The notes beneath the pieces were generated by a model. It saw only the letters and a list, made by a program, of their open reading frames with translations, did not search any database and was not told the DNA's origin. Positions 1-64,000 of a stretch of 64,000 bases of DNA are shown here, piece after piece. Location: positions 44,538,483 to 44,602,482 of the forward strand of contig NC_088644.1 in assembly GCF_964019385.1 (NCBI RefSeq), written 5' to 3'. Origin of the DNA: Sycon ciliatum. Lineage: Eukaryota > Porifera > Calcarea > Leucosolenida > Sycettidae. Numbering within the stretch: the first letter of the stretch is position 1; the number at the start of each line of letters is the position of its first letter. Both the position numbers and the translations under genes were made by a program.

Positions 1-1742
1 TCGACCGAATCACTCCTTTCCCCTCCCGTAAGAATGAATTCGGGCGGGGACTTAGGGTCAAACCCATAGTTCAGATAGAACGGTGTATTAGCTACAGATG
101 ACTGTTGTGAACTACTAATTGCAAACTCGCAGAGTGGTAGAAGCGAATCCCAATTGTCCTGTGTCAAGTTCACAAATGCTCTTAGAACATCTCCCACTTG
201 CCGGTTAACTCTCTCCGTCAAACCATCCGTTTCAGGGTGGTTAGCAGTGCTGAATGCCAATTTAGTTCCTAGCTGAGAGAATACTTCTTTGAAAAAAGCT
301 GCAGTGAATCGTGGATCGCGATCGGAAACAATGGTCGAGCTCAGCCCGTGCAGACGAAACACTTTTTGAATGTACAGTTGAGCGCTGCCCTTAGCATCAA
401 TCTTCGAGTTTGTTGGAACAAGATGTACGCACTTCGTACGTCGGTCCACAAAGGTGTAAATTGGGTCGAAGCCACGAGAAGTAAGGGGCAATCCAACAAT
501 AAAATCCATTGAGATATCCTGCCAAGGACTATTAGGTATTGGAAATGACTGGAGAAGCCCTGTTCGTGGCTGACCTCCCTTCGTTCGCTGGCAGAGATCA
601 CAGGTTTTGACAAATCTCTTGATATCGAGACCCATTCGGGGCCAGTAGAAAAAACGTGCTAGGCGGAAGTACGTTCGATCACGACCCGGGTGGCCAGCCG
701 TTGCACACTCATGGTGTTCTTGAATGACCTTTAACCGGACACCGCACTGTGGTATGCACAACCGGTTATTGGGGGATGCCTTGAGGTACAAGCGATCAGT
801 GGATTCGTCCCAATAATAGCGATCATGCAAATTATCTAGGAGAGAATGCTTCCATCTTTCTATGATGGGAGTTAGCTCTTTGTCTCTCTGGTAGGCATCT
901 GATATTGTATTGGACACATCATCATTCATTGCTAAAGCATACTCAATAGCATTCAAACGTGGTACTGCATTCTCCACGAGGTTACTCTCATGGAGATCTG
1001 GGCGACGCGAAAGGGGATATGCAGGGTTCTCTCTGCCGGGTCTGTGACGGACTGCGTAGTCATAGTCAGCTAGGAATTCAACCCATCGCGCCTCTCTCTT
1101 TGTAATGCTTGGTTTTGTTTTCAGATAAACTACCGCCATGTTGTATGTAATGACCTCAAAGTGTTGAAAGAGGTAGATGCGCCAGGTCTTTAGCGCAAAC
1201 ACTACGGCCAATGTTTCTCGTTCTGTAGCTGTATAATTCTGTTCAGCAGCAGACAATTTTCGGCTAGCATAAGCCACTGGATGCCAGGCATCTTCCTCTA
1301 GTTCTTGGAGAAGAACACATCCCAAGGCGAAATCGCTTGCATCTGTTACTACTCTGAATGGTCGGTTCACATCAGCCAGCCGCATTCAACAAGGCATGCT
1401 TTAGCGATTCAAAGGCATGTTGCCGTGAGCTGTTCCACTCGAATCGTGCATGTTTTCCCGTTATCTCCTCTAAATTCTTAGAGAGCGATGAGTATTGATC
1501 TATGAATCGCCTAAAATAATTCGTAAATCCAAGAAATTGCCTCACCTCTGTGACGGAAGTCGGAGCGGGCCAGACCTTTACTGCGGCAATCTTGTCTGGG
1601 TCAGGGGCGATGTGCAGTCCATCGATGCAATGTCCCAGGAACCGCACACTCTCCACGCCAAATTCACATTTTGACCGTTTGCAAAATAACTGGTTGTCCC
1701 GGAGCACGCTCAATGCCGACCGGACATGCTGCATATGCTCCG
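1..1742 (-). pseudogene. Ty3/gypsy pol C-terminal half: RT thumb, RNase H, integrase
   Basis: From 1742 leftwards the minus strand encodes the RT thumb (1372-1734, with [14 protein letters not shown]), then RNase H with VVTDASDFA near 1340. The integrase zinc finger follows (CDLC near 600), then the integrase core with DFIVGLP, SDRDPRF (near 315) and HPETDGLTERVN (near 235). The integrase frame is open to the window edge. A frameshift near 1385 separates thumb from RNase H, so this copy cannot make a continuous pol. Family membership is clear; whether a chromodomain follows cannot be seen. Confidence 0.85.
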
Positions 1743-1824
1743 ACCATACTTTGCGCTGGCCGTATTGCTACTTCATATTTGCTTTGCTTGGGTAGTGAGA
1801 AGAACACCGGTTTGTTCCTTTCTC
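1743..1824 (+). repeat. Split direct repeat A1
   Basis: 82 bp starting ACCATACTTTGCGCTGG, repeated with almost no change at 5473-5554 (A2). It forms the left end of the YR element. The gypsy sequence stops at its first bases. Confidence 0.85.
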
Positions 1825-1847
1825 CCTTCCTTTCTCTCTCTTTCACC

Positions 1848-3175
1848 ATGCCACGAGGCTCTGTACGAGGAAGCAGACGTGGACGCAGACGCGGGTATGC
1901 CGTCGAGGTTACCCGTCGCCGCTCGGGTAGGGCTTCGACCTCGCCAAACGCGCGGACTGACGGCATGCGCGCCTTCGCGCTTATTGCCTCCGACACACCG
2001 TCAGCAGCTAGCTCAGACTTCTGACCCCGCTCCAGGCACCGACGCTTCTATGCAGGACGAGCCCTCATTGCTCTCCCCGGACATCATTTCCTCAGCCGTT
2101 ATGAAGATGAACGCCCTCCACCCTCTCCTCGAACGCGTGGAACGCCTGGAGAACAGACAGTGCTGAGTCTGATCTGGAAGCCGATCTCTCCCACGCGCGC
2201 GCTCCGCACCCGAAAGATCGCTCCCACGCTCCGAGCGTCAAGCTCCGGACCTATCCTGCCCGGAACTTCCAGTTCTATCGGAACCTCCGACTTTGCCAGG
2301 ACCTCCAGTTCTCTCCAAGCCCTCGGTTCTACCCACACCGCCACGTCGTGCGATTGAAAAAATCCAGCGCGGAGAGTTTGTGGAACTTGAGGAACTCTTG
2401 CCGGAAAATTTCAGCTCCCAGGGACAGGAGCCAATACAACTGGTTACAGCTGGCGGCGACATGGCTCAGCTCTCGCTCAACCTCAGCGCAAAGCACACGC
2501 GCGCGATCAACGACTTCTCGGCTTGGCTGGAGGCCTGGACGATCTACATGGGCATCGTCGTTCTTGCTCGTCCTGACCGAGCTCATGAGCTCGTCTGCTA
2601 CCAGCACATACTTTGTACTGCGAACCAACAGTTCACGACGTCTGCTAGCATGCTGTGCTGAACTATGATCGAGCATTTCGCCAACACACCGCCAGCATGG
2701 CACTGCGCTGGGACGTGATCAATCAGACGCTGTGGAGTATTCGCCTACTCCGCTCTCCCCGTCTGTCATGCAGACGTCTCCTGTGCTGAACTATGATCGA
2801 GCATTTCGCCAACACACCGCCAGCATGGCACTGCGCTGGGACGTGATCAATCAGACGCTGTGGAGTATTCGCCTACTCCGCTCTCCCCGTCTGTCATGCA
2901 CCAAATGCACGCTCCAAAACAGCCACGACCGCTGCCTGCCCACATGCCGTAGCTCAACACGCGCAGCCCTTTCCATCAGTGGCGGGCAGCACCCGCCAAG
3001 TCTGTTTTAAATAACTTCAACCGCGGCAGGCCCTGTTCCCGCACACCCTGCGACCGTCTCTACGCCTGCAGCTCATGTGAAGACAAAGGTCATGCCGCCA
3101 CATCCTGCACCAGCACCACCCGCTTCAGGTGGCAGCGCCCTGCAGATAGCCACGAGAAGACTTCGAAGCCCACTG
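1848..3175 (+). pseudogene. Gag-like ORF1 of the YR retrotransposon, frameshifted
   Basis: The likely start is the ATG at 1848 (MPRGSVRGSRRGRRRGY, basic N-terminus). The frame is broken near 2020 and 2160 and resumes at 2293-2661 with IQRGEFVELEELLPENF and DFSAWLEAWTIYM, a pattern typical of DIRS/Ngaro gag. From about 3010 another frame encodes FNRGRPCSRTPC and CSSCEDKGHAATSC, a cysteine pair followed by a CxxCxxxGHxxxxC zinc knuckle. A 120-bp tandem duplication at 2653-2900 interrupts the middle. Translation would need several frameshifts, so the copy is dead. The product is a presumed RNA-binding capsid-like protein. Confidence 0.65.
2653..2900 (+). repeat. 120-bp tandem duplication inside gag
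   Basis: 2653-2772 and 2781-2900 are near-identical, both starting CTGTGCTGAACTATGATCG, with an 8-bp spacer. The period of 128 bp shifts the reading frame. Confidence 0.95.
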
Positions 3176-3209
3176 AGAAAAAGTAAGCCGACTTCCACTC
3201 CCCTGAACA

Positions 3210-4546
3210 CTGTTCGCTTTCACACATCACTGCCTTCCTCGGAATTGTGCTGGACACGGTGCGCATGGAAGCCCATCTCCCAGACGACAAACCGACGGAC
3301 CTCCGCGAGCTCCTCAGCGAGCTGTCACGCTGCACCCAGACCACGCAACGCAAACTCGATCACTTCCTGGGGAAACTCTCCTTTGCGTCGAGCGTCGTCG
3401 TACCAGGCAGAACATTTACGCGGCGCTTATGGGATATCAACAAGAGGTTTAGCCGCGCCAAGCCCTATTTCCGTATCACTCTGACAGGCATTTCAGCAGC
3501 TGGCACCATCGGCACAGCAAGCCCCGGACACTGCAATCCGCCTCTCTCTCCTGGACTGATGCAGGAGGTCGCCGACCTGGCAGCCATGGCAATCGCCCCG
3601 ACAACACGGCGCACGTACGCCACTGGCGAAAGGAAATTTACGCAATTCTGTGCGTTGCAGAGATGGACGCCCATGCCGGCTACAGACACGATGCCCAGCT
3701 GCTTCGCAGCACACCTCACACAATCGGTTCAACCACAGACAATTCATGTCTACATGGCCGCAGTACGCAACATGCATCTCGAAGCCGGATTCCGAGATCC
3801 AACGATGAACGCATTGCTGCCGCCACGTGTTATGCGAGGCATCAAGAGGACGGCGACTGACCCGGCAATCCAGCGCACTCGCCTCCCAATCACCATTGAT
3901 TTGCTGCGGAAGCTCCTCAACCAACTCAGCCTGGACCAACGGCGTCACCAGCAGGACAAGGGCATGCTCAAGGCGGCAATGGTGCTCGCCTTCTTCGGAT
4001 TTCTTCGATGCGCTGAATTCACTGCGCCTCCAGCCGGGTTTGACCCTGCCACTCATACCACACGCCAGGATGTGACTCTGGATGTCACTCAAGGACGCAC
4101 ATATATCCGCTTCCACATCAAGCAATCGAAGACGGACCAACTTCGTCAGGGCCATGCAGATAATCGGTAGTACCACTTCACAACCTTGCCCGGTTGCCGC
4201 CCTCCTGGCATATTTTACAGTCTGTCCGTCTGACGCCACTGACGCACTCTTCCGCTACCGCCCTGGGAGACCGCTGACCAGGCAGGCACTGACAGAAGAG
4301 CTCCGACAGCTTCTCCCACTCACGGGAACACCCAATTCACGCGATTACGCTGGTCATTCATTCCGCATCGGTGCCGCCACAACTGCAGCCATGGCGGGTA
4401 CCCCGGACTGGCTAATCAGGGCAATGGGCCGATGGAGAAGCGACAGTGTCTTGCGCTACATCAGGGCAACCGACGCAGACATGGGGCAGCTGACCCAAAA
4501 GCTGTCAGAGGTACAAGCGCATCACAGAACGCATGGAGGTATGTAA
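3210..4546 (+). pseudogene. RT remnant fused to tyrosine recombinase
   Basis: 3215-3450 encodes FLGIVLDTVRMEAHLPDDK and GKLSFASSVVVPGRTFTRRL, the C-terminal end of DIRS-type RTs. The palm upstream and the RNase H downstream are both deleted. From about 3540 the frame continues into a tyrosine recombinase: an N-terminal core-binding domain (TTRRTYATGERKFTQFC), then the catalytic domain with the first Arg in GFLRCAEF, the HSFR box (AGHSFRIGAATT) and the distal part GRWRSDSVLRYIR that supplies the nucleophile Tyr. A one-base frameshift near 4150 separates first Arg from HxxR. All four catalytic positions (R-H-R-Y) survive at sequence level. The enzyme would circularise and integrate the cDNA. 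Confidence 0.85.
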
Positions 4547-4725
4547 GAACCCGCCACGCGGGCACGCAACTCGCACCCATGCACGTACCCACACGGCTGA
4601 CCGTTTGGAACAGCACAGCAACTTGCTCTGCTAGGATTGTGCTGACAAACTGCGCTGATAGCAACAACAGTGTCATTCACGTGCATTGCAATGTGTCACA
4701 ACTTAGCATGGAGGCTGGGCAACCA
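4547..4725 (+). other. 3' non-coding part of the YR element
   Basis: Sequence between the recombinase stop and repeat B1. No gene or motif is recognised. Confidence 0.5.
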
Positions 4726-5230
4726 TGGGCCAGCTATCTCCTCTCATCTGGCAATTATCACGGTCTTCGGCCATCACACTCATACTCCCACACTCCTGCC
4801 TCCTAACAGGCATTGCACTTCGTGCGTGGGCCGTCCACACTCCGTCCATTTCATGGGCGCCCATCTCATGGGCTGCACTTTGTGCGTGGACATACATACA
4901 CACTATCATACAGGCCGTCCACACTCCGCCCATTTCATGGGTGCCCATTTCATGGGCTGCACCTCGTGTGCGTGGGCCGTCCACACTCCGTCCATTTCAT
5001 GGGCGCCCATCTCATGGGCTGCACTTTGTGCGTGGACATACATACACACTATCATACAGGCCGTCCACACTCCGCCCAGTTCATGGGTGCCCATTTCATG
5101 GGCTGCACCTCCTGCGTGGACTATCCTACATGATTATCACATGCCAGATTCGGTTGCCCAGCACTCCATGAATCCTCCATATGATGTGTGCTCTCCACTG
5201 GTCTGCAATAGCGAGTGCATGCGTGTTAAT
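4726..5230 (+). repeat. Split direct repeat B1 with internal minisatellite
   Basis: 505 bp from TGGGCCAGCTATCTCC to GCATGCGTGTTAAT, repeated at 5649-6159 (B2). Inside, a ~170-bp unit occurs twice, and each unit is itself two ~85-bp halves with TTTCATGGGCGCCCATCTCA or a variant. The repeats are internally symmetric around GGGCGCCC. The overlapping ORFs here on both strands are artefacts of the repeat. Confidence 0.9.
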
Positions 5231-5472
5231 AGCACATTAGAGCTTGCGGTAATGTAGGTTAACACGTTGCACAAGCCACCACTTCACACGCGCTCCAGCG
5301 GCTTCCAAAGAGCCCGCAGATCCCACGCTATTCATTGATGCATGTCAAGTAACACGTACATCCACGCTGTGGTGGCATGTAACATGCGTACGCCGGAACT
5401 CACCTGAACTCGCCAGCCAACCAGCCATATGCGGCTGCAGCACACATCGGAGCTTGAACCCGTAACGCATAC
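5231..5472 (+). other. Spacer between B1 and A2
   Basis: Unique sequence within the YR element. No ORF or motif recognised. Confidence 0.5.
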
Positions 5473-5554
5473 ACCATACTTTGCGCTGGCCGTATTGCTA
5501 CTTCATATTTGCTTTGCTTGGGTAGTGAGAAGAACACCGGTTTGTTCCTTTCTC
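5473..5554 (+). repeat. Split direct repeat A2
   Basis: Near-identical to A1 (1743-1824). It lies between B1 and B2, as the Ngaro/PAT plan requires. Confidence 0.9.
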
Positions 5555-5648
5555 ACCCACCCACCTCTTCCCATCTATGAATAATATTGATATCCTTGAT
5601 TCAACACAGGTATCATAATTCATACAAGACGAAAATAAATAGGAGTGC

Positions 5649-6159
5649 TGGGCCAGCTATCTCCTCTCATCTGGCAATTATCACGGTCTTCGGCCATCAC
5701 ACTCATACTCCCACACTCCTGCCTCCTAACGGGCATTGCACTTCGTGCGTGGGCCGTCCACACTCCGTCCATTTCATGGGCGCCCATCTCATGGGCTGCA
5801 CTTTGTGCGTGGACATACATACACACTATCATACAGGCCGTCCACACTCCGCCCAGTTCATGGGTGCCCATTTCATGGGCTGCACCTCGTGTGCGTGGGC
5901 CGTCCACACTCCGTCCATTTCATGGGCGCCCATCTCATGGGCTGCACTTTGTGCGTGGACATACATGTACATACACACTATCATACAGGCCGTCCACACT
6001 CCGCCCAGTTCATGGGTGCCCATTTCATGGGCTGCACCTCGTGCGTGGACTATCTTACATGATTATCACATGCCAGATTCGGTTGCCCAGCACTCCATGA
6101 ATCCTCCATATGATGTGTGCTCTCCACTGGTCTGCAATAGCGAGTGCATGCGTGTTAAT
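5649..6159 (+). repeat. Split direct repeat B2
   Basis: 511 bp matching B1. The length difference is one 6-bp TACATG/TGTACA-type insertion near 5966. It ends exactly where gypsy RT coding resumes (KTA codons at 6160 and above, minus strand). Confidence 0.9.
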
Positions 6160-7404
6160 GGCGGTTTTGGGCACGTCCTCAGCTTGAATGCGAATCTGAT
6201 TATACCCTGATCGGAGGTCTAGTTTCGTGAAGTACCTAGCGCCCTGTATGGTATCGAATAAATCATCCACAATGGGCAAGCACGCCTTGTTCTTAACAGT
6301 TATCTTGTTTAGCTCCCTCCAATCACAGACCATGCGTAACGAACCATCAGCTTTCTTGACAAAAAACACCGGTGCACCAAAGGGGGACTTACTTGGTTCT
6401 ACGAAACCCTTTTTCAAGAGTTCTGTGAGCTGTTTCTTCAATTCCTCCATTTCTGGCTTGGGCAGGCGATAGGCAGGTCGCGATGGGGGTGATGAGCCTT
6501 CCTCCAGGCGGATTTCGTGGTCTACAGGTCTCTTTGGTGGGAGTCTAGCTGGCAGATCATCCGGGAAAAGATCGTCATAGTCACGGAACATGGCCTTGAG
6601 ATCTGGGTGCTCGTTCTGAGTGGATTTGTCGGGAGGTTCCTTGCCAATGCCGTCTTCTACGCTGACCCATGCCAGAACACCTTCGTCTCCACTCCTAAGA
6701 GCATGCCTAGCCTGACGACCAGATATGAACATCGCCTCCACAGGTGCGGTCGGTTCGCTTTGACTGGGCGACGCACAAGGCAAACCATTCGAGTTCAACC
6801 TGACTTCATTCGTCCGGAAGTTTATGTTTGGATTGTTACGCGTTAACCAAGGTTTCCCCAATATAGCGTCATAGCGATGAAGGGGGAACACCGTGAAGGT
6901 TTGGTTATCGCTGAAGTCGCCTACGATAACCTTCAATTCATGGGTCGTCTCCATGGGAAACGAGCTTGATGCTCCATCAGCCAGCGTGATATTCAGGTTT
7001 TCCGAGCCAATTTCGGTTGGCAGGTTAACTCTCCTGGCAAACTGTTCGGCAAAGAAATCATGGGTCGAGCCCGAATCTATTAACATAAGCGCGCGACGAC
7101 CGTTGATTTTGCCTTCTACACGCAGGAGCTCATGTTCCGTTTCCGCATTGACGCTGGTAACCTGGGCCTCAATAGTTGGTGTAACATCTCGCTTGAAATT
7201 GGCTTCGGAGCATTCAGCATCATCGTCAACATCCTCCACAGCGAGGCTACTGAATCGGTTACGGGTAGATACGGAGCACACACTACACGCAGGTGATGCC
7301 TTTTCTTGATGCGTCAGTAATCGCATCGGCCTTACTGACGTCCACCGTTTGGGTGATCTCGATGCTGCGGGCAATTCTAGGCCATATGGCCTGGTCGACG
7401 ACAT
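6160..7404 (-). pseudogene. Ty3/gypsy protease and N-terminal RT
   Basis: One open frame on the minus strand. It holds an aspartic protease ([16 protein letters not shown] active site, near 7080) and the RT fingers and palm start ([45 protein letters not shown], then [14 protein letters not shown] with the first catalytic Asp). Coding stops being gypsy-like after EDVPKTA at 6160, where the YR element enters. The downstream YxDD portion is not present anywhere in the window. It is coded separately from gag, with about 25 bp between the two open frames. Confidence 0.85.
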
Positions 7405-7427
7405 GCGAAGCAGCCCCCCTGGGCTCG

Positions 7428-8228
7428 TTATGTATCACGTTCCTCGGGGCTTAGTTTTGTTAGCTTTCTGCTACCTGATGGTGGTGCGAATCCCGGCGCG
7501 GTCGCCAGTGGTGGTCTGCGCTGAAATCGGCTGTCTGAGGCGACTGCTAGCGCTGCCTGAACGGCGGCTGACAGTGTAGTGGGGTGTTCCTTCACTACCA
7601 AGGTCCGCATGTTACCGTGCAGGCCGTTGACAAATAGCAAGGCTCTGGAGAGTTCGTCAAGTTCCGGCACCTGTAAACTTAGCCGAGAAAACTCCGTTAC
7701 GTACGATTCAATTGACCCACGTTGTTGGATAGAGAACATATCCAACCGCACTCTTTCCCCGTCATAGTGAGGACCATACACTCGCGCTAGGGCGCTTTTC
7801 AAAGAATGCCAATCCGATAATTGCTCACCTGCTTCCATGGAAGAAATTAGCCAAAGACGCGCATTCCCAGCGAGGTAGCTAGCCGCAAAGTTAACTTGGC
7901 TCTCCGGGTCACCTTGAGGTGAGCACTTCAAGGCTAACTCGATCGTAAATACCCACTCTTTGAACTCGGAAGGGTTGCAATGGAAAACATTCGGTTCTCT
8001 GGTAACGCGTTTGACGCTCGGGCTTGTCTGGGAGAGAGAACGCGATCGACACGGGGCTAGATCCGGAGGACTTGAGGTTGATGTAGCAGGTAATTGATGT
8101 CGTCCAACTGTAGCAGCCACGTTGTCCCGAGCGCGGCCGTACTCACGGAAAGCGGCGTATAGCAGAGCAGTAGCGGCCAGGAGCACAAGGCACGTCAAAG
8201 GGCAAACGATGATCTCAACCATCCTCAA
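7428..8228 (-). CDS. Ty3/gypsy Gag-like protein
   Basis: An open frame of 266 codons directly upstream of the pol frame. The middle part has the retrotransposon-gag pattern ([47 protein letters not shown]). The first ~35 residues include a hydrophobic stretch ([15 protein letters not shown]), which is unusual for gag. The true start may therefore lie further in, at a Met not visible here, or the segment may be read-through of leader sequence. No zinc knuckle is seen before the stop. The function is presumed particle formation. Confidence 0.7.
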
Positions 8229-8460
8229 GCTACCAGTGTAACAGTATAGACTTGATTGATTGGAGAATTCCCCGAATGATGTTCAAACCAGAGGTTATGA
8301 AGCAAAAGAAAGGCGAGAACCGCAGGAGTGAGAATAGTAGGAACACAAGGTGTTACCATAAGACAAGCAAGAAGTGTCAAGGTAAAACTATTACACAGTC
8401 TGGCAACGGATCCCTGTTTGCCGTGTCTCTTCCACGGATGCGTCCCACGCAACTTTACGT
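8222..8460 (-). promoter_or_regulatory. Probable gypsy PBS and partial 5' LTR
   Basis: On the minus strand a TTACA end is followed after one base by TGGTAGCTTGAGGATGG, which resembles the initiator-Met tRNA primer-binding site used by many LTR elements. Upstream sequence to about 8460 would then be LTR. No second LTR copy is in the window, so this rests on the PBS likeness alone. Confidence 0.45.
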
Positions 8461-9518
8461 CGGAGGGAGAGTGTGCTGGAGGGGATCAGGCAAGTAGCAT
8501 GTGGGGGTGAGCGGGGCAGTCAAGCACAGACTATCCATGCCCTTGCCACCCTCCGCAAAGAAGAAAGCGAGAACCTTCTGCGTGGGGCAGGATTGCTGCC
8601 CAAGGGTATGGAGGAAGGAATTGGCCTGGCCATCAAGGCAGATCTACAACTCCCGTGGAATGGACTGAGGAATCTCAGGCGCTATTTCAAGCTTTGTGGG
8701 GTTGCCCTGGAGTCTGAGCGAACTATGCGCAAACAGCTCTCGGAGGAGCTGCCGTTTCCGCTCGTTGCGAAGGAGGAGCCTTTACTTGACAGCTCCGAAA
8801 CAGTTGTGAGATGCCCCTTAGTCTGTTTCGAGAATCTTGTGGACCTTGTTCTCCACTACATCAAGCTGAATGATCAAGCAGGAACGCTGGTCTGGGATGG
8901 TCTTCCTGAGGATGAGTTATGGGTGAAAGTCAGTGGTGACCACGGTGGTCATTCTTTTAAATTTTCCTTTCAATTGGTTAATGTTATGCATCCAAATGCA
9001 CTGTATAACACGATTCCTTTTCTAGTATTTGCAGGAAAAGACACGCCCGCAAACCTCGCGACAACCTTTGCACCGTACGCACAACAAATAATCACACTAC
9101 AACAAACAGAATGGCACGGAAAGCACATTAAAGTATCTCTGTTTGGAGACTACGACTTTATGATGAAGTGCTATGGTTTGTCTCGGCCAAGCAGAGTCCG
9201 CCCTTGTCTCTATTGTCTCTCAACAAAAACAGAAATGCAATCCCAGGCAGCTGGCCAGCATTGAGAGCGCACATTGGAGGGCCTTAAAGCCGACCATGCA
9301 AGCTTTGTTGCATCTGGCAGCAGGCTTCAGCATGCGAAGCACCACAACAATGTAATCCGGCCATTTGTTGTGCCGATTGAAATCAGAGATGTTTGCGTGC
9401 CAGTTTTGCATCTAGATTTAGGAATTTTCCCTAGGCTTTTTAAAGCAATGGTAAGAGACGCTGAAGAGCTGGATCTACAGCTAGCGAAGTCACTCTTGAC
9501 AATACAGTCCAGCGCTAG

Positions 9519-9836
9519 TGTAGTATCCCTGCCCGACCAATACGGAAGTAGTACTGAACTAATACGAAGCTTTGCCTGATGTATATTTAGTGTATCTCCG
9601 TATGTAAGCGTACGGCGTCTGCTGCATAAAAGCGGCTGCGCATTTCTGTTTTGATGAAGATGAGATTTTGATAATAACGAGCTATTCAACCTCCAGGTGT
9701 GCACCGGAGAGAAAGTCAGTTATTTTGCCGCTTCTTCTTTCACTAATAATTATATCTCAGGTGTGTACCTGAAAGAAGTAGAGTAAAAGTAATTATTGTT
9801 GATTTCACCGCGCCAACCACTCGGCTACCCATTACA
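9519..9836 (+). repeat. 5' LTR, ubiquitin-LTR element copy 1
   Basis: 318 bp, TG...CA ends, with CTGCATAAAAGCGG as a possible TATA region near 9620. Confidence 0.9.
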
Positions 9837-9851
9837 TTGGTGGCAGCGGTG
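9837..9851 (+). promoter_or_regulatory. Primer-binding site
   Basis: TTGGTGGCAGCGGTG directly after the 5' LTR. The same sequence follows the 5' LTR of copy 2 at 48578. The priming tRNA is not identified. Confidence 0.7.
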
Positions 9852-9914
9852 TAGTTTTAAATAAAACAACGTGATTCGACCCCAGACTCCGATGGCTCAA
9901 CCCGCTACAGCTCC

Positions 9915-10358
9915 GTGCGACGAATCAAGATGAGAATCATGTTTCTTGCCTTCCTCGGCCTGGCACTGCTTATTAGCCTGCAGCTCAGTCAGGGTGCTAG
10001 CGTGTATCACCCTTCTCTCCGCACGGCACACACTGGAGACTCCGATGGCGATTCCAAGCGACCCGCTACCTACATGTATACTACCGGTGGTGATGGCGAA
10101 GCTGATGAGGACGACAACAGGCAGGCTGGTACCCAAGACAAGGAGGGTATTCCCCAAGACCAGCAGCGTTTGATTTTCGCCGGCACGCAGTCGGAAGCAG
10201 GAGCTCACTCTTCACTTGGTACTTCCCCTCCGTGGTGGGATGCAGATTTTCGTCAACACTCTTCCTGGCTATACCATCACTCTTTCCGTCGCGCAAAGCA
10301 ATGCTATCGACAATGTGAAGACCACCATTCAAGACGAGGAGGGAGGTCATTTGTCTGA
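9915..10358 (+). CDS. Signal peptide fused to ubiquitin fragment
   Basis: Open frame of 147 codons. From the second Met (9930) it begins [18 protein letters not shown], a good signal peptide (basic start, long hydrophobic core, small residues at SQGAS). An acidic linker follows ([11 protein letters not shown]), then [17 protein letters not shown], which is ubiquitin residues 31-47 with one change (Pro38 to Gln). The next residue, Lys48 of ubiquitin, is Thr. After that the frame leaves ubiquitin because about 11 codons are missing, and the tail is out of frame. The segment 9884-10036 that supplies the signal peptide is bounded by a 13-bp direct repeat and is absent from copy 2. Whether any protein is made is unknown. 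Confidence 0.55.
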
Positions 10359-10455
10359 CGCCGAGCTAGCCGATTTGAGTGACCGGCTCAACCAAGATGA
10401 AGATAAAACCTGGCTTGCCCTCCGCCGTAGCTCCAGCCGCCGCGGAGGTTACTAA
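10129..10455 (+). pseudogene. Captured polyubiquitin fragment
   Basis: Two frames together give the end of one ubiquitin unit and most of the next. Residues 31-51 (ending near 10196) are followed after a gap by [12 protein letters not shown] (normally STLHLVLRLRGG) and then [17 protein letters not shown], continuing to [10 protein letters not shown]. The junction GG-M is the head-to-tail joint of polyubiquitin. Lys6, 11, 29, 33 and 48 are all replaced; Lys27 remains. After residue 35 the second unit no longer aligns clearly, but the frame stays open and ends RRGGY, like a C-terminal GG plus one extra residue. It is a derived, broken copy of a host gene inside an LTR element. Confidence 0.85.
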
Positions 10456-10937
10456 CGCTGTTTCTAGGTATGGCATTTTCTTTCCTCTCTTCCTTCAGTC
10501 TCCCTGTTCTTTTCAGTCTTCCTTTATGCGAGTGTGTGAATCCAGTTTAGTTTGGTAGGCGTCTGATCATGGTGAGCCACGGCTTACCCAGCTAACGTGG
10601 GACAATGTGTGTGACAACGCCCCTTATAGGTATAATGTATTCAGTTCGGTTTTTGACCTGCGATGTTCCTGGCGGGTTGTGCCAGCGTTGTGCAGCAAGA
10701 GTGCTGTGGTTTTTCAGGTCCTATTTGGAGGACAGTTCTTTCCCCTTTTGACCCCGTGAGATCGTGTGAACCTGGTGTGCTTCTACTTTATGATTTGTTA
10801 TCAGTTCATTTCTTCTGTCTACTCTAAACGTTATCATTTCCGATATAATTTGCCATCTTCCGGTTGACGCTGTGTTCATAACTCTTCACTAATTTTTGGA
10901 AAATCACGAGGGCGTGATTATCTGTAGAAAGGGAGGG
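10456..10937 (+). other. 3' interior of ubiquitin-LTR element with polypurine tract
   Basis: Non-coding, about 480 bp, matched by copy 2 (49038-49526). It ends in AGAAAGGGAGGG (10926-10937) directly before the 3' LTR, the expected plus-strand primer. The origin of the rest (UTR of the captured gene or element leader) is unknown. Confidence 0.65.
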
Positions 10938-11255
10938 TGTAGTATCCCTGCCCGACCAATACGGAAGTAGTACTGAACTAATACGGAGCTTTGCCTGATG
11001 TATATTTAGTGTATCTCCGTATGTAAGCGTACGGCGTCTGCTGCATAAAAGCGGCTGCGCATTTCTGTTTTGATGAAGATGAGATTTTGATAATAACGAG
11101 CTATTCAACCTCCAGGTGTGCACCGGAGAGAAAGTCAGTTATTTTGCCGCTTCTTCTTTCACTAATAATTTTATCTCAGGTGTGTACCTGAAAGAAGTAG
11201 AATAAAAGTAATTATTGTTGATTTCACCGCGCCAACCACTCGGCTACCCATTACA
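10938..11255 (+). repeat. 3' LTR, ubiquitin-LTR element copy 1
   Basis: 318 bp, same length as the 5' LTR, with only scattered substitutions. Confidence 0.92.
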
Positions 11256-12196
11256 CTAGCTTTAACGAAGTTGCAGCAAAACAAAAGCAGCTGCACAACT
11301 TGTATGAAACAAGGCCAATACAAGAACACAGAGCACAAGAAGCTCAAGCTCAGCTGCAGTGGCTATTGCTAGCTAACCAGCAATCCGGTGTGAACCATCA
11401 AGCTGCAGCACTCTTTGCTGCTCAGGCAGCTGCTCTGCAGCACCATTGGGGAACACTCCAAGAACAGCTCCAAGCCACCGTCAAAGACGTAACGCAGCTG
11501 GAGCAAGATCTGACTGCCGTGAAAGTCAAACTTGGTCCGTGCTCCTCTTCTTTCAAGCCGACCTTGTCACAACACATAATCGACTGACAAGCTTACCACT
11601 CTGGAGCTTTCGTTGGAAACCATGTCCACAAGGCTCTGCAGTCCGGAGTTACTGCAGACATTGTGTCTTCTCTATTGCGTACTCTCCACGCCATAATGAA
11701 TTCAGATGGAGTTCCGCTTGTGGATACACAGAGTCAGCATGATCTGCTGCAAGCTGCTGAGACGATACGCCAACGCTGTGCTCTACTTTTCACATCCTAC
11801 GCAAGCTGCAGACAAACATTCTCTTCAACACAGCTTGTTGATGATGACATGTTGTCATCCCTTGGCTTGAAAGTCAAAGACTTCTTGTCTGTTGTACGAA
11901 GAGAGGTAGTCACTCGCCACAAGTGGCCCATCACGCCCAAGCTCCACATCCTTGAACACCACCTTGTGCCGTGTATGAAGCACTTTGGGGTGGTGCTCGG
12001 AGCTCTTGGAGAGCAAGGAGGTGAATCAATACACCACAAATTCAACCTCCTTCGCTCTGGCCTGCAGAACACAAACAAAGATGTTGACCGTCTAAAGTTC
12101 TTGGTCGTGCAGTACCTAACAACCACACTGCCGACACGCAATAAGCTAATAGCTCCTCCAGCTAAAAGAAGAAGAAGCACTAACACAAGTGCTTGA

Positions 12197-12451
12197 TTTG
12201 TAATGAACAACAATTGCAGTAAGCCAAGGGAAAATTCCCAAATCTAGCTACCTATGGAGAAATGAACTGTTTTGTCGCTCACAACATCAGAGCGGGTGGT
12301 GGCGGGCCATAGGTAGGTAAACATTATCACTCTGATACATTCAGATATCATTTGAACAGCAAAACTGTAACTTCAAACATGAGACAAAAGTCAAATCCAA
12401 TGCAGCGATGCAATTTGAAATCAAAACTGTTCTGCACCACTGAAGTAGACA
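12197..12451. other. No gene recognised
   Basis: Downstream of the transposase-like ORF. No terminal inverted repeat of that element can be identified here. Confidence 0.4.
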
Positions 12452-12604
12452 ATCATAGAGTTCTGGCAGGACTTTATGGCTGAATCAAGGCCGAGTGCAT
12501 ACGGCCAAGGGCGCAGGCCAAGGCGCGTAGCGCCGAGGCCTGCGCCCGCGGCCGTGCGCACGAGGCCTTGATGAAGGCGGAAAGTCCTGCCAGAACTCTA
12601 TGAT
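12452..12604. repeat. GC-rich foldback hairpin
   Basis: ATCATAGAGTTCTGGCAGG at the left is mirrored exactly by CCTGCCAGAACTCTATGAT at the right. The interior is also largely self-complementary (GGGCGCAGGCC... GGCCTGCGCCC around GGCGCGTAGCGCC). The whole 153 bp could form one long imperfect stem. The GC-rich core recurs in the array at 13131-13190 and 13394-13452. Confidence 0.85.
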
Positions 12605-12639
12605 CGTGTTTCAGGTTTCCGCTTACATCCTTTGAGCCG

Positions 12640-13740
12640 CGTAGACGGTATAACTATAAGCGCGATACCACATACTGACATAGCCTAGGGTGGATGTTGG
12701 GGACGTGGTGGCTAGACCTGTTGCCTTTTTTCTTTGCTCAATGCACAAGGACAAGTAGGTTGGTCGGGGACGTGGTGGCTACACTATCACTTGCACTCCT
12801 TTGCTGACATGCGATGATCTTATCAGTTTTCGCTTACATAAGTACATGAAGGCCTCGTGCGTAGATCTACTGTGCTACGCGCCTTGGCCAGCGCCCGGGC
12901 CTTGGGCCTGCCTGACCGTACGATCATCGGAGTCATGGTCATGTTTTCACTGGCATTCTTTGAAACTGTATATAAGCGCGACACCACCTAGGGGTGAAGG
13001 TCGGGGACGTGGTGGACGGATCTCTTGCCATTTTTTTAGAAGAAGTAGTTGCAGAATTGCCAAAGCTCATGCAAGAGATGCGGATCTCTTGCCATTTTTT
13101 TAGAAGTAGTTGCAGAATTGCCAAAGCTCATGCGTACGGCCGCGGGCGCAGGCCTCGGCGCTACGCGCCTTGGCCTGCGCCCTTGGCCTTAATTCATGGT
13201 CAGGTTTCACTTGCGAACTGTATATAAGCGCGACACCACCTAGGGGTGGAGGTCGGGGACGTGGTGGACGGATCTCTTGCCATTTTTTCCAATTATTTAC
13301 TAAGTCGTCCTTTGATTGCTCGTAGACTGTATATAAGTGCGATCTCTTGCCATTTTTTTTAGAAGAAGTAGTTGCAGAATTGCCAAAGCTCATGCGTACG
13401 GCCTCGGGCGCAGGCCTCGGCGCTACGCGCCTTGGCCTGCGCCCTTGGCCTTAATTCATGGTCAGGTTTCACTTGCGAACTGTATATAAGCGCGACACCA
13501 CCTAGGGGTGGAGGTCTGGGACGTGGTGGACGGATCTCTTGCCATTTTTTCCAATTATTTACTCCTCAGGTTAAGTCGTCCTTTGATTGCTCGTAGACTG
13601 TATATAAGCGCGATACCACCTAGGGGTGGAGGTCGGGGACGTGGTGGCAAGAACTCTTACCATTTTTCCCTGCGATACCACCTAGGGGTGGAGGTCGGGG
13701 ACGTGGTGGCAAGAACTCCTGCCATTTTTCCCTTGGCCTT
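12640..13740 (+). repeat. Tandem array with TATA-like boxes and T-runs
   Basis: The string GGGGACGTGGTGG or a close variant occurs seven times (near 12699, 12760, 13003, 13255, 13515, 13633, 13694). Most copies follow TATATAAGCGCGA and CCACCTAGGGGTGGAGGTC and are followed about 15-20 bases later by GCCATTTTTT. A larger unit of 262 bp, which includes the GC-rich palindrome, is duplicated in tandem (about 13097-13346 and 13360-13610). Each short unit could fold through CACCAC/GTGGTG. The ORFs crossing the array are repeat artefacts. Confidence 0.8.
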
Positions 13741-14913
13741 GAAGAAGAAGAATGTTTTGAATTGTTTTCAGGTTGTAGCTGTTTTGTTTTGTCACTCCTT
13801 TACTGACACGCGTACAAACCTGTTGTCAACATCGCCATTAGCTTGTAGAATACTGGATTGCTTACTACATGTAGCCACCTTTGCTACCTTACATCATCAT
13901 GATCATAGTACTTGTATGTTTATTAAATCAATGAACAGAACTGGGCATGAGGTCATGTCTACAGGCATGCCCAATCTACATGATTGTAGACCTGGTTTCA
14001 ACCATGTACTTACCCGGTACTCTACTCTCCTCCAAAGCCAAGGACGCAAGGAAGCAAGGTCCTGAGATGAACTGAGATGGCAACGGAAAACTGACGCAGA
14101 CCCCTGCACTGTAGAGCTAGGCTGACAGCATGCGGGCCTTTATCGGCTCATCAAGGCCACCGCGGGAACGTCGCTCATTGGCTACAACCATGGAAACGGC
14201 ACTGTAAAAACCTGAAATCGAATTTACTACTTCTTATACTGCACCTTCTTTACTGCTGATGGTCAGCCACTGTGCAGATCCTGCTGTGCAGATCCTGCTG
14301 TGCAGATCCTCCTGTGCTAGCCTTGTGATCTCATATCAGAATCCGGCCAGAATAGAACAGCAGCTGCATGGGAGCTTGCCTGTCCCAGTCCCACCATGCA
14401 GATGCAGTGTGCCAAGAGAACAGCACCAGAAAGGGGGGGGGACTTGTCAGAATACTCAAGCTATTGTCCATGAAAATTCTTTGCTTCCTCCCGCCAGGTT
14501 GAGAATCACGTGCACTGATTCAGCCACCAGGTGGCATGCGTCAACACATCTGTCAAGAGATTTTCTTGTAGCCCTGAACTAAACTCTAAAGGAACGTACA
14601 GTTCAGGTGCTGAGCACGTGCAGGTACTACAAAACGTTCCTCGTCCACAGGCAAGTAGAGGACAATGCACTGTGACATGAGCCGTAATACTAGAACTTGA
14701 ACTACAATTGTAGAAGTAATAACAATACTTCAAGCACGAAAATGATACTTAGTGTCGCACAACGGCATAAACAGACTTTGCTGTGTAACCGCGCCTGATT
14801 TGTTAAGGCTTCATTATGGAGCTTGGCGTCCTCGCGTTGACCCTGCTTAGAGCTTTCCAACGAGCCCTAGATTGTGAAAATCAAGCGAAGTAGACCAAAG
14901 TTTTGACCTGGTG
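13741..14913. other. No gene recognised; short triplicate repeat
   Basis: I see no coding pattern. A 14-bp unit GTGCAGATCCTGCT is repeated about three times at 14271-14318. Confidence 0.5.
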
Positions 14914-14982
14914 AAGTTGACAATTGTACTGAATTCGTACATAGGCTTCACAAGTGAACTAAATCAGTCAAAATGTTGACAT
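14914..14982 (+). repeat. Left part of dispersed repeat, copy 1
   Basis: Starts GAAGTTGACAATTGTACTG and matches 63405-63476. The repeat continues at 18612 after the non-LTR insertion. Confidence 0.85.
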
Positions 14983-15006
14983 TTATTTATTTATTTATTT
15001 ATTTAT
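14983..15006 (-). repeat. (AAAT)n tail of the non-LTR element
   Basis: About six ATTT units on the plus strand at the 3' end of the element, matching the tetranucleotide tails of CR1/L2-like elements. Confidence 0.8.
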
Positions 15007-15167
15007 TCAACATCTCCTGGCCCGTCCGAAGACTGCCAATAAACATGAGAGGTCAGGTGATAGCCAACCACGGCAAGCTAAAAGGGAAAAAAAAGAAAGA
15101 TGCTGTCAGAGAGGGAAAGGAGATAGGGAGAGAAAAAGAAAGGGAGGCACATTAATAATACATGGGA

Positions 15168-18131
15168 TCACTTCGGATGAGACAGTGTGGAAAGCTGGAC
15201 TGTGAATTTCCTGATATCCTGGCATGTCTTAATGCTAGTAGGCAGGTTAGACCAAAGGGAGTATGCTGAGAAGAAAGGGGATTTCAAAAACAGAGAGGAA
15301 CTAGCGCGGGGCAGTGATAAGGCATTGCGTGTTGGGCTAGTGGTAACAAACCAGTTGTACTTGGCAATATGTTTCGGGACTTGGGCTAGGAAGATTTTTT
15401 GCACAAGGATACAAAGATGCTGCTGATGTCGGGCAAGAAGAGGGTGCGTGGAAGCAAGTTTATAAAGACAAAGGGAGGCAAATGTTTGGTCTTTTCGAAA
15501 CAGAATTTTCAGAAGCAAGCGTTGATGTACCTCCAGTCTGTGGAGTAAAGTCTGAGACAACCCGCACCAAGCTATATCGCAATAGTCAAATATAGGCAAA
15601 ATGTACGACTTAAAGAACAATTTTCTGCAGTTATCATTCAAGTGTTGGCAGTGGGGTTGTAGCATACCTAAGGACGCACTCGCACGCTTGCACACAGACT
15701 GGACTTGTGGAGACCAGGAGAGTTGGCGGTCGAGAATAACGCCCAGGTGCTTGTGCTCGTTAACAACTTTAATAGGTGTACTATTTAGACCAGGAAAATA
15801 CAGAAGTTGAGTGGGGGGCGAGGGAGAGAAGAACATGGCCTCGGTTTTGGCGAGGTTAGGCTTCAGTTTCCAGGTTTCCATCCATGTTACTGTAGCGTTG
15901 ACCCCGGACTGCATGGAGGCCGTGAGGTTGTCTGCCGAGCTGTCGGAGCACATCAGAGCAGTGTCGTCAGCAAAAAGACTTACATTTGGTACAAGGGCTG
16001 GCAAGTCATTAACGTACAGTAGAAATAGGAGCGGCCCAAGTATGGACCCCTGGGGTACCCCAGACACGACTAGTAATGGGTCTGATAGGGAGGTAGATAC
16101 TCTGACAGTCTGGTGGCGGCAGGAAAGATAGGATGAGAGCCATTGCAGGGCTGGACCGTGTACCAAGAAGACGGACTCTAGCTTTGCAAGCAGACCACGA
16201 TGCCAGACGGTGTCGAAAGCTTTCGCTAGGTCAAAGAACACGATGCCAACATGCCGCCTGAGGTTCCGCTGGGTGTAGATGTCTTGTACTAGACGTGTTA
16301 GTTGGAAAGTTGTGGAGTCTCCACGGCAGAAACCGGATTGAGATGGTGAAAGCGCTGGGGTGACGTGGCAGTACAGAGACTCAAATAAAATACGTTCACA
16401 GACCTTGGACACAGCGGGAAGGAGAGAGATTGGTCGGTAGTTGCCAGCCTGAGAGCGTTGGCCTTTCTTATAGATCGGGACGATAACAGCAGATTTCCAG
16501 ACGGACGGAAATACTCCTGTACGATATGACATGTTAAAGAGCAGGCACAAGGGATAGGACAGAGATGGCGCAAGCCATTTGAGAACCTCATTGGGTATGC
16601 CATCTTCGCCAGGGGACTTACAATTCTTCAGGAGTTTGAGGTGCTTACAGACGGTAGCAGTCGTGGTAACGACGCGTGTGAGTGGTGCGCTAAGTTCAGG
16701 GGCTGGGGACAGCGATGGAATGACCCAATTCGGATCTTCCGGAATGCCGGATGAAACAAACTGCTTGTTCAGTGTGTCTGCAATCGCCTTCACATCGTGC
16801 TGGCGGTTGCCATTGGAGTCCGTCAGGTACTGGATTGGCGCGCGGGAGGTCCCGCGGCACTGGTTGCGAATGAATTGGTGGAGTGATGGGCGATCGGGGG
16901 AGGAGAGTGTTGCAGAAAGAGAGTTTAGAAAGGAGCGGTGTGAGGTACGAGAAAGGTGCTTGACGAAGTTGCGTTGAACTCGGTAAGCCTCCCGGTTAAC
17001 CGGCGTTGGGAATTTCTTGTAGATGCTGAAAAGATCACGCTTGCGCTTCACTTCAGATACGAGGGACCGTGTCATCCATGGGGGACTAGATGTCGAGGAT
17101 GTTGGGTTGGAATGTTTCCGGTTGTTGTAGCCGATAGCAAAGTTAGAGAGGTGCTGTTGGAACCCTCGTTCAAGGACGGCTGCAAAGTGATCTACCGCGG
17201 CGTCAACAGTTGGAGAGCCTTCTGGTTGCAGAAACGACCAGTCGTGGCAGGAGAAATCAGCGTTCATAGAGTCCCAGCACTGAGAGGGAACTCGACGGAA
17301 GCGATATGGGAACGGTTTGCGAGAAGGAAGTGGCAGGTCTGGATCCGAGGGCAATGAGACGGCGAACTGGCATGAAACCATGAGATGGTCCGAGGAGCCA
17401 AGAGCGCAAGCTGTGTGAACGTCCGTCGCCAGCAGGGGTTGGTTCGTGAAGACAAGGTCTAGACATGACTGTGTTCCGGAAGATGTTGTGTGCGTTGGAC
17501 TCTGCACCAGCTGATCCAAACCGAAGCAGGTAAGGGTGCGAAAAAGTGCCGCCCCAGCAGGACACGTTAAATCCGATGGGCACCACCGTTTGTGCTTACT
17601 GTTGAAGTCCCCAGCCATTATGACATGGTACGATGACATGGGAACGGTTACCAAAGCACTAGCTAGCATATCACAGAAGTGGTCTATTTCCGTGGTTTTG
17701 ACTGAGGGCGGACGGTAGGTACAGCAGACGAGGATGGGTGTCGGGGAGCCTAAGATTGGGTGAAGCTCAACCCATACGGATTCACAGGTCGGACGAGCAA
17801 GGTCGTCGCGAACTTGGACTCTTCCGAAGCGATTTTGCCGGACAAGAATCGCAACTCCACCATATCCTCTGGTTGCCGTACCGGATTTGTTATCATGAGG
17901 TGGTCGGTCGCGACGAAATGTGGTATAACCGGAGATGGTGAGCGCTATGCTTGGATTTAGCCATGTTTCATTTAGACAGATGACATCAGGTTTGTTGAAA
18001 TCAGCAATGACAGACAGTTCGGCAGATTTGTTAACGATTGAGCGGCAATTTACGGAAAGCAAGGTCAGTTTACCCTGGCAAGGGGGGAAGTAGGGCCGAG
18101 CCAGTGGATTCAGCTGTGGTCGCGCCATCAT
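15168..18131 (-). CDS. ORF2: AP endonuclease and reverse transcriptase
   Basis: 987 codons without interruption. The N-terminal ~230 residues are an AP-like endonuclease: LLSVNCRSIVNK, CLNETWLNP, IMAGDFNSKH, and GSSDHLMVSC with the catalytic SDH. The RT follows: KSAVIVPIYKKG, NYRPISLLPAVSKVCE, FFDLAKAFDTVWH, SGVPQGSILGPLLFLLYVND and SLFADDTALM with the FADD active site (near 15965). The end holds the thumb and a conserved C-terminal region. The start overlaps the ORF1 stop as ATGATG/TGA, suggesting re-initiation. All catalytic motifs look intact, so ORF2 could be active even though this copy lacks its 5' end. Confidence 0.93.
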   Translation of the reverse strand: MMARPQLNPLARPYFPPCQGKLTLLSVNCRSIVNKSAELSVIADFNKPDVICLNETWLNPSIALTISGYTTFRRDRPPHDNKSGTATRGYGGVAILVRQNRFGRVQVRDDLARPTCESVWVELHPILGSPTPILVCCTYRPPSVKTTEIDHFCDMLASALVTVPMSSYHVIMAGDFNSKHKRWCPSDLTCPAGAALFRTLTCFGLDQLVQSPTHTTSSGTQSCLDLVFTNQPLLATDVHTACALGSSDHLMVSCQFAVSLPSDPDLPLPSRKPFPYRFRRVPSQCWDSMNADFSCHDWSFLQPEGSPTVDAAVDHFAAVLERGFQQHLSNFAIGYNNRKHSNPTSSTSSPPWMTRSLVSEVKRKRDLFSIYKKFPTPVNREAYRVQRNFVKHLSRTSHRSFLNSLSATLSSPDRPSLHQFIRNQCRGTSRAPIQYLTDSNGNRQHDVKAIADTLNKQFVSSGIPEDPNWVIPSLSPAPELSAPLTRVVTTTATVCKHLKLLKNCKSPGEDGIPNEVLKWLAPSLSYPLCLLFNMSYRTGVFPSVWKSAVIVPIYKKGQRSQAGNYRPISLLPAVSKVCERILFESLYCHVTPALSPSQSGFCRGDSTTFQLTRLVQDIYTQRNLRRHVGIVFFDLAKAFDTVWHRGLLAKLESVFLVHGPALQWLSSYLSCRHQTVRVSTSLSDPLLVVSGVPQGSILGPLLFLLYVNDLPALVPNVSLFADDTALMCSDSSADNLTASMQSGVNATVTWMETWKLKPNLAKTEAMFFSPSPPTQLLYFPGLNSTPIKVVNEHKHLGVILDRQLSWSPQVQSVCKRASASLGMLQPHCQHLNDNCRKLFFKSYILPIFDYCDIAWCGLSQTLLHRLEVHQRLLLKILFRKDQTFASLCLYKLASTHPLLARHQQHLCILVQKIFLAQVPKHIAKYNWFVTTSPTRNALSLPRASSSLFLKSPFFSAYSLWSNLPTSIKTCQDIRKFTVQLSTLSHPK

Positions 18132-18611
18132 GCTGAGCCTGAGGAGAGGACGTTGTTTGCCTGGTTGGCATTGCTGGTGTCAAAACTGTCCGCGGCAAAA
18201 CGCCAGGGCCTAACCGTGTGCGAAAGAGCATCCGGCCAGAACCCTTTGTCACCGACTGTGTTCTCATCAGCTGCCTCGACGGTCACCCGTGCGTAGGCAG
18301 TTCTGAAGTGCTTGGATGCAAATATGACACCTTCCTGAATCTGCACTCCTCGGGCAGAGCACCATTCAGCAATTGATGATGCGGAGCAGTGTGGCTGCAC
18401 GTTGCCAACGTAAAACACTTTGCGTTTGGCCCGGGGTGATGCCGTGAGGTCTACTGCCGGCTCGCTATCACGAGCCGGCTTGGTGTAGCGGGATGTTTCC
18501 ACCCGCCTTGTTATGCTTTGAGCTAGCTGGGACTGACTACTAGTATCTGCCGCGTGCCTTTGTCTCTGGGCGGCTCGAGTGCGTCTGCCCTGGTGTTCCT
18601 GCCATTCGATG
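18128..18611 (-). pseudogene. ORF1 C-terminal part of the non-LTR element
   Basis: The open frame enters from flanking DNA at 18611, so the N-terminus is missing. About 160 codons remain: a basic linker (RRTRAAQRQRHA), then RKVFYVGNVQPHCSASSIAEW and AYARVTVEAADENTVGDKGFW, a C-terminal ORF1p domain pattern of Jockey/CR1-like elements, presumably nucleic-acid binding. It ends in a TGA that overlaps the ORF2 start. Confidence 0.7.
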
Positions 18612-19143
18612 ATGAAAAACGAGTACGGAAAACTCTGAAAAATTCTGCAAAATGGCACTGGGCAATACGCATGGTGGTAGAGGGCACTTGGTAACACTGA
18701 CTTTGTTTGGTTTCAGGCCTGGCCATAGCACTGCCAATGTGGTGTGGACACAGCGCTGGATTTCAGCTAAAGCCACCCACTTCGTGTGGGATCGCCAAGT
18801 CCTTGGCCTCGAGATGTCAAAAGCATTGGACACCAGTAGCTTTTTTGAAGTGGAATAGTGCGCCTCTTTCTCCACACGTATAATTATGATACCATAATGT
18901 GGGTTATCCGAAAAGAGGGCATATTCCCAATGAGGCTGTTAGATACACACCTGTTATTGAAGGACCATACATGTACATAGCGCTTCTTGTCGATTTGGAA
19001 TAATTTGTTATATTTTATATATTTTTGGTCTGAATCCTTTTTTTCTTCTGAGTCCTTTTTTCATTATCGTCATCTGTTTTGTTTTTGGTCTTTTTGGTGA
19101 AGCACGTAAAAGCATAATTAGCTGTTTTCTCGAGCATCCTGCG
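18612..19143 (+). repeat. Right part of dispersed repeat, copy 1
   Basis: Matches 63477-64000 to the end of the window, so the full extent of the repeat is not known. Confidence 0.9.
18640..18852 (+). pseudogene. RT fragment of another non-LTR element
   Basis: Encodes GFRPGHSTANVVWTQRW and VLGLEMSKALDTSS, which match the RT motif with its first catalytic Asp (L-D-M-S-K-A-x-D-T in the sister copy at 63508-63712). Nothing else of the RT is present on either side. Confidence 0.6.
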
Positions 19144-19800
19144 AGCATCCCCTACAGCATAATCTGGTCATTTCCGAGCATAATCCGATTACCCCTACTA
19201 GTGTGCAGAAGGAACTATGACACTATGTAGAATTACAAGGGTTGTGACTGAGAGGAGCATCATGGCGAGTCGATTGTCCAAACCGGTTGTTTTGCGTAAA
19301 TAATGATAGACAAGAGCAGTGATGTAGCAATGGGATTTTGGAAAAAGAAGACGAGCTGTGAGACGTTCAGGGGTCACTAGAATGATAAAGCACTTTTGTG
19401 CTCCCGCATATATTGCCAGGCGTCAGGCGCCCAGCCTCCCTGCCTATCCGACCCACCATACACAACAACAAAACTGAACTAAAGTTTTACATAATTTAAA
19501 TATTCGACAGACGGAGACGGGCAACGGGCAAACGAAGAAGACCAGACACAACAAGGGGAACTGGAAACTGAAGAAAAAGACAAAAATCATGGCAGCACAT
19601 GAGCATGCACGCAAACAAAACAAAACAAAACGCATGACAATGATGTAACCGTTCCATGGTGCATGCACAAACTGGATGTGAAACCAAAACAGTCCAACTG
19701 GGGGAAAAGGAGAGCGCAAAATAAAACAAAATATACCAAAGGACCACAACAACATTGAGCCATTAAACGTCTTTCTTTCTAATAAAAACGATACGCAACA
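19144..19800. other. No gene recognised
   Basis: Low-complexity and A-rich stretches near 19560-19720. The minus-strand ORFs here are hydrophobic, without recognisable domains. Confidence 0.5.
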
Positions 19801-19966
19801 AGCGCTTTACACAAAGCATCTACAACTGTTCCCTTCAATCCAGTGCAGCAGATAATAATACTCACAGATATTAGAGGTTTGTTCATCATGTTTCCAGCAG
19901 TTCTCTATATACACACAGGTATAATTTCTATTCTCTGCGTTCAGTGGTGCAGTTGAGAACACTTAC

Positions 19967-20038
19967 AGTGTTTGGAGGTTTGGCAGACCAGTGAACACAC
20001 CGTCACTTAAATTCTGGATCTGATTATTGTACAAATAT
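19967..20038 (-). CDS. 72-nt LRR exon, copy A
   Basis: On the minus strand an AG acceptor (20039-20040) and a GTAAGT donor (19961-19966) enclose exactly 72 nt. It encodes YLYNNQIQNLSDGVF and GLPNLQ, one typical 24-residue LRR. The exon carries split codons at both ends, so copies could be joined without breaking frame, as in many LRR receptor genes. Copies B and C have the same length and phase. The rest of the gene is not found in the window. Confidence 0.75.
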
Positions 20039-20155
20039 CTACAAACGACAAGCCACAAGGACAATGTTGTTCTTGCATAGTTCCGGGTAGTGAACAAAAC
20101 ACCGAGTCTAGGATATTGAAATTCTAATCTAAAACGCCGAATCATGACCTTGTTT

Positions 20156-20344
20156 TCAGAAATAACCTAGACTCCGAACCACAACATGATTCGTATGCAA
20201 CTTGGTTAGGTTGCGCAGCTCACATACACCACTGTAAATATAGTCTCCGGCATTTTCCTCTATTGTCGAGCAAGAGGTTAGTTGCAAAGCTAAGTAAACA
20301 CAATTGATATTCGAACGATGCATTGTTTGACACTGCAGACACAC
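20156..20344 (-). other. Possible exon upstream of the LRR exon
   Basis: An open minus-strand segment after a TGCAG acceptor-like site, with INCVYLALQL and VCELRNLTKL. This loosely recalls an LRR N-terminal cap followed by a repeat. The match is weak and the splice ends are not clear. Copy B has an insertion inside it. Confidence 0.3.
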
Positions 20345-21750
20345 AGTTCACATACACCACTGTTGATTTCTAATGTTGCATTGTTTGACAATGCAGATAA
20401 ATAACGGGCCGCCGAAGAATGAAAATATACTGGCTTGAATTGTTACAAATTGCGTGAGAACTGAATATGACAGTATACCTAAACTGGGACTTCCCAAGGG
20501 ATTCATAGTCTTTGACTGATGATGTTGCTAGAAAAGGTACAAAAATCCTCAGTCTTCTTTATGGTTCGTTTAATTAATGTTTGGTTATGTTGACACCCCC
20601 CCCCACCTTTTTTGTTATATTGGTGAAGAAATGGAGCAGAAAAAAGGAAGTGCGTGCCATAACGTTTGAAGGTTCTGGAAATGTCAATGCTTTTCGAACA
20701 GAATCTGTCACTGTCACAAGTTTAGATAATTATCCGCAATGGGCGAATGCCTCATGGCTTCAATTAGAAATCTAAAGGCCAAATCATCTTCGTTCTGCGC
20801 TTCCGAAAACTTCAGAACATTTGAAAGTTATAGAGGGATACATGATTTAACATTATCCACTGTAATGCAGTTCTGAACATGTAGGAAGAATTTGTTGCTC
20901 CATTTACTGTGCGCTGCCGTCTGAGTATCTCATGCACGTAACCCTTTTCATCCAACGACGAGAGTTTGACCTTTTGATGGTGCCCAGTTACAACTCTGGA
21001 CATCTGGACATCGTCTACATTTCTTTCAAACTCTCGCTAGTTACGGCTCAGCTCAGTAGATGCAACCTCTCTGTGTAGGATCTGAACGCATTCATGTTTT
21101 TTTGCATCTTTCCCTCGAGTGGGTCTAATGTTATTAGGCAATTGTCTGTTATAGTCACCACTATAAATAAAAATCCAATCCAAATCCAATCCAACGAACT
21201 CGTTCTTCATGCTCTTTCTTTTTTTGCGTATCACCTGTGATTGTCGGCTGTAGTCGGACGTCCCTTTGCTATTTGGATAGGGACTTAGTAAGATAGAAAT
21301 AGTGTTGTTCTCCCCCTGGTCCCCACCACACAGCAACGCAAACTCTTGAGTGTGTCTCCATTCTTTTTATTATAACAACAAATGACGAAGGCGCAGAAGG
21401 AGAATGGAAAACAAAGGTCAAACGAAAAGACAACAGGAAAGCCACAAAGAAATCACAAATAACGAGCAGTAATAAAGCGAATACAAATCCATACTGGCCA
21501 ACCACCAAAATCTCTATACCTTGACAAAACATGCAGAATCCATGGATTTCTCTCAAAATCCCTGAATGGCTCAAAAACAATAAAAAAACCTTCGACGGCA
21601 TAAACTGCAGGTCTGCAGTCAGCACGGTTCGACTCTGCAGTGCAGTTCGATCAGTCGGCACCCACGCCTGCCAGTGCAGATCTTGCAGGCTAGGCTGATC
21701 AGGTCTTAAAAGTGCCGTGCACAGTTCGAAGTGCGAGTGGGCACCGTAAA
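20345..21750. other. Duplicon interior, no gene recognised
   Basis: Contains a 63-codon ORF (20812-21003, minus) that is open in all three copies, but the copies are too similar for this to indicate selection. Also short AATCC-type repeats near 21170-21200. Confidence 0.4.
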
Positions 21751-21759
21751 TATTTCAAG

Positions 21760-22920
21760 AAGAAGGAACGGGACATTCGAGGTGAATCAATGGAGCGTAA
21801 TGGAGCGTTCAGGAACATTCTTGTTCAGACAAAAATGTGACTTTAATGGGAGTTTGTTTCAAATCAAGCAGAACAAAATCAAGCCTTCGGTGCCCAATGA
21901 AGCGATCGCACCAGATGGTGAAATCCCACAGAATCTTGATCTTTTGGTCCTGCGGAGAGATGAAGTATGTCTAGCTTCAGGCACGTTACCCGCGGGTGCA
22001 TGATGCTCTTGGACCGATCCCAGTGGTGCTTGTAGTACTCGTATTCAGAAGGTATCCCATGTACACGCAGAGGCCAGCCGATTATGACGCTCCAAGTAAT
22101 CCCGTCCAGCGAGCTTTGAACACTCGCATAGGATATGGGCAACCGACTCGCTTGCCTTCCCACATATTCGAGACAGGCGGCTTCCGCTGTGATGGAAGAT
22201 TTGGGGCTTGAGCAGGTTAGTTGCCAAGGCCTGGTATAGTGTCGCGATGATCAGGCTCTCTGTGATCTTCTTGAGGCCAGCCATGATCTTCTTGGGACCA
22301 GCCTTTTTCAGCCAACTCCAGGTATTCTCGTTGGTCAGTTGTTCTGTTTGCCGGACAAACTACCCATGCCAGGGTTTCTGGGTCCATGCCAAGAGATGCT
22401 CTTTTTGAAGCCGCACTTCACCACCTGTGAGGTGTCCAGTGGGGCAACCAGTTGTGGCCACAGAATGGGTGCAGCAAGCTTCATGAGTTCCGCATCTGAC
22501 TGAAGCCCATAACGCTGCAAATTGCTTTTCTCCATGGTGACAACATCATGGATACTTTGCAAACCACGTCCACCCTCCTTGCGATTGACGTACTTACGGG
22601 CTACATCACCGCGTGGATCGAGAGCTCCATGCATAGTCATAAGCTTGCGCGTTCTTTGGTCAGCAGATTTCAACTCGTCCTGCGTCCACGCCAATATACC
22701 AGCACTATACCATATCAAAGCCGCAGCCCAGGTGTTGATGGCTGTGATGATGTTGTGGCCGTTTAGAGCTGAACGGAGCAGTCGTATGAGGCAGATGACG
22801 AACAGCAGTGGGGATATGGAATCCCCTTGGAAAATCCCATGCTGAATGGCCGCCGATCTCAAGGTTTTGATGCCGTTCCAACGGTCAACCTTCCACTGAG
22901 CCATGCTAACAGTCATAAGT
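21760..22920 (-). pseudogene. Non-LTR retrotransposon 3' part (probably RLE type), copy A
   Basis: Minus strand from 22916: HGIFQGDSISPLLFVICLI is the RT QG-SP motif. A deletion then removes the catalytic DD box, and the frame continues with INTWAAALIWYSAGILAW and KLMTMHGALDPRGDVA, a C-terminal pattern of R2/R4-like elements. A shifted frame (22284-22045) gives RICGKASESVAHILCECSKLAG, a CxxH...C zinc-finger region. Further left KILWDFTIWCDRF and RRLDFVLL resemble the start of a restriction-like endonuclease. Several frameshifts; dead. Confidence 0.7.
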
Positions 22921-23686
22921 CTGCGTACGGATTCTTGTATGCCAAACAGTTCCTATACTATTACTATTAGACCATATAAGACATCAGACACTGGACTCTA
23001 CATAATTATATTATGACATCAGACACTGGACTCTACGACAAAAGACCCAAATACAACAACGTGCGGAAATGATAGTCGAACGGAATTTCGCAGCATTAGG
23101 ACTATCGCCAAATGTCATGGTTCCACGCCGGCCATATTCAATGTCACAAAGAGTGGAGTTAACTACTGCATGAATCTCGACTACGGTTCTGTTCCATGCT
23201 ACTTGACATAACCAAAGGATCGCACGACCAAAAGGTGGACACTTGCCACATTATGTCAACATTCCTTTTCAACAGCGAAGGTATGTTTAGCACACCTTTC
23301 AAGGGCATTATTGATCAGTCACGAAGGAAACTGTCTGTTTATCTATGCCATTTCGAATTACATTGTCAATCTGCTCTAGATAATCGGTGGGATTATTCTT
23401 CTCAAAGTTTAATGATGATGCCAGTCCTTCTTCTTTCCCATCGTGGACCTTTCAGGTATCGACTTTGCTGTTAGGACAATAAAGTGAGTAATAACTTCAT
23501 GTTCTCCGCTAAGTCAAAATTCTAAATTGAGTAATAACTTCATGTATTGACAGTACTATTGTATTGCAAGCGCAAACGAGAGTGTTCTTGTTCTGTATTG
23601 GGCAAGGACATGTGATGTCTGTGGCAACTCTTGATTGTGTCTCACTTCTTATTATAACAACAAATGATGAGGTCGCAGAAGGAGTT
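22921..23686. other. Duplicon interior, no gene recognised
   Basis: No coding pattern. A short segment near 23652-23686 (AACAACAAATGATGAGGTCG) resembles 21375-21400 within the same unit. Confidence 0.4.
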
Positions 23687-24034
23687 TTACAAACCACCAG
23701 TTCTCAAGTGGGAAAGGCCTTCGCGTCTATGGCACTGTATTCTTTGCAATGTTATATCTCGACTCCGCCGTACCGCTAAGGTTTGCTGCATGGCATACGC
23801 TATATGCGCTGTGTGCGGTTTTTACTCTATACACTGTTAGGTCATGTTTTATATGCGTATGCTTTCTTGATATACGCTATATTTGCATGCTATAAATAGC
23901 TAAGAAAGGGTTTGCTCCCCACACCGGAGCTCGCGCTATTCGCTCCAGTGTGGGGAGCAAACCCTTTCTTACAAATCATCGCCGAAGTCGCAACCACTAA
24001 TTCGTACTATAAATAGCTGGTGATCTTAGTGTTA
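23687..24034 (+). repeat. BEL/Pao LTR fragment, copy A, with insertion
   Basis: Plus-sense match to the LTR of the BEL element at 35459-41136: ACAAACCACCAGTTCTCAAG at the left and the TATAAATAGCTGG box at the right. The part downstream of the box is missing. A 106-bp hairpin element (23902-24007) sits exactly after the TATA box. Confidence 0.8.
23902..24007 (+). mobile_element. 106-bp hairpin insertion with 11-bp target duplication
   Basis: 23902-23970 is an inverted repeat with 29-bp arms (AAGAAAGGGTTTGCTCCCC...) and an 11-nt loop, followed by 37 bp ending TTCGTAC. TATAAATAGCT flanks it on both sides (23891-23901 and 24008-24018). The empty site survives in copy C (near 57371). Confidence 0.8.
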
Positions 24035-24125
24035 ACAACTGTTCCCTTCAATCCAGTGCAGCAGATAATAATACTCACAGATATTAGAGGTTTGTTCATC
24101 ACGTATCCAGCAGTACTCTATATAC

Positions 24126-24297
24126 CGACGAGGAGACAACAGTCGTAAAATGGCTATATAACTGGTTGTTTTAGTGATTCTTACTATGTGACGATGTTCC
24201 ACTGATGATTGTCACATGAAAACGATCTGGAAGTGTTTCATTTTAATTGTTTATACATGGTTATGAGTGCACAATTGATATTTTTCATTGCTACTTT
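24126..24297 (+). mobile_element. 172-bp hammerhead element (minimal PLE derivative)
   Basis: Flanked by an 11-bp duplication ACTCTATATAC (24115-24125 and 24298-24308). It starts CGACGAGGAGACAACA, the same start as the larger PLE-related elements here, contains a hammerhead motif, and its 3' end resembles the end of PLE-A (CATGGTTATGAGTGCAC... TTTTCATTGC). It has no ORF and must be mobilised in trans. Confidence 0.75.
24197..24232 (+). ncRNA. Hammerhead ribozyme motif (PLE type, partly degenerate)
   Basis: Stem I TTCCA/TGGAA encloses CTGATGA, a short stem II (TTGTCACAT, one mismatch), GAAA, a very short stem III (AACGAT, one mismatch) and the cleavage base C at 24227. This is the minimal type I hammerhead described from Penelope-like elements. 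The core is intact. Confidence 0.7.
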
Positions 24298-24362
24298 ACT
24301 CTATATACACACAGGTATAATTGCTATTCTCTGCGTTCAGTGGTGCAATTGAAAATACTTAC

Positions 24363-24434
24363 AGTAGTCGGAGGTTTGTTAGACCAGAGAACACACCGTC
24401 ATTAAAATTCTGGATCTGATTATTGTCCAAATAT
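24363..24434 (-). CDS. 72-nt LRR exon, copy B
   Basis: Acceptor AG at 24435-24436 and donor GTAAGT at 24357-24362 on the minus strand enclose 72 nt in the same phase as copy A. It encodes YLDNNQIQNFNDGVF and GLTNLRL. Differences from copy A are mostly at solvent-exposed LRR positions, and no stop is present. Confidence 0.75.
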
Positions 24435-24656
24435 CTACAAACGACAAAGCACGAAGGCAATGTTGCTCTTGCTATGTTCCGGGTAGTGCACAAAACACCG
24501 AGTCTAGAATATTGTAGTTGTTATCTAAAAGGCCGAATCATGACCTTGATTTCAGAAATAACCTAGACTCCTAACCACAACATGATTCGTATGCAACTTG
24601 GTTAGGTTGCACAGTTCACATACACCACTGTAAATATAGTCTCCGGCATTTTTCCT

Positions 24657-24826
24657 CTATTGTTATTTATTGATTTATTTATTTATTACAGCATCTCATA
24701 GCACAGTGAGAACACCGGCCAATACAAATAGAGAGTGAGTTAGCCAACCAAGGCAAAGAATGGAGAAGCGGAGAAGAAGAAAGAAAGGAACCGGCATGGA
24801 TAAGCAGTGTTTGCAACAAAATGATA
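24657..24826 (-). mobile_element. Short non-LTR 3' end (tail fragment)
   Basis: Plus-strand (TTTA)-type tail, then sequence resembling the 3' UTR of the element at 14983-18611 (ACACCGGCCAATAC, GCCAACCAAGGCAAAG). Absent from copy A, where the flanks are contiguous (TCCTCTATTG/AGCAAGAGG). Confidence 0.7.
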
Positions 24827-26214
24827 AGCAAGAGGTTAGTTGCAGAGCTAAGTAAACACAATTGATTTTCTAACGATGCATTGTTTAACACTGCAGACAC
24901 ACAGTTCACATACACCACTGTTAATTTCTAATGTTGCATTGTTTGACAATGCAGATAAATAACGGGCCGCCGAAGAATGAACTCTATACCTGCTTGAATT
25001 GTTACTAATTGCGTGAGAACTGAATATGACAGTATACCTAAACTTGGACTTCCCAAGGGATTCATAGTCTTTGGCTGATCATGGCGTAAGAAAAGGTACA
25101 AAAATCCTCAGTCTTCTTTATGGTTCGTTTAATAAATGTTTCTTTATGTTGACACCCCCTCCCTTTTTTGTTATATTGATGAAAGAATGGAGCAGAAATA
25201 AAGGAAGTGCGTGCCATAACGTTTAAAGGTTCTGGAAATGTCAATGCTTTTCGAACAGAATCTGTCATTGTCACAAGTTTAGATAATTATCCGCAATGGG
25301 CGAATGCCTCATGGCTTCAATTAGAAATCTAAAGGCCAAATCATCTTCTTTCTTCGCTTCGGCAAACTTCAGACTATTTGAAAGTTATAGAGGGATACAT
25401 GATTTAACAATATCCACTGTAATGCAGTTCTGAACATGTAGGATGAATTTGTTGCTCCATTCACTGTGCGCTGCCGTCTGAGTATCTCATGCACGTAACC
25501 CTTTTCATCCAACGACGAGGGGTGGACCTTTTGACGGTGCCCAGTTACTACTCTGGACATCTGGACATCGTCTACATTTCTTTCAATCTCTCGCTAGTTA
25601 CGGCTCAGCTAGATGCAACCTCTCTGTGTAGAATCTGAACTCACTCGTTCTTCATGCTCTTTCTTTTTTGCGTATCGCCTGTGATTGTCGGCTGTAGTCG
25701 GACGTCCCTTTACTATTTGGATAGGGACTTAGTAAGATGGAAATAGTGTTGTTCTCCCCCTGGTCCCCACCACACAGCAACGCAAACTCTTGAGTGTGTC
25801 TCCATTCTTTTTATTGTAACAACAAATGACGAAGGCGCAGAAGGAGAATAGAAAACAAAGGTCAAACGAAAAGACAACAGGAAAGACACAAAGAAATCAC
25901 AAATAACGAGCAGTAATAAAGCGAATACAAATCCATACTTGCCAACCACCAAAATCTCTATACCTTGACAAGACATGCAGATTCCATGGATTTCTCTCAA
26001 AATCCCTGAATGGCTCAACAACAATAAAAAAAACCTTCGACGGCATAAACTGCAGGTCTGCCGTCAGCACGGTTCGACTCTGCAGTGCAGTTCGATCAGT
26101 CGGTACCCGCGCCTGCCAGTGCAGATCTTGCAGGCTAGGCTGATCAGGTCTTGAAAGTGCTGTGCAGAGTTCGAAGCGCGAGTGGGCACCGTGAATATTT
26201 CAAGAAGAAGGAAC
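24827..26214. other. Duplicon copy B interior, no gene recognised
   Basis: Matches 20280-21770 of copy A. The same non-coding content, including the 63-codon ORF at 25369-25560. Confidence 0.4.
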
Positions 26215-27335
26215 GGGACATTCGAGGTGACTCAATGGAGCGTAATGGAGCGTTCAGAAACATTCTGTATCAGACAAAAATGTGACTTTAATGGGAGTTT
26301 GTTTCAAATCAAGCAGAACAAAATCAAGCCTTCGGTGCTCAATGAAGCGATCGCACCAGATGGTGAAATCCCACAGAATCTTGATCTTTTGGTCCTGCGG
26401 AGAGATGAAGTATGTCTAGCTTCAGGCTCGTTATCCGCGTGTGCATGATGCTCTTGGACCGATCACAGTGGTGCTTGTAGTACTCGTATTCAGAAGGTAT
26501 CCCATGCACACGCAGATGCCAGCCGATTATGACGCTCCAAGTAATCCCGTCCAGCGAGCTTTGCACACTTACATAGGATATGGGCAACCGACTCGCTTGC
26601 CTTCCCACATATTCGAGACAGGTGGCTTCCGCTGTGATGGAAGATTTGGGGCTTGAGCAGGTTAGTTGCCAAGGCCTGGTATAGTGTCGCGATGATCAGG
26701 CTCTCTGTGATCTTCTTGAGGCCAGCCATGATCTTCTTGGGACCAGCCTTTTTCAGCCAACTCCAGGTGTTCTCGTTGGTCAGTTGTTCTGTTTGCCGGA
26801 CAAACTACCCATGTCAGGGTTTCTGGGTCCACGCCAAGAGATGTTCTTTTTGAAGCCGCACTTCACCACCTGTGAGGTGTCCAGTGGGATAACCAGATGT
26901 GGCCACAGTATGGGTGCAGCAAGCTTCATGAGTTCCGCATCTGACTGAAGCACATAACGCTGCAAATTGCTTTTCTCCATGGTGACAACATCATGGATAC
27001 TTTGCAAACCACGTACACTCTCCTTGCGAATGACGTACTTACGGGCTACAACAGCGCGTGGATCGAGAGCTCCATGCATAGTCATAAGCTTGCGCGTTCT
27101 TCGGTCAGCAGACTTCAACTCGTCCTGCGTCCACGCCAATATACCAGCACTATACCATATCAAAGCCGCAGCCCAGGTGTTGGTGGCTGTGATGATGTGG
27201 CCGTTTAGAGCTGAACGGATCACTCGTATGAGACAGATGACGAACAGCAGTGGGATATGGAGTCCCCCTGGAAAATCCCATGCTGAATGACCGCCGATCT
27301 CAAGGTGTTGATGCCGTTCCAACGGTCAACCTTCC
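26215..27335 (-). pseudogene. Non-LTR 3' part, copy B
   Basis: Same content as 21760-22920 with additional frameshifts (the QG-SP motif is broken near 27270). The C-terminal blocks TWAAALIWYSAGILAW, KLMTMHGALDPRAVVA and the zinc-finger segment (26490-26729) remain. Confidence 0.7.
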
Positions 27336-27902
27336 ACTGAGCCATGCTAACAGTCATAAGTCTGCGTACGGATTCTTGTATGCCAAACAGTTCCTATACT
27401 ATTACTATTAGACCATATAAGACATCAGACACTGGACTCTACATAATTATATTATGACATCAGACACTGATGTCAACATTCCTTTTCAACAGCGAAGGTA
27501 TGTTTAGCACACCTTTCAAGGGCATTATTGATCAGTCACGAAGGAAACTGTTTGTTTATCTATGCCATTTTGAATTACATTGTCAATCCGCTCTAGATAA
27601 TCGGAGGGTTATTCTTCTCAAAGTTTAATGATGATGCCAGTCCTTCTTCTTTCCCATCGTGGATCTTTCATGTATCGACTTTGCTGTTAGGACAATAAAG
27701 TGAGTAATAACTTCATGTTCTCCGTTAAGTCCAAATTTGAAATTGAGTTATAACTTCATGTATTGACAGTACTATGGTATTGAAAGCGCACATAAGTTGT
27801 TCTTGTTCCGTATTGGGCAAGGACATGTGATGTCTGTGGCAACTCTTGATTGTGTCTCACTTTTTATTATAACAACAAATGATGAGGTCGCAGAAGGAGT
27901 TT

Positions 27903-28253
27903 TATAAACCACCAGTTCTCAAGTGGGAAAGGCCTTCGCGTCTATGGCACTGTATTCTTTGCAATGTTGTATCTCGACTCCGCCGTACCGCTAAGGCTTG
28001 CTGCATGGCATACGCTATATGCGCTGTGTGCGGTTTTTACTGTATACACTGTTATGTCATGTTTTATAATTATGCGTATGCTTTTCTGATATACGCTATA
28101 TTTGCATGCTATAAAAAGCTAAGAAAGGGTTTGCTCCCCACACCGGAGCTCGCGCTATTCGCTCCGGTGTGGGGAGCAAACCCTTTCTTACAAATCATCG
28201 CCGAAGTCGCAACCACTAATTCGTACTATAAATAGCTGGTGATCTTAGTGTTA
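27903..28253 (+). repeat. BEL/Pao LTR fragment, copy B, with hairpin insertion
   Basis: Same structure as 23687-24034. The hairpin element is at 28121-28226, with 29-bp arms that are perfectly complementary here. Confidence 0.8.
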
Positions 28254-28374
28254 ACAACTGTTCCCTTCAATCCAGTGAAGCAGATAATAATACTCAAAGA
28301 TATTAGAGGTTTGTACATCACGTATCCAGCAGTACTCTATATACACACAGTTATACAACTATCTTAATAATGCA

Positions 28375-29145
28375 ATGAATATAACTAAATGCGCACTCAT
28401 ATCACAACCATGGGGACGAATCATGTATTCCAGAACGTTTTCTTGTCAAACGGTGTCTCGGAAAAACCAACACAGCACGCAGAAATTGGGAACAAACATT
28501 AATGTAAACAAAGACGAACACTGTGTCTTATCTTCATTATCAGCGAGTACCGGAACGCCGGACGCAGACAACCGCAACTCACCAAAGCTGAGAAGGAGCA
28601 AACGGCTGGCGGCAGCTCGGTTTGCAGAGGTGACTGGAAAGATGCATCGAAACTCTCCGGATATGGATGATGCCAGCGGAAGAGTTGACGACTGTCAGGC
28701 GTTTGGCAATGGCAAGGGAAGACCGGTCAGGAAGAGAACGCGACGGCAGCTGGAGGAGGAGTGTGGAAGCGACGTGTGCAGTGACGATGATGAACCCGGT
28801 GGTCAGTTGCTGGGAGAGCCGACGACAGGTGAAGGTGGCAGCGATGATGAAGAGGACGGTGACGATGATGACGATGATGGTGCAGATGGTGTGAAGGACG
28901 GTGGCGGTCAGAAACCAAGTGAAGGCGGAGGCGGTGAGAAGAAGAAGAATACATCGGCAATTAAATTGCATTTGTTGTCTAACCCCGTGTGTCGTGAAAG
29001 TTATGATGATTCTTGGTTCAGTGTTGTTCGTTCTGCAAGTAGTTTCAAGCAGTTAAAAGTTCTAGAAGCAGTCTACATTCGCATTCGTGATCCAAATCTT
29101 TGTAAACAAAAAGAAAATGTCACCGCACTTACGCTATTCCAGTAA
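28375..29145 (+). pseudogene. PLE-A endonuclease C-terminus with acidic linker
   Basis: Open frame of 256 codons whose first ~60 codons derive from the inverted arm. It then has a basic GKGRPVRKRTRRQ segment (AT-hook-like), a long acidic run (DDEEDGDDDDDDGAD) and SAIKLHLLSNPVCRESYDDSWFSV... KVLEAVYIRIRDPNLCKQ, which is the C-terminal half of a Penelope GIY-YIG endonuclease. RT and the GIY/YIG strands are missing, so it cannot cut DNA. Confidence 0.7.
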
Positions 29146-29352
29146 ATTCGCACTCACACACACTTACACATGCATGTCCATTGTCACACTGCACTTGCTG
29201 AATTTCCTATCATTTCTCACCTCACCTATAGTTTATTACCTGTGCAAACTGTTCCTAGGTTTGTGCTATTTTTCTTACTATGCTTGTATCCTCGCTGTTC
29301 CACTGCAAGTGTATAAATCCTATTGTAGTTTCATCATTCTCTTTAGTCACGA

Positions 29353-29390
29353 ATTCCATTGATAATTGTGACAAGAAAACGTTCTGGAAT
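29353..29390 (+). ncRNA. Hammerhead motif, decayed (PLE-A)
   Basis: Stem I ATTCCA/TGGAAT, stem II TTG-TGA-CAA and stem III AAC/GTT are all perfect, but the core reads TTGATAA instead of CTGATGA. With C3 and G8 replaced it should be inactive. Confidence 0.65.
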
Positions 29391-29502
29391 ACATGATTCG
29401 TCCCCATGGTTGTGATATGAGTGCGCATTTAGTTATATTCATTGCATTATTAAGTTATACAACTGTTTCTCTGCATTCAGTGGTGCAATTGATAATACTT
29501 AC

Positions 29503-29574
29503 AGTGCTTGGAGGTTTGGTAGACCAGAGAACACACCGTCACTTAAAGTCTGGATCTGATTATTGTTCAACCAT
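29503..29574 (-). CDS. 72-nt LRR exon, copy C
   Basis: Same borders and phase as copies A and B (acceptor AG at 29575-29576, donor at 29497-29502). It encodes WLNNNQIQTLSDGVF and GLPNLQA with no stop. A duplicated scrap of its acceptor end is found at 29801-29820. Confidence 0.7.
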
Positions 29575-30044
29575 CTACAAACGACAAAGCACAAAGACAA
29601 TGTTGTTCTTGCTTAGTTCCGGGTAGTGCGCAAAACACCGAGTCTAGGGTATAATAATAATAATAATAATTATTATTATTATTATTTTTTAAAAGAGGTC
29701 GGAGGCGGATAATACTTTAAAACGAAGGTAAGTTATGGGTTGCAAATATCCACACAAACACCCATACAGTCATAATAAGGCACTTGTCATAAGTATCCGA
29801 TTATTGTTCAACCATCTACAAACGACAAAGCACAAAGACAATGTTGTTTTAGCTTAGTTCCGGGTAGTGCGCAAAACACCGAGTCTAGGGTATAATAATA
29901 ATAATAATTATTATTATTATTATTATTTTTTTTTTAAAGAGGTCGGAGGCGGATAATACTTTAAAACGAAGGTAAGTTATGGGTTGCAAATATCCACGCA
30001 AACACACATACAGTCATAATAAGGCACTTGTCATAAGTATCCGA
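29560..30044. repeat. 241-bp tandem duplication at PLE-B left junction
   Basis: 29560-29800 and 29801-30044 are near-identical. Each contains the end of the LRR exon, flanking duplicon sequence, a symmetric (ATA)n(TTA)n run and the outermost 110 bp of PLE-B. Confidence 0.9.
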
Positions 30045-30073
30045 ACATTTTCGGTCCCTTCTCATCAAGGATT
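30037..30073 (-). ncRNA. Hammerhead-like motif, PLE-B left arm
   Basis: Minus-strand counterpart of 33122-33155, with the same TTGATGA core and GAAAATGTTC. Stem II is weak. Probably inactive. Confidence 0.4.
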
Positions 30074-30227
30074 ATACAGGGAATGGCTCAAGCTGGAAAG
30101 ACTAAAACTTATATAGCGTAAAGATAATTAGATAACAACACTCGTGACAAGGTGGAAAATTATCAAGTTTAGCACGACACAAAACTCGAAGGAAAATAAT
30201 AATAGTGACAACAACATAGTGAGCAAA

Positions 30228-31007
30228 TTAAGTTACATTGTTACCACCTCGACGAGGAGTAACACCAAACAATTGTAGCGACAACACATTTTCTTTCTGT
30301 ACGCAAAGTTCAGGATCTAACTTACGGATATACAAAGCTTCTAACACAGCCAAATGTAACGCACATCTACCACGTGACAATATTGAGAAAACATTATCAC
30401 TGTACAACTCACGACAATTGGTACGGGCTGACAGATGTTGCTTGATTGACGAAGTGCGATTCTTAGCTCCATTGGGTGTTGTCTCCTCCAATGTCCCGTC
30501 ATCTCGCCTCTTCGTGGCATCACCACTATCTGTCTCTTCGCGTTTCCGCGGCCTTCCACGTTTCTTGACAACAACCGTTGGGTGCGCGATACCCGGTGTC
30601 CTTTCCGTTACGTCTCCTCCATTGCGGATTTCTATTGAGCTTCTTACTCCAACTTGTCCGGTGTCCGATATTGAGGTTAGTTTTCGCGGTCTACCACGTT
30701 TTCGAATATTGACTGTTGTTGTCATTTCCGTTGTCGTTGTACGTTCGTCCTCATCAGTCCGTATTTTCACTTGGCTTCTCGTCACCCTTTCCGACGCCGA
30801 CAGATCCTTTGTCAGTTTCGGTGGTTTACGTGTGGGTCTTTCACCATCTTTTATGCTGTTCTCAGCTGGCCCGTGTCCTACACACGCAGAGGAGGACGGG
30901 CATGCAGTCACATCTTCACGGGAAGAGGAAGATCCTCCGATGGACTGGACAGCGCATTTTGGAGGACGACCACGGCGAGGACGACAATCGCGCGCATCAA
31001 GCGGCAC
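30228..31007 (-). CDS. PLE-B endonuclease C-terminal part with three AT-hooks
   Basis: 259 open codons. AT-hook motifs are RRGRPPK (residues 11-17), KRGRPRK (103-109) and KRGRPRK (149-155). Then SSIKQHLSARTNCRELYSDN and LHLAVLEALYIRKLDPELC form the C-terminal half of the GIY-YIG domain. In the original element this frame followed the RT-endonuclease frame; a 10-bp duplication at about 31000-31013 (GTGCCG repeated) shifts it. The hooks would bind AT-rich minor grooves; their role in target choice is inference. Confidence 0.8.
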   Translation of the reverse strand: MPLDARDCRPRRGRPPKCAVQSIGGSSSSREDVTACPSSSACVGHGPAENSIKDGERPTRKPPKLTKDLSASERVTRSQVKIRTDEDERTTTTEMTTTVNIRKRGRPRKLTSISDTGQVGVRSSIEIRNGGDVTERTPGIAHPTVVVKKRGRPRKREETDSGDATKRRDDGTLEETTPNGAKNRTSSIKQHLSARTNCRELYSDNVFSILSRGRCALHLAVLEALYIRKLDPELCVQKENVLSLQLFGVTPRRGGNNVT

Positions 31008-32184
31008 AACTTAACGGCACATGTTGACGAATGCGTGCGCCCAGGTGCTGAAGGGTTCTACCTACATACCGATCTTCACATTGTCGGCATTGAAAGAAAT
31101 AGATAAGGTTACTTTTACTAAGGGTAGGTAGAACATCCTTCTTCACACTGAACGCACGCACTGTCCCAAATATGACGTACAGCTTGACGCACGGATATGA
31201 TGGACATACGATACCACGAACATCCTTCTCCACGCAAGCAGAACCGGTGCCAACCCAGGGTAAACGGAGCACCACTGGGCAACGGTCAGGTCCAAATTGG
31301 ATAGGCTTGTCTGTCACCGGTTTTTCGTTGATTAGCTTGGCCAGAAATTCCTTTGGATAGCCGTTGTTCGTAAATATTGATGTAAGTCTGTCTAATTCGT
31401 CCTGCAATAGATGAGGGGAACATATTCTATGTGCACGATAAACTAGCGCCTTCACAAGATGTCTCTTCGATTTCGTTGGTGTATAGCTCCCCCACGGAAT
31501 GTAGAGGCCGGTGAACGTTGGCTTCCTATAGATAGTGGTGTCCAAACTCTTAGTGTTAATATTCCGTGATATTTGTTCATCCAAGAAGGATAAGCTGCCG
31601 TTTTGTTCCGCTTCCGACGTGAATCTCAACGCCGGGTGGAGACTATTCAGAGTTAGTAGAAAAGTCCCACAGACATCCTCATCCTCATCGTGACAGTACA
31701 CATCGTCTACAAAACGACAGTACATAGAGGGCCACAATGATGGACTAATGGACGCTTCACAGAACCCTACAAAGATATTAGCCAATACAGGACCAAGCGG
31801 CGAGCCCATGGCAACGCCATCTATTTGTTTATACATAACAATGCCAAATGAAAACTCAACGCCCGACGTAACCATTAACATGAGTTTCACAAACTCCGTT
31901 ATGTTCAAAGACGGCGGAGTAATGGACTTATTGTGGTACAGTGTTGTTGCGCAGATGTCAATGGTCTCCCGTAGTGGCACGTTAGTAAATAAGCTCACCA
32001 CGTCATACGAGCACATGAATCCGCTCGATTCAAAGCTTGCGTCCTTTAGCTTTTCTACAAACTCGAAAGTATCTTTGACGCAGTGGCTATTGTAGAGGTT
32101 GAGTACCGGTTGTAGCATGGCACATAGCCACTTGGATGTTTTAAATTGCGGTGACCCAGACATGCTGAGTATTGGTCGTAAGTT
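30997..32184 (-). pseudogene. PLE-B reverse transcriptase and GIY-YIG start
   Basis: Penelope RT from NLRPILSMSGSPQFKTS (near 32184): CSYDVVSLFTNVPLRETID (first Asp), IDGVAMGSPLGPVLANIF and YCRFVDDVYC (catalytic pair). The linker follows, then the GIY-YIG start NLIYFFQCRQCEDRYVGRTL with ARIRQH. The RT N-terminus is absent and replaced by inverted-arm sequence. A small duplication breaks the frame after RQHVPL. Catalytic residues of RT are intact. Confidence 0.88.
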
Positions 32185-32966
32185 GTGTTCCGCTTGATGC
32201 GCGCGATTGTCGTCCTCGCCGTGGTCGTCCTCCAAAATGTGCTGTCCAGTCCATCGGAGGATCTTCCTCTTCCCGTGAAGATGTGACTGCATGCCCGTCC
32301 TCCTCTGCGTGTGTAGGACACGGGCCAGCTGAGAACAGCATAAAAGATGGTGAAAGACCCACACGTAAACCACCGAAACTGACAAAGGATCTGTCGGCGT
32401 CGGAAAGGGTGACGAGAAGCCAAGTGAAAATACGGACTGATGAGGACGAACGTACAACGACAACGGAAATGACAACAACAGTCAATATTCGAAAACGTGG
32501 TAGACCGCGAAAACTAACCTCAATATCGGACACCGGACAAGTTGGAGTAAGAAGCTCAATAGAAATCCGCAATGGAGGAGACGTAACGGAAAGGACACCG
32601 GGTATCTCGCACCCAACGGATAGTGTCAAGAAACGTGGAAGGCCGCGGAAACGCGAAGAGACAGATAGTGGTGATGCCACGAAGAGGCGAGATGACGGGA
32701 CATTGGAGGAGACAACACCCAATGGAGCTAAGAATCGCACTTCGTCAATCAAGCAACATCTGTCAGCCCGTACCAATTGTCGTGAGTTGTACAGTGATAA
32801 TGTTTTCTCAATATTGTCACGTGGTAGATGTGCGTTACATTTGGCTGTGTTAGAAGCTTTGTATATCCGTAAGTTAGATCCTGAACTTTGCGTACAGAAA
32901 GAAAATGTGTTGTCGCTACAATTGTTTGGTGTTACTCCTCGTCGAGGTGGTAACAATGTAACTTAA
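32172..32966 (+). CDS. Inverted-arm copy of the PLE-B endonuclease C-terminus
   Basis: Same protein as 30228-31007 on the opposite strand, with the same three AT-hooks and only a few substitutions (for instance AHPTVVV against SHPTDSV). It remains fully open, so copying or conversion between the arms is recent. It lacks RT and GIY/YIG strands and is not expected to be functional alone. Confidence 0.8.
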   Translation: MVVSCVPLDARDCRPRRGRPPKCAVQSIGGSSSSREDVTACPSSSACVGHGPAENSIKDGERPTRKPPKLTKDLSASERVTRSQVKIRTDEDERTTTTEMTTTVNIRKRGRPRKLTSISDTGQVGVRSSIEIRNGGDVTERTPGISHPTDSVKKRGRPRKREETDSGDATKRRDDGTLEETTPNGAKNRTSSIKQHLSARTNCRELYSDNVFSILSRGRCALHLAVLEALYIRKLDPELCVQKENVLSLQLFGVTPRRGGNNVT

Positions 32967-33121
32967 TTTGCTCACTATGTTGTTGTCACTATTATTATTT
33001 TCCTTCGAGTTTTGTGTCGTGCTAAACTTGATAATTCTCCACCTTATCACGAGTGTTGTTATCTAATTATCTTTACGCTATATAAGTTTTAGTCTTTCCA
33101 GCTTGAGCCATTCCCTGTATA

Positions 33122-33155
33122 ATCCTTGATGAGAAGGGACCGAAAACGTTCGGAT
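33122..33155 (+). ncRNA. Hammerhead-like motif, PLE-B right arm
   Basis: ATCC/GGAT stem I, TTGATGA, GAAAACGTTC. The stem II sequence GAAGGGACC does not pair well and C3 is T. The position equals that of the better hammerheads in the other PLEs. Confidence 0.45.
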
Positions 33156-33171
33156 ACTTATGACAAGTGCC

Positions 33172-33204
<33 letters not shown>

Positions 33205-33207
<3 letters not shown>

Positions 33208-33350
33208 TTCTAATCTCAAAGGCCGAATCATGACCCTGTTTTCAGGAAAAACCTACACTCCTATCCACAACATGATTCGTATGCAACTTGGTTAGGTTGC
33301 ACAGTTCACATACACCACTGTAAATATAGTCTCCGGCATTTTTCCTCCAT
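33205..33350 (-). other. Duplicon copy C remnant
   Basis: Matches 20110-20265 of copy A, including part of the exon-like segment. Confidence 0.6.
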
Positions 33351-34466
33351 TGTTATTTATTTATTGATTTATTTATTACAGAACACCGGCCAATACAAAG
33401 AGAGAGTGTGAGCCAACCACGTCAGGCGAAATAGCACGTCATAGTACATTTGAGATCAGCGGGAAGAAGATGACGACGTCCACTAATTTAGTATCTGTGC
33501 ACACGAATCTGCTGTGTGTGTGACTCTGTGTGTCAGCTATGATATCATCTTCTGTGGTTCCATGCCTAGCATGTACGTCTGAACCATCCTGCACAGTTTG
33601 AATGACGTAGGTTGAGCGATCGCTCCGCGAAACATACTTTTTGAAATTCTCTTCATAGTATATCTTCCACCATTGAAATTTCGAATTTCTTCAAAAAAAG
33701 TGCTGAGAGGGGTGGCTTGCAACCTCGATATGGCTTGTTCCAGGCATGCTTTGGAGCCATCTTCTGTTGAAGTAGTGGCGGGGATCTACCCTGCAACTGC
33801 TACAACAAAAAATGATTCCATCTGAGAAAGGGTGAAACCGCGAATCTCGGTTGAATATTGAGTATTTCAAGCCTTTTCACGACGAAGATGGAGTTCTTTT
33901 TGAAGATGGACGTCGCGGCGAAGGACATGGTGTCCAACTTCTGGCGTCTGGTGAAGCCAGGGATCACTTGTCCAGTCAGGTCGGCAGCCTAACTGTCGGT
34001 AAGCTTGTGTTTGGATCCCGTTCTGCTCGATGTGGTAGATCACAAACAATTTGATATCGCACAAATTGATCTCAGCATCGTGCGTACGGTATTTTATATT
34101 CAGAAAATCCCAAAGTGTCTCTGTATGGCCGTCCTATGCCACGAGAAACTCCAATCAGGCTCCTATGTCCTCTGCCTTCATGATTGAATGTCCACTTCGT
34201 TTGAACAACGAACACAACAATCGAGGACGGCTTTGCAATGAAAAATACAGCTATACTGGAGCTGAAAAAAAGAAGAAAAAAACGTGCTCAGGATGAGACT
34301 CGAGTACACGCATACTCTCCCAGCAGGTGAAACGCAAATTTTTGTGAAAAATGCGTGTCGCCGACTGACCAGTAATTTCGCCTGACGCGGCAAGGAAGGG
34401 AGAAGGGGAGGAGACGAAAGAAAGGAACTGGCATGGATAAGCAGTGTTTGCAACAAAATGATAAGC
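33351..34466 (-). mobile_element. Non-LTR tail fragment interrupted by a TIR element
   Basis: Same tail fragment as 24657-24826 (TTTATTACAGAACACCGGCC, ends GCAACAAAATGATAAGCAAGA), opened at 33421 by a 966-bp insert. Confidence 0.65.
33421..34386. mobile_element. 966-bp insert with 12-bp terminal inverted repeats
   Basis: Begins GTCAGGCGAAAT and ends ATTTCGCCTGAC, and lies inside the tail fragment that is intact in copy B. No coding sequence is recognised. Probably a non-autonomous DNA transposon; the superfamily is unknown because the target duplication is unclear. Confidence 0.55.
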
Positions 34467-34636
34467 AAGAAGTTAGTTTAAACACACGGCGAGGAGACAA
34501 TAATTTGATAACCGCAATCAATAAAACTAGCTGAACCGACATTTGTGTACTTTATTCATGCAATGTAAAAACTGTGGAGACGATGTGCAATAAAACGATG
34601 AGAATATGAAGAAATGGTGTAGGGAAAAAATATATG

Positions 34637-34674
34637 GATTCAAACAAGTTTTCGTACAACACTCATCAGGAATC
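34637..34674 (-). ncRNA. Hammerhead ribozyme, intact, left arm
   Basis: Exact mirror of 34944-34981. Confidence 0.8.
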
Positions 34675-34943
34675 GTCGTTGTACTAAAGGACACTGAAAC
34701 AAAAATTGAACTATTATAGAAAACCTAAGTTAGAGAAATAACACTAAGAGCAACAACAGTGAAATTTACAAGTGTGAATTTTAACAATCAAAGCGAGAAC
34801 TCCTCCTCCTTTGTTCATTTCTCGCTTTGATTGTTAAAATTCACACTTGTAAATTTCACTGTTGTTGCTCTTAGTGTTATTTCTCTAACTTAGGTTTTCT
34901 ATAATAGTTCAATTTTTGTTTCAGTGTCCTTTAGTACAACGAC

Positions 34944-34981
34944 GATTCCTGATGAGTGTTGTACGAAAACTTGTTTGAATC
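34944..34981 (+). ncRNA. Hammerhead ribozyme, intact, right arm
   Basis: Stem I GATTC/GAATC, core CTGATGA, stem II GTG-TTG-TAC (last pair G-U), GAAA, stem III AAC-TT-GTT, cleavage base T at 34976. Every conserved core base is present. The short stems II and III fit type I hammerheads of Penelope-like elements. Confidence 0.82.
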
Positions 34982-35110
34982 CATATTTTTTTCCCTACAC
35001 CATTTCTTCATATTTTCATCGTTTTATTGCACATCGTCTCCACAGTTTTTACATTGCATGAATAAAGTACACAAATGTCGGTTCAGCTAGTTTTATTGAT
35101 TGCGGTTATC

Positions 35111-35402
35111 AAGAAGTTAGTTTCAAAGCTAAAAAAACACAATTGATTTTCTAACGTTGCATTGTTTAACACTTTAGACACACAGTTCACATACACCACT
35201 GTTAATTTCTAATGGTGCATTGTTTGACAAAGCAGGCAAATAACGGGCCGCCGAAGAATGAACAATATACTGGCTTGAATTGTTACAAATTTCGTGAGAA
35301 TTGAATATGACAGTATACCTAAACTGGGACTTCCCAAGGGATTCATAGTCTTTGGCTGATCATGGCGTAAGAAAAGGTACAAAAATCCTCAGTCTTCTTT
35401 AT
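35111..35402 (-). other. Duplicon copy C remnant
   Basis: Matches 20277-20570 of copy A, ending in AGTCTTCTTTAT (35391-35402), the target duplication of PLE-C. Confidence 0.65.
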
Positions 35403-35458
35403 AATAGCAATAAAGAGAACAAATTCTGCAGTCATCGCCACACTACAACGAAGTCATG

Positions 35459-35799
35459 TGTTATGAACCCTCTAAGATTCTCTAAATTGTCAGGATCGTA
35501 CGACCACACGGAACGAGGACAACTCTTTTCCTTTACACAGTATATTTCACTTCATCGAATAATTAACAATGAACACTAATAACACCAGCTATTTATAGCA
35601 TGCAAAAAACAGCGTACATGCAAAACATAAGCATATAAAACTGGACATAACAGCGTATACAGCAAAACGCACACAACGCATATAGCGTATGCCATGCAGC
35701 AACATCAGCGGTACGGCGGAGTCGGAATACAACATTTCAACGAATACAATGCCATAAGCGCGAAGGCCTTTCCCAATTGAGAACTGGTGGTTTACAACA
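35459..35799 (-). repeat. BEL1 3' LTR
   Basis: 341 bp, starting TGTTATGAACCCTC on the plus strand and ending GGTTTACAACA. Confidence 0.92.
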
Positions 35800-35847
35800 T
35801 TCTCCCCACCAAAGGGCTTCTCACCGCCGTACAACAATGCACACAAG

Positions 35848-38800
35848 TCAAAAACGATCCGGGGCTCTGACTACGCGCCCAGAACGCGTCATCTCCTGCT
35901 GCCGTGGTGGTGGTAACGGTGCTGACGGTTCATACGCTGGCTGCTGAGGGACGATAGCAGGTTGAGCGGTATCGGCATGCCCAGGGGCCACGTCCTGTGA
36001 CGATACTTCTAATGGCACTAACCTTTGGATCGGCCTTAACAGGGTACTGGTACTCAACTTAACCTTGGCAACACGACGCTTACCATCTCGACCAGGGAAT
36101 AACTCGATGATCCGTCCCAAACGCCAGAACTGTTTGCGCTTGGTATCATCGAGAACAAAGACAACATCACCCATAGCTAAAGGGCGCGACATGGTCTGTT
36201 GGTGCTTGTTCAGCTGACTTAGGTACTCCACCTCCCAACGATTCTTGACATGCTCCAGTGTCCGACTGAGGTAACGCAATCTCGATGACATCTGCGCAGC
36301 GTCCAGGGTACCTGCTGGCTTCTCCGACGACATCCAGATGTTACCCATCATCATTGCAGGGGTTACTGGTGGCTCATCCAGGCTATCAGACACATAAGTT
36401 AGCGGACGACTATTCACCACTGCTTCAACCTCATACAAGAGGGTTTCAAGCTCCTGGACCTTCAGAAACGCTGTTCCCATTACCTTTTTCAAGGCACTCT
36501 TCACTGTACCAACCATTCGCTCATAGAAGCCTCCATGCCATGGTGCAGCTGGAGGATTGAACATCCATGGCACACTCAGTTTGTCAGATGCCGCCTTGAA
36601 CGTTGTAGCGTTATCAGACCTGATCCGAGACGGCAAACTACGTCTCGCGACAAACTTCCGAAATGCCATCAAGAAAGACTCGGTACTTAAACTATCGACC
36701 ACCTCCAAGTGAACTGCTCTGGAGGTGGCACACACAAACAATGCTATCCATACCTTCGGAGATGACTCACCATGGCGCACGTACAACGGACCAGCATAGT
36801 CGATGCGGGTAGTTGCGAACGGCCTCTTGTGAACAACTCGGTCTTCTGGCAGCGGCGGCCAGACTTCTGAGGCAGCCTTAGCCTTATAGCGGCGGCATGT
36901 AACACATCGCTGAGTAATGTTGCGTAGCGCTCGTCGACCACCGATAATCCAGAATTTCTGACGGATGAACGACAAGACTCCTTCTACACCTCGCTGCATC
37001 CTTTCAACATGCATTTTCTCCAACAGCAACTCGGTCAGATGATATTTGCCTAACAGAACTGGGTGCTTGGCTCCATACGCCAACTCGCTGTGCTGAAGTC
37101 GTGCCCCGGCTCTGAGCACTCCATGCTCATCCAGAAACGGTGCAAGCTGATACACCTTCGACCCGGGCTTCACTGGTTGACCTTGCTTGATCAGCTCAAG
37201 ATCCTCAGCGAAACATGCGGCTTGAACGATGCGGTACAATACGTTGTCTGCTGCAAAATAGAGTTCAGCACGAGGCTCAGTGTGCTTCCACTGCAACATC
37301 CGAGTCACCATGCCCTGTGCCCTCGACCATTTACTGAATCGGAGCCACCATTCCTTATCAGATTCTCGACTACAGGTGGTGGCTGACACTCGTACTTCTA
37401 CACTGGACTCATCTGTAGCTGCGGTTGAGGATGCGGTGGGCCAGTCATTGGGCTCCGTGATCCAGGTTGGTCCGCCCCTCCAGAACGGACTACGGATCTG
37501 CTGTGCACTACTCCCACGCGACGGTAAATCTGCTGGGTTGTGAAGGCCCGGGCAATGGTTCCACACAATGCCGACCTTCTTCGATATCTCTTGGACTTGA
37601 CTGACGCGGTTAGCCACAAATGTTTTCCATTTGTACGATGGATTACTGATCCAATGAACGGTAGTGAGACTGTCAGTCCAGCCATAAACTTGCGTGACGG
37701 TCACACGCAGCTCCTTCACCACAAACTCAGCGTAGCGAGCCGCTAGACATACTGCTTGTAACTCAAGGCGGGCTAACGTGGGCGGAGACACAGGTGCCAC
37801 TTTCGCCTTGGCAAATACCAAGTGCGACTGTCCATTGACGACTGCATACAAACAACATCCAAACGCTTTCTCACTGTCATCGGCGAAGGCATGAAGCGCA
37901 ATTGGCGTGTCAAGATTGCAGCAAATCCAACGTGGTATGTCAATGCTCACCACTTCGGCCAACTCTCCCCACCATTGCGCACATGCGGTTGCGATGCCAT
38001 CAGGCAACATATCATCCCAGTCGCCTCCGACTTTCCAGGCTTGCTGTAGCAGTATCTTTCCCGGCACAAATGCCGGTGCTGCTAGACCTAGCGGATCAAA
38101 CACTGATGCAACACACTTGAGGAGAGATCGCCGGGTCCAAACAGACGGCCTATCGGACTCGCCTAGCGCTGCTATGCTGAGCAAGTCATCACTGGTTTTC
38201 CATTTCAGACCGAGGACTTTATCTCCGGCCTCTGGATCGCACGGGATTTCGTTGCCTCGCCACTTGCGTAACTCCATGCCAGCATCCGTAAGCACACGCA
38301 CGCTGAACTCTTGCATCTCCTTGGCTTCCGAGGCATTTGAGACACTAGAGACCAAATCGTCAACGTAGAAACTCGTGAGCAAGAGATCAATACGATCTCG
38401 CTCTTTGGGTGCAGACAACGCCCGTAGCTCCTTCAAGTGATGCTGAATCACCGCAGTAAGCATGCACGGCGAGCAGTTTACGCCAAATGGCAGTTTCGTT
38501 AGCCTCCAGGTTAACAGTTCATCGCTGTCGCTTCGACCGGGCCACAAGAAACGCAGGTACGGACGGTCTTCGGGATTAACCGCGACCATGAAGAAAGCCT
38601 TGCGGATGTCCGCTTGCAGCGCGCTCTTATATTCACGGAACCGTAATAGCATACCTGCGAGACTTGGCAATAGCGACGGTCCAGGGTCAACCGTGTCGTT
38701 CAACGACTTGCCATCTGGAGCCATCGCCGAAGCATTGAACACCACTCTTAATTTCGTGGTTGCAGCGTGCTCGCGGAATACACCATGATGCGGTACATAG

Positions 38801-40764
38801 TACCCGGCATCGCTCTCACATGGCTCCAGCTCAATTGCTCCAAGCTCGCGGTACTCCCTGATCAGCACATCATCATAGAGCGCACGCTTCCCATTCCTCT
38901 TCAGCTTTTCAAGAAGCCGCGTTGCGATGACTCTAGCTTGAGCATAGTTATCCGTTGGGCGACGCTCATTTCGCCACAAGAGACCCACTTGGTACCCGCT
39001 GCCCTGGCGACATAGCGGGAACGATGGCAGGTGCTGATGTTGTTCGGGAGGTTCATCCAACTGCCATAGTTGTTCAATGTGGGCTGTGACACATGACACG
39101 GTCACCGGCTGACTGTTTCGGCTTGGTGCAGACGCTGGACCAGATAATACATTACCTATCTCTGTGTTCCACACCGTCTCACCATTAACTTCCTTCTTGC
39201 TGCGCAGTACCGCGTTGATATAGTCTGCACCAATCAGCATATGTATTTCGTCTGATGTTCCTTGTTGAGGCTTGTCACTCAGCTCTACTCCCCAACTGTG
39301 CCACTGCGCAATGGTCTGCGGACTTGCGCACTTCAGGTCCAGCTCAAGCGTTGGTTTCACGAACGCGCGTACCCGAATGCTAGCGGAGCTACCCTGGATC
39401 GCGATGGCGTACTTATCCATGCGCTGTTTGGTTGGTTCCGTGCCGAACGGCTTCACCTCTACATTTTCAACCCCAACGTGTTCTGCATCGATTGCTGACA
39501 CCAACGCTGCAGTCACGAATGACGCCTCAGCAACCGAGTCCAGGAACACGCGAACCTTCGCGTTTCGAGTTCTTCCCTCAACTCGTGCCACTCCGGTTAT
39601 CAGCCGCACACTTGGCGAGTGTAGACAGCACGACCCAACATTCTTCTCCGTAACTATCTCAGTCGGTTTCTCCCGGCTGTAACCTGCTCTATCCAACACA
39701 TCATGTATTAGCAGGTGGTGTTTCCTCTGGCATTTCGTGCATCTCGAGCCTGACCGACATTCTCTGGCCATATGGCCATACTTAAGGCAGTTCCAGCAGA
39801 GTCTCTCTCGCTGCAGAAAACCCTTTCTCCCTTCCTGTGGCATCGACTTTAGCTGCTTCTCTGCATCTGCGACCGATATCGCCATGCACTGTGCCGACGC
39901 TGTGGGCCTTGGCACGGATCGTTCTACTGGCTTCCTGGCAGTATCACCCTGTCGTCCGTGCGCGACCTGGTAAGACGCGCCGTGCTCCTGTACCTGGCGC
40001 AGTGACATCCCGTAGCACTGCCGTTCGACCAGGTACGTCTTCATCTCAGGTCCGCATTGCTCCAAGATTACCTGCTTTGCCATTGCTTGCAGCACCGGGG
40101 ACATTTTTCCTATATCGGCGTTATACTTGGTGTCCACCTCGCCATCTTCTGTCATAGCGAGTGTGGCCCACACCTCTACCTCTCGGCAAACACGGACAAC
40201 GTATTGATGAAACGACTCATCTGACCGCTGCTTGCCTGTCAGCAATGTCTTCCACGCTTTATCCGGAGTCTTTCCGAGCGAGGCAAGCAACTCTCGTTTT
40301 GCTTCCTCGTAATTATTGCATCCAATACATATCCTCTCCGCTTTGCTACCCGCTAGCGCGATGCGCAGTCGCAGCAGCCATTCGCTTTCTTCGAACTCGT
40401 TCTTGGAACAGATGTCCTCGAACAGGTCAAGATAACGCTCCAATGGCTGCGTTCCATCATATGAGGGGATTTTCATCAACGGTTGACGCCCACCGCTGTG
40501 ACTGGGAGATTCCTCTTTACCTCCCATCGTGGCTTTACCCTCCCCCTCCTGCGCATTGGCGATGCGCTCGTTAATCTCCTTTAGTGTTTTCGCAAACTCG
40601 GTGCGGAGCGCCTCCTCTCGCCGTCTGGCACTGCGCTCCTCACGCTCCGCGTACTGTTGGAGCCTCTGCTCCACATGTACCTTCAACAACTCGCCTTCTA
40701 ATCCTAACCGCTCTCCATTGTCGATAAAGCTGGCTCCCAAATTGTTCCATAGTTCCTCTGCCAT
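35848..40764 (-). CDS. BEL/Pao Gag-Pol polyprotein
   Basis: About 1640 codons from the Met at 40764 (the frame is open further into the LTR). Gag with a coiled coil (QRLQQYAEREERSARRREE) is followed by zinc knuckles (CWNCLKYGHMAREC and CTKCQRKHHLLIH, near 39800-39700). The protease has LDSVAEASF at about 39540. RT has KSALQADIRKAFFMVAV and SFYVDDLVSS (near 38360). RNase H has LHAFADDSEKAFG. Integrase has DYAGPLYV, RSDNATTF and WHGGFYERMVG (D, D, E). The one clear defect is in the protease: Asp-Ser-Val instead of the Asp-Ser-Gly that the sister copy BEL2 retains (single G to T change, 39532-39534). The particle would probably not mature. Confidence 0.95.
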   Translation of the reverse strand: MAEELWNNLGASFIDNGERLGLEGELLKVHVEQRLQQYAEREERSARRREEALRTEFAKTLKEINERIANAQEGEGKATMGGKEESPSHSGGRQPLMKIPSYDGTQPLERYLDLFEDICSKNEFEESEWLLRLRIALAGSKAERICIGCNNYEEAKRELLASLGKTPDKAWKTLLTGKQRSDESFHQYVVRVCREVEVWATLAMTEDGEVDTKYNADIGKMSPVLQAMAKQVILEQCGPEMKTYLVERQCYGMSLRQVQEHGASYQVAHGRQGDTARKPVERSVPRPTASAQCMAISVADAEKQLKSMPQEGRKGFLQRERLCWNCLKYGHMARECRSGSRCTKCQRKHHLLIHDVLDRAGYSREKPTEIVTEKNVGSCCLHSPSVRLITGVARVEGRTRNAKVRVFLDSVAEASFVTAALVSAIDAEHVGVENVEVKPFGTEPTKQRMDKYAIAIQGSSASIRVRAFVKPTLELDLKCASPQTIAQWHSWGVELSDKPQQGTSDEIHMLIGADYINAVLRSKKEVNGETVWNTEIGNVLSGPASAPSRNSQPVTVSCVTAHIEQLWQLDEPPEQHQHLPSFPLCRQGSGYQVGLLWRNERRPTDNYAQARVIATRLLEKLKRNGKRALYDDVLIREYRELGAIELEPCESDAGYYVPHHGVFREHAATTKLRVVFNASAMAPDGKSLNDTVDPGPSLLPSLAGMLLRFREYKSALQADIRKAFFMVAVNPEDRPYLRFLWPGRSDSDELLTWRLTKLPFGVNCSPCMLTAVIQHHLKELRALSAPKERDRIDLLLTSFYVDDLVSSVSNASEAKEMQEFSVRVLTDAGMELRKWRGNEIPCDPEAGDKVLGLKWKTSDDLLSIAALGESDRPSVWTRRSLLKCVASVFDPLGLAAPAFVPGKILLQQAWKVGGDWDDMLPDGIATACAQWWGELAEVVSIDIPRWICCNLDTPIALHAFADDSEKAFGCCLYAVVNGQSHLVFAKAKVAPVSPPTLARLELQAVCLAARYAEFVVKELRVTVTQVYGWTDSLTTVHWISNPSYKWKTFVANRVSQVQEISKKVGIVWNHCPGLHNPADLPSRGSSAQQIRSPFWRGGPTWITEPNDWPTASSTAATDESSVEVRVSATTCSRESDKEWWLRFSKWSRAQGMVTRMLQWKHTEPRAELYFAADNVLYRIVQAACFAEDLELIKQGQPVKPGSKVYQLAPFLDEHGVLRAGARLQHSELAYGAKHPVLLGKYHLTELLLEKMHVERMQRGVEGVLSFIRQKFWIIGGRRALRNITQRCVTCRRYKAKAASEVWPPLPEDRVVHKRPFATTRIDYAGPLYVRHGESSPKVWIALFVCATSRAVHLEVVDSLSTESFLMAFRKFVARRSLPSRIRSDNATTFKAASDKLSVPWMFNPPAAPWHGGFYERMVGTVKSALKKVMGTAFLKVQELETLLYEVEAVVNSRPLTYVSDSLDEPPVTPAMMMGNIWMSSEKPAGTLDAAQMSSRLRYLSRTLEHVKNRWEVEYLSQLNKHQQTMSRPLAMGDVVFVLDDTKRKQFWRLGRIIELFPGRDGKRRVAKVKLSTSTLLRPIQRLVPLEVSSQDVAPGHADTAQPAIVPQQPAYEPSAPLPPPRQQEMTRSGRVVRAPDRF

Positions 40765-40794
40765 GCTCGCTCCTATCCTGGCGTGGTCGCCAAA

Positions 40795-41136
40795 TGTTAT
40801 GAACCCTCTAAGATTCTCTAAATTGTCAGGATCGTACGACCACACGGCACGAGGACAACTCTTTTCCTTTACACAGTATATTTCACTTCATCGAATAATT
40901 AAAAATGAACACTAATAACACCAGCTATTTATAGCATGCAAAAAAACAGCGTACATGCAAAACATAAGCATATAAAACTGGACATAACAGCGTATACAGG
41001 AAAACGCACACAACGCATATAGCGTATGCCATGCAGCAACATCAGCGGTATGGCGGAGTCGAAATACAACATTTCAACGAATACAATGCCATAAGCGCGA
41101 AGGCCTTTCCCAATTGAGAACTGGTGGTTTACAACA
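40795..41136 (-). repeat. BEL1 5' LTR
   Basis: 342 bp. It carries the promoter-like TATAAATAGC (reverse strand, near 40930). Confidence 0.92.
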
Positions 41137-41144
41137 TCATGAAA

Positions 41145-41186
41145 GTTTACCAGATTTAATTTTCTTGTCACATTCATCAGTGGAAA
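41145..41186 (-). ncRNA. Hammerhead motif, PLE-C left arm
   Basis: Minus strand: TTTCCA, CTGATGA, stem II ATGTGACAA, GAAAATTAAATC, then TGG-TAAA closing stem I with one bulge. The core is intact. Stem III is an A/T-rich helix with one mismatch. Confidence 0.65.
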
Positions 41187-41425
41187 GTCGTGACTGAAGA
41201 GTAACCATGCTGAACAATGAATAAATATACATTCAATGATGTGTTACGAGAGCAGAATACAGTGCCAAAATAGAATGAGGGAAGGTGAGACAATAGAAGT
41301 GAAGTGAGAGCTAAGTGCAACGGCGGGTGAGAAACTAATAATTATAACGCTAAAACTGTGGAGTGAGACAAACAATCATGCTGTGCACCTACGAAAACAA
41401 TTTTAACGCAACTACATGTTTCTTC

Positions 41426-42331
41426 TGCTTACAAAGATCAGGCTAATGCAAACGAATACAAACAGCCTCAAGTACTTTCAACTGACTAGCATACCGTGCA
41501 CGACAAAGAACAGAAAAACTAAAATCATCATACACCTGCAGACACTTAGGGTGAGACAACAAGTGAAGAAAAACGGCAGACTTCTTACGGTCACAATCAC
41601 CATCTGATTCCTCGTTTCCAACAACCGCAACCCCGTCCTCCGTCTAATCTCCCAACTCGTCCTCAGTGTCGTCTTCCGTGTCATTCTCCTCATCAACACC
41701 GATCGGTCCCAGGCTCGCTTCATGTTGTTTAACCTCTGTTCGTTGACTCCTCCTTTGATTTTGATGGTAAATTGTTACCATTGTTGTTGTTGTTGTTAAA
41801 TCTTGTGTTCCCAGTGTCTTCGCCGGTGCTTGATCTCCAGGTGACAATATGCCCATTACCCGACTCCAAGGCTCTGGACACGGGTAATGGAGGCACTATT
41901 GCCGATGACGGAAATTGTGCTAACGATGGCTGTGGCCGAGGGTTCTTAAGTGGCCTGCCGCGTTTGGGTCGCAGTGCCCGTGCCGAGCCAGTCAGCATAT
42001 GCAGTGGGACGTGCTGCTTGATACGTGCGTTCAGATGTTGAAGAGTCCTACCAACGTACCGACTACCGCATTGTCGGCACTCAAATTGGTATACCAATTT
42101 AGATGCAAGTTGGGTTGGTAGGACATCCTTCCTCACCGTGAACGCACGTACAGTTGTGAAAACGGGTACAAAATGTACCGCGTAGTAAGTTTGCTGTACA
42201 ATTTTCCGTACCACACGACTCATGGGTAATGAGAGGTTACCTTTCCAGGGGAGAGAAAGATACGTGGGACATTTGTCCCGGCCAAAACGTTTTTCCTTTT
42301 TATGCAGCCTTTCGCTCATGAGTTCCTTCAA
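41426..42331 (-). pseudogene. PLE-C GIY-YIG endonuclease with AT-hook
   Basis: Frame 42331-41729: KLVYQFECRQCGSRYVGRTL and LNARIKQHVP form the GIY-YIG start, followed by an AT-hook RPKRGRPLKNPRP and a Gln/Asn/Ser-rich linker. A shift leads to acidic DEENDTEDDTE and, near 41500-41426, to LKVLEAVCIRLHKPDLCKQ, the domain's C-terminal half. The order GIY-YIG start, AT-hook linker, C-terminal half equals PLE-B. Confidence 0.8.
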
Positions 42332-42436
42332 TAGATCGTCGGGTATCCGTTCTTTAGAAAAACGGACTTAAGGAAGTCCAGTTCCTCAGCTAGTTTGGAA
42401 GAGGAGCAAATACGCTCCGCTCGATCCACCAAGTTA

Positions 42437-43175
42437 AGCCTAGTTCACATTCGACGGGGCCCGACGGGACGCGACGTAAGGATCGACGGGAAGCGACGGG
42501 ACGGTCTGACGGCGTCCAATGTGAACACCAGGAACGGGAACGCAACCGTACTACCGTACAGATCGGGAAGCGACGGAAAGAGTTGGATCGATCCACCTGT
42601 TCATACCGTAGACGGGCGTAGACGGGGACGCAAGCGTACAAAACGGCTGCAATTCGAGTGTGAACAGGAGACGGCATCGTGCGCCGACTACTACCGATTC
42701 GTACTTGGATATTTTTAGCATTTCGAACACTGCGCTTCCCATGATAGCTCACAGAATGGCTAGCACAACTTGAGTTGAATTTTAGCAACATAAGATCTCA
42801 TGTCACTTATTGGATTTAGGGATAGTTTAGAAGCGTGACAGACGAACTATTCTATCATTTCCTGGGACTATTATTTGAATGCCACAACTTTCAGGGCTAA
42901 TTTTTGGTCTTCATGAAAACTGGTATTGTGAACTTGATTCCGCTTCTTTCAAGGATAAATAATTGAAAAGAAGTCCCGAAAAGCGAGAAATTAGGTCCGA
43001 AAGTCACCCCGTCACGGACCGTGCCTTATGACTCGCGCCGTTCGACTTTGAACGTCGCAACGACTGCTGCATGTCGTGTCGTACGAACCGTACAGGATTT
43101 TACAGCTCACCCCAGCCCTTCCGACAAGCCCTTACGTCCCGTACCGTGGGCGTTGCGTCGAATGTGAACTAGGCT
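42437..43175. mobile_element. 739-bp MITE, TTA target duplication
   Basis: 20-bp perfect terminal inverted repeats AGCCTAGTTCACATTCGACG, flanked by TTA (42434-42436 and 43176-43178). A 3-bp TTA/TWA duplication suggests PIF/Harbinger. The interior is rich in GACGGGA/GCGACGG strings near the left end. No transposase. It interrupts the PLE-C linker between RT and endonuclease. Confidence 0.85.
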
Positions 43176-43178
43176 TTA

Positions 43179-43870
43179 CGCACCAGATTCACCTTGTATT
43201 GGTACGAACAATACGAGTCAAAACATTATGTACTGGCCGGTGAATGTACACAGATGTTACGGTACCCTGACTAGACTTTTCCACAAGGACGTCTAGAAAG
43301 GGAAGTTTGTTCGCTTGTTCGTGTTCACACGTAAAACGTATGGAAGGATGTAGGTCATTTAGAATACCAAGAAGGATTTGGCTATCTTCAAGAGAATCAA
43401 ACCAGGTGAAGGAATCATCAACAAAACGAACGTACGATGCTGGCCACAACTGTTCTGCAATCAGTGACTCTTAGTAACCAACGAACACATTCGCTAAAAC
43501 TGGACCCAATGAAGAGCCCATGGCTACCCCATCCACCTGCCTGTACATAATGTCACCGAAGGAAAACTCCACACCAGTCGTCACGAGCAACATCAGTTCC
43601 CGGAACGCCGTCTCTGATATCCAAGGCGTGTCAACTTCATCATTTCGGTACAACACATCTAGGCAAATATTGATAGTCTCTTGAACAGACTCACAACATC
43701 AAACGAGCACATATGCGCGGAGGCCGGAACCGGGTGGGAGCGAAGGACGTCAATGAATTCGAAGGTGTCTTTAACTGTATGTTTGCAATAGAACATTTGC
43801 ACGATGTCAAGCCAACCACACAGCCATTTAGAGATATTATATTGCGGTGATGCAACCATGGATAATATGG
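43179..43870 (-). pseudogene. PLE-C reverse transcriptase
   Basis: Minus strand: RPILSMVASPQYNISKWLC (near 43870), CSFDVVSLF, VDGVAMGSSLGPVLANVFVGY (43471-43656) and SYVRFVDDSFTWF (43400-43449). Catalytic residues survive, but there is a frameshift after DVVSLF and a stop at 43471. The N-terminal part is missing, replaced by the inverted arm. Confidence 0.85.
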
Positions 43871-44665
43871 GGCGCAACGGACAGGCAACACAATGCAATA
43901 ACAACACAAGATAACACACCACAACAACATTCAGCTCAAGACCAAAGTGGACGCTGTGATGAGGTAATGCCCTCATCGCTGTCTTTGTCGTTGCCTCCCC
44001 CAGAACCGCCACCTACATCTATCAACGGCGGTGCTCGGGCTGAGTCTGTGGTGTCGGTGGCACGTGCATATATGGATGAGGCAAGCACTGAACGTGAACA
44101 ACGAGAAGGAAGGCTGAAGGGAACGGAATTCAACAAAGAAAGTAACACAATCAACATTCAAAGACCTAGACGATCAACGGCTAATTATTCAATGAATTAT
44201 TGCAGTACTGCAGATCAAGCACCGGCGAAGACACTGGGAACACAAGATTTAACAACAACAACAACAACAACAATGGTAACAATTTACCATCAAAATCAAA
44301 GGAGGAGTCAACGAACAGAGGTTAAACAACATGAAGCGAGCCTGGGACCGATCGGTGTTGATGAGGAGAATGACACGGAGGACGACACTGAGGAAGAGTT
44401 GGGAGATGAGACGGAGGACGGGGTTGCGGTTGTTGGAGACGAGAAATCAGATGGTGATTGTGATCGTAAGAAGTCTGCCGTTTTCTTCACTTTTTGTCTC
44501 ACCCTAAGTGTCTGCAGGTGTATGATGATTTTAGTTTTTCTGTTCTTTGTCGTGCACGGTATGCTAGTCAGTTGAAAGTACTTGAGGCTGTTTGTATTCG
44601 TTTGCATAAGCCTGATCTTTGTAAGCAGAAGAAACATGTAGTTGCGTTAAAATTGTTTTCGTAGG
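43871..44665 (+). pseudogene. Inverted arm copy of the PLE-C endonuclease end
   Basis: The part from 44215 mirrors 41426-41838 (ADQAPAKTLGTQDL, DEENDTEDDTEEE, then in a shifted frame LKVLEAVCIRLHKPDLCKQ to the stop near 44663). The 43871-44214 segment (SLPPPEPPPTS, RRSTANYSMNY) has no partner in the left arm, so it either comes from a longer parent element or was lost on the left. Confidence 0.65.
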
Positions 44666-44866
44666 TGCACAGCATGATTGTTTGTCTCACTCCACAGTTT
44701 TAGCGTTATAATTATTAGTTTCTCACCCGCCGTTGCACTTAGCTCTCACTTCACTTCTATTGTCTCACCTTCCCTCATTCTATTTTGGCACTGTATTTTG
44801 TTCTCGTAACACATCATTGAATGTATATTTAATCATTGTTCAGCATGGTTACTCTTCAGTCACGAC

Positions 44867-44907
44867 TTTCCACTGATGAATGTGACAAGAAAATTAATTC
44901 TGATAAA
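44867..44907 (+). ncRNA. Hammerhead motif, PLE-C right arm
   Basis: TTTCCA, CTGATGA, ATGTGACAA, GAAA, stem III AATT/AATT, cleavage base C at 44900. The closing strand TGATAAA pairs only partly with TTTCCA. Confidence 0.6.
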
Positions 44908-45005
44908 CTTTCATGACTTCGTTGTAGTGTGGCGATGACTGATGAATTTGTTCTCTTTATTGCTTTTATAAAATTGTTGTCTCCACGTCGATTAGTCTTC
45001 TTTAT

Positions 45006-46090
45006 GGTTCGTTTAATTAATGTTTCGTTATGTTGACACCCCCCTTCCTTTTTTGTTATATTGATGAAGAAATGGAGCAGAAATAAAGGAAGCGCGTGCC
45101 ATAACGTTTGAAGGTTCTGGAAATGTCAATGCTTTTCGAACAGAATCTGTCATTGTCACAAGTTTAGATAATTATCCGTAATGGATGAATGCCTCATGGC
45201 TTCAATTAGTGATCTAAAGGCCAAATCATCTTCGTTCTACGCTTCCGAAAACTTCAGACTATTTGAAAGTTATAGAGGGATACATGATTTAACATTATCC
45301 ACTGTAATGCAGTTCTGAACATGTAGGAAGAATTTGTTGCTTCATTCACTGTGCGCTGCCGTCTGAGTATCTCATGCACGTCACCTTTTTCATCCAACGA
45401 CGAGGGTTTGACCTTTTGACGGTGCCCAGTTACTACTCTGGACATCTGGACATCGTCTACATTTCTTTCAATCTCTCGCTAGTTACGGCTCAGCTAGATG
45501 GCAACCTCTCTGTGTAGGATCTGAACTCACTCGTTCTTCATGCTCATTCTTTTTTTGCGTATCGCCTGTGATTGTCGGCTGTAGTCGGACGTCCCTTTTC
45601 TATTTGGATAGGGACTTAGTAAGATGGAAATAGTGTTGTTTTCCCCCTGGTTCCCACCACACAGCAACGCAAACTCTTGAGTGTGTCTCCATTCTTTTTA
45701 TTATAACAACAAATGGCGAAGGCGCAGAAGGAGAATGGAAAACAAAGGTCAAACGAAAAGACAACAGGAAAGACACAAAGAACCCACAAATAACGAGCAG
45801 TAATATAGCGAATACAAATCCATACTGGCCAACCACCAAAATCTCTATTACTTGACAAGACATGCAGAATCCATGGATTTCTCTCAAAATCCCTGAATGG
45901 CTCGAAAACAATAAAAAAACGTTCGACGGCATAAACTGCAGGTCTGCCGTCAGCACAGTTCGACTCTGCAGTGCAGTTCGATCAGTCGGCACCCGCGCCT
46001 GCCAGTGCAGATCTTGCAGGCTAGGCTGATCAGGTCTTGAAAGTGCCGTGCACAGTTCGAAGTGCGAGTGGGCACCGTAAATATTTCTAG
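45006..46090. other. Duplicon copy C interior, no gene recognised
   Basis: Matches 20571-21760 of copy A. Confidence 0.5.
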
Positions 46091-46094
46091 AAGA

Positions 46095-46950
46095 AGGAAT
46101 GGGACATTCGAGGTGATTCAATGGAGCGTAATAGAGCGTTCAGGAACATTCTGTATCAGACAAAAGTGTGACTTTAATGGGAGTTTGTTTCAAATCAAGC
46201 AGAACAATATCAAGCCTTCGGTGCTCAATGAAGCGATCGCACCAGATGGTGAAATCCCACAGAATCTTGATCTTTTGATCCTGCGGAGAGATGACGTATC
46301 TCTAGCATCAGGCACGTCACCCGCAGGTGCATGATGCTCTCGGACCGATCACAGTGGTGCTTGTAGTACTCGTATTCAGAAGGTATCCCATGCACACGCA
46401 GAGGCCAGCCGATTATGACGCTCCAAGTAATCCCGTCCAGAGAGCTTTGAACACTCGCATAGGATATGGGCAACCGACTCGCTTGCCTTCCCACACATTC
46501 CAGACAGGTGGCTTCCGCTGTGATGGAAAATTTGGGGCTTGACCAAGCTTCATGAGTTCCGCATCTGACTGAAACACATACGCTGCAAATTGCTTTTCTC
46601 CATGGTGACAACAACATGGATACTTTGCAAACCACGTCCACCCTCCTTGCGATTGACGTATTTACGGGCTACATCAGCGCGTGGATCGAGAACTCCATGC
46701 ATAGTCATAAGCTTGCGCGTTCCTTGGTCAGCAGATTTCAACTCGTCCTGCGTCCATGCCAAGATACCAGCACTATACCATATCAAAGCCGCAGCCCAGG
46801 TGTTGATGGCTGTGATGATGTTGTGGCCGTTAAGAGCTGAACGGAGTAGTCGTATGAGGCAGATGACGAAGAACAGTGGGGATATGGAGGCCCCTTGGAA
46901 AATCCCTTGCTGAATGGCCGCCGATCTCAAGGTGTTGGTGCCGTTCCAAC
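46095..46950 (-). pseudogene. Non-LTR 3' part, copy C
   Basis: Same fragment as 21760-22920 but with about 350 bp deleted at 46542, joining the zinc-finger start directly to ELMKLG-coding sequence. GIFQGASISPLFFVICLI (GD to GA) and INTWAAALIWYSAGILAW remain. Confidence 0.7.
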
Positions 46951-47747
46951 GGTCCGACTTCCACTAAGCCATGCTAACAGTCATAAGTCTGCGTACGGAT
47001 TCTTGTTTGCCAAACAGTTCCTATATTATTACTATTAGACCATATATGACATCAGACACTGGACTCTACATGAGTATATTATGACATCAGACACTGGACT
47101 CTACGACACAAGAACAAAATACAACAACGTGCGTAAATGATAGTCGAACGGAATTTCGCAACATTAGGACTATCGCCGGATGTCATAGTTCCACGCTGGC
47201 CATATTCAATGTCACACAGAGTGGATTTAACTACTGCATGATTCTCGCCTACGGTTCTGTTCCATGCTACTTGACATAACCAAAGGATCGCACGACCAAA
47301 AAGTGGACACTTGCAACATTATGTCAACATTCCTTTTCAACAGCGAAGGTATGTTTAGCACACCTTTCAAGGGCATTATTGATCAGTTACGAAGGAAACT
47401 GTCTGTTTATCTATGCCATTTCGAATTACATTGTCAATCCGCTCTAGATAATCGGTGGGATTATTCTTCTCAAAGTTTAATGATGATGCCAGTCCTTCTT
47501 CTTTCCCATCGTGGACCTTTCATGTATCGACTTTGCTGTTAGGACAATAAAGTGAGTAATAACTTCATGTTCTCCGTTAAGTTCAAATTTGAAATTGAGT
47601 AATAACTTCATGTATTGACAGTACTATTGTATTGTAAGCGCACATAAGTGTTCTTGTTCTGTATTGTGCAAGGACATGTGATGTCTGTGGCAACTCTTGA
47701 TTGTATCTCACTTCTTATTATAAGAACAAATGATGAGGTCGCAGAAG
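46951..47747. other. Duplicon copy C interior, no gene recognised
   Basis: Matches 22921-23686 of copy A. Confidence 0.5.
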
Positions 47748-47905
47748 GAGTTTTACAAACCACCAGTTCTCAAGTGGGAAAGGCCTTCGCGTCTATGGCA
47801 CTGTATTCTTTGCAATGTTGTATGTCGACTCCGCCGTACCGCTAAGGTTGCTGCATGGCATACGCTATATGCGCTGTGTGCAGTTTTTACTGCATACACT
47901 GTTAT
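47748..47905 (+). repeat. BEL LTR, 5' piece, interrupted by PLE-D
   Basis: Plus-sense LTR up to ATACACTGTTAT (47894-47905). It continues at 57301. Confidence 0.8.
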
Positions 47906-48236
47906 AATGAATACCGTGGAAGCCACACAAGAGCAGTATATACGCAGAGTGTAGCGCCAAAAAAGATGCGAATTATGTCACCTAGTATGCAGAAAGGGGG
48001 GGGGGCGGACAGAGAGAGAGAGAAAAGGCGCAACTAGCACATGACGGAGGAGAAGCAGCAGAAGGTAGCGCGCATTGTGCTCTGTGAATGGCGTTACGCA
48101 GAGTGTAGCGCCAAAAAATAAGATGATGCGAGTTATGTCACCTCTATACAGAGGGGGGGGGGGGAGAGAAGGTGCAACTGTGCACATCACGGAGAAGAAG
48201 AGCGCGCCGTTGTACTCTACGAAGTGAGGGTACATG

Positions 48237-48577
48237 TGTAGTATCCCTGCCCGACCAATACGGAAGCAGTACGGAACTAATACGGAGCTTGCCTGATGTA
48301 TATTTAGTGTATCTCCGTATGTAAGCGTACGTCGTCTGCTGCATAAAAGCGGCTGCGCATTTCTGTTTTGATGAAGAGAAGATTAGATTAGATTGGATAG
48401 CAATCAAAGCTAACTCGAAGAATAAGGATTCAGCCTCTAGGTGAGCACCGGAGAGAAAGTTATTTATTTTGCCGCTTCTTCTTGCAATAACGATTATATC
48501 TCAGGTGTGTACCTGAAAGTAGAATAAAAGTAATTCTTGTTAATTGCACCGCGCCTACCACTCGGCTACCTATTACA
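48237..48577 (+). repeat. 5' LTR, ubiquitin-LTR element copy 2
   Basis: 341 bp. It differs from the copy 1 LTR by a different internal stretch (AAGATTAGATTAGATTGG region), so the two elements are separate subfamilies. Confidence 0.9.
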
Positions 48578-48709
48578 TTGGTGGCAGCGGTGTGTTTTAG
48601 AACAACGTGATTCGACCCCAGACTACCATGGCGATTCTAAGCGACCTGCTACCTTCATGAATACTACCGGTGGTGATGTCGAAGCTGATGAGGACGACAA
48701 CAGGCAGGC

Positions 48710-49037
48710 TGCTGCCCATGACAAGGAGGGTATTCCCTAAGACCACCAGCGTTTGATTTTCGCCGGCACGCAGTCGGAAGCAGGAGCCCACTCGTCACTT
48801 GGTACTTCGTCTCCGTGATGGGATGCAGATTTTCGTCAACACTCTTCCTGGCTAGACCATCACTCTTTACGTCGCGCAAAGCGATGCTATTGACAATGTG
48901 AAGACCGCGACTCAAGACGAGGAGGGAGGTCATTTGTCTGACGCCGAGCTAGCCGCTCTGGGTGACCGGCTCAACCAAGATGAAGATAAAACCTGGCTTG
49001 CTCTCCGCCGTAGCTCCAGCAGCCGCCGTGGTTACTA
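48710..49037 (+). pseudogene. Captured polyubiquitin fragment, copy 2
   Basis: Same arrangement as copy 1: DKEGIP then a stop, [15 protein letters not shown], then in another frame [11 protein letters not shown] followed by a stop, and the tail to RRG-Y. The stops at residue 38 and after LPG show it is more decayed. The internal gap of about 11 codons is shared with copy 1, so it predates the split of the two. Confidence 0.8.
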
Positions 49038-49526
49038 ACGCTGATTCCAGGTATGGCATTTTCTTTCCTGTCTTCCTTCAGTCTCCCTGTTCTTTTCAGT
49101 CTTCCTTTATGCGAGTGTGTGAATCCAGTTTAGTTTGGTAGGCGTCTGATCATGGTGAGCCACGGTTTACCCAGCTAACGTGGGACAATGTGTGTGACAA
49201 CGCCCCTTATAGTTATAGTGTATTCAGTTCGGTTTTTGAACTGCGATGTTCCTGGCGGGTTGTGCCAGCGTAGTGCAGCAAGAGTGCTGTGGTTTCAGGT
49301 CCTATTTGGAGGACAGTTCTTTCCCCTTTTGACCCCGTGAGATCGTGTGAACCTGGTGTGCTTTTACTTCTATTTTATGATTTGTTATCAGTTCATTTCT
49401 TCTGTCTACTCTAAACGTTATCATTTCCGATATAATTTGCCATCTTCCGGTTGACGCTGTTGTTCGTAACTCCTCACTAATTTTTTTGAAAATCACGAGG
49501 GCGTGATTATCTGTAGGAAGGGAGGG

Positions 49527-49830
49527 TGTAGTATCCCTGCCCGACCAATACGGAAGCAGTACGGAACTAATACGGAGCTTTGCCTGATGTATATTTAGTG
49601 TATCTCCGTATGTAAGCGTACGTCGTCTGCTGCATAAAAGCGGCTGTGCATTTCTGTTTTGATGAAGAGAAGATTAGATTAGATTGGATAGCAATCAAAG
49701 CTAACTCGAAGAATAAGGATTCAGCCTCTAGGTGAGCACCGGAGAGAAAGTTATTTATTTTGCCGCTTCTTCTTGCAATAACGATTATATCTCAGGTGTG
49801 TACCTGAAAGTAGAATAAAAGTAATTCTTG
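49527..49830 (+). repeat. 3' LTR left part, ubiquitin-LTR element copy 2
   Basis: Follows the purine tract GAAGGGAGGG. It is continued at 53412-53451 after the TTAA insertion. Confidence 0.9.
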
Positions 49831-50082
49831 TTAAAGGGGAACTCCACGAAAAAATGAAAATTTGATAGCCTGTAGAGTTTCGGGCGCTGAGTCGAATGGT
49901 CTTGGTCCGAAGTCTCTACGAGAAAGCGTTCTTGAGATATTTCAATTTTAGCCACGCCCCATACCAATGTATGTGTGACGTCATTGTGGCAATGCGCGAA
50001 AATACTTGGATTTTGAATCTCACTTTCTTCAGGACGAAAGTCACTTCAGAAAGTAGTTTGCCAAGTCGCCTGAGCCGCTGCA

Positions 50083-50278
50083 ATGCCAAATTGTTGTGTT
50101 GTTGATTGTGCCAGTATCACATCATCCTCCTGGGGTTAGTTTTCTCAAATTCCCAAAGGATGGAGACCTGGCAAAGCGCCGAGATGTTGCAATGCGTCGT
50201 GAAATTTTCAACCCTATTTTCGCAGCACGAGCTATGTTTGCTCGCTGCATTTATGATCCAGAGGGACTTGAGAGCTGA
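50083..50278 (+). pseudogene. THAP domain of a Kolobok-like transposase
   Basis: Starts MPNCCVVDC (first Cys pair of the C2CH finger). A one-base shift near 50134 leads to VSFLKFPKDGDLAKRRDVAM, which holds the FP of the THAP core. The last Cys and His pair cannot be assigned, and a stop ends it at 50276. Confidence 0.65.
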
Positions 50279-51303
50279 GTTTTGACGAGTACGCCGTCCA
50301 GGAAAGCCCTCATCAGTGTACCAGTGCCCTCCGAACCGTGAGCCTCCAGCAAAGCGAACTCAACAAGCTGCAACTGAGAAAGCAGGGCGAGATACGTCCC
50401 ATCAGGATCAGAAGAGTACATCACCCCATCAACTCCGACTGCAGCTAGCTGATGAACGATATTACCCCAGTAACTTTGCGCATACCAGTACTCAAACTGT
50501 GCACATCTGTCATCAACTGGGACGCAAACAGACAGACCCCCAGCAAGTACGAAGGTTACAGAACTGTTTGCTTGCGATGTGCAGGCAGCATGCACGACGA
50601 ACTGTCTCACCAATCCTGCCAAACTGAACCAGTGTAAGTTGATTGCGTGGATATGTCTCTATTTATAACAGCTACCCTACTTCTAGGCATGGTTGCATGA
50701 ATACCATATCACTCAGAGCAGTTGTTAGAAGTCTGGACAGCCTTGGAATAGTGCAAGTAAAGTGAAACAAAAATATATTACACTCCGAGTTCCACGCTTG
50801 CGGGATCACCAGGCCAAAAAAATCTAATTTCGAACAAGGAATGGGTTCTGGTTGTATGCGAAAGAAAAGTAAGTGAAGACCTATTGTGCAAGGAATACAG
50901 TGGGAACTACACATATTATACACATGCACTCACACCATCACCCACATGCGTGCGCGTGCGTGTGCGTGCACACACACAAACACAACAACACACACACATA
51001 CGCACCCACATACTCAAACTCACTCGCACGCACGCTAGCCTAAGGATAGTACATATGCTGTAGTAGTGGTATACTTAGTGAAATGACTATGTGTACATCT
51101 AATGACGCCGCCACTCCACGCCAGAAGACAACAAACATCTGCTGCAACATTTTTGCTCCCGTCTCTTATGGGCAACACAGGGAATGAAACGAACAATGCA
51201 ATTGAGAACAAGAGTCGTCCTGTACGGTGAAGTTTCCATTTTCTCATACAGCAGTATATTGTCTAAGCAAGTGTGTTTTCTCCACATTCTTTTTGCCATG
51301 CAG
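50279..51303 (+). other. Transposon interior with dinucleotide repeat
   Basis: Possible linker coding at 50280-50640 in shifting frames, not recognised. An alternating CA/GT and GC tract lies at 50938-51022. No catalytic motif found. Confidence 0.4.
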
Positions 51304-51673
51304 GTATATCACAGTGTCATGCCAAACTACATTCTCAAACGCATTCGTTTCTCAATTCTGGGGATGATTGGACACGCACATCTCGCAGCTCTTGACGACG
51401 TCAATGTCAACCGTCGCCACAGCACAACCAAAAAGACCGTGATAGGAAGGTATAAAGTCCAGTTCTCAAAGCATAAAGAAGACTGTGGCCAAATAGAAAA
51501 TTATACGACAGAAAGAGCTATGAGTATGTTGACAAGCTCATGTGTGAGGTGGTAGCGGTTGCAAATGGCAACCTCCATGTTCCTGCCTTGGAGAAGCGTG
51601 TTTCCCTGCCAAATTCCAGGTGGAAGCCTCCTGAGAAGGCTGAGGTGGTGCAGGATTTGGATATCTTTGCCTG
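51304..51673 (+). pseudogene. Kolobok-like transposase C-terminus
   Basis: After a TTTTTGCCATGCAG acceptor-like site the frame gives VYHSVMPNYILKRIRFS, HLAALDDVNVNRRHSTTKK and a Lys-rich stretch, then in a shifted frame NLHVPALEKRVSLPNSRWKPP. This recalls the end of Kolobok transposases. The catalytic region upstream is not recognised, so the call rests on this pattern and on the TTAA ends. Confidence 0.5.
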
Positions 51674-51817
51674 ATGGTATTCACAACGCAGGCTGGAAGA
51701 CGACAACGAACGTGCTTGCCCAATTTGCCGTGTACATAGTGTGTACTGCCTGTGTGCCGCATAGCGTAGAGATCTACACAAACACAGAATGTCATATGGA
51801 ATGTGTATGATGAGTGC

Positions 51818-52764
51818 TTGTACACATACCACATTGCTGTACCGTAATAATTATTATAGTCAAATACTCATTTACTCTACATATGCGCTGTATTGCACCT
51901 ACCGGTACCTACCTGCACTTTCAGTGCGCGCGCCATACTAATTTAGTGTCCACTGGTACAAAGATGGAGGGTCTTGTAGAATTTACCATAATTGCTGATT
52001 TCAAATTGAATTCCAATGATCTGGGGGATGAATACTGATTAGGACGCGTTCGATTACCTACTAGTACAGAGATGTCTTGGTCAGAAAGTACAGATTTCTT
52101 ACTCTCCTGCCAGAATTTGTGCATTATTTTGGTGTACGCTTTCTTGACCCCACGCTTGTACGTTGCATGCCATGGTATACTAGAAAACGAGTTTATTGAC
52201 AAAGTCTATCGCTTGAAACGATAAAGTATGGGTTCGGTTGTGATCAAATGCACCCATGGTGCTCATAAACTGTGTGCAGTGCTCTCTTCACCAACAGAAC
52301 ACTACCTACCATACTTTGTAGATCTTGTACCAATCCAAGGGAAAATGACAAAGACAAATGTGAGTCATGCATGAAAACTTGTGATAGCACGGTCTATAGT
52401 ACAGAACACCGTTGTTCGTGCTATGCCTGACAACAATAATTAGTTACACACAAAACATTACGCGCATCGATCCTCACAAGATAAGTCAAGACATACTCGG
52501 AGCAAAGAGAAATTTGTTTGTGTCATGCATGAAACTTGTGATAACTACCAGTACAATGTCTTTCTTGTGCGACGCCTACTGTAGTGCGCCTGACAACAAT
52601 AAATTTCCCCCAAAAAATAAGAATAAGTGTATCATGCTGATACGCGATCCTCACAAGACAAGTCAAGGCAAACTAATTGAGGCTTACCTAATGTCAGACT
52701 CTTCTGTCACTGGCATTGGCGGCTTCTGCATGTCGAGATAACCTCGAAGAGCAGTGATGAGCAC
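51818..52764. other. Transposon interior, duplicated ~165-bp segment
   Basis: 52335-52500 and 52520-52680 are related (GTCATGCATGAAA, CCTGACAACAATAA, GATCCTCACAAGA...AAGTCAAG). No coding pattern. Confidence 0.6.
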
Positions 52765-52864
52765 AGCCTAATGCAAGGATGCGATCTCGTAATCTGCGAG
52801 GTCCGCTACGCAAGAAACCTTGGGCCGTCTTGTCGACAGCGACGGCAGCATCCTACCAGCAAAA

Positions 52865-53167
52865 TCATTCCCGCGGGCTGGGCATGGCTATACACTTTTG
52901 TCCACGCTCGCACCAGTCGGAGTCCCAAACGAATCGAGATTCTGGTGGCCAAGCTACTCGTCTTCTGTCGGACGCAGCTGCTGACGCATCTTCTTCCTCC
53001 ACATTTGTTACACGCGATGGCAGCTCCTCAGCAGAGTATCTGGGCTCCCTGCCCCAACCATACGCGGCGGTGGGCTGTTGGTCGTCCTCACTGGCCTCAG
53101 CATCGCTGCCTTCATTGCTGGGGACAGAGGATTGTTCGGAATCGCCCATCTTCCCTTGAAATACCAA
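52865..53167 (-). CDS. Second, opposite-strand ORF of the Kolobok-like element
   Basis: 100 codons. Starts MVFQGKMGDSEQSS or at the inner Met (53149), acidic Ser-rich beginning, then GREPRYSAEELPSRV and WCERGQKCIAMPSPRE before the stop. The WCxxGxxCxxMP pattern recalls the cysteine-rich domain also found at the C-terminus of P2X7 receptors and in many transposon-linked proteins. The match is short and the domain is cut off. Role unknown. Confidence 0.4.
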   Translation of the reverse strand: MVFQGKMGDSEQSSVPSNEGSDAEASEDDQQPTAAYGWGREPRYSAEELPSRVTNVEEEDASAAASDRRRVAWPPESRFVWDSDWCERGQKCIAMPSPRE

Positions 53168-53455
53168 CTAAAATAATTAGTGCTTGTAGACTGGCGAAGA
53201 GAAACGACTTTGCCACAATGACGTAGGCAGCCCGTGATGATGTAACCAAATGGCCGCATGACGTCAGGGCGCGGCCCCCGTTTTTGCAATTTCAAAGTGA
53301 AATATCTCAAGAACGCTTCGTCGTAGAGACTTCGGACCAAGACCATTCGACTCAGCGCCCGAAACTCTACAGGCTATCAAAGTTTCATTTTTTCGTGGAG
53401 TTCCCCTTTAATTGCACCGCGCCTACCACTCGGCTACCTACATGTATTACACATG

Positions 53456-54384
53456 CCAAATAATTATGGTGTTAATTCTAGCACAGGAGGGGAGCACGGA
53501 GCCCCATGAGTCAATGCACTATGAGGTTAAACTTCCATGCCAAACTGTTACCACCAGGGACGCGACGAGGCATCAGGAACAGAATGGATTTGAGTGACCC
53601 ACCTCATATTATAACTATTCAGTGATATTGAAGTAGCAGCAGGGGAAGCTGAGAAAATTCACAACAAATCCCATCCGGTGCTTATGTTCACATGGGGCTT
53701 GGCATCACGAATCTCAATCGCCTCGCGCAGTTTGCGACGGGCTCAATCAGACTCTCTTCCTATTACTTCAACTGCAGAGAATGCACTTTGCCCATAGTTA
53801 AGCTTACATCCAGGGTGAGTGGTACGAAAATGTTGGCCCCATGGCTTGTCGAGTTCCTGGCGTCTTGCCTCACCATTATGTTCTTCCAGGCGAGTTTCCA
53901 GAAAGCGGCCAGTCTCACCAACATATTGTTCCGGACATTCTTTGCACTTCAGCTGATATACAACATTCTTCTGCATACATACATCCTGTCCCCCGGATAT
54001 ACACGAGATACACGGCCCCTTTGGGCGACCTCTCTTTTTCGGTTGTAGCGGATTTGCAGCCTTGACACATAGAGGAGGAACGAGGGCGGAGCGACACAAT
54101 GTGCGCCTCAGGCTACCAGTGTGCTCATATACGACTCTAACCGGAATTTTTTACTTTCTGATTGCTTTATTCACTGCTTGATTTACTTTATCTGACTTAT
54201 ATGGAAGCTTTAGAAATGCGCAGCATGGGTTGGCATGGCGACGACACTTTGGCCTTATGGAGGCAGTGCGTGCCTCTTCAATGATTCTCTCTGGGTAATT
54301 GTTCAATCTTAATTGTTCATGAACCCTCGCTTCACTTTCTGCACGCATTCTGGTATTCGATGAGAGCCTCTGAGCTCTTAGGAA
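53456..54384 (-). repeat. PLE-D left inverted arm, inner part
   Basis: Inverted copy of 55905-56836. It contains the endonuclease ORF on the minus strand (53743-54099), identical in protein sequence to 56190-56546, and the RT end with the same in-frame TAA. Confidence 0.92.
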
Positions 54385-54482
54385 ACAACAGCTCGTCCCG
54401 CGGCCCAACTCCTGTTGCCGCCGTTGGTGTTGCGTCACCCAGTGGGCATACGACCAATGCTGAGCCAGTCCTATAGCGGGCG

Positions 54483-56138
54483 TTGGTGGTGGACGATTGT
54501 GTGTCCGACCAGACAAGGCGTCTGCTGGAACATGGACCTAGCTTTGTCCCGTCGACGGGGAGGCTCAGCAAGCAAGAACGAACAGATGTTGAGACATCGG
54601 TAGAGAGGATGGCGTTCACCCTCCGGTGGCAACAGCCCCAGCCTCAGGGTGTGGACCTCAAAGAGGAGGACCCACCGCCAGAGATCAGACAGGACAAGAA
54701 ATTGTGGAAGCTGATGAAGCGTGGCTTTAAGCAGCCCCCACAGATGGATGACAAAGACGAAAGGAACATGGCCAACTTCCGCGACAAGGTGTTACGGGCT
54801 TATGACAGACACACACCCTCTAAGCCCAATCTGACGCAGGAGGAGCGGGTGGAGCTGAAGCGACTTCGCACAGACCAAGAAACCATTTTAAAACCATCGG
54901 ATAAAAGTAAAAAACGCGTTGCTATGAGACAGGAGCTGTATTTGCAGAAAGCAGAAGACATATTATCGAACATGACCATGTATGAGAAAGTAGATTTGAC
55001 CATAGAGTCCTACGAGACCAAGACACGAGAAGTAATACTGTCAGAGTGCAAGAACATGGATTCAAAACTCCTAAAGTCAATCCTACCAAGCAGTACGAAG
55101 TTCCCCGAGTGGTACGGTCTTCCAAAGGACCATAAGCAGAACTTACCATTGCGACCCGTGGTAGCAGCGTGCGACAGCCCAACGACTGGAGTATCTATTG
55201 TATTGGAGCGCATCCTACAGCAGCTCATTCCATTTGTCCCGGCCCACCTGGCTAACACGACGGAAGCAATAACCCACATCTGTGACGCATGTCCGGGATT
55301 GAACGCCCCCGATGGCACCATTGTTATGTCCATGGATGTAGTCGGGTTATATCCGAGCATACCTATTCGGGAGGGCGTTCAGGCAGTGGTGGATATGCTG
55401 CAGCAGTATTCCCAGCGGATTGACATGTTTGGGCTGAGTGTGAGCGGGGTACGGAATCTGCTGCTGTTTGTTCTCAGCCACAACTATTTCAGATTCGGCC
55501 ATCAGATCTATCACCAAGTGGACGGGGTTGCAATGGGTAACAGTCTTGCACCCCCATTTGCGATTCTTTTCATGCATACGGTTGAGGCCAGGCTTCTGCA
55601 GGATTCTCCGTTAGTACCGCTCCTCTACAAACGCTACATCGACGATATCCTGCTGCTATGGACCCACGGCAGAGAGAGCTTGATGCGGTTTGTGCAGCAC
55701 TTCAACTCTGCACACCCAAGTATCAACTTCACATATGAGCTCAGCGAGGTGAGTGGCTCCATAAATTATGTGGATATCACAATTATGATCCAGGAAGACA
55801 AGCTGGCATACAAGCTGTACCAGAAGGCATGTGCTAGTGGTCTACTCATTGATTATACTTCGGCAGTTCCCCACCATATCAAATTGGCAGTTGCTTCGTC
55901 GCAATTCCTAAGAGCTCAGAGGCTCATATCGAATACCAGAATGCGTGCAGAAAGTGAAGCGAGGGTTCATGAACAATTAAGATTGAACAATTACCCAGAG
56001 AGAATCATTGAAGAGGCACGCACTGCCTCCATAAGGCCAAAGCGTCGTCGCCATGCCAACCCATGCTGCGCATTTCTAAAGCTTCCATATAAGTCAGATA
56101 AAGTACATCAAGCAGTGAATAAAGCAATCAGAAAGTAA
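54483..56138 (+). CDS. PLE-D reverse transcriptase
   Basis: 551 codons. A Penelope-type N-terminal region is followed by YGLPKDHK (residues 211-218), LPLRPVVAACDSP, MSMDVVGLYPSIPIREGV (Asp 285), VDGVAMGNSLAPPFA (346-360) and KRYIDDILLLW (YIDD 385-388). The thumb and a basic C-terminus follow (SIRPKRRRHANPCC). All RT motifs are intact. The start codon is uncertain because the upstream junction with the inverted arm lies only 100 bp away. The frame ends at a TAA (56136-56138) but stays open beyond it into the endonuclease. Confidence 0.92.
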   Translation: MVVDDCVSDQTRRLLEHGPSFVPSTGRLSKQERTDVETSVERMAFTLRWQQPQPQGVDLKEEDPPPEIRQDKKLWKLMKRGFKQPPQMDDKDERNMANFRDKVLRAYDRHTPSKPNLTQEERVELKRLRTDQETILKPSDKSKKRVAMRQELYLQKAEDILSNMTMYEKVDLTIESYETKTREVILSECKNMDSKLLKSILPSSTKFPEWYGLPKDHKQNLPLRPVVAACDSPTTGVSIVLERILQQLIPFVPAHLANTTEAITHICDACPGLNAPDGTIVMSMDVVGLYPSIPIREGVQAVVDMLQQYSQRIDMFGLSVSGVRNLLLFVLSHNYFRFGHQIYHQVDGVAMGNSLAPPFAILFMHTVEARLLQDSPLVPLLYKRYIDDILLLWTHGRESLMRFVQHFNSAHPSINFTYELSEVSGSINYVDITIMIQEDKLAYKLYQKACASGLLIDYTSAVPHHIKLAVASSQFLRAQRLISNTRMRAESEARVHEQLRLNNYPERIIEEARTASIRPKRRRHANPCCAFLKLPYKSDKVHQAVNKAIRK

Positions 56139-57156
56139 AAAATTCCGGTTAGAGTCGTATATGAGCACACTGGTAGCCTGAGGCGCACATTGTGTCGCTC
56201 CGCCCTCGTTCCTCCTCTATGTGTCAAGGCTGCAAATCCGCTACAACCGAAAAAGAGAGGTCGCCCAAAGGGGCCGTGTATCTCGTGTATATCCGGGGGA
56301 CAGGATGTATGTATGCAGAAGAATGTTGTATATCAGCTGAAGTGCAAAGAATGTCCGGAACAATATGTTGGTGAGACTGGCCGCTTTCTGGAAACTCGCC
56401 TGGAAGAACATAATGGTGAGGCAAGACGCCAGGAACTCGACAAGCCATGGGGCCAACATTTTCGTACCACTCACCCTGGATGTAAGCTTAACTATGGGCA
56501 AAGTGCATTCTCTGCAGTTGAAGTAATAGGAAGAGAGTCTGATTGAGCCCGTCGCAAACTGCGCGAGGCGATTGAGATTCGTGATGCCAAGCCCCATGTG
56601 AACATAAGCACCGGATGGGATTTGTTGTGAATTTTCTCAGCTTCCCCTGCTGCTACTTCAATATCACTGAATAGTTATAATATGAGGTGGGTCACTCAAA
56701 TCCATTCTGTTCCTGATGCCTCGTCGCGTCCCTGGTGGTAACAGTTTGGCATGGAAGTTTAACCTCATAGTGCATTGACTCATGGGGCTCCGTGCTCCCC
56801 TCCTGTGCTAGAATTAACACCATAATTATTTGGCATGTACCCTCACTTCGTAGAGTACAACGGCGCGCTCTTCTTCTCCGTGATGTGCACTGTTGAACCT
56901 TCTCTCTCTCCCCCCCCCCCCCCGGTGACATAACTCGCATCATTTTTTTTTTGGCGCTACACTCTGCGTAACGCCATTCACGGAGCACAATGCGCGCTAC
57001 CTTCTGCTGCTTCTCCTCCGTCATGTGCTAGTTGCGCCTTTTCTCTCTCTCTCTGTCCCCCCCCCCCTTCTGCATACTAGGTGACATAATTCGCATCTTT
57101 TTTGGCGCTACACTCTGCGTATATACTGCTCTTGTGTGGCTTCCACGGTATTCATT
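55905..57156 (+). repeat. PLE-D right arm
   Basis: Matches the left arm in inverse order, 1252 bp, including the RT end, the endonuclease and the G/C-run segments near 56900-57070. Confidence 0.9.
56139..56546 (+). CDS. PLE-D GIY-YIG endonuclease with AT-hook
   Basis: In the same frame as the RT, after one TAA. An AT-hook KKRGRPKG (counting from the Met at 56190, residues 21-28) and a Cys cluster CISCISGGQDVC precede the GIY-YIG domain NVVYQLKCKECPEQYVGETG, ETRLEEH and HFRTTHPGC. Here the hook is upstream of an undivided nuclease domain, unlike PLE-B and PLE-C where it sits within. The nuclease nicks target DNA to prime reverse transcription in this class. Confidence 0.85.
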   Translation, partial: KIPVRVVYEHTGSLRRTLCRSALVPPLCVKAANPLQPKKRGRPKGPCISCISGGQDVCMQKNVVYQLKCKECPEQYVGETGRFLETRLEEHNGEARRQELDKPWGQHFRTTHPGCKLNYGQSAFSAVEVIGRESD

Positions 57157-57164
57157 GTTATTAC

Positions 57165-57188
57165 CTGACGATGGCCAAGTGCCGAAAC
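57165..57188 (+). ncRNA. Hammerhead-like core in the PLE-D 3' end
   Basis: CTGACGA, a GGC/GCC stem with loop CAAGT, then GAAAC. I cannot place a cleavage base with a matching stem I, so activity is doubtful. It lies outside the inverted arms. Confidence 0.3.
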
Positions 57189-57312
57189 GTTGTAAAAATA
57201 ACGGAGCTGGTTCGGATGTTATGTGCAGCGCTATGGGAATGGGTGTGTCCACCCGAATTCTTTTCACAGATGAAGCTGCTGGAAGCCTCAGCCCTTCTTC
57301 ATACACTGTTAT

Positions 57313-57499
57313 GTCATGTTTTATATGCGTATGCTTTCCTGATATACGCTGTCATTTGCATGCTATAAATAGCTGGTGATCTTAGTGTTAGTTTATTATA
57401 TTCAATCAAGTGAACAATACTGTGGAAGAGAAAATAGCTGTCCTCGTGCCGTGTGCTCGTTCGTTCCTGACTTTTAGAGAATCAGAAGGGTTCACAACA
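57313..57499 (+). repeat. BEL LTR, 3' piece
   Basis: Continuation of 47748-47905, with the empty TATAAATAGCTGG box and ending TTCACAACA. Together these form one plus-sense LTR. Confidence 0.8.
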
Positions 57500-58555
57500 T
57501 TTTGGGACCACGCCAGGATTGAAGCGCTCATGACAGAGGCACTAAGTAATTTGGAGGCCATCTTCATCGCCAATGGAATTCGGTTAGAATTGGAAAGCGA
57601 GAAGTTGGAGGAACATGTAGAGCAGAGGCTCCGACAGTACGAGGAGCGTGAGGGGCGCAGTGCCAGACGGCAAGAGGAGGCGCTCAGCACCGAGTTTGAC
57701 AAAAATCTCAAAGAGATTAACGAGCGCTTTGCCAAGGCGTATGAGGGTGATGGTGAAGCCGCCAATGAGAGTGCGATTGGAGGTACAGCGGAAGCTCCCA
57801 GTCACAGCAGTGGGCGTAAACCGTTGATGAAAATCCCCTCATATGTTGAAACGCATTCACTGGAGCGTTATTTCGGCCTGTTCGAGGCCACCTATTCCAA
57901 GAACGAGTTCGAAGAAAGCGAATGGCTGCTTCGATTGCGTATCGCGCTAGCGGGTAGCACAGACGAGAGGATCTGTATTTGCTGCAGAAACTACGAGAGT
58001 TGCTTGCCTCGTTCGGAAAGACGCCAGACAAAGTGTGAAAGACGTTGCTGACAGGCAAGCAGCGGTCGGAGGAATCTTTTCACTAATCCGTTGTGCGTGT
58101 TCGCCGGGAGGTAGAGGTGTGGACCACACTCGTAATAAGATGGAAGATAGCGAGGTGGACACCAAGTATAACGCCGATACATTATTATTATAATTATTAA
58201 TGTTTATAGGTAAAATGGCCCCTTTGCTGGAAGCATTGGCAAAGTAGGTGATCTAGGATTAATGCGGACCTGGTCGAACGGCAGTGCTACAGGAAATCTC
58301 TGCGTCAGGTTCAGGAGCACGGCGGGTCTTACCAGATCGCACACGGACGACAGGGTTGATACTGCCAGGAAGCCAGTGGAACGATCAGTGGCAAGGCTCA
58401 TTGCATGGCGATATCGGTCGCAGACACAGAGAAGCAGCTGAAGTCACTGCCAAAGGAAGGGAGAAAGGTTTTTCAGCAGCCTATTATGAAACTACTTCAG
58501 TGGAAGTGGTGTGGGTGAATTTACCAAATCATGCTGTTTGCTAGGCCTGTCCTTG
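57500..58555 (+). pseudogene. BEL/Pao gag 5' part (plus-sense copy)
   Basis: After TTTTGGGACCACGCC (PBS region) the frame gives MTEALSNLEAIF, QRLRQYEEREGRSARRQEE and LMKIPSYVETHSLERYFGLFE, homologous to the BEL1 N-terminus. Beyond 58010 frameshifts set in, an AT repeat lies at 58177-58203, and recognisable gag ends near 58550. No pol follows. Confidence 0.8.
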
Positions 58556-58867
58556 TAAATCCTATTGCGCTGACGGAAGTGTCTGTTGCTGGCAGTTCCT
58601 GTCAAAAAGACTGAAAGGCACCATTCTCAACTCCTGTGTGGGTTTGAGCGGTCATGTTGTTGTATAAAACGGTCCAAGTATAGGTTATGATTGGTGGTTT
58701 TATGCGGTAGAACGCAAGCAGAATACGGAAAAAACAAGTGCGAAGATAAGCGCCAAGAGTAACTTTGCCGCTGAGTAGTTGTTTGAGTGTTATTTCGCAG
58801 TACATGTATTTGACGTTGTTTTGAGGCCGTGTACTGAAACCGTGATTTGCATCCACGAGAATATGAT
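58556..58867. other. No gene recognised
   Basis: Unique sequence between the plus-sense gag fragment and BEL2. Confidence 0.4.
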
Positions 58868-59212
58868 TGTTATGAACCCTCTGAGATTCTCTAAATTTAC
58901 AGGATCGAACGATCACATGGCATGAGGACAACTCTTTTCTCTTCCACAGTATATTTCACTTCATCGAATAATTAACAATGAACACTAATAACACCAGATA
59001 TTTATAGCATGCAAAAACAGCCTACATGTATATCAAAACATACACATAAAAAATATGACATGACAGCGTATACTGCAAACCGCACATAGCGCATATAGCG
59101 TATGCCATGCAGCAACATCAGCGGTATGGCGGAGTCGAGATACAATATTGCAACGAATACAATGCCATAAGCGCGAAGGCCTTTCCCACTTGAGAACTGG
59201 TGGTTTGCAACA
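58868..59212 (-). repeat. BEL2 3' LTR
   Basis: 345 bp, clearly diverged from the BEL1 LTRs. Confidence 0.9.
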
Positions 59213-59260
59213 TTCTCCCCACCAAAGGGCTTCTCACCGCCGTACAACAATTCACACAAG

Positions 59261-62200
59261 TCAAAAAAGATCCGGGGCTCTAACTACGCGCCCAGAACGC
59301 GTCATCCCCTTCTCCTGTGATGATGGTGGTGGTAATGGTGCTGACTGTTCATACGCTGGCTGATGAGGGACGATAGCAGGTTGAGCGGCATCGGCAGGCC
59401 CAAGAGCCACGTCCTGTGACAATACCTCTTCGAATGGCCATAATCTCTGGATCGGCCTCAACAGGGTACTGGTACTCAACTTAACCTTGGCAACACGTCG
59501 CTTACCATCTCGACCAAGGAATAACTCGACGATCCGTCCCAAACGCCAGAACTGCTTGCGCTTGGTATCATCGAGAACAAAGACTACATCACCCACAGCT
59601 AAAGGGCGCGACATGGTCTGTTCGTGCTGTTCAGCTGACTTAGGTACTCCACCTCCCAACGATTCTTGACATGCTTCAGTGTCCGACTGAGGTAGCGCAA
59701 TCTCGCTGACATCTGCGTAGCGTCCAGGGTACCTGCTGGCTTCTTTGACGATATCCAGATGTTACCCATTATCATTGCAGGGGTTAATGGTGGCTCATCC
59801 AGGCTATCAGACACATAAGTTAGTGGACGACTATTCACCACTACTTCAACCTAATACAAGAGGGTTTCAAGCTCCTGGACCCTCAGAAACGCTGTTTCCA
59901 TTACCTTCTTCAAGGCACTCTTCACTGTACCAACCATTCGCTCATAGAAGCCTCCATGCCATTGTGCAGCAGGAGGATTGAACATCCATGGTACACTCAG
60001 TTTGTCAGGTGCAGCCTTGAACGTTGTAGCGTTGTCAGACCTGATACGAGACGGCAAACCACGTCGCGCGACAAACTTCCGAAATGCTATCAAGAATGAC
60101 TCAGTACTTAAACTATCGACCACCTCCAAGTGAACTGATCTAGTGGTGGCACGCACAAACAATGCCATCCATACGTTCGGAGATGACTCACCGTTGCGTA
60201 CGTACAACGGACCAGCATAGTCGATGCCGGTAGTTGTGAACGGCCTCTCGTGAATAACTCGGTCTTCTGGCAGCGGCGGGCAGACTTCTGAGGCAGCCTT
60301 AGCCTTGTAGCGGCGGCATGTAACACATCGCTGAGTAATGTTGCGTAGCGCTCGTCGACCACCGATAATCCAGAATTTCTGACGGATGAACGACAAGACC
60401 CCTTCTACACCTTGGTGCATCCTTTTGAAATGCGTTTTCTCCAACAACAACTCGGTCAGATGATGTTTGCCTAACAGGACTGGGTGCTTGGCTCCATGCG
60501 CCAACTCGCTGTGCTGAAGTCGTCCCCCGGCTCATCCAGGAACGGTGCAAGCTGATACGCCTTCGACCCAGACTTCACTGGTTGACCTTGCTTGATCAGC
60601 TGAAGATCCTCAGCGAAACATTCGGCTTGAATGATGCAGTACAATACGTTGTCTGCTGCAAAATAGAGTTCAGCACGAGGCTCAGTGTGCTTCCACTGCA
60701 ACATCTGAGTCACCATGCCCTATGCTCTCGACCACTTACTGAATCGGAGCCACCATTCCTTATCAGATTCGCAACTACAGGTGGTGGCTGACACTTGCAC
60801 TTCTCCACTGGACTCTTCTGTAGCTGCGGTGAGGATGCGATGGGCCAGTCATTGGGCTCCGTGATCCAGGTTGGTCCGCCCATCCATAACGGACTACGGA
60901 TCTGCTGTGCACTACTCCCACGCTGCGGTAAATCTGCTGGGTTGTGAAGGCCCGGGCAATGGTTCCACACAATGCCGACCTTCTTCGATATCTCTTGGAC
61001 TTGACTGACGCGGTTAGCCACAAATTTTTTCCGTTTGTACGATAGATTACTGATGCAATAAACGGTAGCGAGACTGTCAGTCCAGCCATAGACTTGCATG
61101 ACGGTCACACGCAGCTCCTTCGCCACAAACTCAGCGTAGCGAGCCGCTAGACATACTGCTTGTAACTCAAGGCGGGCTAACGTGGGCGGAGACACTGGTG
61201 CCACTTTGGCCTTGGCAAATACCAAGGGCGACTGTCCATTGACGACTGCATACAAAGAACATCCAAACGCTTTCTCACTGGCATCCGCGAAGGCATGAAG
61301 CGCAATCGGCGTGTCAAGATTGCAGCAAATCCAACGAGGTATGGCAATGCTCACCACTTCGGCCAACTCTCCCCACCATTGTGCACATGCGGTTGCGATG
61401 CCATCAGGCAACTTATCATCCCAGTCGCCTCCGACTTACCAGGCTTGCTGTAGCAGTATCTTTCCCGGCACAACTGCTGGTACTGCTAGACCTAGCGGAT
61501 CAAACACTGACGCAACACACTTAAGGAGGGATCGCCGGGTGCAAACAGACGGCCTATCGGACTCGCCTAGCGCTGCTATGCTGAGCAAGTCATAACTAGT
61601 TTTCCATTTCAGACCGAGGACTTTATCTCCGGCGTCTGGATCGCACGGGATTTCGTTGCCTCGCCACTTGTTTAACTCCATGCCAGCATCTGTAAGCACA
61701 CGCACGCTGAACTCTTGCATCTTCTTGGCTTCCGAGGCATTTGAGACACTAGAGACCAAATCGTCAACGTAGAAACTTGTGCGCAAGAGGTCAATACGGT
61801 CTCGCTCTTTGGGTGCAGACAGCGCCCCTAGTTCCTTCAAGTGATGCTGAATCACCGCAGTAAGCATTTATGGCGAGCAGTTTACGCCAAATGGCAGTTT
61901 CGTTAGCCTCCAGGTTTACAGTTCATCGCTGTCGCTTCGACCGGGCCACAAGAAACGCAGGTACGGACGGTCTTCGGGATTAACCGCGACCATGAAGAAA
62001 GCCTTGCGGATGTCCGCTTGCAGCGCGACCTTATATTCACGGAACCTTAACAGCATACCTGCGAGACTCGGCAATCGCGACGGCCCAGGGTCAACCATGT
62101 CGTTCAACGACTTGCCATCTGGAGCCGTCGCCGAGGCATTGAACACCACTCTTAACTTCGTGGTTGCAGCGTTCTTGCGGAATACACGATGATGCGGTAC

Positions 62201-63039
62201 ATAGTACCCGGCATCGCTCTCACATGACTCCAGCTCAATTGCTCCAAGCTCGCAGTACACCCTAATCAGCACATCATCATAGAGTGTACGCTTCCCATTC
62301 CCCTTTAGCTTGTCAAGAAGCTGTGTTGCGATGACTCTAGCTTGAGCATAGTTATCCATTGGGCGACTCTCATTTCGCCACAAGAGACCCGCTTGGTACC
62401 CGCTGCCCTGGCGACATAGCGGGAAAGATGGCAAGTGCTGATGTTGTTCTGGAGGTTCATCCGACTGCCATAGTTTGTCGATGTGGGCTGTGACACATGA
62501 CACGGTCACCGGCTGACTGTTTCGACTGGGTGCAGACGCTGGACCAGATAATACACTACCCATCTCTGTGTTCCACACCGTCTCACCACTAACTTCCTTC
62601 TTGCTGTGCAGTACCGCGTTGATATAGTCTGCACCGATCAGCAAGTGTATTTCGTCTGATGTCCCTTCTTGAGGCTTGTCACTCAGCTCTACTCCCCAAC
62701 TGTGCCACTGCGCAATGGTCTGCGGACTTGCGCACTTCAGGTCCAGCTCTAGCGTTGGTTTCGTGAATGCGCGTACCAGAATGCTAGCAAAGCTACCGTG
62801 CATCGTGATGGCGTACTTATCCATGCGCTGTTTGGTTGGTTTCGCGCCGAACGGCTTCACCTCATTTTCAACCCCAACGGGTTCTCCATAATTATATTGG
62901 TGACACCAACGCTGCAGTCACAAATGACGCCTCAGCACCCGAGTCCAGGAACACGCGAACCTTCGCCTTTCGATTTCTTCCTTCAACTCGTGCCACTCCG
63001 GTCATCAGCCGCACACTTGGAAAGTGTAGACAGTGTAGT
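59261..63039 (-). pseudogene. BEL2 pol
   Basis: Minus strand: protease with intact LDSGAEASF (62945), RT (61436-62860, with SFYVDDLVSS), RNase H (HAFADASEKAFG, 60710-61411) and integrase (59851-60504 with DYAGPLYV and RSDNATTF; C-terminus 59261-59659). Frameshifts or stops separate these blocks near 62880, 61900, 61430, 60710, 60510, 59845 and 59640. It cannot be translated, but it preserves the protease glycine that BEL1 has lost. Confidence 0.9.
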
Positions 63040-63404
63040 ACCGTAGCCCACGCTTGCCAGAGCAACTGCTTGGTTCCAGAAGATCTGTATTCAGATGCTG
63101 CATGATGCGACACTCGGCTTATAACACAATACGGAATGTGCCAAACTCTACACTATAGTATGATGGTGTTAATACTATAGCCTATACTCTACAACATTAC
63201 ACTGACCACTATGATAGCACTAATCCCAGCCCTACATTACTCCCTCTCAATGAAGAAGAGATAAGCAGAAAGGCTATAAGTATAAGAGAAGAACACAATG
63301 AAGGTTGAGCAGAACTTAAGTAACGCAATGTGGTAAATACCAAAGCTCATACAATGTCTAGCGCAGACTGTCCGAATACAGACGGGCCTCCTCTGTCAGC
63401 TTGA
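63040..63404. other. No gene recognised
   Basis: Begins TGTAGTACCGTAGCCC at the BEL2 truncation point. No partner in the window and no coding pattern. Confidence 0.4.
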
Positions 63405-64000
63405 GTGAAGTTGACAATTGTACTGAATTCGTACACAGGCTTCACAAGTGAACTATATCAGTCAAAATGTTGACATGAAAAACGGGTACGGGAAACTCTG
63501 AAAAACTCTGCAAAATGGCACTGGGCAATACGCATGGGGGTAGAGGGCACTTGGTAACAATGACTTTGTCTGGTTTCAGGCCCTGCCGTGGCACTGCCAA
63601 TGTGGTGTGGACACAGCGCTGGATTTCAGGTAAAGCCACCCACTTCGTGTGGGATCGCCAAGTCCTTGGCCTCGACATGTCAAAAGCATTGGACACCAGT
63701 AGCTTCATGAAATAGAATAGTTCGTCTCTTTCTCCATACGTATATGATACCATAATGTGGGTTATCTGAAAAGAGGGCAGATTCCCAATGAGGCTGTTAG
63801 ATACACACCTGCTATTGAAGGATCATACATGTACATAGCGCTTCTTGTCTATTTGGAATAATTTGTTTTATTTTATATATTTTTGGTCTGAATCATTTTT
63901 TTCTTCTGAGTCCTTTTTTCATTATCGTCATCTGTTTTGTTTTTGGTCTTTTTGGTGAAGCACGTAAAAGCATAATTAGCTGTTTTCTCGAGCATCCTGC
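63405..64000 (+). repeat. Dispersed repeat, copy 2, uninterrupted
   Basis: Matches 14914-14982 plus 18612-19143 and supplies the empty site for the non-LTR insertion. It runs off the window. Confidence 0.92.
63508..63712 (+). pseudogene. RT fragment of another non-LTR element, copy 2
   Basis: Encodes GFRPCRGTANVVWTQRW and VLGLDMSKALDTSS, with the first RT Asp. Same fragment as 18640-18852. Confidence 0.6.

Follow-up and report, generated by a model that had tools for sequence, protein, structure and literature searches.

The question raised by this locus is how pieces of ubiquitin coding sequence came to lie between long terminal repeats (LTRs), and whether the resulting combination has itself moved. 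In the window, that is, the whole stretch of 64,000 nucleotides that was analysed, two insertions of this kind, copy 1 and copy 2, were delimited (Table 1). They probably belong to a non-autonomous LTR retrotransposon family, the interior of which is a doubly chimeric host cDNA that would have arisen by template switching. An earlier note on this DNA had described a family of LTR elements that had taken up a polyubiquitin gene; the mobile part of that description was borne out, whereas the nature of the cargo had to be revised as set out below.

Table 1. Features of the two element copies, in window coordinates
Feature	Position	Strand	Remarks
Copy 1, target duplication CTAG	9515..9518, partner 11256-11259	+	Supported by rebuilt empty site
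Copy 1, whole element	9519-11255	+	1737 bp, LTR to LTR
Copy 1, 5′ LTR	9519..9836	+	318 bp; has TATA-like ATAAAAG (9626)
Copy 1, primer binding site TGGTGGCAGCGGTG	9838..9851	+	Just past LTR; identical in copy 2
Secreted acidic protein, N-terminal part	9930..10133	+	In 48 clusters and Sycon ciliatum P0041; signal-peptide-like start (by eye), acidic stretch
Ubiquitin residues 31-76, with frame-shifting deletion of about residues 50-63	10134..10239	+	By tblastn; 20 of 48 clusters keep the stretch
N-side junction motif CAAGACAAGGAGGG	10134..10147	+	
Ubiquitin residues 1-35	10240..10344	+	Codon 11 TAT here, TAG in copy 2
C-side junction motif CAAGACGAGGAGGG	10330..10343	+	1 mismatch to N-side motif
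Secreted protein, C-terminal part, to GGY and stop	10345..10455	+	P0051 form matches P0041
Copy 1, interior past captured stop	10456..10925	+	Without recognised coding sequence
Copy 1, polypurine tract AGAAAGGGAGGG	10926..10937	+	Just before 3′ LTR
Copy 1, 3′ LTR	10938..11255	+	318 bp; AATAAA at 11201
Copy 2, target duplication CATG	48233-48236 and 53452-53455	+	
Copy 2, whole element	48237-53451	+	Includes transposon-split 3′ LTR
Copy 2, 5′ LTR	48237..48577	+	341 bp
Copy 2, interior	48578..49526	+	Same chimera; MQIF at 48823; codon 11 TAG
Copy 2, polypurine tract AGGAAGGGAGGG	49515-49526	+	Directly before 3′ LTR
Copy 2, 3′ LTR	49527..53451	+	Interrupted by inverted-repeat transposon

Both window copies possessed the features of an LTR retrotransposon, namely paired LTRs, TG..CA ends, a target duplication, a primer site and a purine tract, and host-type coding sequence (secreted protein and ubiquitin) was located between the LTRs. 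In copy 1, the LTRs were identical at 315 of 318 positions and ended in TG..CA. When its flanks were joined and one CTAG was removed, an open frame of 193 codons spanned the site, compared with 104 and 121 codons at the two existing junctions and 116 codons when both CTAG copies were kept. An ORF with a match to DUF1280 (8473-9264, plus strand) ended just upstream of the frame cut by copy 1. The primer site TGGTGGCAGCGGTG presumably corresponds to a tRNA-Leu-like 3′ end; no tRNA gene was found in the 64-kb window. The interior beyond the captured stop codon in copy 1 is perhaps the 3′ UTR of the captured gene or a remainder of the element.

The LTR pair of copy 2 shared 306 matches with 1 mismatch and 1 gap over its first 300-odd bases, and 38 matches with 6 gap positions in its short tails. 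The 3′ LTR also housed a TTAA-flanked transposon of 3.6 kb with long inverted repeats (49831-53411), and the signal-peptide region was missing through a deletion private to this copy. Since the two LTRs within each copy were nearly identical, both insertions look fairly young. Between the copies, the LTRs showed 288 matches, 26 mismatches and 31 gap positions, while 91.5% identity was shared over 1218 columns covering the interior and most of the 3′ LTR; a deletion scar in ubiquitin was common to both. When up to 3 mismatches were allowed, the LTR end motif was present 4 times in the window and absent from 100 shuffles. To judge from their sequences, copies 1 and 2 inserted separately and belong to different lineages of the same family. 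Thus, two insertions with ubiquitin between the LTRs, as proposed in the earlier note, are real, being backed by the LTRs, the TG..CA ends, the 4-bp target duplications and the empty-site frame of copy 1, and the primer sites, purine tracts and target duplications claimed there were present in both.

Several other mobile sequences were observed in the window. Two reverse-transcriptase ORFs (30016-33178 and 53451-56838) were Penelope-like by eye, with Pfam RVT_1 matches below the cut-off, and inverted repeats of 993 nt (99%) and 934 nt (100%) overlapped or enclosed them. An uninterrupted BEL/Pao-type ORF of 1665 aa (35848-40845, minus strand) matched peptidase A17, reverse transcriptase and integrase zinc-binding models, and an apparent broken relative was located at about 59261-62860. 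A LINE-type ORF of 987 aa, likewise uninterrupted (15168-18131, minus strand), encoded an endonuclease and a reverse transcriptase, and two overlapping ORFs (3247-4546, plus strand) were tyrosine recombinase-like by eye, the first of them having no Pfam match.

The element was read as non-autonomous because the scanned frames yielded no gag/pol. Ten of the 12 stop-to-stop frames (at least 35 residues) overlapping 10456-10937 of copy 1 were searched and gave no Pfam match, and a Pfam scan of five further pieces returned ubiquitin only; the scan was exhaustive neither for the 5′ interior of copy 1 nor for copy 2. The previous statement that gag/pol is lacking stands within this scope. As to an autonomous partner, no further LTR of the same kind was present in the 64-kb window, and an LTR 20-mer had no match in genome-contig or viral-contig collections from which the window's own genome was possibly left out. 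TRIM and LARD are types of non-autonomous LTR element. TRIMs are very short, with LTRs of about 100-250 bp and an interior of a few hundred bp; with 1737 bp and LTRs of 318 bp, the present element lies outside that size.

The coding sequence on the two sides of ubiquitin was traced with the N-terminal part alone, which retrieved 49 proteins from 53 candidates: 48 clusters from ENA records and P0041, a protein of the calcareous sponge Sycon ciliatum with the record title 'transcription initiation factor TFIID subunit 7-like, partial'. P0041 possessed the same start and acidic stretch (local score 232 of its N-terminal part against P0006), had no ubiquitin, and continued directly with GDLSDAELDALSDKLNQEED, the block located behind the second ubiquitin piece of the element. 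For the C-terminal part, the P0051 form scored 85 against P0041, the best of 2000 shuffles of the P0041 tail scoring 53; P0041 stopped short of the last residues of the C-terminal block of the element. As P0041 matches both flanks, one gene for a secreted acidic protein continues across an inserted ubiquitin unit. P0041 is known as a single partial protein, and its own gene might be located within an element. Searches with peptide patterns of the N-terminal part gave 96 and 16 candidate stretches, none of them confirmed, in collections possibly without the window's own genome. Two other readings of the flanks were rejected: a death domain in the LSDAEL..LNQDED block, proposed by eye, had no Pfam or PDB support, and the idea of a decayed ubiquitin tail (RR..RGGY) in the last block was given up, since the start of this block belongs to the secreted protein of P0041.

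After its signal peptide, P0041 contained 22.5% Asp and 17.5% Glu, with a pI of 4.05. Spicule-forming cells of Sycon ciliatum are described in one account as producing three secreted Asp-rich proteins of 143, 158 and 418 residues with pI values of 3.6 to 3.8 (PMC5390275), two of which were not detected in the spicule matrix by a later paper (PMC12419799). These proteins and P0041 are set side by side here by description, and no kinship is claimed.

The joined ubiquitin pieces matched ubiquitin with tblastn E values of 3e-22 and 6e-20. Single pieces scored 22.1, 16.9 and 19.9 bits with the Pfam ubiquitin model, below the curated cut-off of 25.4, as expected since ubiquitin is broken into pieces. 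The distance from QDK to the next MQ was 46 residues in 15 of 17 full-type clusters measured (those keeping residues 50-63), and 45 and 48 in the other two, while that from MQIF to QDEEG was 30 residues in 3 of 3 clusters. As 46 and 30 add up to 76, the insert is one circularly permuted ubiquitin unit, consisting of residues 31-76 followed by 1-30, with 31-35 repeated. The fusion was in frame on both sides, and in the DNA of copy 1 one 14-base motif, CAAGACRAGGAGGG, was found at both joints between secreted protein and ubiquitin. Neither window copy retained a whole 76-residue unit with an RGG end, as a functional ubiquitin gene would; in both, ubiquitin was permuted, deleted and frame-shifted. 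The captured 'polyubiquitin gene' of the earlier note is thus replaced by one permuted unit inside a captured secreted-protein gene; the broken segment and its scar are common to both copies as described there, but the second piece runs to residue 35, not 15.

The N-terminal part occurred in 48 further clusters on dozens of contigs; all 49 matches together comprised 99 member sequences, the longest contigs being of 43 different sizes. These mosaic relatives on other contigs apparently belong to the same animal, probably a sponge, and the named relative P0041 points to a calcareous one. A readable in-frame ubiquitin word was present in 39 of the 48 clusters; among the nine without one, some were frame-shifted, and P0042 departed from the family sequence before ubiquitin. 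With P0041 excluded from the full-type count, 20 clusters kept ubiquitin residues 50-63, 18 had the frame-breaking deletion of the window copies and 10 were unreadable there. Hence the shared internal gap of the earlier note characterises one type and not the family. The codon-11 stop of the next ubiquitin unit ended 21 of the 48 clusters, whereas codon 11 was Tyr or Glu in three clusters of 71 residues. The joint between ubiquitin and the C-terminal part was found in 6 clusters from 7 candidates, and three of these (P0050, P0052 and P0054) had longest contigs matching in size those of the N-side clusters P0040, P0017 and P0026, so they are probably the other ends of the same copies. Three of the 48 clusters (P0004-P0006) contained LVAAV, as the primer site would read, and such reading through the primer site hints at an LTR context for copies beyond the window. 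LVAAV was preceded there by other residues and followed by another leader, unlike that of P0001 and P0002; as read from the protein letters alone, the chimera may be present in at least two LTR lineages.

A tree of the N-terminal part, constructed without the deleted-type rows P0038, P0039 and P0049, the ten unreadable rows and P0050-P0055, was star-like and almost unsupported, with 2 of 34 inner branches starred. Deleted and full types did not form separate groups in it (9 changes each; as low in 36 and 25 of 500 label shuffles), and the starred branches forced at least 2 changes between the types, so that recombination would have to be assumed if the deletion arose only once. P0044, of the deleted type, and P0040, of the full type, shared one common N-terminal part with 100/97 support. 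This mixing of types suggests recombination between copies, as between packaged RNAs.

Whether the two window copies could be the only loci with ubiquitin, an ordinary element having undergone local or segmental duplication, was considered because both lie in one 64-kb window. This is barely credible: their target duplications and flanks differ, their LTRs differ in length and sequence, and the 48 further clusters, 39 of them with readable ubiquitin, refute it unless they are assembly duplicates. The same independent target duplications, divergent LTRs and further clusters uphold the earlier proposal that capture preceded insertion and that the chimera itself has transposed, and they speak against the local duplication that had been named there as a refuting condition. 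Direct uptake of polyubiquitin by an LTR element, the rest of the interior being ordinary element sequence, would account for ubiquitin pieces between LTRs, but both coding flanks belong to one protein, which in Sycon ciliatum occurs free of ubiquitin (P0041), and this course is very improbable.

A weightier alternative is that the chimera originated as a host gene through recombination at the DNA level and that an LTR element took up its spliced mRNA in one step. Both junctions are in frame, and only two of the 17 changes relative to ubiquitin, I61V and L67I, affect the 18 positions that we take to be its core; in-frame joints and a spared core would be expected if a fusion protein had once been made and constrained. 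The sparing is, however, not significant (hypergeometric 0.20), no element-free copy is known, and microhomology at both joints fits template switching equally well, so a host-gene origin seems unlikely. Under the preferred reading, template switching, reverse transcription would have taken place inside particles of an autonomous relative, where the enzyme would have switched from LTR-element RNA to the mRNA of the secreted protein and, either in that round or in a different one, into polyubiquitin mRNA, leaving it at the same short motif one unit later. Entry and exit at a motif one ubiquitin unit apart would yield exactly the permuted unit observed. The present spread would proceed in trans, through transcription from the LTR, packaging by proteins of the relative, tRNA priming and integration with 4-bp duplications.

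The open reading frame carried by the element is most likely a passenger. The commonest readable form has a stop in place of ubiquitin Lys11, and its product would therefore consist of a signal peptide and an acidic stretch followed by the C-terminal portion of ubiquitin. It is conceivable that such a secreted product, which includes a portion of a lysine-poor ubiquitin, benefits the element or its host and has been selected: lysine sites were changed in 6 of 8 cases versus 11 of 73 other sites (Fisher p 0.0008; 5 of 7, p 0.003, without Lys11), and changes before the codon-11 stop numbered 8 in 56 versus 9 in 25 from the stop on (p 0.039). However, the latter comparison gave p 0.069 without codon 11 itself, both tests were post hoc on a short hand-made consensus, the post-stop half of which depends on few sequences, the 18 clusters with a frame-breaking deletion still multiplied, and P0006, modelled from its single sequence, gave a mean pLDDT of 53 and no confident fold. 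Selection of the carried frame is accordingly doubtful, and the lysine and before/after-stop patterns are regarded as leads only. The combined view holds that a non-autonomous LTR family in an animal assembled a new gene for a chimeric secreted product, an acidic protein with a permuted lysine-poor ubiquitin, and spread it, and that this product was selected during the expansion; it is considered improbable.

Capture of host genes by LTR elements is already known from maize Bs1, the Veju TRIM and metazoan retroposition. Bs1 is an LTR element with pieces of three host genes, and the present family resembles it in carrying segments of several host genes (PMC13317346). In contrast to Bs1, the genome here is apparently that of an animal, ubiquitin is a donor, the family is multicopy, and the second donor is nested in frame inside the first at one repeated short motif. 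In animals, host mRNA can be copied between LTRs by LTR-mediated retroposition (PMC8232201). Unlike such retrocopies, the chimera described here combines two genes, keeps the LTR signals and has multiplied. LTR-mediated retrocopies of host genes were reportedly treated also by Tan et al. in 2016, with template switching as the mechanism. The Veju TRIM of wheat has gained extra sequence by template switching (PMC13317346). With TRIMs and LARDs the element shares LTR signals, no visible gag/pol and a presumed dependence on a partner, but it differs from TRIMs in being longer and in having host coding sequence as its interior.

Pestivirus RNA genomes contain ubiquitin insertions that serve polyprotein cleavage. 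The likeness lies in the recombination of ubiquitin mRNA in frame into a replicating RNA, and the difference in that the carrier is here an LTR element and no cleavage role is apparent for ubiquitin. Among the literature matches listed, taken by titles and the starts of abstracts and with most subscription journals outside their scope, none concerned capture of ubiquitin by an LTR element. Should the other copies likewise prove to be flanked by LTRs, an animal LTR element would have carried a second host gene in frame within a first and then multiplied the result. With a ubiquitin-free relative and a repeated 14-base motif at hand, both switches would be readable at the level of single bases, and the way in which selfish reverse transcription may give rise to new secreted genes would become directly testable.
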